A stretch of DNA of 31,279 nucleotides. It comes from Burkholderiales bacterium. Lineage in GTDB: Bacteria > Pseudomonadota > Gammaproteobacteria > Burkholderiales > Burkholderiaceae. Of the stretch, positions 1 to 31,279 are shown piece by piece. The stretch lies in assembly GCA_947371645.1 (NCBI GenBank), contig CANBQJ010000018.1, positions 1 to 31,279 on the forward strand, in the 5' to 3' direction. Each line of letters begins with the position of its first letter. Position 1 is the first letter of the stretch. The notes beneath the pieces were generated by a model. It did not search any database and was not told the DNA's origin. It was given only the letters and a program-made list of their open reading frames with translations. Position numbers and translations under genes: made by a program.

Positions 1-4
1 TCTT

Positions 5-2095
5 TTGCAACCGTTCCCCCCAGCGCGTTGGCACCTGCGCGCCAGCCCGCCCAGGCCTCAGGCCAGGCGTGGTCTGGCCTTGCTTGCGTTGGGTTTGCTC
101 GCCTGCCTGAGTGTGGCGCCGGTGGCCCGTGCAAGCGAGCCCGCCGACCCCGACGATGCGGGGCCCCATGTCATCCAGGCGCCGCACTATGGCGAGGTCG
201 TCTTCCATTTCTTCCAGGCCGACTACTTCACGGCCATCACCACCTTGATGGCGTCGCAGCAGCTCCAGCGCATCGCGCCTCACGATGACGAGGCCGAAGT
301 CTTGCGCGGTGGCATGCTGCTGAGCTATGGCCTGCACCGCGAAGCCGGCGACATCTTTGCCCGCTTGATCGAACGCGGCCACACCACCCCTGAGGTGCGC
401 GACCGTGCCTGGTACCACCTGGCCAAGGTGCGCTACCAAAAAGGGCAGCTGACGCTGGCCGAAGAAGCGCTGGCCAAGATTCAAGCGAAGTTGCCCGAAC
501 CACTTGAAGAAGAGCGTGGCCTGCTGCACGCGCAATTGCTGATGGCCCGCGGTGACCACGCCGGGGCTGCCCTCGAACTCAAGGCCATGGCCGATGCCTC
601 CCCCGGGGCGCGTTTTGCGCGCTACAACCTGGGCGTGGCCCAGATCAGGGCCGGAGACCGGATATCGGGCACGGGCACGCTGGACGAACTGGGCCTGGCG
701 CCCGCCAGCACCGATGAGCAGCGCGCCTTGCGCGACCGCACCAACGTGGCCCTGGGCTTTGCCGCCCTGGCGGCCCACCAGCCCGCCGCCGCCCGCCGCT
801 ACCTGGAGCGCGTGCCCATGGAGGGCCCGGAGAGCCACAAGGCCTTGCTGGGTTACGGCTGGGCCGCGCTGGACTTGCGCGCACCTCAATTTGCGCTGGT
901 GCCCTGGCTGATGCTCAGCGCGCGCGAGGGCAACGATGCGGCCGTGCTGGAGTCCCGCATTGCCGTCCCCTATGCCTATGCCCAGCTCGGCGCCAACCGG
1001 AAGGCGCTGCAACAGTACGCGGCGGCCATCCGGTCTTTCGAGCACGAGCGCGTCAGCCTGGATGCGTCCATCGAGTCGATCAAATCCGGGCAGCTGGTCG
1101 GCGCCTTGCTGACGCTCAACCCCAGAGGCGACCTGGGCGAGGGCTGGCACATGGACCAGTTGCCCGATGTGCCCCACGCCGCGCACCTGACCGGGCTGCT
1201 CGCCCAGCATGAGTTCCAGGAGGCCTTCAAGAACCTGCGTGACCTGCGCACCTTGAGCCAGAACCTCCAGACCTGGCGAGACAAGGTCGACATGTTCAAG
1301 GACATGCTGGCCACGCGGCGTCAGGCCTTTGCCGACCGCCTGCCGCAGGTCAGCGCCCATGCCCATGAACAGCGCGTCAACGCGTTGACACAGCGCGTTG
1401 ACGCGCTGGCCGCTGACGTGGCGCAAGGCGAAGCCACCATGGACGGGCTTGCCTTTGCCGATGGCAAACAGCGAGCGCTGCTGGCCCGCGTCGCGCGGGT
1501 GCAGGCCATCAGCCAGGGTCTTGCGCAGGCGCCCGATGCCTCGCCCGACATTGCCCTGGCCAGAGACCGTGCGCGCCTGGTCGCCGGTGTGCTGAACTGG
1601 CAGCTGTCGCAAGACCTCCCTGCACGCCTCTGGGAAGCGCAGAAGGCCTTGCAGTCGATGAAGGATGGCCTGGCCCAGTCCCGGCTGCAGGTGGACGCCA
1701 TCGCACAGGCCATGCAGGATGAGCCTCAGCGCTTTGACCGCTTTGAGCAACGCATCCAGGCCCTGACGCCCCTGCTGGATGTGATGATCCCGCGCCTCGT
1801 GGCACTGGGTGCGGAGCAGCAGGGTGTGGTGCAGGACATCGCGGTGGCCGAACTCACCCGCCAGAAGGACAGCCTGGCCGCATACACGGTGCAGGCGCGC
1901 TACGCTGTGGCTCAGTTGTACGACCACGCCGCCGTCGGTGCGGCAGCAGACGCCGTCGGGCGCCTGGGCACCAGCCGTGGCATCTACCTCATCCCGCAGG
2001 ACAAGCTCAACACGGAGCCCAGCGACGCGCACAGCAAAGAGCTTGCGAACGAGCTTGCGAAAGACAAGGGGGCCGCCAATGCGCCCAAGCCATAG
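5..2095 (+). CDS. Exported TPR/coiled-coil protein of an Agl-Glt-like envelope machine (5' end uncertain)
   Basis: This 696-residue protein begins with an arginine-rich stretch followed by a hydrophobic segment (about residues 22-42, ending VARAS), read as a signal peptide or anchor. Residues about 60-350 are helical repeats of TPR character, for example GEVVFHFFQADYFTAITTLM and a later ALGYGWAAL-like helix pair. Residues about 400-640 look like long alpha-helical coiled coil rich in Gln, Ala, Arg and Asp. The start shown is a TTG, and the frame stays open to the left edge of the window, so the true start may lie upstream. Its end overlaps the next gene by 17 bases, which implies translational coupling. 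By context it is a periplasmic scaffold of the motor complex encoded downstream. I do not recognise a named family beyond TPR, and the role is inferred from the neighbours. Confidence 0.75.
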   Translation: MQPFPPARWHLRASPPRPQARRGLALLALGLLACLSVAPVARASEPADPDDAGPHVIQAPHYGEVVFHFFQADYFTAITTLMASQQLQRIAPHDDEAEVLRGGMLLSYGLHREAGDIFARLIERGHTTPEVRDRAWYHLAKVRYQKGQLTLAEEALAKIQAKLPEPLEEERGLLHAQLLMARGDHAGAALELKAMADASPGARFARYNLGVAQIRAGDRISGTGTLDELGLAPASTDEQRALRDRTNVALGFAALAAHQPAAARRYLERVPMEGPESHKALLGYGWAALDLRAPQFALVPWLMLSAREGNDAAVLESRIAVPYAYAQLGANRKALQQYAAAIRSFEHERVSLDASIESIKSGQLVGALLTLNPRGDLGEGWHMDQLPDVPHAAHLTGLLAQHEFQEAFKNLRDLRTLSQNLQTWRDKVDMFKDMLATRRQAFADRLPQVSAHAHEQRVNALTQRVDALAADVAQGEATMDGLAFADGKQRALLARVARVQAISQGLAQAPDASPDIALARDRARLVAGVLNWQLSQDLPARLWEAQKALQSMKDGLAQSRLQVDAIAQAMQDEPQRFDRFEQRIQALTPLLDVMIPRLVALGAEQQGVVQDIAVAELTRQKDSLAAYTVQARYAVAQLYDHAAVGAAADAVGRLGTSRGIYLIPQDKLNTEPSDAHSKELANELAKDKGAANAPKP

Positions 2096-5000
2096 CCTCA
2101 CTTTGCTGGCATCGGCCTGTCTGCTCAGTGCCTGCGGCATCTTGCGCGAGCCCAAACAGCCGCCCACGCTCAAGACCCTGGCCTATGAGCAGCTCGCTGT
2201 GGACCCGGGTGAAGTCGAAGGGGCCAGTGAAGAGCAGGCCATCAAGGCCTATCGCGCCTTCTTGCAGGGCGCGCCCCAGTCGGCCCAGAGCGCCGAGGCC
2301 TTGCGGCGCCTGGCCGACCTGGAGATGGACCTCGCCGACAAGCTCAGCGCGGACGCGGCCGCCACGGGTGCACCCGACTACCGCGCCGCTGCCAAACGCT
2401 ACCAGGAGCACCTCGGCACCCATCCCGAGGCCGCCAACCGCGACCAGGTGCTCTACCAACTGGCCCGCGCCCAGGAGCAGGCCGGCGAGCTGGAGGCCGC
2501 ACTCCAGACCCTGACCCTGCTGGTGCAAGAGCACCCCCAGACCACCTATGCCGATGAGGCCCAGTTCCGCCGGGGTGAGCTGCTGTTCAGCGCCACCCAG
2601 TACGCGCAGGCCGAGCAGGCCTATGCGGCCGTCCTGAGCACCGACCACGCCAGCCCCTATCGCGAACGCGCGATGTACATGCAGGGCTGGTCACGTTTCA
2701 AGCTGGGCCGCCTGGACGATGCGCTGCAGGCCTTCTTTGGTGTGCTGGACGTCAAGCTCGCGCGCAAGTTCGGATTCGGCAACCTGGACACCGTGGAAGA
2801 CCTCTCCCGTGCCGACCGGGAGTTGCTGGACGACACCTTCCGCGTCATCAGCCTGAGCCTGGCCAACCAGCAAGGCGCAGAGTCCATTGCCGCCTACACC
2901 GCTTTGCCCAAGCGCCAAGGCTACGCGTACCACGTCTACGAGCAACTCGGCGAGTTCTACCTCAAGCAGGACCGCCCAAAGGACGCCGCCGACGCCTTCA
3001 ACCTGTTCGCCACCTTGTCCCCACAGGACGCCCAGGCCCCGCGGCTGCAGGCGCGCGTGATCGACACCTACGAGCGCGCCGGCTTTGCCACGCTGGCCCT
3101 GGACGCCAAGCGGCAGTTCGTGGACCGCTATGGCCGGCAAAGCAGCTTCCGCATGGCCAGCCCGCAGGCCTGGCTGGGTGCACAGCCCCTGGTGCAGACC
3201 CACCTGGCCGAACTAGCCCGCCACCACCACGCGCAGGCGCAGCTCAGCAAGCGCCCGGCCGACTACCAGGAGGCCGTGCGCTGGTACCGAGAACTGCTCG
3301 TGGCCTTCCCGGACGACCCACAGGCCGCGCACAACACCTTCTTGCTGGCCGAGTTGCTCTTTGAAGACGCGCGCTTCGCAGACGCCATCACCGAGTACGA
3401 GAAGGCCGCCTACGACTACCCCGTGCATGAGCAGAGCGCCGACGCCGGCTATGCCGCCTTGCTCAGCCATGCCCAGCAGCAAAAGAAGGCCGATGCGGCC
3501 GCCTTGCCAGGCTTGAAGCAGGCGGCTGTGGCCAGTGCCTTGCACTTTGCGCAGGCCTTTCCCCAAGACCCGCGGGCCAGCCTGGTGCTCAGCGACACGG
3601 CCGAGAAACTCTATGCGATGAACGACGCCGAGCAGGCCACCCTGGTGGCCCAGCAGGTGCTGGACTTGCAGCCGCCGGCCGCCGATGCCCAACGGCGCGT
3701 GGCCTGGACGGTGCTGGCGCACACCGCCTTCGAGCGGGGCGCCTTTGACGTCGCCGAGCAGGCTTACGACCAGGTCTTGAAGCTCACGCCGGCCCAAAGC
3801 GCTGGCCGCAACGAGCTCGTCGAGCGCCAGGCGGCTTCGGTCTACAAACAAGGCGAGCAGGCGCGCACCACGGGCCAGCTGAGCGAAGCGGTGGCCCATT
3901 TCGCGCGCGTGGCCGCGGTGGCGCCGCAATCGGCTGTGCGCGCCAACGCCCAGTTTGATGCCGCAGCGGCCATGTTGGCCATGAAGGACTGGCCGGCCGC
4001 CACGGCCTCCCTGGAAGACTTCCGGCAACGCTACCCCAAGCACCCCTTGCAGGCTGATGTGGCGCCCAAGCTGGCCCTGGCCTACACCGAGCAGGGCCAG
4101 TGGGCCAAGGCGGCCGGCGAGCTGGACAAGGTGTCGGCCACCAGCACCGACGCCACCGTGGCGCGCGACGCGCTGTGGCAGGCCGCCGAGTTCCACGAGA
4201 AAGCGGGCGAACGCCCGGCGGCCACCAAGGCTTATGAGCGCCACCTGGCGCAGAGCCTGGCCCTGCGGCCTGTGCCCCTGGTGCCCGCCATCGAGGCACG
4301 TGCCCGCCTGGCCGGCCTGGCCAGGCAGGACGGCAATGCCAAGCGCGAGCTGGCGCTGATGAAGGACATCTACCAGGCCGACCTCAACGGTGGCGCCGCC
4401 CGCACCGACCGCACCCGCTTCCTGGGCGCCACTGCCGCACTGGCGCTGGCTGAACCCGTGGCCGATGCCTACCGCAAGGTGGCCCTGGTGGAGCCCCTGC
4501 AAAAGCAGCTCAAGCTCAAGAAGGCCAGGATGGAAGAGGCCTTGAACGCCTACGCCCTGGCATCAGAACCTGGCGTGGCCGACGTGAGCACCGCCGCCAC
4601 CTACCAGGTTGCCTCCTTGTACCGCGACTTTGGCAAGGCCATGCTGGCCTCTCAGCGGCCCAAAAAGCTGTCTGCGGTGGAGCTGGAGCAATACAACGTC
4701 CTGCTGGAAGAGCAGGCCTTCCCCTTTGAAGAAAAAGCCAGCGACCTGCACGAGGTCAATGCCCGGCGCGCCGCCGCCGGCATCTACGACCAGTGGGTGC
4801 AGCGCAGCTTCGATGCCCTGCGCGAGATGCTGCCGGTGCGCTATGGCAAGCGCGAACGCGGCGATGGCGTCGACACCGCGGGCCAGCCTGCTGCCAAGCT
4901 GAGTGAGTCTGCTGCGGCCCTGGAGAAGGCCGTGCAGGACGGCCCCAAACAGCCCGCGCAGTTCAACCAGCTGGGCGTTACCTACCGGCAGCTGGGCCAG

Positions 5001-5243
5001 TTCGACAAGGCCCGCGCCGCCTATGAACAGGCCATCGCGCTGGATGCCACCTATGCACCAGCCGTGCTCAACCTGGGCATCTTGTCTGACCTCTATGTGG
5101 GCGACGCGGCGCGTGCCCTCACACTGTATGAGCGCTACCTCGTGCTGACCCCCAGTGGCGATCCCACCGTGACCAAGTGGGTGGCCGAGATCAAGAAGCG
5201 CAAGCCCACCACCACCGCCGCCGCACCCAAGGAGGCCACATGA
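2079..5243 (+). CDS. Large TPR lipoprotein (1054 aa) of the Agl-Glt-like machine
   Basis: The start is set at the ATG that opens a clear lipoprotein signal (MRPSHSLTLLASACLLSACG). It has a lipobox LLSAC and is preceded by an AAGGGGG ribosome-binding site. The frame extends further upstream, but that part lies inside the previous gene. After lipidation at the Cys, nearly the whole chain is TPR-like helical repeats with YADEAQFRRGELLF, AFDVAEQAYDQVLKL and WAKAAGELDKV type units. The C-terminus has canonical TPRs (FNQLGVTYRQLGQFDKARAA, then ALTLYERYLVL). There is no Asp at +2 (the residue is Gly), so outer-membrane sorting is plausible. TPR lipoproteins are regular partners of TolQR-type motors with AgmX-domain proteins. 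The stop codon overlaps the next ATG (ATGA). Probable role: periplasmic-facing scaffold linking the motor to the outer membrane. Confidence 0.85.
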   Translation: MRPSHSLTLLASACLLSACGILREPKQPPTLKTLAYEQLAVDPGEVEGASEEQAIKAYRAFLQGAPQSAQSAEALRRLADLEMDLADKLSADAAATGAPDYRAAAKRYQEHLGTHPEAANRDQVLYQLARAQEQAGELEAALQTLTLLVQEHPQTTYADEAQFRRGELLFSATQYAQAEQAYAAVLSTDHASPYRERAMYMQGWSRFKLGRLDDALQAFFGVLDVKLARKFGFGNLDTVEDLSRADRELLDDTFRVISLSLANQQGAESIAAYTALPKRQGYAYHVYEQLGEFYLKQDRPKDAADAFNLFATLSPQDAQAPRLQARVIDTYERAGFATLALDAKRQFVDRYGRQSSFRMASPQAWLGAQPLVQTHLAELARHHHAQAQLSKRPADYQEAVRWYRELLVAFPDDPQAAHNTFLLAELLFEDARFADAITEYEKAAYDYPVHEQSADAGYAALLSHAQQQKKADAAALPGLKQAAVASALHFAQAFPQDPRASLVLSDTAEKLYAMNDAEQATLVAQQVLDLQPPAADAQRRVAWTVLAHTAFERGAFDVAEQAYDQVLKLTPAQSAGRNELVERQAASVYKQGEQARTTGQLSEAVAHFARVAAVAPQSAVRANAQFDAAAAMLAMKDWPAATASLEDFRQRYPKHPLQADVAPKLALAYTEQGQWAKAAGELDKVSATSTDATVARDALWQAAEFHEKAGERPAATKAYERHLAQSLALRPVPLVPAIEARARLAGLARQDGNAKRELALMKDIYQADLNGGAARTDRTRFLGATAALALAEPVADAYRKVALVEPLQKQLKLKKARMEEALNAYALASEPGVADVSTAATYQVASLYRDFGKAMLASQRPKKLSAVELEQYNVLLEEQAFPFEEKASDLHEVNARRAAAGIYDQWVQRSFDALREMLPVRYGKRERGDGVDTAGQPAAKLSESAAALEKAVQDGPKQPAQFNQLGVTYRQLGQFDKARAAYEQAIALDATYAPAVLNLGILSDLYVGDAARALTLYERYLVLTPSGDPTVTKWVAEIKKRKPTTTAAAPKEAT

Positions 5244-5617
5244 AGCGATTCACCTGCCTGACGCAGATGGCCGTGGCCACCACCCTGGCCCTGGCCAGTG
5301 TCGCGGTGCTGGCGCAAGACCGCGCCGTCATCGACCCCACCACCATCCTGGGCAACCGCGAGCTGCCCAAGGTGCTCTACATCGTGCCCTGGAAAAAGCC
5401 CTTGCCGGGCGAACTGAGCGGCCGCCCGCTGGTCAGCGTGGTCGACGAGGCACTGGCGCCCATCGACCGCGACGTCTTCCGCCGCCAGCTGCAGTACCAG
5501 TCGCAACAGCAGGTGCGGCAAAAAGAGGCCCAACAGCTGGCACAACAGCAAGCACAACTGCAGGCCCAGCAAGAGGCGCAGGCGGCCACGGCCATCCTCA
5601 AAGAGGCCCCGCCCTGA
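5240..5617 (+). CDS. Small exported Gln/Ala-rich protein of the motor operon
   Basis: The start ATG overlaps the stop of the TPR lipoprotein (ATGA) and has GGAGG eight bases upstream. The product is 125 residues: a signal peptide (about residues 1-25, ending VAVLAQ), a compact middle with a hydrophobic LPKVLYIVPWKKPLPG stretch, and a C-terminal helix of about 40 residues made almost only of Gln, Ala, Glu and Leu. That last part should form a coiled coil or amphipathic rod. I recognise no family. Its fixed place between the TPR lipoprotein and the ExbB-type motor gene suggests a periplasmic component of the same complex. Its translation is probably coupled to the lipoprotein gene. Confidence 0.75.
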   Translation: MKRFTCLTQMAVATTLALASVAVLAQDRAVIDPTTILGNRELPKVLYIVPWKKPLPGELSGRPLVSVVDEALAPIDRDVFRRQLQYQSQQQVRQKEAQQLAQQQAQLQAQQEAQAATAILKEAPP

Positions 5618-5701
5618 GCCCTGCGGACCAGCCCGCCTTTCAGCCCCACCACACCCCCATACCCCACATCACGTTGCCACGTGCCATCGGAGACCTGAGC
5701 C

Positions 5702-6358
5702 ATGAATGCCTTCCAAACCGCCGTCAAGTTTTTCCAGGATTGCGGCCTCTTCATTTACCCCAGCATCCTCATCATGGCGGTGGGCGTGGCCATCGCCATC
5801 GAACGCTATGTCTACCTCTCGCGCGCCCGCAGGGACAACAGCAAGGTCTGGGCGCAGGTGCTGCCCCTGCTGCAAAAGGGCCAGTTCAAAGAGGTGCTGG
5901 CACTCACCGCCAACTCAGATGCGGCCGTGGGCAACATCGTGCACCATGGCCTGGACCGCATGCAAAGCCCCGGTCGACGTGAAGACTTCGATGCCGCCAT
6001 GGAAGAGGGCATGATGGAAATCGTGCCTCGGCTGGAGAAGCGCACCCACTACATCGCGACCTTCGCCAACGTGATCACGCTGGTCGGCCTGCTGGGCACC
6101 ATCATCGGCCTGATCAAGGGCTTCACGGCCGTGGCCCAGGTCAACCCGGCTGAGAAGTCCGAGATGCTGTCGGCATCCATTTCCATCGCCATGAACAACA
6201 CGGCCTTTGCGCTGATGGTGGCCATCCCCTTCCTGCTGATCCACGCCTTCCTGCAGTCCAAGACCAGCGAAATCGTCGACGGCCTGGAAGCCGCCAAGAT
6301 GAGTTTCCTCAACGTGGTGACGCGCATCCGCGCCGAGCAACAAGCCACGGTGCGCTGA
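5702..6358 (+). CDS. ExbB/TolQ/MotA-family proton-channel protein (AglR-like)
   Basis: This 218-residue protein has the layout of ExbB/TolQ: a transmembrane helix at about 16-33, a cytoplasmic domain (about 40-115), and paired helices at about 119-139 (containing GLLGTIIGLIKGF) and 165-184 (NNTAFALMVAIPFLL). The GTIIG motif and the polar N165/N166/T167 group in the third helix match the family residues that line the proton path. GGAG precedes the ATG. With the two ExbD-type proteins it should form an inner-membrane motor that turns proton flow into movement of a periplasmic partner. The gene order (TolQ, TolR, TolR, AgmX-domain protein) is closer to the Agl motor set than to a TonB-ExbBD iron-uptake unit, and no receptor gene is nearby. 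The 84-base gap upstream leaves room for an internal promoter. Confidence 0.9.
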   Translation: MNAFQTAVKFFQDCGLFIYPSILIMAVGVAIAIERYVYLSRARRDNSKVWAQVLPLLQKGQFKEVLALTANSDAAVGNIVHHGLDRMQSPGRREDFDAAMEEGMMEIVPRLEKRTHYIATFANVITLVGLLGTIIGLIKGFTAVAQVNPAEKSEMLSASISIAMNNTAFALMVAIPFLLIHAFLQSKTSEIVDGLEAAKMSFLNVVTRIRAEQQATVR

Positions 6359-6359
6359 C

Positions 6360-6854
6360 ATGGCCCGCATCAGACGGCTGCGCAAGACGCCTGCGCACCT
6401 CGAGATCACCGCCTTCATCAACCTGATCGTGGTGCTGGTGCCCTTCCTGCTGTCCACGGCGGTGTTCTCTCGCCTGGCCGTGATCGACCTCAGCCTGCCG
6501 GCGCAAAGCTCGGGCGTGGCGCAGCTCAAGGTCAATGACCTGCAGCTCGAAGTCGTCATCCGGCCGGATGCGCTGGAGGTGGGCGACCGCATGGGCGGGC
6601 TCATCGAACGCATCCCCTTCAAGGACGCGGCGCCAGATGTGAAGGCACTGTCCCGCCTGGTGCAGCAGGTCAAGGCCAAGTACCCCGACAAGCAGGACGC
6701 CACGGTGCTGGCGCAACCCGACACCCCTTACGACACCCTGGTGCAGGTGATGGACGCCTTGCGCGCCGGTCACGTGGTGCAGGGCGGCAAGCTGGTGCGC
6801 GGCGAGCTTTTCCCCAACATTTCGATCGGCGATGCGCCGGTCGCCACACGCTGA
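6360..6854 (+). CDS. ExbD/TolR-family protein with Asn at the proton-path position
   Basis: The 164-residue product has a short basic N-terminus, one membrane helix (about residues 17-37, ITAFINLIVVLVPFLL) and a periplasmic domain, the standard ExbD/TolR build. Family members carry an essential Asp near the start of this helix (the FxD pattern, D25 in E. coli ExbD). Here the residue is Asn (N21, codon AAC at 6420-6422). The paralog encoded next keeps the Asp. The ATG lies one base after the ExbB-type stop with no clear ribosome-binding site, so translation is probably coupled. The periplasmic part (for example KYPDKQDATVLAQPDTPYDT) fits the TolR fold, which uses an Asp-containing turn before a helix. 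Probably one half of an asymmetric stator pair. Confidence 0.88.
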   Translation: MARIRRLRKTPAHLEITAFINLIVVLVPFLLSTAVFSRLAVIDLSLPAQSSGVAQLKVNDLQLEVVIRPDALEVGDRMGGLIERIPFKDAAPDVKALSRLVQQVKAKYPDKQDATVLAQPDTPYDTLVQVMDALRAGHVVQGGKLVRGELFPNISIGDAPVATR

Positions 6855-6865
6855 ATCGAGGGGCC

Positions 6866-7360
6866 ATGCAGCTCACCCCCAGGCAACGACGCGCGGAGCG
6901 ACGTTCGCGCCACGGCAATGCGGTCGACATGAACCTCGTGTCGCTCATCGACGTGTTCACCATCCTCATCTTCTTCCTGTTGTCCAACTCGGGCGGCGTC
7001 GAGACCCTGGCCAACCCGAAGTCGGTGCAGCTGCCGATGTCGGAGTCGCAGACAGCGCCGCGTGAAACCGTGGTGGTCATCGTCAACGCGACCGACATCG
7101 TGGTGGACGGCCACCTGGTCGCCAGCGTGGCCGATGTGATCAACAAGCCCGGTGACCTCATCGAGCCCTTGAAGGCCGAGCTGGACCTGCTGGCCAGCCG
7201 GGAGGTGATCCGCAAGGAAAACGCCTCTCAGGCCAGGCGGCTGACCATCATGGGCGACAAGGACATCCCCTATCGGCTGTTGCGCAAGATCATGGCCACC
7301 AGCGCCAGCGCCAACTTTGGCGACGTGTCGTTCGCCGTGCGGCAAAGGAGCGCCTCATGA
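6866..7360 (+). CDS. ExbD/TolR-family protein with the proton-path Asp
   Basis: This second ExbD/TolR-type protein is also 164 residues. It has a basic N-terminus (RQRRAERRSRHG), one membrane helix around residues 24-44 (LVSLIDVFTILIFFLL) and a periplasmic domain. D29 in LIDVF sits where the family has its essential protonatable Asp, unlike the preceding paralog, which has Asn. GAGGGG precedes the ATG, 11 bases after the upstream stop, and the gene's own stop overlaps the next start (ATGA). The periplasmic segment ends in a basic RRLTIMGDKDIPYRLLRKIM helix, as in ExbD. Expected to pair with the Asn paralog inside an ExbB-type pentamer. Confidence 0.9.
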   Translation: MQLTPRQRRAERRSRHGNAVDMNLVSLIDVFTILIFFLLSNSGGVETLANPKSVQLPMSESQTAPRETVVVIVNATDIVVDGHLVASVADVINKPGDLIEPLKAELDLLASREVIRKENASQARRLTIMGDKDIPYRLLRKIMATSASANFGDVSFAVRQRSAS

Positions 7361-8478
7361 GCGCCGCCTTGGTGACTTTCCGCACGCCGGTGCTGGCGTG
7401 GTCGGATTCGGCCGATGACGAGCGCCTGTTCAAGCGCGTCACGCGCACGGTGCTGGGCGTCACGGTGCTCTTGTGCCTCGTGCTGCTGCTGTGGCCGGCA
7501 CCCAAGCCGGACCGGTCTCAGGCGCAGGCCCTGGCCGCGCCCATGGCCCGCTTGCTGCTGGAGCACACGCCCCCGCCGCCGCCGGTCAAGCCCAAAGCCC
7601 AGCCAGAGCCCGATGTGGACGCCAAGCCCGATGTGGCACCGCCGCCAGACAGCAAGCCTGAGCCGGTCAAGGCCAAGCCACGTGAAACCCGACCAGTGCC
7701 CGTGCCTGAAGCCCGTGTGCCCCAGGACAACAAGCCGGCAGGGGAGGTGGAAGCCGCGCGCCGCAAGGTGGCGGGCATGGGCTTGCTGGCCGCCAGGGAC
7801 GAGATCGCCGAGGTGCGGGGCGCACCGGTGGCCGTGCAGCTCAAGACCGACATCAAGCAAGGCAGCGGCGTGGGCAGTGGCACGGGACCGGGCGTGGGGC
7901 CGGGGTCTGAGGCGGGCCTGCCTGCGCGTTCGGTGATCACGTCCAACGCGACGGGCGGCAGCGGTGGCATCAACACGGCCGCGCTGAGCCGCAACACGGG
8001 CGGCGGCGGGCTGGCGGGCCGCGCTACCACGCTGGTGGACGGCGCGGCCGGTGGGGGCGGTGGTGGTGGTGCCGGAGGTGGCGGCGTGAGCGGGCGTGGC
8101 GGCGCCGGAACGGGTGCGGCCGGCGGCGCCGGTGCAGCCCAACGCGGCGCTGCGGGCGGCGACGTCAAGCGCGGCAGCAGCGGCAAAGCCTCCCGATCGA
8201 TCGAAGACATCAAGCTGGTCTTCGAGCGCAACAAGGGCGCCATCTACGCCATCTACAACCGTGCCCTGCGCGAAGACCCCACGCTGCAAGGCAAGGTGGT
8301 CGTCGAACTCAAGATCGCGCCCACGGGCGAGGTCATGTCCTGCCGCGTCGTGTCCAGCGAACTGCACACCCCCGAGCTGGAAGCCAAGTTGATGGCGCGC
8401 ATCCGCCAGTTTGACTTCGGCGCCAAAGACGTGGACCAGATGGTGGTGACCTGGCCGGTGGACTTCCTGCCGTCCTGA
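7357..8478 (+). CDS. TonB-like energy transducer with AgmX/PglI C-terminal domain
   Basis: The 373-residue product has a cytoplasmic N-terminus, one membrane helix (residues about 31-46), a proline-rich stretch (about 70-125, PPPPPVKPK, then EP/KP repeats), a glycine-rich low-complexity stretch (about 165-270, including seven Gly in a row) and a globular C-terminus (about 280-372). The last part begins SIEDIKLVFERNKGAIYAIY and contains QGKVVVELKIAPTGEV, the signature of the AgmX/PglI C-terminal domain, a relative of the TonB domain. The architecture is that of a TonB-type transducer crossing the periplasm. In Myxococcus, related proteins (GltG, GltJ/AgmX) connect the Agl motor to the outer membrane, though those also carry cytoplasmic domains that are absent here. 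The start overlaps the ExbD stop. It is the last gene of the operon and is followed by a strong hairpin. Confidence 0.88.
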   Translation: MSAALVTFRTPVLAWSDSADDERLFKRVTRTVLGVTVLLCLVLLLWPAPKPDRSQAQALAAPMARLLLEHTPPPPPVKPKAQPEPDVDAKPDVAPPPDSKPEPVKAKPRETRPVPVPEARVPQDNKPAGEVEAARRKVAGMGLLAARDEIAEVRGAPVAVQLKTDIKQGSGVGSGTGPGVGPGSEAGLPARSVITSNATGGSGGINTAALSRNTGGGGLAGRATTLVDGAAGGGGGGGAGGGGVSGRGGAGTGAAGGAGAAQRGAAGGDVKRGSSGKASRSIEDIKLVFERNKGAIYAIYNRALREDPTLQGKVVVELKIAPTGEVMSCRVVSSELHTPELEAKLMARIRQFDFGAKDVDQMVVTWPVDFLPS

Positions 8479-8497
8479 CGCCATCTTGAAGGGCGGT

Positions 8498-8529
8498 GCC
8501 GGCCCTGCCGCTCAGGCGGCGGGGCTGGC
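8498..8529 (+). terminator. Hairpin terminator of the motor operon
   Basis: A 14-base left arm at 8498-8511 pairs with 8516-8529 around a TCAG loop. Twelve pairs are Watson-Crick and two are G-U on the plus-strand RNA; on the minus strand those two would be A-C mismatches, so the structure favours the plus-strand transcript. It lies 20 bases after the AgmX-domain gene stop, between convergent genes. There is no T tract, so termination may need Rho or the stem may mainly protect the RNA. Confidence 0.6.
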
Positions 8530-8540
8530 CCACACCGGCA

Positions 8541-9272
8541 TCACTTCTTGATGCCCAGAACGGCCACGTGCGCCGCGGTCCGGTAGGGGTTGACCCCCGC
8601 CGGCTGGGTGTTGAAGAGGTGCATGTGGCACAGCTTGCTGATGCGCCTGTAGTCGTTGAACACCGAGTAGGAATAGGCCAGGCCATCGCCTTCGGAGATG
8701 GTGTAGCCCTTGCCTTTGGTCTTGACCCAGTTCGCCACGCCCCACAGGCCCAGCACGTTGACAACCTGTTTGAAGCTGCGGGCCAGGAAACTGCCCTGCC
8801 CAAAGTTGTTGGCGTCCGAGATGAAGACGCCCCGGGCGCCCACGCGCAGCATCTCGTTGACGGCGAGGTGGGGCTGGCGAATGTGGTGCAAAACGCCAAA
8901 GGCGCACACCAGGTCGAAGGCGCCGTCCTGTAAGGCCAAGCTGGTGGCATCGCCGTCCATCAGCTCCTGCGGTGTCAGGCCCTTTTGATGGCCGACTTCA
9001 CGCAGCTCTTGCACCGGCTCGATCGACACCACCTTCAGGTCGGGGTGCCTTTCCTTGAGGTAGCGCGCCACACGGCCCGTCCCGGCGCCCACATCCAGCA
9101 CGGACCGGATGTCGTAGAAATCGATGGCCGACTCCAGCAGCCGCAGCGCAAAGTAGTGCTCGTCCTTGTCGATCACATGCAGGTCTTCGTAGATGCCGGC
9201 GGTTTCCTTGTAATACGCGCGCTGCTTGAGCACCTCTTGGTCCTGCGGGGACGAAGCCATGGGTTGGTTCAT
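8541..9272 (-). CDS. Class I SAM-dependent methyltransferase
   Basis: The 243-residue protein has the seven-strand Rossmann methyltransferase signature. Motif I is VLDVGAGTGRV (residues 58-68), an acidic residue follows strand 2 (SIEPVQELREV), motif II-like GDATSL comes next, and then FDLVCAFGVLHHI, typical of Methyltransf_11/25 members. The start MNQPMASS is chosen because the frame further upstream is an arginine/proline shadow; an ATG 12 bases inside (MASSP) is an alternative, and neither has a good ribosome-binding site. The gene is convergent with the motor operon and divergent from the FKBP gene. The substrate cannot be told from sequence. The C-terminal part (ISKLCHMHLFNTQPAGVNPY) carries no obvious substrate motif. 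Confidence 0.85.
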   Translation of the reverse strand: MNQPMASSPQDQEVLKQRAYYKETAGIYEDLHVIDKDEHYFALRLLESAIDFYDIRSVLDVGAGTGRVARYLKERHPDLKVVSIEPVQELREVGHQKGLTPQELMDGDATSLALQDGAFDLVCAFGVLHHIRQPHLAVNEMLRVGARGVFISDANNFGQGSFLARSFKQVVNVLGLWGVANWVKTKGKGYTISEGDGLAYSYSVFNDYRRISKLCHMHLFNTQPAGVNPYRTAAHVAVLGIKK

Positions 9273-9431
9273 TGTCGGGTCGATCGATGCGGGGTGGGGG
9301 TGAGGTGCTGGCCTAGCGCGGATTTTACGGGCCGCCCGCCCGCCCCCTTGGGCGCCGGTCAACCGCCAGCGCAGCGGCAGGTGCCAAGCCGATACACTGC
9401 AAGCCTCTTGCTTCAGCTGAGACCAAGCAAC

Positions 9432-9842
9432 ATGACCATCAAAACCATCGCCACCCTTGCCCTGGCTGTCGCGGCCGCCAGCGCCTTCGCCCAAACCGAA
9501 GGCAGCACCCAGAAGCTGCCGTCAGGCGTTGAAGTCACTCACATCAAAGTGGGCAAGGGCGCCAAGCCCACGGGCACCAGCGCGGTCAAGGTGCACTACG
9601 AAGGCAAGCTCGCCGACGGCACCGTGTTCGACAGCTCCTACAAGCGTGGTGAGCCCATCAGCTTCCCGCTCAACCGCGTCATCCCTTGCTGGACGCAGGG
9701 CGTTCAGACCATGGCAGTGGGCGGCAAGGCCAAGCTGCAATGCCCGTCCAAAACGGCTTACGGCCCCTCGGGCGCAGGCGGCGTGATCCCGCCCAACGCC
9801 GACCTGACCTTCACGGTCGAACTGCTGGCCATTGACAACTGA
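9432..9842 (+). CDS. Periplasmic FKBP-type peptidyl-prolyl cis-trans isomerase
   Basis: The 136-residue protein starts with a signal peptide (cleavage after ASAFA, about residue 20), followed directly by one FKBP domain. FKBP landmarks are VKVHYEGKLADGTVFDSS (the YxGxLxxGxxFDSS block), GVQTMAVGGKAKLQCPS, the AYG loop, and IPPNADLTFTVELL at the end. It should speed proline isomerisation and act as a folding helper in the periplasm, as FkpA/Mip-type proteins do, but it lacks their N-terminal dimerisation helices. The upstream methyltransferase is divergent. A TACACT hexamer at 9392-9397 could be its -10. The stop lies two bases from the stop of the convergent dctA-like gene. Confidence 0.92.
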   Translation: MTIKTIATLALAVAAASAFAQTEGSTQKLPSGVEVTHIKVGKGAKPTGTSAVKVHYEGKLADGTVFDSSYKRGEPISFPLNRVIPCWTQGVQTMAVGGKAKLQCPSKTAYGPSGAGGVIPPNADLTFTVELLAIDN

Positions 9843-9844
9843 GC

Positions 9845-11119
9845 TCAGGTGAGCGGCAGGTCCTCGTCGCCTTCTGCCAGCACACGCTGAAGGCGGTCGA
9901 GGTCCAGCTCACCCTCCCACTTGGCCACCACCACGGTGGCCACGCTGTTGCCGATGAAGTTGGTCAGCGCGCGGGCTTCGGACATGAAGCGGTCCACGCC
10001 CAGGATCAAGGCCAGGCCTGCCACCGGCACGTCGGGCACCACAGCCAGCGTGGCGGCCAGGGTGATGAAGCCCGCGCCGGTCACGCCTGATGCCCCTTTG
10101 GACGTGAGCATGGCCACGCCCAGGATGCTGAGTTGCTGCCCCAGAGTCAAGTCGATGTTCAGGGCCTGGGCCACGAAGAGCGCGGCCATGGTCAGGTAGA
10201 TGTTGGTGCCGTCCAGGTTGAAGGAGTAGCCGGCGGGCACCACCAGGCCCACGACCGATTTGGAGCAGCCCAGGTGCTCCAGCTTGGCCATCAGCGGCAC
10301 CAGGGCCGATTCGGACGAAGACGTGCCCAGCACGGTCAGCAATTCGGCCTTGATGTAGGCGATGAAACGCAAGATGTTGAAGCCTGTTGCGGCGGCGATG
10401 GCGCCCAGGACCAGCAGCACAAACAGGCCGCAGGCCAGGTAAAAGCTGCCCATCAGCGCAGCCAGTGGCTTGAGCGCCGCCCAGCCGTACTTGCCCAGCG
10501 TGAAGGCCATGGCCCCACCCGCACCCAGCGGCGCCAGCTTCATGATGGCGTTCATCATCTTGAAGAAGATGTGTGAGCAGTCTTCGATGAAGCCATGCAC
10601 CACGCGGCCCTTGTCGCCCAGGCCTTGCAGCGCGTAGCCAAACAGCAGGGCCAGCAGCAGCACCTGCAGCAGGTCTCCGGAGGCCGTGAAGGCATCGGTG
10701 AAGGTCTTGGGGATGATGTGCAAGACGAAGTCGGTGGTGCTTTGCTCACCGGCCTTCTTGGCGTAGCTGGACACGGCGGTCGCGTCCAGCGTGTGCGGGT
10801 CGGCGTTGAAGCCCTGACCTGGCTTGAGCACGTTGACCACCACCAGGCCAATGGCCAGGGCCACGGTGGACACCACCTCGAAGTAGATCAAGGCCTTGGC
10901 GCCCACGCGGCCCACCTTCTTCATGTCGCCGCCGTTGACGATGCCCAGCACCACCGTGCAGAAGATGATCGGGGCGATCAGCATCTTGACCAGCGCGATG
11001 AAGCCGTCGCCCAGGGGCTTGAGTTGCACGCCCAGCTTGGGGTCGGCAATGCCCAGGGCGCCACCGGCCACGATGGCCAGCACGACCCAGAAATACAGGT
11101 GAGAGGTGAGGCGCTTCAT
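9845..11119 (-). CDS. dctA: C4-dicarboxylate:cation symporter, DctA family
   Basis: The 424-residue inner-membrane protein is a member of the dicarboxylate/amino acid:cation symporter family (DAACS) and is close in length to E. coli DctA. The N-terminus [20 protein letters not shown] gives the first helix. Family motifs are the serine-rich [20 protein letters not shown] loop, [12 protein letters not shown], and [12 protein letters not shown] followed by a helix and [17 protein letters not shown]. The last is the conserved [11 protein letters not shown] block typical of DctA rather than of glutamate carriers. It should import succinate, fumarate and malate with protons or sodium. The start is taken at MKRL because the frame upstream encodes no membrane-protein-like sequence. 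The ribosome-binding site is weak. It lies downstream of the thiolase gene on the same strand across 100 bases. Confidence 0.92.
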
Positions 11120-11219
11120 GGCAAGGCAATCCAGGCTGTCGAAGCCATGGAGCTTATCGGCGCAAGCGATCTTGTGCCGTGTGATCTTCCACATGCTTGC
11201 GCGGCAAGTCAGGGGTGCG

Positions 11220-12401
11220 TCACGTCAGCTCCACCCCCACGGCCGTGGCTTCGCCGCCGCCGATGCACAGGCAGGCCACCCCGCGCCGCAGGTCTCGCTG
11301 GCGCAGGGCGTGCAGCAGCGTCACCAGGATGCGGGCGCCCGTAGCACCAATGGGGTGCCCCAGGGCGCAGGCGCCACCTCGCACATTGACCTTGTCCGCA
11401 GGCAGGCCCAAGGCCCGCATGGCCAGCATCGGCACCAGGGCGAAGGCTTCGTTGATCTCGAACAGGTCAATGTCTGCCGCCTGCCAGCCCAACTGGCTCA
11501 GCAGCCGCTGCATGGCGCCGATGGGGGCCGTGACGAACTCGCCGGGCGGGCCGGCCCAGGTGCTGTGCCCCACCAGGCGTGCCAGGGGCTGCAGGCCCAG
11601 GCCTTGCGCGGTGCTGGCGCGGCACAGCAGCAAGGCTGCTGCGCCATCCGAGATGGACGCCGAGCTGGCGGCCGTGATGAGACCCCCCGGTGCAAAGGCC
11701 GCCTTCAGCTGGGCAACCTTGTCGGGCTGGCATTGCATGGGGGTTTCGTCTTGCTGCAAGGTCTTCACGCTTTGGCCCTGCACCACCTGTACGGGGCTGA
11801 CCTCTTCGGTGAAGGCACCTTCTTTGACCGCAGCCTGCGCACGCGCCACTGAAGTGAGCGCGCAGCCGTCCATGTCGGCGCGGCTGATGCCATGTTGCCG
11901 CGCCATGCGCTCGGCGTGCACGCCCATGAGCTGGTGGTCATAGGCGTCCTGCAGGCCGTCGTGCAGCATGTGGTCCAGCAAGGTGATGGGCCCCATGCGA
12001 TGGCCTTGTCGTGAACCCGGCATGAGGTGGGGCGAGCGGCTCATGCTTTCCATGCCGCCGGCCACCACCACCCGGGCCGAACCGGCGCGCAGCAAATCAT
12101 GGCCCAGCATCACGGCTTTCATGCCCGAGCCACACATCTTGCTCAGCGTGGTGGCACCCGCTGCCGTGTGCCCGTTGGCGCCCAGCCACGCCTGGCGCGC
12201 TGGCGCCTGGCCCAGGCCCGCCATCAGGCAGCAGCCCATCAGGACCTCGTCCACCAAGGTGTCGGGCAGCTTGGCCGCAGCCAGTGCACCACCGATGGCG
12301 GCAGCGCCCAGCTGGGTGGCGCTCGTGCCGATGAACTGGCCCAGGAAGGCGCCGATGGGCGTGCGTTGGGCCGCCAGGATCACCACGGGGTCGTCGTGCA
12401 T
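11220..12401 (-). CDS. Acetyl-CoA acetyltransferase (thiolase)
   Basis: The 393-residue enzyme is of normal thiolase length. The nucleophilic Cys is C90 in KMCGSGMK, the NEAF motif has N317, the catalytic His is H349 in [13 protein letters not shown], and the second catalytic Cys is C379 in CIGGGE. All active-site residues are present, so it should be active. It cleaves 3-ketoacyl-CoA with CoA, or condenses two acetyl-CoA in the reverse direction. The ATG follows the dehydrogenase stop by 12 bases, and its GAGGAGG ribosome-binding site overlaps that stop. The pair is therefore one transcript: 3-hydroxyacyl-CoA oxidation followed by thiolysis, as in short or branched-chain acyl-CoA breakdown. 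The exact chain preference is not visible. Confidence 0.93.
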
Positions 12402-12413
12402 GGGGCGCCCTCC

Positions 12414-13181
12414 TCAACGGGCCGACAAGCGCAGCGCCCCGTCGATGCGGATGACTTCGCCATTGAGGTAGTCGTTGTCGATCAGGCAGCGCACGAGCTG
12501 GGCGTACTCATCGGGCCGGCCCAGGCGGGCAGGGTGGGGCACCGACTGCCCCAGGCTGTCTTGCACGTTTTGGGGCATGCCTTGCAGCATGGGCGTCTCA
12601 AACACCCCGGGCGCCACCGTCATGACGCGGATGCGGTGGGCGGCCAGTTCGCGGGCGGCGGGCAGCGTCAGGGCCACCAGCCCGCCCTTGGCGGCGGCAT
12701 AGGCGACCTGGCCCACCTGGCCATCGTAGGCGGCCACCGAAGCCGTGTGCACGATCAGCCCGCGTGAAGCGGGCGCCAGCGCGCGCTCCGGGCTGGCCAG
12801 CATGGCGGGCACAGCCAGCCGCATCATGTTGAAGCTGCCGGTGAGGTTGACGGCCAGGCTGCGCTCGAAGGTGCTCAGGCGGTGCGGGCCTTGCTTGCCC
12901 AGCAGCTTCTCGCCAGGGGCGATGCCAGCGGCATTGACCAGCACGTCCAGCCTGCCGTGGTGGGCGACGGTGGCGTCAATGGCCCCCTGGGCACTGGCCT
13001 CATCGGTCACGTCCGTGAGGACGTGCTGAAAGTCCGGGGTGGTGTCGAAGGTGCCGGCAAGGGGGGGCTTCAAGTCGGCCACCATCACGCGCGCGCCGGC
13101 GGCCAGGGCCATGCGGGCCACGGCGGCGCCCAGGCCGGAACTGCCACCCGTGATCAGGATCACGCTGCCTGTCAATTGCAT
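12414..13181 (-). CDS. Short-chain dehydrogenase, 3-hydroxyacyl-CoA dehydrogenase (HSD10-like)
   Basis: The 255-residue NAD(H)-dependent dehydrogenase has the classical SDR layout: TGGSSGLG (residues 11-18) for the dinucleotide, D35 after strand 2 favouring NAD, NAAG at 83-86, and the catalytic set N112, S148, Y161 and K165. The insert GEKLLGKQGPHRLSTFERSL and the end DNDYLNGEVIRIDGALR resemble type-10 17-beta-hydroxysteroid/3-hydroxy-2-methylbutyryl-CoA dehydrogenases. The start MQLTG is preceded by GGAGG. It is the first gene of the dehydrogenase-thiolase pair, and the two reactions are consecutive in beta-oxidation. Upstream it diverges from the CheB-CheR fusion across 161 bases. Confidence 0.9.
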   Translation of the reverse strand: MQLTGSVILITGGSSGLGAAVARMALAAGARVMVADLKPPLAGTFDTTPDFQHVLTDVTDEASAQGAIDATVAHHGRLDVLVNAAGIAPGEKLLGKQGPHRLSTFERSLAVNLTGSFNMMRLAVPAMLASPERALAPASRGLIVHTASVAAYDGQVGQVAYAAAKGGLVALTLPAARELAAHRIRVMTVAPGVFETPMLQGMPQNVQDSLGQSVPHPARLGRPDEYAQLVRCLIDNDYLNGEVIRIDGALRLSAR

Positions 13182-13342
13182 GGGGGCCTCCAATCGTGTG
13201 GGTTCGTGGGCTCCGCTGCAGTGTGAACCGGGCGGCCGCGGTTGAGACCCCCAGGCAAGCCCCATGGACAAGCCACACCATGGCGTTCAGCGTGCGGCAG
13301 TTCACGGGCCGGCACGCTCGGCGCATGCAGGCATACTCGGGC

Positions 13343-15916
13343 ATGTCTGATGGCCCTCTGCACCCAAGCCAGGATGCGCCTTTGCGCATCATCGGGCTGG
13401 GTGCGTCGGCGGGCGGTCTGGAGGCACTGACCGATTTCCTGGCGGCTGTGCCTTCTGACCGCGGCTTGAGCCTCGTGGTGGTTCAGCACCTGTCGCCCTC
13501 GAAAAAGACCATGCTCGTGGAGTTGCTTCAGCGGGTCACGACCATGCCCGTGCACGAGGCCGCCGAGGGCATGGCGCTGGCAGGCAACACCGTCTACGTC
13601 ATCCCACCGGATTTCGAGCTGCAGGTGCTCAAGGGGCAACTGCGTTTGCGCCACCCACAGCAGGCCCATGGCTTGCGCCTGCCCATCGACGTGCTGTTCA
13701 GTTCTCTGGCACAGGACCAGGGTGAGCGTGCCATCGGGGTGGTGCTCTCCGGCATGGGCAGCGATGGCAGCCTGGGCTTGCAGGACATCAAGAGCCAGGG
13801 GGGGCTGACCTTGGCACAACTGCCCGACACCGCCTTGTTTGCGGCCATGCCCACGAGCGCCATCGCGACAGGGTGTGTGGACATCGTGGCCCCGCCTGCG
13901 GACATGCCGGCGCGCATCCTCCAGATCACGGCGCACCGCATGGTCCCGGGCCTGACTGCAGACGGCTCCTCGGGTGCCGGCGCGGGCGCAGCGCCGTCCG
14001 CCCTCAGCAGGATCCTGGACATGCTGCGAGAGCACTGCCGACATGACTTGTCGCTCTACAAGACCAACACACTGGAACGCCGCATCGAGCGGCGGGTGGC
14101 GGTGCACAGTCTGCCTTCCATGGCGGACTACGCCAATTTCCTGAGCCACAACCCGAAGGAAATGGACCTGCTGTTCGCCGAGATGCTGATCGGGGTGACC
14201 GGCTTCTTCCGCGACCCGGACGTGTGGGCGGAGATCCAGGGGCAGGTGATGCCCGACCTGATGGCCAGGCACATCAACAGCCTGGATGGCCACACGCCAT
14301 TGCGTGCCTGGGTCGTGGGCTGCTCCACGGGCGAAGAGGCCTACTCGCTGGCCATGGTCTTCAAGGAGGTGCGGGCGACGCGGCCCGATTTGCAGGCAGG
14401 GACCTTGCAGATCTTCGCGACCGACCTCAGCGCCGATGCCATCCTGGTGGCCCGCAGGGGGTTGTACCCGGCCAAGTCGCTGGAGGCCATGTCGCCTGAG
14501 CGGCAGGCACGTTTCTTCACGCCCCAACATGGCGGCATGCAGATCGACAAAGGGATACGGGACATGGTGCTGTTTGCCCAGCATGACGTGATCCTGGACC
14601 CGCCGTTCACCAAGCTCGACCTGCTGTCCTGCCGCAATGTACTGATCTACTTCAATGCCGAGTTGCAGCGGCGCCTGATGCCCCTGTTTCACTACAGCCT
14701 GCGCCCACAAGGGGTGCTGGTGCTGGGGGGCTCCGAGACCGTGGGCCGGGCCCAGTCGCTGTTCGTTCCCTTGATCCCCAAGTCGCGCGTTTACCAACGC
14801 AGCGAGCGGGCCTTGCATGCCGGCGCCGTGGACTTTCCAGTCAACCGCTATGCACCGCCACGCGCACATCCGCAGGAGCCTGCCTTGTCGACCCCTACCG
14901 AGTCTCATCCCATCAATTTGCAGGCCCTGGCCGACCAGGTGCTGCTGCAGACCTTTTCTCCGCCTGCTGTGCTGGTCAACGAGGCGGGCGACATCCTCTA
15001 CATCAGTGGCCGCACCGGCAAGTACCTGGAGCCAGCCGCAGGCAAGGCCAACTGGAACATCCATGTCATGGCCCATCGCGCCATCCGCACCCAGTTGGCG
15101 GTGGCCATGCGCCAGGCCTTGCAAAGCACGCAGCCCGTTGAACTGCCCGGCCTCAAGATCGACGAGGCCCCTCACCACAGCCTGCACATCACGGTGCAGG
15201 CCGTGCGAGAACCCAAGGCCCTGGCCGGCATGCTGATGATCGTGTTCAAGGATGTGCTGGTGCCCCCTGGCACCCGCAGCCGCAAAGGGGCGTCTGCAGG
15301 AGCGATGGACACGGCTCTGGCGGCTGAACTGGAGCGCTCTCGTGAGGAGATTCAGGCGCTGAGGCTGGAGATGCAGGCGTCCAAAGACGCCTTGCAGATG
15401 GCCAATGAAGCCCTGCAGTCCATCAACGAAGAGCTGCAGTCGGCCAATGAAGAGCTGACCACGTCCAAGGAAGAGGCACAGTCCATGAACGAGGAACTGC
15501 AGACCATCAATGGCGAACTGCAAACCCGGCTCGACGACCTGGCGCTGGCGCAGAGCGACATGCAGAACCTGCTCAACAGCACCGACATCGCGACGCTCTT
15601 CCTGGACAACGACCTGAACGTGCGTCGCTTCACCGAGCAGGCCACGCGCATCTTCCACTTGAGAGACAGTGACATCGGCCGGCCGCTGACCGACCTGGCC
15701 AACACCTTGTCTTACCCGGACTTGTACGCCGATGCCAAGGAGACGCTGCGCACCTTGACGCCCTGCGAGAAGCAGGTGACCACTGCCGATGGGCACTGGT
15801 ACGCGGTCCGGATCATGCCGTATCGCACCTTGACCAACATGATCCAGGGTGCCGTGCTCACCTTCGTCGACATCACGGGTGCCAAGGCGCTGGAGGCACG
15901 CTTGCGCAGCAGCTGA
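13343..15916 (+). CDS. CheB-CheR-PAS fusion chemosensory protein without a kinase domain
   Basis: Using the start MSDGPLH, the protein has 857 residues; ATGs at 13280 and 13325 are possible, and none has a strong ribosome-binding site. Residues about 13-195 are a CheB methylesterase domain with the catalytic triad S22 (GLGASAGG), H49 (VVQHLSP) and D141 (SGMGSDGS), but no receiver domain precedes it. Residues about 215-480 are a CheR methyltransferase (FAEMLIGVTGFFRD, VVGCSTGEEAYSLAM, LLSCRNVLIYF). A PAS-like region follows (about 530-640), then a coiled coil (about 650-750) of EELQSANEELTTSKEE repeats and a last PAS domain ending FVDITGAKALEARLRSS. Many relatives go on into a histidine kinase; this one stops there. 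Expected role: a sensor using protein methylation chemistry or acting as a scaffold. Confidence 0.9.
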   Translation: MSDGPLHPSQDAPLRIIGLGASAGGLEALTDFLAAVPSDRGLSLVVVQHLSPSKKTMLVELLQRVTTMPVHEAAEGMALAGNTVYVIPPDFELQVLKGQLRLRHPQQAHGLRLPIDVLFSSLAQDQGERAIGVVLSGMGSDGSLGLQDIKSQGGLTLAQLPDTALFAAMPTSAIATGCVDIVAPPADMPARILQITAHRMVPGLTADGSSGAGAGAAPSALSRILDMLREHCRHDLSLYKTNTLERRIERRVAVHSLPSMADYANFLSHNPKEMDLLFAEMLIGVTGFFRDPDVWAEIQGQVMPDLMARHINSLDGHTPLRAWVVGCSTGEEAYSLAMVFKEVRATRPDLQAGTLQIFATDLSADAILVARRGLYPAKSLEAMSPERQARFFTPQHGGMQIDKGIRDMVLFAQHDVILDPPFTKLDLLSCRNVLIYFNAELQRRLMPLFHYSLRPQGVLVLGGSETVGRAQSLFVPLIPKSRVYQRSERALHAGAVDFPVNRYAPPRAHPQEPALSTPTESHPINLQALADQVLLQTFSPPAVLVNEAGDILYISGRTGKYLEPAAGKANWNIHVMAHRAIRTQLAVAMRQALQSTQPVELPGLKIDEAPHHSLHITVQAVREPKALAGMLMIVFKDVLVPPGTRSRKGASAGAMDTALAAELERSREEIQALRLEMQASKDALQMANEALQSINEELQSANEELTTSKEEAQSMNEELQTINGELQTRLDDLALAQSDMQNLLNSTDIATLFLDNDLNVRRFTEQATRIFHLRDSDIGRPLTDLANTLSYPDLYADAKETLRTLTPCEKQVTTADGHWYAVRIMPYRTLTNMIQGAVLTFVDITGAKALEARLRSS

Positions 15917-15925
15917 GTGCAGGGC

Positions 15926-16246
15926 TCAGTCTCTGTCTTGCCGGCCGTTGCGGTGCACGCACAAGGCGTACAGCCCCAGGCCACACAGCAGCAGGGCGGA
16001 CGTGGACGGTTCAGGCACGACCGTGGACGGTGGCAGCCCGAGCCCGTTGTCGCCGATGTGGTCCAGTGGGCCGAAATGCCGCTCAGGGCAGGGGCTGGTG
16101 CCGCTCGCCACCAGTTGCGTCTGCACCGTGGCGATCTCGGTCACTTTGACATGGCCTGACTCGTCGTGCTGCGAGCCGGCTTGCGCCAGGTTGAAGCAAA
16201 CGGTGCCGGCCAGCGCGACTGCGAGCAGCTTGTATGGGATGGGCAT
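15926..16246 (-). CDS. Small PEP-CTERM sorting-signal protein
   Basis: The 106-residue product has a signal peptide (about 1-23, ending LAQA), a short polar body, and a C-terminal sorting signal: VPEP at 77-80, a hydrophobic helix (83-97) and a basic tail with RNGR. This is the PEP-CTERM signature that exosortases recognise and cleave, so the protein should be exported and processed at the envelope by an exosortase encoded elsewhere. The start MPIPYK is chosen because GGAG lies eight bases upstream; an in-frame ATG 12 bases earlier has no such site. It may be cotranscribed with the Crp/Fnr gene upstream on the same strand. The body has two Cys-containing patches but no family I recognise. Confidence 0.82.
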   Translation of the reverse strand: MPIPYKLLAVALAGTVCFNLAQAGSQHDESGHVKVTEIATVQTQLVASGTSPCPERHFGPLDHIGDNGLGLPPSTVVPEPSTSALLLCGLGLYALCVHRNGRQDRD

Positions 16247-16378
16247 GTGAATCTCCATGAAGGTGAGGGATGAGGTGCATGTGCCGGGCTTGCCCCAGGC
16301 GCCATGCCAGGCCCATGGTCCATCGCCACCTGGGGGGTCGTCTGTTCGCTGCAGCACGCACCAGGCGCGCAGCACGCA

Positions 16379-17116
16379 TCACGACGCCATGAGCGCCCAA
16401 TCCGGGCCAGGCTCCAGCAGCAGGCGGTCGTACTCCTGCCTGACCACGGCATAGCACTCGCAGCTGCGCAGCAGCAAGGCGGCCCGGTCCAGCACGGTGA
16501 TGTGGCCTCTGGCATAGCGGATCACACCGTCCCTTTGCAGCCCGATGGCAGCTTCCGTCACGCCCTCGCGGCGCACCCCCAGCATGTGGGCGATGAGCTC
16601 CTGCGTCATCACGATGTCGGTCCCGGGCAAGCGGTCGAGCAGCATCAGCAGCCAGCGGCACAGCTGCTTGCCAAGCACGTGGTGGCGGTTGCAGACCGCC
16701 GTCTGTGCCACCTGCGAGATCAGCGCCTGGGTATAGCGCAGCAGCAGGTGCGCCACGGCACCGGAGCGCTCGAACTCTGCCAGCACCTTGCGTGCGCTCA
16801 GGCGATAGCCCTGGCCACCGCACAAGACCACCGCGCGGTGGAGTGCGCTGCCGCCGCCCATGAACAAGGCCGTGCCCACGACGCCCTCCCTGCCCACGAT
16901 GGACAACTCGGAAGACGAGCCATCTTCGGTCACGTACAGGTTGGAGACGACGGCTGTCGTCGGGAAGTAGACATGCTCCAGATTGCGCCCCGACTCGTAC
17001 AACACCAGGCCCAATGGCATGTCCATGACCTCCAACTCTGCTTGCCACCGTTGCCACTCGGCCTCGGGGAGCAAGGCAATCAGGCCGTTCATTCTGGCGT
17101 CTGGAGCGAAAGGCAT
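16379..17116 (-). CDS. Crp/Fnr-family transcriptional regulator, paralog 1
   Basis: The 245-residue protein has an N-terminal cNMP-binding-type barrel (about 20-115) with HVYFPTTAVVS, a dimerisation helix (about 115-145), and a C-terminal winged helix (168-206: MTQELIAHMLGVRREGVTEA). The recognition helix keeps the Arg-Glu pair that in Crp reads the GTG of TGTGA. In the phosphate cassette (GVVGTALFMGGGSALHRAVV) the Crp glutamate of FGE is replaced, so cAMP binding is doubtful. It has conserved Cys (VCNRHH, QLCRW, SCECY). It aligns without gaps to the regulator at 22694-23419. AAGGGG precedes the start. The perfect palindrome at 17202-17217 lies upstream with a TACACT -10, so it is probably self- or cross-regulated. 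Confidence 0.92.
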   Translation of the reverse strand: MPFAPDARMNGLIALLPEAEWQRWQAELEVMDMPLGLVLYESGRNLEHVYFPTTAVVSNLYVTEDGSSSELSIVGREGVVGTALFMGGGSALHRAVVLCGGQGYRLSARKVLAEFERSGAVAHLLLRYTQALISQVAQTAVCNRHHVLGKQLCRWLLMLLDRLPGTDIVMTQELIAHMLGVRREGVTEAAIGLQRDGVIRYARGHITVLDRAALLLRSCECYAVVRQEYDRLLLEPGPDWALMAS

Positions 17117-17201
17117 TTCGCCCCTTTGCGTGGTTGGTGTGCCTGAGAGAACAAGGTGAAGTCAGGTTGCCACCAGTGTAGGCCCCCCATTCGGGTTGCC
17201 T

Positions 17202-17217
17202 TGTGCGCCAGCGCACA
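17202..17217 (-). promoter_or_regulatory. Crp-type operator, copy a (for Crp/Fnr paralog 1)
   Basis: The sequence TGTGCGC-CA-GCGCACA is a perfect palindrome with 7-base arms. Read toward the minus-strand regulator gene, a site centred at -41.5 puts the -10 hexamer at 17175-17180, where the minus strand reads TACACT, and the start of transcription near 17168, 52 bases before the ATG. It could also act on the plus-strand gene at 17371, although copy b lies closer. Confidence 0.65.
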
Positions 17218-17274
17218 GACGGATCGTTTCCGCGGGTCATTCGCGTCCTTGCGCGATCCAGGCTGGCGCCCATC

Positions 17275-17290
17275 GGTGCGTCAACGCACA
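17275..17290 (+). promoter_or_regulatory. Crp-type operator, copy b (for the 79-residue gene)
   Basis: The sequence GGTGCGT-CA-ACGCACA matches the shared palindrome except for the first base. For the plus-strand gene at 17371, a centre at -41.5 puts the -10 at 17312-17317, which reads CAGACT, and the transcript start near 17324. CAGACT is the same hexamer found at the corresponding place after copy f. Confidence 0.6.
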
Positions 17291-17370
17291 GAAATCTTTC
17301 GCCGCATTCCGCAGACTTGCAGCCTGGCACGGGGCCAAGGCAAGGCAGTCATCACTTGACGGAGCGCAAC

Positions 17371-17610
17371 ATGGGTGCAGACCTCATCAGGCAGAACCTG
17401 AAGAAACTCATCGATCAAACCAGGGATCACTGGCATGATCTGATCGAAAGCGATGAAGTCGATGTGGCTTCAGCAGGCGGCGCCTTCTCCAGCCACGGCG
17501 CCAGGCGGCAACGTGCCGTGGCCGATGCGGCCGAGGTGCGAGAGACCAGGGTCAGCAGCAGGCTGCTGCGCAAAGCGCAGATTCAACGTCAGTCATCTCG
17601 CCGGAGTTGA
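17371..17610 (+). CDS. 79-residue basic protein, possibly a divergent CsbD-like stress protein
   Basis: The ATG has GGAG ten bases upstream. The product is hydrophilic with no signal peptide. Its first 32 residues can be aligned by eye with the CsbD protein encoded at 26942: N-x-K-(K/Q)-(L/I), a central Trp, then acidic residues followed by (E/D)VDV and a Gly. The C-terminal half is Arg/Ser/Ala-rich and unlike CsbD. A Crp-type operator lies 81 bases upstream. The next gene (PAS protein) begins 48 bases downstream, so the two may share a transcript. The reading as a CsbD relative is an inference. No function can be given. Confidence 0.65.
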   Translation: MGADLIRQNLKKLIDQTRDHWHDLIESDEVDVASAGGAFSSHGARRQRAVADAAEVRETRVSSRLLRKAQIQRQSSRRS

Positions 17611-17658
17611 TGCGCCCGCAAGGTGCGAACAGCCCGACAGCAGTACACAAAGGTTCCC

Positions 17659-18246
17659 ATGGCAGTGCACATCCAAGAGCTAGATCAACAAGTCAAGCTG
17701 CGCATGCGTGCACACGCTCGGCTCACCGGTCAGGGCGTGCAGGAGGATGTGGCAAGCGGGGGCGCGGCGGCCCTGGGTGTGCTGCTGGACCTGGCCGCTT
17801 CACCAGACACGGCTGCCGACGCGCTGGCGGTGCTGCATGAGTTGCAGGTCCACCAGGTGGAACTGGAGATGCAGTCTGAAGAGTTGAGATCGGCCCTGGC
17901 CGATCAGGAGACCGCACTGGCCCGGCAGGTGCAGCTCTATGACAGTGCCCCGGTCGCCCAGTTCACCGTGGATGCGCAGATGCGCCTGATGGAGGTGAAC
18001 CTGACCGGCGCGCAACTGCTGGCCACCGACCGCGAGGCCTTGTTCGGTCAGCGGCTGGATGGCTTCCTGACCGAAGCCAGCGCCAGCGACCTGCGGCTGC
18101 TGTTGTCGACGGCATCTCAGGGCGCCGGCATCAAGTCGGGTGAGTTGCGGCTGAACACCGGTGTGGAGGCACACCGGTTGTGCCATGCGGCCATCAACGT
18201 CGACCCCCAAGAGGGGCGCTTCATCGTGGTGCTCATGGCGCGGTGA
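17659..18246 (+). CDS. Stand-alone PAS-domain sensor protein
   Basis: The 195-residue protein starts at MAVHIQELDQ with AAGG close upstream. Residues about 52-92 form a helix with the ALAVLHELQVHQVELEMQSEEL pattern, common in front of PAS domains in hybrid sensors. Residues about 93-193 form one PAS domain (LYDSAPVAQFTVD, then LMEVNLTGAQLLATDREAL, ending FIVVLMAR). There is no kinase, cyclase or DNA-binding output. It must act by contact with a partner or is a remnant sensor module. Its stop overlaps the start of the phospholipase gene by four bases (GTGA), so the two are translated together, an unusual link between a sensor and an outer-membrane lipase. Confidence 0.85.
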   Translation: MAVHIQELDQQVKLRMRAHARLTGQGVQEDVASGGAAALGVLLDLAASPDTAADALAVLHELQVHQVELEMQSEELRSALADQETALARQVQLYDSAPVAQFTVDAQMRLMEVNLTGAQLLATDREALFGQRLDGFLTEASASDLRLLLSTASQGAGIKSGELRLNTGVEAHRLCHAAINVDPQEGRFIVVLMAR

Positions 18247-19301
18247 CCCGCCTGGGTGCCGGCCAAACCGGGGCAGCGCCCGCCGCTGCCTTGCTTGGCG
18301 TTCTGTTCATGGCCTGTCAGGCCTGGGCCCAGGCACCACCGGACTTCAAGGCTTGCCTGGGCCTGGCCCAGGCCGAAGAGCGTCTGGCCTGTTATGACCA
18401 CCACGCAGGCCAACAGGCCATGGTGGCGCTGCCCGCGCCGGCGGTGCCCCAGGCCACAGGCGCTGCCGGGGCTGAAGGCGCATCGTTCCTGGCGCGCTAC
18501 TGGGAGCTGGGCGCCGACGACAAGCGCGGCACCTTCAACTACACCGCTTACCGCCCCAACTTTTTCTTGCCCCTGCGGGTGATGCGGTCGCTGAACCACG
18601 AGCCCAACAGCCCCACGCGTGGGCCGGCGCTGAACCTGCCGCATTACCAGCGCGGTGAGACCAAGCTGCAACTGTCCATGCGCACCAAGGTGATGGAGGG
18701 CCTCTTGCTGCCCCAAGCAGACTTGTGGGTGGCCTACACGCAGCAGTCCATGTGGCAGCTCTGGAATCAGGCGGCTTCAGCGCCGTTTCGCAACAGCGAT
18801 TTCCAGCCCGAGTTGATCTACGTCGTGCCCGTGCCGGCGGCCTTGCAGGCCTGGCCCCTGGCCTGGCGCTGGCGCTTGGCCCAGCTGGGGCTTGTCCACC
18901 AGTCCAATGGGCAATCGGGTGCCTTGTCGCGCAGCTGGAACCGCGTGTATGCCGCCGTCGGGCTGGAGCAAGGCGACGTGACCGCCAACCTGCGCCTGGA
19001 GCAGCGCACGGACCCAGGCAGCAGCCACGGCGACGACAACCCGGACATCGTGAGCCACCTGGGCAGGCTGGAGGCGCAGTTGAACTGGTCGCCGGGACGC
19101 GCCACGTCGTCGCTCTTGTGGCGGCCAGCCCTGAGAGGCCGAGGGTCTGTGCAGCTGGACTGGACCTACCCCGTGTCCAAAGAGCGGCCGGACGGCCTGC
19201 GCTGGTACGGGCAGGTGTTCAATGGCTTTGGCGAGACCATGCTGGACTACAACTTCAGGCAGACCAGCGTGGGCTTGGGGCTGACGCTGTTCAAGTTCTG
19301 A
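18243..19301 (+). CDS. pldA: Outer-membrane phospholipase A (OMPLA)
   Basis: The chosen start is the GTG that overlaps the PAS gene stop. It opens a signal peptide (about residues 1-29, ending CQAWA), which the upstream frame would not give. The 352-residue protein is a beta-barrel lipase. The catalytic set H219, S221 and N233 lies in HQSNGQSGALSRSWNR with the same spacing as E. coli OMPLA (H142, S144, N156). Substrates are phospholipids that reach the outer leaflet when the envelope is disturbed, and the enzyme is activated by calcium and dimerisation. The N-terminal extension (residues 30-80, with ACLGLAQAEERLACYD) is longer than in the E. coli protein, as in many betaproteobacterial members. 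The protein ends in Phe, typical of outer-membrane barrels. Confidence 0.93.
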   Translation: MTRLGAGQTGAAPAAALLGVLFMACQAWAQAPPDFKACLGLAQAEERLACYDHHAGQQAMVALPAPAVPQATGAAGAEGASFLARYWELGADDKRGTFNYTAYRPNFFLPLRVMRSLNHEPNSPTRGPALNLPHYQRGETKLQLSMRTKVMEGLLLPQADLWVAYTQQSMWQLWNQAASAPFRNSDFQPELIYVVPVPAALQAWPLAWRWRLAQLGLVHQSNGQSGALSRSWNRVYAAVGLEQGDVTANLRLEQRTDPGSSHGDDNPDIVSHLGRLEAQLNWSPGRATSSLLWRPALRGRGSVQLDWTYPVSKERPDGLRWYGQVFNGFGETMLDYNFRQTSVGLGLTLFKF

Positions 19302-19330
19302 AGGGCCCTCCCGGCGGACCCACGCCAGGT

Positions 19331-19346
19331 GGTGCGCTGGCGCACA
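19331..19346 (+). promoter_or_regulatory. Crp-type operator, copy c
   Basis: The sequence GGTGCGC-TG-GCGCACA is followed by GACC. For the gene starting at 19412, a centre at -41.5 puts the -10 at 19368-19373 (CATACA; TACAGG two bases on is an alternative) and the transcript start near 19380, a 32-base leader. It gives the stress-protein gene its own promoter after pldA. Confidence 0.62.
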
Positions 19347-19411
19347 GACCAGGGACTGGTCACCGGGCATACAGGGCAGGCATCAATACCGGTGTCAAAC
19401 GAGGAAGCATC

Positions 19412-19915
19412 ATGGACAAGGCAGAACTGCCCTTTTACGTGTTCAACACCCACATCGAATCCGAAGAGGCCATCCAGGCCTTGAACCGGTCTGGCTTCGA
19501 TGTCAAGAAGCTCTCGCTGGTCGGCAAGGGATACCACAGTGAAGAGCACCCCATTGGCTTTTACTCGACCGGCGACAAGATCAAGTCCTGGGGCGGCATG
19601 GGGGCGTTCTGGGGCGGCATCTGGGGCATGTTGCTGGCCCCGGCTGTCTTCCTGATCCCTGGGGTGGGTGTGGTCGCCATGGCTGGCCCCTTTGTGGCCG
19701 CCCTGGTGGGCGCGCTGGAGGGAGCGGTCGTGGTGGGCGGTGTCTCTGCGCTGGGCGCAGCCTTGACACGCATGGGCGTGCCCGACAACCAGGTCATCAA
19801 GTACGAGACGGCACTGAAAGCCGACAAGTACGTCCTGATGGTGCACGGCGATGCCGAGGATGCCGCCAAGGTCAGGGACGTCTTGCTCAACACCTCGGTC
19901 TGGAAGTCGGCATAG
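19412..19915 (+). CDS. General-stress-type membrane-associated protein (YflT/DUF1269-like)
   Basis: The start is the ATG preceded by GAGGA; the frame further upstream is the shadow of pldA. The product has 167 residues. An N-terminal ferredoxin-like half (FYVFNTHIESEEAIQALNRSGF, then KLSLVGKGY) precedes a Gly/Ala-rich hydrophobic middle (about 60-120), which includes GGMGAFWGGIWGMLLAPAVF and could form one or two membrane helices. A second ferredoxin-like strand-helix part follows (KADKYVLMVHGDAEDAAKV). This duplicated layout with a hydrophobic insert is seen in general-stress proteins of this type. The molecular function is unknown. It is convergent with the response regulator gene, 21 bases away. 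Confidence 0.8.
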   Translation: MDKAELPFYVFNTHIESEEAIQALNRSGFDVKKLSLVGKGYHSEEHPIGFYSTGDKIKSWGGMGAFWGGIWGMLLAPAVFLIPGVGVVAMAGPFVAALVGALEGAVVVGGVSALGAALTRMGVPDNQVIKYETALKADKYVLMVHGDAEDAAKVRDVLLNTSVWKSA

Positions 19916-19936
19916 CGGCACGGGGCCATCTGGTGT

Positions 19937-20569
19937 TCATTGGATCAGGCCCTTTTTCATCGCGTAGTAGGTGAGCTCGCTGTTGGATGCCAGCCTCATC
20001 TTTTCCATCACACGCGTGCGGTAGGTGCTGACCGTCTTGATGCTCAGCGACATGCCGTCCGCCATGTGGCCCACGGTCTCACCTTGAGCCAGGCGCAGGA
20101 AGACCTGGAACTCCCGATCTGAAAGGCCTTCATGCAAGGAAGCACACCGGTCGTCCGACAAGCTGTCGGCCAGCTGCTCGGCCACGCGCGCCGAGATGTA
20201 CCGCCGGCCTCTGGCCAGCGTCCGTATGGCCAGGATGATCTCTTCCGGGTCGCAGGCCTTGTTCAGGTAGCCACTGGCGCCCTGGCGCAGCAAGGCCGTG
20301 GCGTAGTGTTCTTCCGGAAAGCCACTGAGGATCAGCACGGGCAGTTGCGGGTGGCGTGCCGTGATGGCGGCCAGCGCATCGACGCCATTGTGTTCGGCCA
20401 TCGCGATGTCCAGGATGAGCACGTCAACGCCGACATGGCGCAACACTTCTTGGGCGTCCCGGCCGTTGGCCGCCTCTGCAACCACCAGGAAGTCAGCCTG
20501 GTCGGCGAAGAAGCGGCACAGCCCCGTGCGGACGATGGCGTGGTCATCAACGATGGCAATGCGGATCAT
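19937..20569 (-). CDS. NarL/FixJ-type response regulator
   Basis: The 210-residue protein has a receiver domain (residues 1-120) with acidic pocket D8/D9, phosphorylation site D54 (LILDIAM), S82 and K104, all in place. A LuxR-type helix-turn-helix follows (about 145-207: LSDREFQVFLRLAQGETVGHM, then SIKTVSTYRTRVMEKM). It is the partner of the kinase encoded divergently 26 bases away. Phosphorylated members bind DNA as dimers and activate or repress target genes. The start has no clear ribosome-binding site. With only 26 bases between the two starts, its promoter must lie inside the kinase gene. Its targets cannot be told from the window. Confidence 0.93.
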   Translation of the reverse strand: MIRIAIVDDHAIVRTGLCRFFADQADFLVVAEAANGRDAQEVLRHVGVDVLILDIAMAEHNGVDALAAITARHPQLPVLILSGFPEEHYATALLRQGASGYLNKACDPEEIILAIRTLARGRRYISARVAEQLADSLSDDRCASLHEGLSDREFQVFLRLAQGETVGHMADGMSLSIKTVSTYRTRVMEKMRLASNSELTYYAMKKGLIQ

Positions 20570-20595
20570 GGTGTGCCGATGAAAAGAGGTGTGTC

Positions 20596-21492
20596 ATGAG
20601 GCCGCTGTCCCAGGTCTTGAGACGCAGCAAGGCCGGCCTTGCCAGGTGGCTGCTCAGTCTGAGCGCCCTGGGCTTGCTGGGTGTGGCCATCACGGGCGCG
20701 GCGCAAGGCAAGGCGCCAGCGCAGCACCTGTGGTGGGTGGCTGCCCTGTTGTCGCTGCTCAATCTTCTGGGCTGGCTTGTGATGCCACCGTCTGCGGGCG
20801 CTGCCGCCCGGCGCCAGTTGGCAGAGCTCAAGGCCCTGACGCAGCACCTGCAGGCCGAAGGCGAGGCAGAACGCAGCCGCCTCGCGTGCGACCTGCACGA
20901 TGAACTGGGGGCACTGCTCACCTCGGCCAGGCTGGATGTTGCGCGCATCAAGCCCAGGCTGGCCGTGGCCTTGCCGGACATGATGGACGGTGTGTTGCGC
21001 ATCCAGCGCACACTGGACGAACTCATGGCCATCAAGCGCAGGGTGACCGAGGCGCTCTGGCCATCTGCCTTGGTGAACCTGGGTCTGGCACCTTCGCTGG
21101 ACATCCTGATCTCGAACCTGGTGGAGACCACGGGCATCAACGTGAATTGGGAGCGCGTGCCCGTTCAACTGAGTGCCAGTGCCCAACTGGCTGTGTACAG
21201 GCTGGTTCAGGAGGGGACGACGAACATCGTCAAGCACGCCGATGCCACAGCGGTGTGGATCAAGATGGAAGCTGCGCATGGCGTGGTGACCGTGTCCATT
21301 GCGGACAATGGTGTTGGCTTTGAGGTGGGCCGATCTCCAGCTCAGGCATGCGGCCTCATCGGCATGCGTGTTCGAATCGAGTCTGAAGGCGGTGTGATGA
21401 CCTTGCAGTCTGTGCCTGGCCAAGGCACCCACATCCAGGCTCAGTTGCCGGAAGTAGAAGCGGCATCCTGGTCAGGGCGGAAGAAGGCGTAG
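20596..21492 (+). CDS. NarL-family sensor histidine kinase (HisKA_3)
   Basis: The 298-residue protein has two membrane helices (about 15-35 and 45-64) with almost no periplasmic loop, so sensing probably occurs in the membrane or cytoplasm. The dimerisation domain carries the phospho-acceptor H101 in ERSRLACDLHDELGALLTS. The ATPase domain has an N box (VQEGTTNIVKHADA) and a G box (IADNGVGFEVG), followed by a GLIGMRVRIESEGG lid region and a G2 box (GQGTHIQAQLP). AGAGG precedes the ATG. It is cognate to the divergent response regulator. Its 3' end overlaps the convergent diguanylate cyclase gene by 52 bases, so the two messages have complementary ends. Confidence 0.92.
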   Translation: MRPLSQVLRRSKAGLARWLLSLSALGLLGVAITGAAQGKAPAQHLWWVAALLSLLNLLGWLVMPPSAGAAARRQLAELKALTQHLQAEGEAERSRLACDLHDELGALLTSARLDVARIKPRLAVALPDMMDGVLRIQRTLDELMAIKRRVTEALWPSALVNLGLAPSLDILISNLVETTGINVNWERVPVQLSASAQLAVYRLVQEGTTNIVKHADATAVWIKMEAAHGVVTVSIADNGVGFEVGRSPAQACGLIGMRVRIESEGGVMTLQSVPGQGTHIQAQLPEVEAASWSGRKKA

Positions 21493-22382
21493 CCTGTCTG
21501 CTCTCTCTTGGCGTGGTACATGGCCAGGTCGGCCCTGTGCAGCAAGTCGGCTGCGCTCAGCCCCGCCTCGGTGTACGTGGCCAGGCCGATGCTGGGCCGC
21601 ACATTGAAGACAAAGTCACCGATCTTGACCGTGGCCGAGATGGCGTCAAACAGCTTGCACGCCAGCTGGCCCAGGCGTTGCGGGTCGGGCACGTTCATCA
21701 GCAGGCAGGTGAACTCATCGCCACCCCATCGGCTCACCAGGTCATCGGCGCGCAGCGCACGGGTCAGGCGGGTTGCGGTGATGCTGAGCAACTCGTCGCC
21801 AGCGCAATGACCGTGCTGGTCATTCACGGCCTTGAAGTCGTCCAGGTCGATGAAGAACACGGCGATGCCCGACGCGGTGGGCCGGGCGTGGGCAAGCACC
21901 TGCTGCAGCCGCTGGATGAAGTGATCCTTGTTGGCCAGAGAGGTCAGGCCATCGTGTGTGGCCAGGTGGCGGGCGCGGCGCTCACCGGCCTGGCTGCCCA
22001 GCAGTTCTGCGCGGGATTGGGCCAGTGCCGTGTGCGCATCAAAGACGTCCAGCTCCAGCTGCCAGCGCCTGCTGCGCTCCTGAACCAGGTCGGGTTGCAG
22101 GGCCTCCATGGTGTGCACGCAATCGCCGATGAGCTGGCTGATCTGGCCGGGCATGGGCTTGCCGCGGGAGATCGCGTCGGTGACCGAAGCTTTGAGCTTG
22201 TCACTGACCTGGTTCAAGAGGCTCACCCAATCGCGTTCGGCCTTGAAGGGCCAACCCTTCAAGGGTGGTGGCAGGCCGGATTGCAGGGCCCATGCAGACG
22301 ACTTCTGGGGCAACATGGCCGACCTGCCATGGCCTGCTGCACCCGGGGATGTTTCCCCATTGGTTTCATCTGGGTTGTGCAT
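21441..22382 (-). CDS. Diguanylate cyclase (GGDEF protein)
   Basis: The 313-residue protein has a helical N-terminal region (about 45-130) without a recognisable sensor, followed by a GGDEF domain (about 140-305: THDGLTSLANKDHF, DLDDFKAVNDQHGH, active site GGDEF at 220-224). An inhibitory site RxxD is present at 211-214 with the normal five-residue spacing to GGDEF, so product inhibition by c-di-GMP is likely. No EAL domain follows. It should make c-di-GMP from two GTP. The N-terminus has no clear ribosome-binding site; M23 is an alternative start. It lies 14 bases after the DUF3309 gene on the same strand, so both are probably read from the operator at 22630-22645. Confidence 0.92.
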   Translation of the reverse strand: MHNPDETNGETSPGAAGHGRSAMLPQKSSAWALQSGLPPPLKGWPFKAERDWVSLLNQVSDKLKASVTDAISRGKPMPGQISQLIGDCVHTMEALQPDLVQERSRRWQLELDVFDAHTALAQSRAELLGSQAGERRARHLATHDGLTSLANKDHFIQRLQQVLAHARPTASGIAVFFIDLDDFKAVNDQHGHCAGDELLSITATRLTRALRADDLVSRWGGDEFTCLLMNVPDPQRLGQLACKLFDAISATVKIGDFVFNVRPSIGLATYTEAGLSAADLLHRADLAMYHAKREQTGYAFFRPDQDAASTSGN

Positions 22383-22396
22383 GCGCGCTCACTTTC

Positions 22397-22555
22397 TCAC
22401 AGTCGACCGGTCAGCAGCAAGATCAGGAGCACCAGGACGATCAGCCCCAGGCCGCCACTGGGCGCATACCCCCAGCCTCGGCTGTGTGGCCAGGCGGGTA
22501 CAGCGCCTATCAGCATCAGGACCAGCAAGATCAACAAGATGGTGCCCAGCGTCAT
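22397..22555 (-). CDS. DUF3309-family small membrane protein
   Basis: The 52-residue protein starts MTLGTILLILLVLMLIGAVP and continues with WPHSRGWGYAPSGGLGLI and a second hydrophobic run ending LLLTGRL. This is the DUF3309 pattern: two membrane helices joined by an aromatic, Gly-rich loop. The start is fixed by AGGAGA seven bases upstream; a longer reading adds a non-matching N-terminus. Family members are common in proteobacteria beside stress genes; their function is not known. It is the first gene ahead of the diguanylate cyclase. Confidence 0.85.
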   Translation of the reverse strand: MTLGTILLILLVLMLIGAVPAWPHSRGWGYAPSGGLGLIVLVLLILLLTGRL

Positions 22556-22629
22556 GTGTTTCTCCTGAACCCAGGGCAGGTGAGCCAACTGGTGTGATCA
22601 CCAGTCTGATCGGCCGCATCCGGCCTGGC

Positions 22630-22645
22630 TGTCTGCTAGCGCACA
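22630..22645 (-). promoter_or_regulatory. Crp-type operator, copy f (for the DUF3309-cyclase unit)
   Basis: On the minus strand this reads TGTGCGC-TA-GCAGACA: one perfect half-site and a second with two mismatches. A centre at -41.5 puts the -10 at 22603-22608 (CAGACT on the minus strand, identical to the hexamer after copy b) and the transcript start near 22596, 41 bases before the DUF3309 ATG. Confidence 0.5.
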
Positions 22646-22693
22646 TTGACCAACGGGCAGCTTTGTGTGCGGGCGGGGCCGGTCGTCAGCGTG

Positions 22694-23419
22694 TCACCGT
22701 ACAACGGCCATCAAGCCGGGCAGCAGGCGGTCATATTCCTTTTTGACCACCGCATAGCATTCGCATGTCCGTGCTTCCAGCGCAGGGCGGTCCAGCACGA
22801 TGATGCGTCCGCGCTTGTACTGGATCACGCCCTGGCTCTGCAACTTGCTTGCCGCAGCGGTGACGCCCTCACGGCGCACCCCCAGCATGTTGGCGATCAG
22901 CTCCTGGGTCATCACCAACTCATTGCCGCGCAGGCGGTCCAGGCTCAGCAACAACCACCGACAGAGTTGCTTTTCCAGGGGGTGGTGTCGATTGCAGACG
23001 GCCGTTTGCGCCATTTGCGTGATCAGGGCCTGGGTGTAGCGCAAGAGCAGGTGCATCACCGCCCCGTGTTGGCCGAAGCTGGACTTGATGTCCCGCGAAG
23101 GCAGGCGATAGCCTTGCCCTGCGCTTTGTACCACGGCCCTGCTGGGGGTGGAATCTCCGCCCATGAACAAGGACACCCCCACCACACCTTCAAAACCCAC
23201 GACAGCGATCTCTGCCGACGCGCCGTCTTCCATCACATACAGCAGGGACACGATGGACGTGGTGGGGAAGTAGACGTGTCTCAACTGGGCGCCCGATTCA
23301 CACAGCACCTGGCCCAGCGGCATTTCCACCAGTTCAAGCTGAGGCAGCAGGGCCTGGAGCAGTGCAGACGGCAGTGCAGCCAGCAATTTGTTCAAGCATG
23401 GGCCTTGGCCGTCCTGCAT
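22694..23419 (-). CDS. Crp/Fnr-family transcriptional regulator, paralog 2
   Basis: The 241-residue protein is collinear with paralog 1 from residue 30 onward without gaps; I count 57 identities over residues 121-190. It has the same parts: barrel with HVYFPTTSIVS, dimer helix with YTQALITQMAQTAVCNRHH, and winged helix MTQELIANMLGVRREGVTAA. The recognition helix VRREGVT is identical in both, so both should read the same DNA. The Crp cAMP-binding glutamate is again replaced (VVGVSLFMGGDSTPSRAVV). Cys residues in VCNRHH, QLCRW and TCECY are shared. AAGGG precedes the start. A perfect operator at 23489-23504 with a TACAGT -10 stands upstream, shared with the divergent hydroxylase gene. Confidence 0.92.
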   Translation of the reverse strand: MQDGQGPCLNKLLAALPSALLQALLPQLELVEMPLGQVLCESGAQLRHVYFPTTSIVSLLYVMEDGASAEIAVVGFEGVVGVSLFMGGDSTPSRAVVQSAGQGYRLPSRDIKSSFGQHGAVMHLLLRYTQALITQMAQTAVCNRHHPLEKQLCRWLLLSLDRLRGNELVMTQELIANMLGVRREGVTAAASKLQSQGVIQYKRGRIIVLDRPALEARTCECYAVVKKEYDRLLPGLMAVVR

Positions 23420-23488
23420 TCGCTAACCCTTGGTTTGACTGCACATGAAGAAATCGTCCGGACTGTAGACAAGCCAGTGCCGGGTGTA

Positions 23489-23504
23489 TGTGCGACGTCG
23501 CACA
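23489..23504. promoter_or_regulatory. Crp-type operator, copy d (shared, divergent)
   Basis: TGTGCGA-CG-TCGCACA is a perfect 16-bp palindrome. It lies almost midway between two divergent starts, 69 bases from regulator 2 and 67 from the hydroxylase gene. With a centre at -41.5 in each direction, the expected -10 positions read TACAGT on the minus strand (23462-23467) and TAACTT on the plus strand (23526-23531). One site could therefore serve both promoters. Confidence 0.65.
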
Positions 23505-23571
23505 GACCATGCCTGCCTGGCTACGTAACTTGCACTTCCATCTTGGTGGCATTCAGATCCAGAGGCGCGGC

Positions 23572-24114
23572 ATGAATCTATTTTCTTTTGAACACAGCAA
23601 AACCGCTTACCTGGCCGATTTCTGGCTGTATGGGGCATGCACCCTCGTCTTGATGAGCTACCTGGCCTGGTCTGTCCCGCAGCCCATGCGGTGGGCCGTG
23701 GTGCTGTGTGTGGGCGCTGGCGTGGTGATCTGGTCAGGGATGGAGTATGTGCTCCATCGCTTCGTGCTGCATGAATTCCCGGTGCTTCGGATGTGGCATC
23801 AGTCCCATCATGCAAGGCCCCGGGCACTGATCTGCACCCCGACCTTCCTCAGTGCCACGCTCATCGGGTCGCTGGTGTTCTTGCCGCTGTACCTGATCCT
23901 GGACCGGTGGTTCGCGATGGGCATCACCCTGGGCGTCTTGCTGGGCTACCTGGGCTATGCCCTCACACACCACGCCATCCACCATTGGCGTGCGGACAAC
24001 AGCTGGCTGGAAGACCGCAGGCACTGGCATGCGATGCATCACCGGGCCAACAGCCGGGCGGCTTGCTTTGGCGTGACCAGCACGATCTGGGACCGGGTCT
24101 TTCGCAGCGACTAG
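23572..24114 (+). CDS. Sterol desaturase/fatty acid hydroxylase-family membrane protein
   Basis: The start MNLFSFEHS is preceded by AGAGG-like bases; the upstream frame crosses the operator and is not coding. The 180-residue protein has about four membrane helices and the di-iron histidine clusters of the family: HRFVLH (62-67), HQSHH (76-80), HHAIHH (133-138) and HWHAMHH (151-157). These should hold two irons for oxygen-dependent hydroxylation or desaturation of a lipid. At 180 residues it is a short member, similar to the bacterial fatty acid 2-hydroxylase type. The substrate is unknown. Its operator suggests that lipid modification belongs to the same stress response as pldA. The stop overlaps operator copy e. 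Confidence 0.88.
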   Translation: MNLFSFEHSKTAYLADFWLYGACTLVLMSYLAWSVPQPMRWAVVLCVGAGVVIWSGMEYVLHRFVLHEFPVLRMWHQSHHARPRALICTPTFLSATLIGSLVFLPLYLILDRWFAMGITLGVLLGYLGYALTHHAIHHWRADNSWLEDRRHWHAMHHRANSRAACFGVTSTIWDRVFRSD

Positions 24115-24129
24115 GAGGCGCAGCGCACA
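24114..24129 (+). promoter_or_regulatory. Crp-type operator, copy e (half-conserved, for the OmpA gene)
   Basis: The right half, CA-GCGCACA followed by GAC, matches the other copies exactly, while the left half (GGAGGCG) is degenerate and overlaps the hydroxylase stop codon. A centre at -41.5 puts the -10 at 24151-24156, which reads TACAAC, with a 19-base leader to the ATG at 24182. The right half is also part of an inverted repeat, GCACAG-ACG-CTGTGC (24125-24139). Confidence 0.5.
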
Positions 24130-24181
24130 GACGCTGTGCAGGCATGTCTTTACAACGGGCTGATCAACCCGAAGGAACAAC

Positions 24182-25375
24182 ATGAACTCCAAATCACCAA
24201 TGCATGCGATCGCTCTGGGCGTGCTGAGCCTGCTCGGCGCCAGCGCGTTCGCCCAGGGCCAATCGACCGAAGGTCAGTCCTACTACTACGGCGGTGTGTC
24301 TGCAGGGCAGGCCACGACCAACATGGAGGAGGGGCGCATCACCGAAACGCAGACCCGGCCGAGTGTTGGCGTCACGACCATCCACAAGGATGAGCGGGAC
24401 ACCTCCTACAAGGCCTTTGGCGGCTACCAGTTCAACCGCTTCTTCGCTTTGGAGGGTGGCTACTTCCATCTGGGCAATCCGAAGTTTCTGGCCGACACTT
24501 CGCCCGCGGGCACCTTCCACGGTCAGGTGCGGGTGCAGGGCGCGAACCTGGACATGCTGGGCTTCCTGCCTGTGACCGACGGGTTGTCGGTCCTGGGTCG
24601 GGTGGGCGCGCAGTATGCCAAGACCAGTGACCAGTTTGAAGGTACCGGTGCAGCCGTGCCCATCGACAGGGCGCCGAGCAAACGGCAGATGAACATCAAG
24701 GCTGGCGCCGGCCTGCAATACGAGTTCATGCCGTCGCTGCTCGGCCGTGTGGAGTTCGAGCGCTATCGGGTCAGCGATGCGGTGGGCAACCACAATGGCG
24801 TGAACGTGGCGTCCTTGAGCCTGGTCGTGCCGTTCGGGCGTTCACCTGCACCCAGCCCGCACGTGTCGATGGCACCACCGCCCGAGCCGGCACCCATGCT
24901 GGCGCAAGCGCCGGTGATCGAGCCCTTCCAGCCGCCCGCTGCGGGCATCGCGCCCCCCATGGTGGTGGCAGTGGCCCCGCCGGAACGCAAGCGGGTGTCG
25001 TTCTCCGCCGAGTCGCTGTTCGGCTTTGACCGTTCTGACGTCCGGCCTGAAGGCAAGCTCGCGCTGGACAGCTTTGTTCGCGAACTGGAAGGCACACAGT
25101 TCGACACGATCACGGTGGAGGGTCACACCGATCGCCTGGGCACGGTCGAATACAACCAGCGCCTGTCAGAAGAACGCGCACAAGCCGTCAAGGACTACCT
25201 GGTGGGCACCGGCAAGGTGGACGCCAGCAAAATCGTGGCCAAGGGTGTCAGCGAATCCGACCCAACCACGCAGTCCGCGGACTGCAAGGGCAAGAAGGAA
25301 ACCGCCAAGTTGATCGATTGTCTGCAAGCTGACCGCCGCGTCGAAATCGAGGTGGCCGGCACCCGGGTGAACTGA
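24182..25375 (+). CDS. OmpA-family outer-membrane porin/peptidoglycan-binding protein
   Basis: The 397-residue protein begins with a signal peptide (cleaved about residue 24, ASAFA). Residues about 30-220 form an eight-strand OmpA-like barrel (YYYGGVSAGQ, AFGGYQFNRFFALEGGYF, ending ASLSLVVPFG). A Pro/Ala-rich linker (about 222-268) leads to the C-terminal OmpA domain (about 270-395). That domain shows FGFDRSDVRPEGK, the peptidoglycan-binding motif VEGHTDRLGTVEYNQRLSEE with its Asp/Arg pair, and a Cys pair (DCKGKK ... DCL) as in classic OmpA. Role: tethering the outer membrane to the cell wall. AAGGA precedes the ATG. It is convergent with a second OmpA-domain gene, with a hairpin between. Confidence 0.92.
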   Translation: MNSKSPMHAIALGVLSLLGASAFAQGQSTEGQSYYYGGVSAGQATTNMEEGRITETQTRPSVGVTTIHKDERDTSYKAFGGYQFNRFFALEGGYFHLGNPKFLADTSPAGTFHGQVRVQGANLDMLGFLPVTDGLSVLGRVGAQYAKTSDQFEGTGAAVPIDRAPSKRQMNIKAGAGLQYEFMPSLLGRVEFERYRVSDAVGNHNGVNVASLSLVVPFGRSPAPSPHVSMAPPPEPAPMLAQAPVIEPFQPPAAGIAPPMVVAVAPPERKRVSFSAESLFGFDRSDVRPEGKLALDSFVRELEGTQFDTITVEGHTDRLGTVEYNQRLSEERAQAVKDYLVGTGKVDASKIVAKGVSESDPTTQSADCKGKKETAKLIDCLQADRRVEIEVAGTRVN

Positions 25376-25409
25376 ACACCATCAGGCGCAAGCCAAGCGG
25401 GTCTTTTGC

Positions 25410-25442
25410 CGGGCCGCCCCATGGTCTCCATCGGGCGGCCCG
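25410..25442. terminator. Perfect hairpin between convergent OmpA-type genes
   Basis: CGGGCCGCCC at 25410-25419 is complementary to GGGCGGCCCG at 25433-25442, a 10-base all-GC stem with a 13-base loop. It sits in the 80-base gap where two converging genes end, so it can end or protect both transcripts. Neither strand has a T tract after the stem, so it is not a textbook intrinsic terminator. Confidence 0.65.
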
Positions 25443-25455
25443 CTCACGTTCACGT

Positions 25456-26346
25456 CTAGCGCTGTGAGACCGGGTCACCCTCGGCCGACAGGACGATCTC
25501 GACGCGGCGGTTGAGCTGGCGGCCCGCCGATTGGCTGTTGTCGGAGATGGGGCTGGCTTCGCCCAGGCCCTTGGTCTGCAGGCGCGACGGCGCAACGCCC
25601 ATCTTGACCAGCGCAGACTTGACGGCGTCTGCACGCAAGGTGGACAAGCGCTGGTTGTGTGCTTCGCTGCCGGTGCTGTCGGTGTGCCCCTCGATCACCG
25701 CCGTGCGCTGCAGGTTCTGCTGCAACAACTCCGCCAGCTTGCCGACCTGGCCCATGCCGCCCGCCTTCAGTTTGGCCTGGTCGGTGTCAAACAGCACGTC
25801 TTCGAAGGTGATCACCAGGCCCCTGGCGGTCTTCTGGGCCTTGAGGTCCAGCAGCTGGGCTTCCAGCAACTGGCTGTGCGCCTGCGCATCGGCACTGAGC
25901 TGTTGTGACTGAGCCGCTTCTTGTTGGGCCACGACCGTTTGCGCTTGAGATGTGGCGCTCATGCGTTGGGCGCTTTCGGCCTCCTGGGTGCGTGCGTCCA
26001 GTCGCAGCTGGTTGCGCGTGCCTCTGGCGTCGGCCACCTGGGCCTCGGCGTTGCGCTGCTGCGCGGCCTCCTGCGCGATCGCCACCCTTTGCCTGGCCAG
26101 ATAGGCCAGGTGGTTCACGTTGGTGGTGGAGTCGGCGTGGCGCCACGCGTCTGTGGCCTGCTGCAAGGCGTCTTCGGCCTGCTTGAGTTCGAGTGGCGCA
26201 AGCTGGCCGGCCTTCGGGTCCGTCTGCGCCGCGTGGAAGTCGTCAGTGGCCTGGTCCAGCGCGAGGTTGCGTGGCGGCATGCCGCCACAGCCAGCAGTGA
26301 CCAGAAGCGCCAGGGCGGCCGTGGGGATCAATCGTTGCTTGTTCAT
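25456..26346 (-). CDS. DUF4398 + OmpA-domain lipoprotein
   Basis: The 296-residue protein has a lipoprotein signal with lipobox TAGC (C20); the start MNKQRL is chosen because AAAGGA lies six bases upstream of it. Residues about 30-115 match DUF4398 (LDQATDDFHAAQTDPKAG, KQAEDALQQATDAWRHAD). Residues about 115-185 form a Gln/Ala-rich coiled coil, and the C-terminal OmpA domain (about 190-290) has the wall-binding motif VIEGHTDSTGSEAHNQRLS and ends NRRVEIVLSAEG. It should be a Pal-like outer-membrane lipoprotein that holds peptidoglycan through a long helical arm. It is the second gene after a shorter DUF4398 lipoprotein (38-base gap), so the two are probably cotranscribed. Confidence 0.9.
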   Translation of the reverse strand: MNKQRLIPTAALALLVTAGCGGMPPRNLALDQATDDFHAAQTDPKAGQLAPLELKQAEDALQQATDAWRHADSTTNVNHLAYLARQRVAIAQEAAQQRNAEAQVADARGTRNQLRLDARTQEAESAQRMSATSQAQTVVAQQEAAQSQQLSADAQAHSQLLEAQLLDLKAQKTARGLVITFEDVLFDTDQAKLKAGGMGQVGKLAELLQQNLQRTAVIEGHTDSTGSEAHNQRLSTLRADAVKSALVKMGVAPSRLQTKGLGEASPISDNSQSAGRQLNRRVEIVLSAEGDPVSQR

Positions 26347-26384
26347 GTCCATTCCTTTGGGTTGGTGGGTGGCCAGGGAGGGCT

Positions 26385-26762
26385 TCACTTGGCCTTGCGA
26401 TCGAGCTCTTCACGCAGGACGCGGCTGTCCGCGCTCACCGCGTCGGCGGCCTTTCGGGCTTGCTTGGACTGGGCTTTGGCTTCGGCCAGTTGCGCATCGA
26501 CCTGTGCCTCTCCGGCCAGGATCCGGGCCTCATCGTTCTTGTTGGCGGCCATGGCGACTGTGGCGCGGTCCAGCTTGTCTCTCGCCATGGTCATCTCCAC
26601 TGGCGCGGACTCATTGCCTCCTGCGCTGGCGGCATGTGCCACCGAGTCGGTCGCCAAGGCCAGCAAGACGGTGGGGCGTGGGGTGCTTGCGCATGCTGCC
26701 GTCAGCAAGGTGATGCCCAAGAGCAAAGGCCACAGCGGGCCCTTGATGGAAGGTGTGGTCAT
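26385..26762 (-). CDS. Small DUF4398 lipoprotein
   Basis: The 125-residue protein has a lipoprotein signal with lipobox TAAC (C24); the start MTTPSIKG follows GGAG. The rest is alpha-helical: EMTMARDKLDRATVAMAANK, then ARILAGEAQVDAQLAEAKAQ, the DUF4398 pattern also present in the next gene. It looks like the same helical arm without the OmpA domain, so it could pair with the longer protein. Function unknown. Its promoter region is shared with the divergent csbD gene and holds a candidate operator at 26817-26832. Confidence 0.88.
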   Translation of the reverse strand: MTTPSIKGPLWPLLLGITLLTAACASTPRPTVLLALATDSVAHAASAGGNESAPVEMTMARDKLDRATVAMAANKNDEARILAGEAQVDAQLAEAKAQSKQARKAADAVSADSRVLREELDRKAK

Positions 26763-26816
26763 GTGTTGCTCCGTGTTGAGGGTCCAAACACCGTGCACCG
26801 CACCACGCCGGATGTC

Positions 26817-26832
26817 GGTGCGTTGTCGAACA
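26817..26832. promoter_or_regulatory. Candidate Crp-type operator, copy g (between DUF4398 and csbD genes)
   Basis: GGTGCGT-TG-TCGAACA differs from the shared palindrome at the first base and at one base of the right arm. It lies 55 bases upstream of the DUF4398 lipoprotein gene and 110 upstream of csbD. At the position expected for a -41.5 centre I see no good -10 on either strand; TACAGG at 26858-26863 is four bases off for csbD. This is the weakest listed copy. Confidence 0.35.
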
Positions 26833-26941
26833 CACCAGGGCGGTCGCGGCCAAGTCCTACAGGCGGTCGCGTCGCTCACCGATGGCGCACTCAGGCCTGC
26901 CACAGGACCATGGGGGCTTCATCTACCCATCGGGGCACAAC

Positions 26942-27178
26942 ATGAACTGGGATCGCATTGAGGGCAACTGGAAGCAGATCAAGGGGCTGGCCAAGGAGAA
27001 GTGGGGCAAGCTCACCGACGACGATGTCGATGTGGTCGCAGGCCGCAGGGACCAGCTGGCCGGCAAGATCCAGGAGCGCTATGGCCTGGCCAAGGCCGAT
27101 GCAGAAAAGCAGGTCGCCGAATGGCAGCGCACGGCCACCGACCAGTGGTTTGCGCCCAGCGACAAGACGAAGGTTTGA
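26942..27178 (+). CDS. csbD: CsbD-family stress response protein
   Basis: The 78-residue protein is a clear CsbD-family member: MNWDRIEGNWKQIKGLAKEK, then WGKLTDDDVDVVAGRRDQLA and GKIQERYGLAKADAEKQV. The family fold is a small helical bundle; members are induced by general stress, and their biochemical activity is not known. There is no signal peptide, so it is cytoplasmic. The start is the ATG at the family's N-terminus; the 20 codons upstream do not fit the family. It precedes the SYLF gene by 77 bases on the same strand. Confidence 0.93.
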   Translation: MNWDRIEGNWKQIKGLAKEKWGKLTDDDVDVVAGRRDQLAGKIQERYGLAKADAEKQVAEWQRTATDQWFAPSDKTKV

Positions 27179-27255
27179 GGCCCGCCGGGCGTTTGTCCCG
27201 CGCGGTGCCACCCGGCAATGACTTGCCATCGGCTACATCTTTCTGGAGCAATACC

Positions 27256-27888
27256 ATGCATCACATGCATACCCTGGCCTCTGTCCACGAGCGCACATCC
27301 CCTCTGACCACCGGGCCCCGCTTGTTGTGGGCCCGGCTGCGCAGCAGCATGCGCAGCGTGTTGCTGGTCTCGGCGGCGCTGTTCGTGATGGCGGCTTTCA
27401 ACAAGGCGGACGCGGCCACGGCCGATGACCTGAACAAGGATGCCGCCCAGGCCCTGCAAACCTTGTACAAGACCAACCCACTGGCAGAGAGCATGGGCAA
27501 GAAGGCCAAGGCGGTCCTGGTCTTCCCCAAGATCGTCAAGGCGGGCCTGGTCTTTGGCGGCAGCTATGGCGAAGGCCTGATGATGAAGGGCGCCGTCGTG
27601 GATGGCTACTACAACTCGGTGTCGGCATCGTGGGGCTGGCAGGCAGGCGCAGAGTCTTACGGCTATGTGGTCTTCCTCATGAGCGACAAGGCTGTGCATT
27701 ACCTCAACGAGTCCAAGGGCTGGGAGATCGGCATCGGGCCCAACGTCGTGGTGGTGAATGAAGGCGTGGCCAAGAACCTGTCGTCGTCCACCTTGAAGGA
27801 CGATGCCTATGCCTTCATCTTCGATCAGCAAGGGCTGATGGCCAGCCTGAGCATCGAAGGCACGAAGATCAGCCGCATCAAGCGCTGA
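27256..27888 (+). CDS. Exported SYLF (Ysc84-type) lipid-binding domain protein
   Basis: The 210-residue protein starts at MHHMHTL with GGAG upstream. A long polar N-region precedes the hydrophobic signal core (about residues 33-48), and cleavage is likely after ADA near residue 53; M32 is an alternative start. The mature part is one SYLF domain: LQTLYKTNPLAESMGKKAKA, VLVFPKIVKAGLVFGGSYGE, GAVVDGYYNSVSASWGWQAG, then SDKAVHYLNESKGWEIGIGP. SYLF domains bind phosphoinositides in eukaryotes. In bacteria the exported forms are uncharacterised but common near CsbD and BON proteins. By context it is a periplasmic stress protein. It is convergent with the ModE-like regulator gene, 18 bases away. Confidence 0.9.
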   Translation: MHHMHTLASVHERTSPLTTGPRLLWARLRSSMRSVLLVSAALFVMAAFNKADAATADDLNKDAAQALQTLYKTNPLAESMGKKAKAVLVFPKIVKAGLVFGGSYGEGLMMKGAVVDGYYNSVSASWGWQAGAESYGYVVFLMSDKAVHYLNESKGWEIGIGPNVVVVNEGVAKNLSSSTLKDDAYAFIFDQQGLMASLSIEGTKISRIKR

Positions 27889-27906
27889 TGCCTTGGGCCC
27901 GGCACG

Positions 27907-28974
27907 TCACAGCGCCGGGAAGGCTTCCGGCACGGTCTGGATGTCGCCGCAGTGCAGGGCGCGGTAGCCGGGCAGGGTGTTGACGGCCGCCTGGAACGCC
28001 GCACTGCGCAGGACGCCCAGCACCTGCTGCAGGCCGGGCCGAGCCAGGTCTGCTTCTCGGCAGACCAGAAAGTAGCGCTCGGTGGCCAGGGGGATGAAGT
28101 CCAGGCCGAAGCGCCGCGCTGGTGGCTCCACGCCCAGTCCGGCGTCGGCCATGCCACTGGCCACATAGGCGGCGACGGCAGCGTGGGTGTACTCGTTGAG
28201 GTCAAAGCCGTGGACGGTGTGGGTGGCGATGCCGGTCTGGCGAAGCATGCACTCCAGCAAGAAGCGGGTGCCTGAACTGGCCTGCCGGTTGACGAAGCGC
28301 ACCCCGGGACGCTGCAGGTCTGCCAGCCTGGTGATGTTCAGGGGGTTGCCCGCGGCCACCAGCAGGCCCTGGCGGCGCTGGGTGATGTGCACGATCCGGC
28401 TGCCCTCGTCCAGCCACCGGGCATAGTGAGCAAAGGCTTCTGCTTCGAAGTCGCCCAGGGGCACATGAAAGCCGGCCAGCTCACAGTGGCCGGCGTGCCA
28501 GGAGGCCACGGCTTCCTGGCTGCCCATGTACTTGTGCTCGACCTGTTCGCCTTGCGCGCCCAGTGTCTTGAGCAAGGTTTCCACCGCAAAGCCATGGCTG
28601 GCGAACAGCCGGATCACGTCATGGCTGACGGACACCACCCGCTCGATTTCCGCTTCCAGCTCAGACGCCAGCGATTCGAGCAGGTTGCCCAGGCGCGCCT
28701 GGATGCGGTGCCCAGCCCAGACCAGCTTGTCCGCCAGCGGCGTGAGGGTAGAGCCTTTGCCTCGTGACATGGCGAGCAGCGGGTAGCCCAGTTGCGCCTC
28801 ACCGGATCGGACCAGGCTCCAGGCGTGGCGGTATGAGGCGCCACTTTGCTGACAGGCTTTGGACAGGCTGCCATGGGCCTGGACCTGGGCGAGCAGCTCC
28901 AGCAGGCGAGGGGGCACGTCTTTGCCCAGCCGGTCGCTGACCGTCCAGACAGGCTTGATGTGGACCTTGTGCAT
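27907..28974 (-). CDS. ModE-type HTH regulator with substrate-binding domain (formate dehydrogenase regulator candidate)
   Basis: Residues about 18-100 form a ModE/LysR-like winged helix (LLELLAQVQAHGSLSKACQQ, then SYRHAWSLVRSGEAQLGYPL and a GSTLTPLADKLV wing). Residues about 110-340 are a periplasmic-binding-protein-like domain (SVSHDVIRLFASHG, GFHVPLGD, RFVNRQASSGTRFLLECML, DAGLGVEPPARRFGLDFIPL), the type related to molybdate or tungstate sensing. The 355-residue protein is divergent from the transporter-fds unit, the same arrangement as fdsR beside the fds operon of Cupriavidus. Formate dehydrogenase uses molybdenum or tungsten, so a metal-oxyanion sensor here makes sense. A 20-bp palindrome lies 18 bases before its start, fitting autorepression. 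Confidence 0.88.
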   Translation of the reverse strand: MHKVHIKPVWTVSDRLGKDVPPRLLELLAQVQAHGSLSKACQQSGASYRHAWSLVRSGEAQLGYPLLAMSRGKGSTLTPLADKLVWAGHRIQARLGNLLESLASELEAEIERVVSVSHDVIRLFASHGFAVETLLKTLGAQGEQVEHKYMGSQEAVASWHAGHCELAGFHVPLGDFEAEAFAHYARWLDEGSRIVHITQRRQGLLVAAGNPLNITRLADLQRPGVRFVNRQASSGTRFLLECMLRQTGIATHTVHGFDLNEYTHAAVAAYVASGMADAGLGVEPPARRFGLDFIPLATERYFLVCREADLARPGLQQVLGVLRSAAFQAAVNTLPGYRALHCGDIQTVPEAFPAL

Positions 28975-28991
28975 GCTGGCTGCCCTTCTTT

Positions 28992-29011
28992 ATATGCTGT
29001 ATAGAGCATAT
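28992..29011. promoter_or_regulatory. Palindrome in front of the ModE-like regulator gene
   Basis: ATATGCT-GTATAG-AGCATAT has perfect 7-base arms and a 6-base spacer, is AT-rich in GC-rich surroundings, and lies 18 bases from the regulator ATG. It probably overlaps the promoter and is a good candidate for the regulator's own binding site. It does not match the E. coli ModE site closely. Confidence 0.6.
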
Positions 29012-29071
29012 TTGAATGCGCTTCTTGAGGCCAGGTCAGGTGGGTAACCACAGATGGCTTTTCCTGCTGCG

Positions 29072-29091
29072 ACCCCCTAGATTGAGGGGGT
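29072..29091. promoter_or_regulatory. GC-rich palindrome in front of the transporter gene
   Basis: ACCCCCT-AGATTG-AGGGGGT has perfect 7-base arms and a 6-base spacer, the same geometry as the palindrome 80 bases away but an unrelated sequence. It lies 61 bases before the transporter ATG. It may be an operator for the transporter-fds transcript or, as RNA, a hairpin in its leader. Confidence 0.5.
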
Positions 29092-29151
29092 GTGTCGTCA
29101 AGGCATAAGATTGCGCGGCACCGGGTTTCGATCCATCCTCCAGGAGACCCC

Positions 29152-30831
29152 ATGACTGCACCCAGCTTGAACACCCCTGTCGCCACCGCACCCGGTGGCG
29201 GCGTCGGCCTCCTGGACAAGGAGCGCATCATCGCCGGCCCCGGCTTCAACCGCTGGCTGGTGCCACCTGCCGCCCTGGCCATCCACCTGTGCATCGGCAT
29301 GGCCTATGGCTTTTCGGTGTTCTGGCTGCCGCTGTCCAAGGCCTTGGGGTTGAAGGATCCGATCAAGTGCGGCCCCGAGATCGGCTTCTTCCAGGAGCTC
29401 TTCACCACCAGTTGCGACTGGAAGGTCTCTACCCTGGGCTGGATGTACACGCTGTTTTTTGTGTTGCTGGGCAGCTCGGCCGCACTGTGGGGCGGCTGGC
29501 TGGAGCGCGTTGGCCCCCGCAAGGCGGGCGTGGTCAGTGCCGCATGCTGGTGTGGGGGCATGTTGATCTCGGCGCTGGGCGTGCAGACCCACCAGTTCTG
29601 GCTGATGTTGCTGGGCTCTGGCGTGATCGGGGGCATCGGGCTGGGCCTGGGCTACATCTCGCCGGTGAGCACGCTGATCAAGTGGTTCCCTGACCGCCGA
29701 GGCATGGCCACAGGCATGGCCATCATGGGCTTTGGCGGGGGTGCCATGATCGGCTCGCCCCTGGCCACCGAACTGATGAAGCGCTTTTCCGCAGACGGCA
29801 GCATTGGCGTGGCCCCCACCTTCGTGGTCATGGCCTTGGTGTACTTCGTGTTCATGATGGCTGGCGCGTTGGGTTACCGCGTGCCCGCTTCCAACTGGAA
29901 GCCCGCGGGCTGGACACCGCCAGTCGAGCAAACCGGCAACACCATGATCACCAAAGGCCACGTGCACGTGAGCAAGGTCTGGGGCATCCCCCAGTTCTGG
30001 CTGGTGTGGATGGTGCTCTGCATGAACGTGTCCGCTGGCATTGGTGTGATCGGCATGGCCAGCCCCATGCTGCAAGAAGTGTTTGGCGGCAGCCTGATTG
30101 GCGTGCAGGCCAGGTTCGGCCAGCTCGACAAATCCCAACTCACGGCCATTGCCGGTGTGGCGGCAGGCTTCACGGCGCTGTTGAGCCTGTTCAACATCGG
30201 CGGGCGCTTCTTCTGGGCCAGCCTGTCGGACAAGCTGGGCCGCAAGCTCACCTACGTGGTCTTCTTCGTGCTGGGTGGCCTGATGTACGCCAGCGTGCCA
30301 GCCAGTGCCATGGGTGGCAACAAGCTGTTTTTTGTGGGCGCCTTCTGCGTGATCCTGAGCATGTATGGCGGCGGCTTTGCCACCGTGCCGGCCTACCTGG
30401 CCGACCTGTTCGGCACGCAGATGGTGGGCGCCATCCACGGGCGCCTGCTCACCGCATGGGCCACGGCGGGCATCCTGGGGCCGGTGGTGGTGAACTACAT
30501 GCGGGACTACCAGATCGGGCTGGGCATCCCGCGTGAGCAGGTCTACAACCAGACCATGTTCATCCTGGTGGGCATGCTGGCCGTGGGCCTGGTGTGCAAC
30601 CTCCTGGTGCGCCCGGTCGACCCCAAGTACTTCATGAGCGATGCCGAGCTGGCCGAAGAAAAGCGCCTGGCCCATGAGCGGGTGTCGGCGTCCCAGACGG
30701 GTGCGGCGCTGCAAGCCGGCGCGCAGGCCAGCAGCCCGCTGGTGGTGGCCCTGGCCTGGGCGGCAGTGGGCATCCCGCTGGCCTGGGGCATTTACCGCAC
30801 GGCCCTGAGCGTGGCCAAATTTTTCAACTGA
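29152..30831 (+). CDS. OFA-family (oxalate/formate antiporter) MFS transporter
   Basis: The 559-residue inner-membrane protein starts after CAGGAG. It shows about 12 membrane helices. The first has HLCIGMAYGFSVFWLPLSKA, the typical OFA helix 1, and the loop after helix 2 is extended (residues about 68-90, including a CGPEIGFFQELFTTSCDW stretch). MFS-type motifs follow: RVGPRKAGV after helix 2-3 and FFWASLSDKLGRKLTYV in the second half. The C-terminal half contains MYGGGFATVPAYLADLFGTQ and GAIHGRLLTAWATAGILGP, typical of OFA members. At 559 residues it is longer than OxlT (about 420), mainly through insertions. Next to formate dehydrogenase, it probably moves formate or oxalate. The fdsG gene begins 41 bases downstream. 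Confidence 0.9.
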   Translation: MTAPSLNTPVATAPGGGVGLLDKERIIAGPGFNRWLVPPAALAIHLCIGMAYGFSVFWLPLSKALGLKDPIKCGPEIGFFQELFTTSCDWKVSTLGWMYTLFFVLLGSSAALWGGWLERVGPRKAGVVSAACWCGGMLISALGVQTHQFWLMLLGSGVIGGIGLGLGYISPVSTLIKWFPDRRGMATGMAIMGFGGGAMIGSPLATELMKRFSADGSIGVAPTFVVMALVYFVFMMAGALGYRVPASNWKPAGWTPPVEQTGNTMITKGHVHVSKVWGIPQFWLVWMVLCMNVSAGIGVIGMASPMLQEVFGGSLIGVQARFGQLDKSQLTAIAGVAAGFTALLSLFNIGGRFFWASLSDKLGRKLTYVVFFVLGGLMYASVPASAMGGNKLFFVGAFCVILSMYGGGFATVPAYLADLFGTQMVGAIHGRLLTAWATAGILGPVVVNYMRDYQIGLGIPREQVYNQTMFILVGMLAVGLVCNLLVRPVDPKYFMSDAELAEEKRLAHERVSASQTGAALQAGAQASSPLVVALAWAAVGIPLAWGIYRTALSVAKFFN

Positions 30832-30872
30832 GCGTCAACACGACGTCATCCTGAGCACACAAGGTGATCGCC

Positions 30873-31279
30873 ATGGACCAGACCCCGTCAAGTCGCAGCA
30901 CCGCCGTGGTGGCGCGTGCCATCGAGGCCCACCGACACGAGCCCGGCGGCCTGCTGCCTCTGCTGCACGCCGTGCAGGATGCGGTGGGGCACATCCCCGC
31001 CGAAGCGGTACCCGCCATCGCCCAGGCCATGAACCTGTCTCGCGCCGAGGTGCATGGCGTCGTCACCTTCTATCACCACTTCCGCAGCCAGCCGCCTGGC
31101 CGCCATGTGGTGCAGGTGTGCCAGGCCGAAGCCTGCCAGGCCTGCGGTGGCGAGGCCTTGATGCGCGCGGCCGAGCGGGCCCTGGGCTGCGCCGTGCACG
31201 AGACCCGCGCCGATGGCCAGGTGACGCTGGAGCCGGTGTACTGCCTGGGCCTGTGCGCGTCCTCGCCTGCCATCCAGAT
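30873..31279 (+). CDS. fdsG: NAD-dependent formate dehydrogenase gamma subunit, FdsG (cut by window end)
   Basis: The frame starts after AAGGTG and runs off the window after 135 complete codons without a stop. It is a NuoE-like [2Fe-2S] subunit: an N-terminal helical part (LLPLLHAVQDAVGHIPAEAV, then EVHGVVTFYHHFRSQPPGRH) followed by the thioredoxin-like cluster domain with C83, C88, C124 and C128 (VCQAEAC, YCLGLC). In the soluble FdsABG enzyme this subunit passes electrons between the molybdenum subunit and the flavin-NAD subunit. FdsB, FdsA, FdsC and FdsD are expected just beyond the window. The transporter gene lies directly upstream on the same strand. Confidence 0.9.
   Translation, partial: MDQTPSSRSTAVVARAIEAHRHEPGGLLPLLHAVQDAVGHIPAEAVPAIAQAMNLSRAEVHGVVTFYHHFRSQPPGRHVVQVCQAEACQACGGEALMRAAERALGCAVHETRADGQVTLEPVYCLGLCASSPAIQ

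Follow-up and report, generated by a model that had tools for sequence, protein, structure and literature searches.

A 20-bp palindrome as the probable operator of a widespread Crp/Fnr subfamily with class II promoter architecture

The mirror-image word TGTGCG-N4-CGCACA, repeated between genes in 31,279 nucleotides of a Burkholderiales contig (CANBQJ010000018.1; this whole stretch is termed the window), very probably serves a widespread gene-activating Crp/Fnr protein as its docking site. In all likelihood, this protein belongs to a subfamily here termed class A, which comprises regulators of the type of the two paralogs P0001 and P0002 encoded in the window, has a 20-bp palindrome as its operator and acts by class II activation. 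The relevant sites (without strand) and genes of the window are:

16379..17116, minus strand: P0001, Crp/Fnr regulator (HTH_Crp_2, 52.7 bits, cut-off 27; cNMP_binding, 22.3 bits, below the cut-off of 27.5)
17200..17219: operator O1, 20-mer CTTGTGCGCCAGCGCACAGA, facing P0001; -10 hexamer TACACT at 17175-17180, minus strand
17273..17292: operator O2, TCGGTGCGTCAACGCACAGA, facing the 79-aa ORF; -10 hexamer CAGACT at 17312-17317
17371..17610, plus strand: 79-aa ORF downstream of O2, without Pfam or NCBIfam match
19329..19348: operator O3, GTGGTGCGCTGGCGCACAGA; -10 hexamer CATACA at 19368-19373, the weakest of seven
19412..19915, plus strand: YflT-like (heat-induced stress) gene, weak sub-threshold match (23.0 bits, cut-off 26.2)
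22397..22555, minus strand: DUF3309 small protein (81.9 bits, cut-off 22.3)
22628..22647: operator O4, GCTGTCTGCTAGCGCACATT, facing DUF3309; -10 hexamer CAGACT at 22603-22608, minus strand
22694..23419, minus strand: P0002, Crp/Fnr regulator, both Pfam domains above cut-offs
23487..23506: operator O5, TATGTGCGACGTCGCACAGA, divergent, the best in the window; -10 hexamers TACAGT at 23462-23467 (minus strand, P0002 side) and TAACTT at 23526-23531 (plus strand, fatty acid hydroxylase side)
23572..24114, plus strand: fatty acid hydroxylase-family gene (61.6 bits, cut-off 31)
24112..24131: half operator O6, less certain, TAGGAGGCGCAGCGCACAGA, before the OmpA gene; -10 hexamer TACAAC at 24151-24156
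24182..25375, plus strand: OmpA-family outer membrane protein
26385..26762, minus strand: DUF4398 gene near O7
26815..26834: operator-like O7, doubtful, TCGGTGCGTTGTCGAACACA, between the DUF4398 and CsbD genes; no class II-spaced -10 hexamer
26942..27178, plus strand: CsbD-family gene near O7

Genes of the loci were called with our own codon-usage caller, which missed some genes or put them on the wrong strand; within the window, the 79-aa ORF went uncalled, and at the histidine kinase and FKBP genes the opposite strand was called. Promoters with two or more sites exist, as exemplified by 17200 and 17273.

The initial annotation had listed seven 16-mers fitting TGTGCG-N4-CGCACA, two of them perfect palindromes. 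The described letters are present at all seven coordinates and two copies (17202 and 23489) are free of mismatches, 17275 and 19331 having one mismatch each and 22630 and 26817 two each; 24114, however, is a half operator only, with the right half CGCACA plus GAC intact and four mismatches in the left half. With at most one mismatch, 4 sites are found in the window compared to 0.43 expected, a number equalled in none of 100 shuffles, and CGCACAGAC occurs 4 times (0.71 expected; reached in 1 of 100 shuffles). At up to three mismatches the window shows no excess (30 sites versus 39.8 expected) and 24114 is, therefore, unsupported by the 16-mer alone.

Eighty loci fetched by regulator protein only were analysed together with the window (81 sequences). 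TGTGCG-N4-CGCACA ranked first among 60 half-site permutations (112 matches; mean of all 60, 9.8), and enrichment of TGTGCG/CGCACA was confined to a gap of 4. Even though intergenic DNA accounts for 19 % of the bases, 99 of the 112 matches are intergenic, and so are 76 of 82 sites in a second set. The 16-mer with at most one mismatch is absent from 21 of the 81 sequences. Of the matches, 98 % have C at half-site position 5 and 97 % have G at position 6; selection of TGTGCG at one mismatch or fewer favours C5 and G6, and permuted half-sites lack such a pattern. The full conserved site is a symmetric 20-bp palindrome, TcTGTnCGnYRnCGnACAgA, with the fourth base of the half-site loose (TGTnCG). An extension had been reported before on one side of several copies; the conserved site is longer than the 16-mer, but symmetrically so. 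Operator and 20-bp consensus are evident at the sequence level, and the 16-bp core with TGT at both ends agrees with the Crp-type geometry initially proposed.

Being palindromic, intergenic and repeated, the sites might also be taken for a dispersed repeat or an RNA hairpin acting without any regulator. This explanation was rejected and is of negligible probability: no Rfam match reached the gathering score, flanks beyond the 20-mer share nothing but the -10 hexamer, 180 of 182 site windows are non-redundant, and the exact -10 spacing as well as the tie to the regulator in two genome samples (both below) contradict it.

The E. coli CRP site is TGTGA-N6-TCACA, and in class II promoters its centre lies at -41.5. 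All -10 hexamers named in the initial annotation (TACACT, CAGACT before the 79-aa ORF, CATACA, CAGACT before DUF3309, TACAGT/TAACTT and TACAAC) proved exact. They lie at class II spacing on 7 of 9 gene-facing sides in the window, each among the best 2.1 % of hexamers between 16.0 and 27.4 kb; neither side of 26817 (CsbD, DUF4398) has one at this spacing. Among 180 site windows, a -10 hexamer is located at +30 from the operator centre in 37 %, compared to a background of 2.0 % (maximum 5.6 %), and in 22.5 % of the 89 windows of the second set. For non-regulator targets outside the window studied here, the share is 44.6 % of 130 (next offset, 12.3 %). Sides facing no called gene have it in 13 %, which is above background and for which missed genes are one explanation. 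With the strict -10 cut-off, 63 % of the 180 windows are without a -10 hexamer at +30. A -35 box was looked for at the site-bearing promoters and was absent. These promoters, hence, display the sequence features of class II Crp-type promoters (centre at -41.5, -10 hexamer present, no -35 box), and since the -10 hexamer peaks precisely at the position required by a centre at -41.5, in the 180 windows and in the second set, the class II placement suggested earlier is strongly supported by sequence.

Accordingly built promoters would function as follows: a class-A dimer would bind the 20-bp palindrome, each subunit reading one half-site; the operator, centred at -41.5, would stand in for the -35 box, and the bound dimer could thereby activate a promoter left with only a -10 hexamer of the type TAnnnT. 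RNA polymerase can also be obstructed by a protein bound in place of the -35 region, and together with promoters carrying two or more sites (17200 and 17273 in the window) this would fit class-A proteins that bind but repress, or that act differently from promoter to promoter. The exact single spacing and the missing -35 box, however, are needed by an obligate class II activator and not by a repressor, which renders repression or mixed action very unlikely.

Co-occurrence statistically ties the operator to the subfamily of both Crp/Fnr paralogs. In a first sample, 123 sites were found in 62 genomes with a P0001/P0002-type regulator versus 25 sites in 88 genomes without; in a second, 47 sites in 25 genomes with class A versus 21 sites in 246 without. 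At the strict cut-off, 15 of the 62 and 8 of the 25 regulator-bearing genomes have no site, and one genome (G076) has 5 sites with no regulator detected. A site precedes 69 of 90 class-A genes (reversed control, 0 of 90), and the regulator gene itself is the commonest target (59 of 182 target genes). Since regulator genes possess the same promoter, class-A regulators are probably positively autoregulated. Among ten annotated plasmid loci, taken from 20 hits listed out of 41 records, five (L125, L127, L128, L129 and L132) have a site with at most one mismatch and five do not.

Two or three Crp/Fnr matches occur in 49 of the 81 sequences, and the palindrome might accordingly be bound by another regulator, e.g. 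a response regulator of the locus or one of the class-B paralogs in the Crp/Fnr superfamily, with class A as a mere neighbourhood passenger. Class B has the recognition helix GVRR-x-G-[VI]-T in common with class A, and the site is also present in 20 of 43 class-B promoters. However, the 28 class-A genomes without a class-B-like match among those listed are as site-rich (57 sites) as the other 34 (66 sites), Crp spacing and palindrome fit a Crp/Fnr dimer, and all 62 genomes of the site-rich group were defined by a class-A match. Binding by another regulator is, therefore, regarded as unlikely; for class A, we infer binding, promoter activation and autoregulation. O4 is asymmetric, with one half reading TGTCTG, and class-B promoters display the same asymmetry; a heterodimer might conceivably read such TGTGCG/TGTCTG sites.

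P0001 and P0002 are 69 % identical. The Crp/Fnr superfamily is characterized by a beta domain of the cNMP-binding type at the N-terminus and a Crp-type HTH at the C-terminus. P0002 belongs to the Crp/Fnr superfamily by both Pfam domains and predicted fold; in P0001 this holds for the HTH domain, the cNMP-binding domain scoring below the Pfam cut-off. With E ≤ 1e-20 as the threshold, P0002 has at least 8000 matching proteins, and the source names shown among 120 listed matches are unspecific, such as "CRP-like cAMP-binding protein" or "Crp/Fnr family transcriptional regulator"; operator, promoter rule and target list would render this subfamily testable at once. E. coli CRP makes its third DNA contact by Arg185 and contacts cAMP by Glu72 and Arg82-Ser83. 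Class A shares with it the superfamily, the 16-bp core with terminal TGTs, the centre at -41.5 and, in the alignment to GlxR, an Arg-Glu pair in the recognition helix. It differs in the half-site, which is TGTnCG (fourth base loose, C-G required) and not the TGTGA of Crp operators, in Glu or Ala at the third contact, and in the cAMP pocket, where Gly-Glu is aligned with Gly-Val/Ile. This natural set of regulators would permit study of how the specificity of the Crp recognition helix changes. Identity to the CRP structures listed is 15 %; the nearest solved structures by sequence and fold, GlxR of C. glutamicum and CRP of M. tuberculosis, are 18–20 % identical and cAMP-dependent, whereas no canonical cAMP pocket is evident here (in the profile alignment to GlxR, Glu of "GEL" is opposite Val/Ile, and Arg-Ala is nearby but shifted).

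FNR and ANR are class II activators recognizing the half-site TTGAT. Class A resembles them, B. cenocepacia Anr2 included, in superfamily and fold, but not in the half-site, and the N-terminal cysteine cluster of oxygen-sensing FNR (4Fe-4S) is not conserved among 45 homologs, in which only C142, C219 and C221 are invariant cysteines. These three together with an invariant histidine may offer a lead to the signal. Tentatively, class A may be envisaged as a beta- and gammaproteobacterial stress activator, plasmid-borne and chromosomal, that reads the new half-site TGTnCG, amplifies itself, senses redox state or a metal via the invariant C142/H146 in its dimer helix and via C219-x-C221, located past the wing, and controls a small portable envelope-protection regulon. 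For Anr2, an identity of 43 % with Anr of P. aeruginosa has been described (PMC9104464). Bcam1349 of B. cenocepacia, from the same superfamily and order, is set apart by its description as a c-di-GMP-responsive activator of exopolysaccharide genes; the part consulted contained no binding consensus or footprint (PMC3584217). Among the matches listed from the accessible full-text literature, no paper describes this operator or ties CsbD, DUF3309 or BON genes to a Crp/Fnr regulator; the initial annotation, likewise, could not tie the regulon to a described one.

The perfect 16-mer (0–6 per genome in 16 genomes) is too rare as a genome probe and, therefore, the 20-mer was used. In five genomes, its near-matches numbered 11–26 each and were scattered over many contigs, so that the "local" regulon of the initial annotation was too narrow; a small regulon of about 11–26 sites per genome, chance matches included, would result. 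Among 114 targets compared to 108 controls, BON (8 versus 2), CsbD (7 versus at most 1) and fatty acid hydroxylase (5 versus at most 1) were more frequent. For DUF3309 and OmpA, the numbers were 3 versus 2 and 2 versus 3, respectively. CsbD as a core target is unsupported, a site being present at 5 of 40 CsbD promoters versus 0 of 40 controls (p = 0.055; 40 genes per group picked among the matches listed), and it appears to be an occasional target only. DUF1003 and PRC genes also recur in small counts. The proposed theme of envelope stress is only partly supported by these recurrent families, given that their numbers are low and that signalling or metabolic functions account for many of the targets. 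Recurrence under class A offers a handle on the DUF3309, CsbD, BON and DUF1003 families of unknown role. In the window, the regulon would comprise both regulators, the 79-aa ORF, the YflT-like gene, DUF3309, the fatty acid hydroxylase and probably OmpA.

The 80 loci fetched with the Crp/Fnr regulator P0002 as query were chosen by protein alone and derive from Burkholderiales and other beta- and gammaproteobacteria; together with the window they comprise 81 sequences (1.41 Mb). The palindrome of TGTGCG with a gap of 4 is represented therein by 18 exact and 94 one-mismatch matches and ranked first among 60 half-site permutations (mean over all 60: 0.45 exact, 9.3 one-mismatch), the other gaps (0–3, 5–10) yielding 4–13 matches each. 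Most matches (99 out of 112) are intergenic, with an intergenic share of bases of 19 %; at least one intergenic match is present in 57 of the 81 sequences, and 21 are devoid of any match. Alignment of the matches revealed a symmetric and longer consensus, T-c-TGTGCG-n-Y-R-n-CGCACA-g-A, the loosest core position of which is the fourth base (79 % G). The relaxed pattern TNTGTNCG-N4-CGNACANA (up to one mismatch) was detected 177 times (163 intergenic) versus once for the reversed pattern. A second set, selected by site and made up of 54 stretches in seven genomes, overlaps the first in a few contigs (G003:C79/L014, G042:C228/L022) and contains 82 sites, 76 of which are intergenic (intergenic DNA, 60 of 280 kb).

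In the window, all seven intergenic 16-mers of the TGTGCG-N4-CGCACA type reported in the initial annotation were recovered at their positions. Four of them (17202, 17275, 19331, 23489) have at most one mismatch, versus 0.43 expected and with none of 100 shuffles reaching four; at up to three mismatches the excess is absent (30 vs. 39.8). The sites at 22630 and 26817 carry two mismatches each, and 24114 represents the right half-site alone, followed by GAC. The longer pattern (up to two mismatches) matches seven times versus 0.88 (none of 100 shuffles), including two sites not listed before (16341, 27280). Directly upstream of the operator at 19329–19348 lies a gene for outer-membrane phospholipase A1 (18243–19301).

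For 182 target genes (180 non-redundant windows), a -10 matrix with values taken from general background was run over the sequence following the operator. A single offset stands out, at which the hexamer begins 30 bases away from the centre of the operator; with that centre at -41.5, it occupies -12 to -7. A strong -10 is found there in 37 % of the 180 windows versus 2.0 % background (maximum 5.6 %, upstream side). The peak persists once all regulator targets and the window are left out: with a less strict cut-off, 44.6 % of 130 targets have the hexamer, the runner-up offset reaching 12.3 % and the remaining ones averaging 3.6 %. A -35 box was not seen in this subset at any of 11 offsets (at most 3.9 %). 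In the second set, 22.5 % of 89 cases have the -10 at this offset, and none of the other offsets listed exceeds 3.4 %. This spacing was the sharpest test of the class II activation initially proposed, and the peak at -41.5 in both sets argues for it. The -10 is present on 33 % of operator sides that face a gene (n = 205) and on 13 % of those without a called gene in front (n = 147). The latter share lies above the 2 % background and is explained only in part; small genes or RNA genes missed by the gene calling may contribute. Across the targets in the 81 sequences, the -10 logo at +30 to +36 is TAnnnTG, with C as commonest fifth base; C at this -10 position is reminiscent of a sigma-S preference. 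Because seven of the nine gene-facing sides tested in the window have a hexamer within the region's best 2.1 % at exactly this spot, and both sides of 26817 (between the DUF4398 and CsbD genes) lack one at class II spacing, class II promoters are probable at six of the seven listed sites. Among them, 24114 is less certain, since its operator is a half site; for 26817 this function is doubtful.

Crp/Fnr genes constitute 59 of the 182 targets. Considering class-A genes (the subfamily of P0001 and P0002) with at least 250 bases upstream, a site scoring at least 15 within 300 bases precedes 69 of 90 versus 0 of 90 with the sequence reversed; the corresponding numbers are 20 of 43 for the paralogous class B and 177 of 1065 for all other genes, the latter including other operator targets. 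Class-A genes are thus very probably autoregulated. Among 150 genomes of the family of Acidovorax sp. NO-1 (source of locus L017), the 62 that carry a relative of P0002 (E ≤ 1e-30) harbour 123 strict 20-mer sites (at least one in 47) and the 88 without harbour 25 (at least one in 21), the reversed pattern giving 7 and 5, respectively. At least two sites occur in 27 of the 62 versus one of the 88 (G076). A class-wide sample of 274 genomes (E ≤ 1e-60; three shared with the first sample dropped) yielded 47 sites in 25 regulator-bearing genomes (17 with a site) versus 21 in 246 others (19 with a site; p = 1e-11). Two or three Crp/Fnr matches are present in 49 of the 81 sequences, and many of these matches, at 38–49 % identity, belong to class B (43 proteins). 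Since 28 of the 62 genomes have no class-B-like match among the at most 18 candidates scored per genome, yet hold 57 sites, class A is sufficient on its own within the reach of this search. The tie between operator and class A is statistical, and we infer that class A binds the operator. Genome G076 has five sites, but a search at E ≤ 1e-30 detected no regulator in it; of the loci L106 and L235, the latter has a near-site with a -10 at class II spacing before a CsbD gene; an assembly gap or a divergent regulator may underlie these cases. A class-A relative is also encoded on the conjugative Pseudomonas aeruginosa plasmid pKLC102 (L132), where an operator-like site (8550–8569) with a TAGACT hexamer at class II spacing precedes a small gene.

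P0001 and P0002 share 69 % identity over 207 aligned residues. The predicted structure (pLDDT 89.8, pTM 0.88) is that of a Crp/Fnr protein, and the best 50 solved chains include M. tuberculosis CRP, GlxR, FNR, CRP and NtcA (11–22 % identity). Invariant in 45 homologs are C142, H146, R154, R182, R183, T187, C219 and C221; an FNR-type N-terminal cysteine cluster is not conserved among them, and a cAMP-pocket Glu is not evident in the alignment to GlxR. In this alignment, R183-E184 match the Arg-Glu pair of the GlxR recognition helix, but the regulator has Arg just before the pair and Glu (89 % of class A) or Ala four residues after it, plausibly causing the changed half-site. In class B, Val replaces E184 in 32 of 43 proteins, and the best upstream site contains the half CAGACA (TGTCTG) in 10 of 43, a half also present in the DUF3309 operator of the window (22628–22647). 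Operators that combine the unlike halves TGTGCG and TGTCTG are thus found at this window site and before class-B genes in L010, L012, L017, L019, L023, L024, L026, L044, L057 and L067. Together with the class-B Val, they could reflect either another specificity or dimers of mixed A/B composition. Judged by its sequence features, the system appears to be a regulator of the Crp/Fnr superfamily whose promoters are of class II; in the portion of the open-access literature covered, no paper naming this site or regulon was found, nor a description of the half-site.

Sites with up to two mismatches number 24, 24, 21, 11 and 26 in genomes G013, G077, G042, G044 and G003 (reversed pattern: 4, 3, 9, 2 and 4) and are spread over many contigs. 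The counts point to a small genome-wide regulon with clusters, wider than the local one initially proposed. Pfam families were counted for 114 of 123 non-Crp/Fnr targets in the 81 sequences (25 of 87 families listed): BON 8, CsbD 7, PAS 6, fatty acid hydroxylase 5, response regulator 4; GGDEF, DUF3309, MORN and peptidase C13, 3 each; DUF1003, PRC, OmpA, Ysc84 and Band_7, 2 each. The counts in 108 control genes, matched for length and taken from those loci, are DUF4398 (5), OmpA (3), BON (2) and DUF3309 (2); the control families listed with at least two members include neither CsbD nor fatty acid hydroxylase. Among 81 second-set targets are Crp-type HTH (6), BON (4), response regulator (3) and CBS, PRC, PLD-like, OEP and GGDEF (2 each). 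Envelope and stress families recur, though within a wide spread of target families. When CsbD promoters were examined directly, sites scoring at least 15 occurred at 5 of 40 genes from regulator-bearing genomes versus 0 of 40 from others (p = 0.055). Elsewhere, the window encodes a cluster of TPR, ExbB, two ExbD and a TonB-like gene (1809–8478) and a CheB-CheR-PAS fusion protein (13196–15916).
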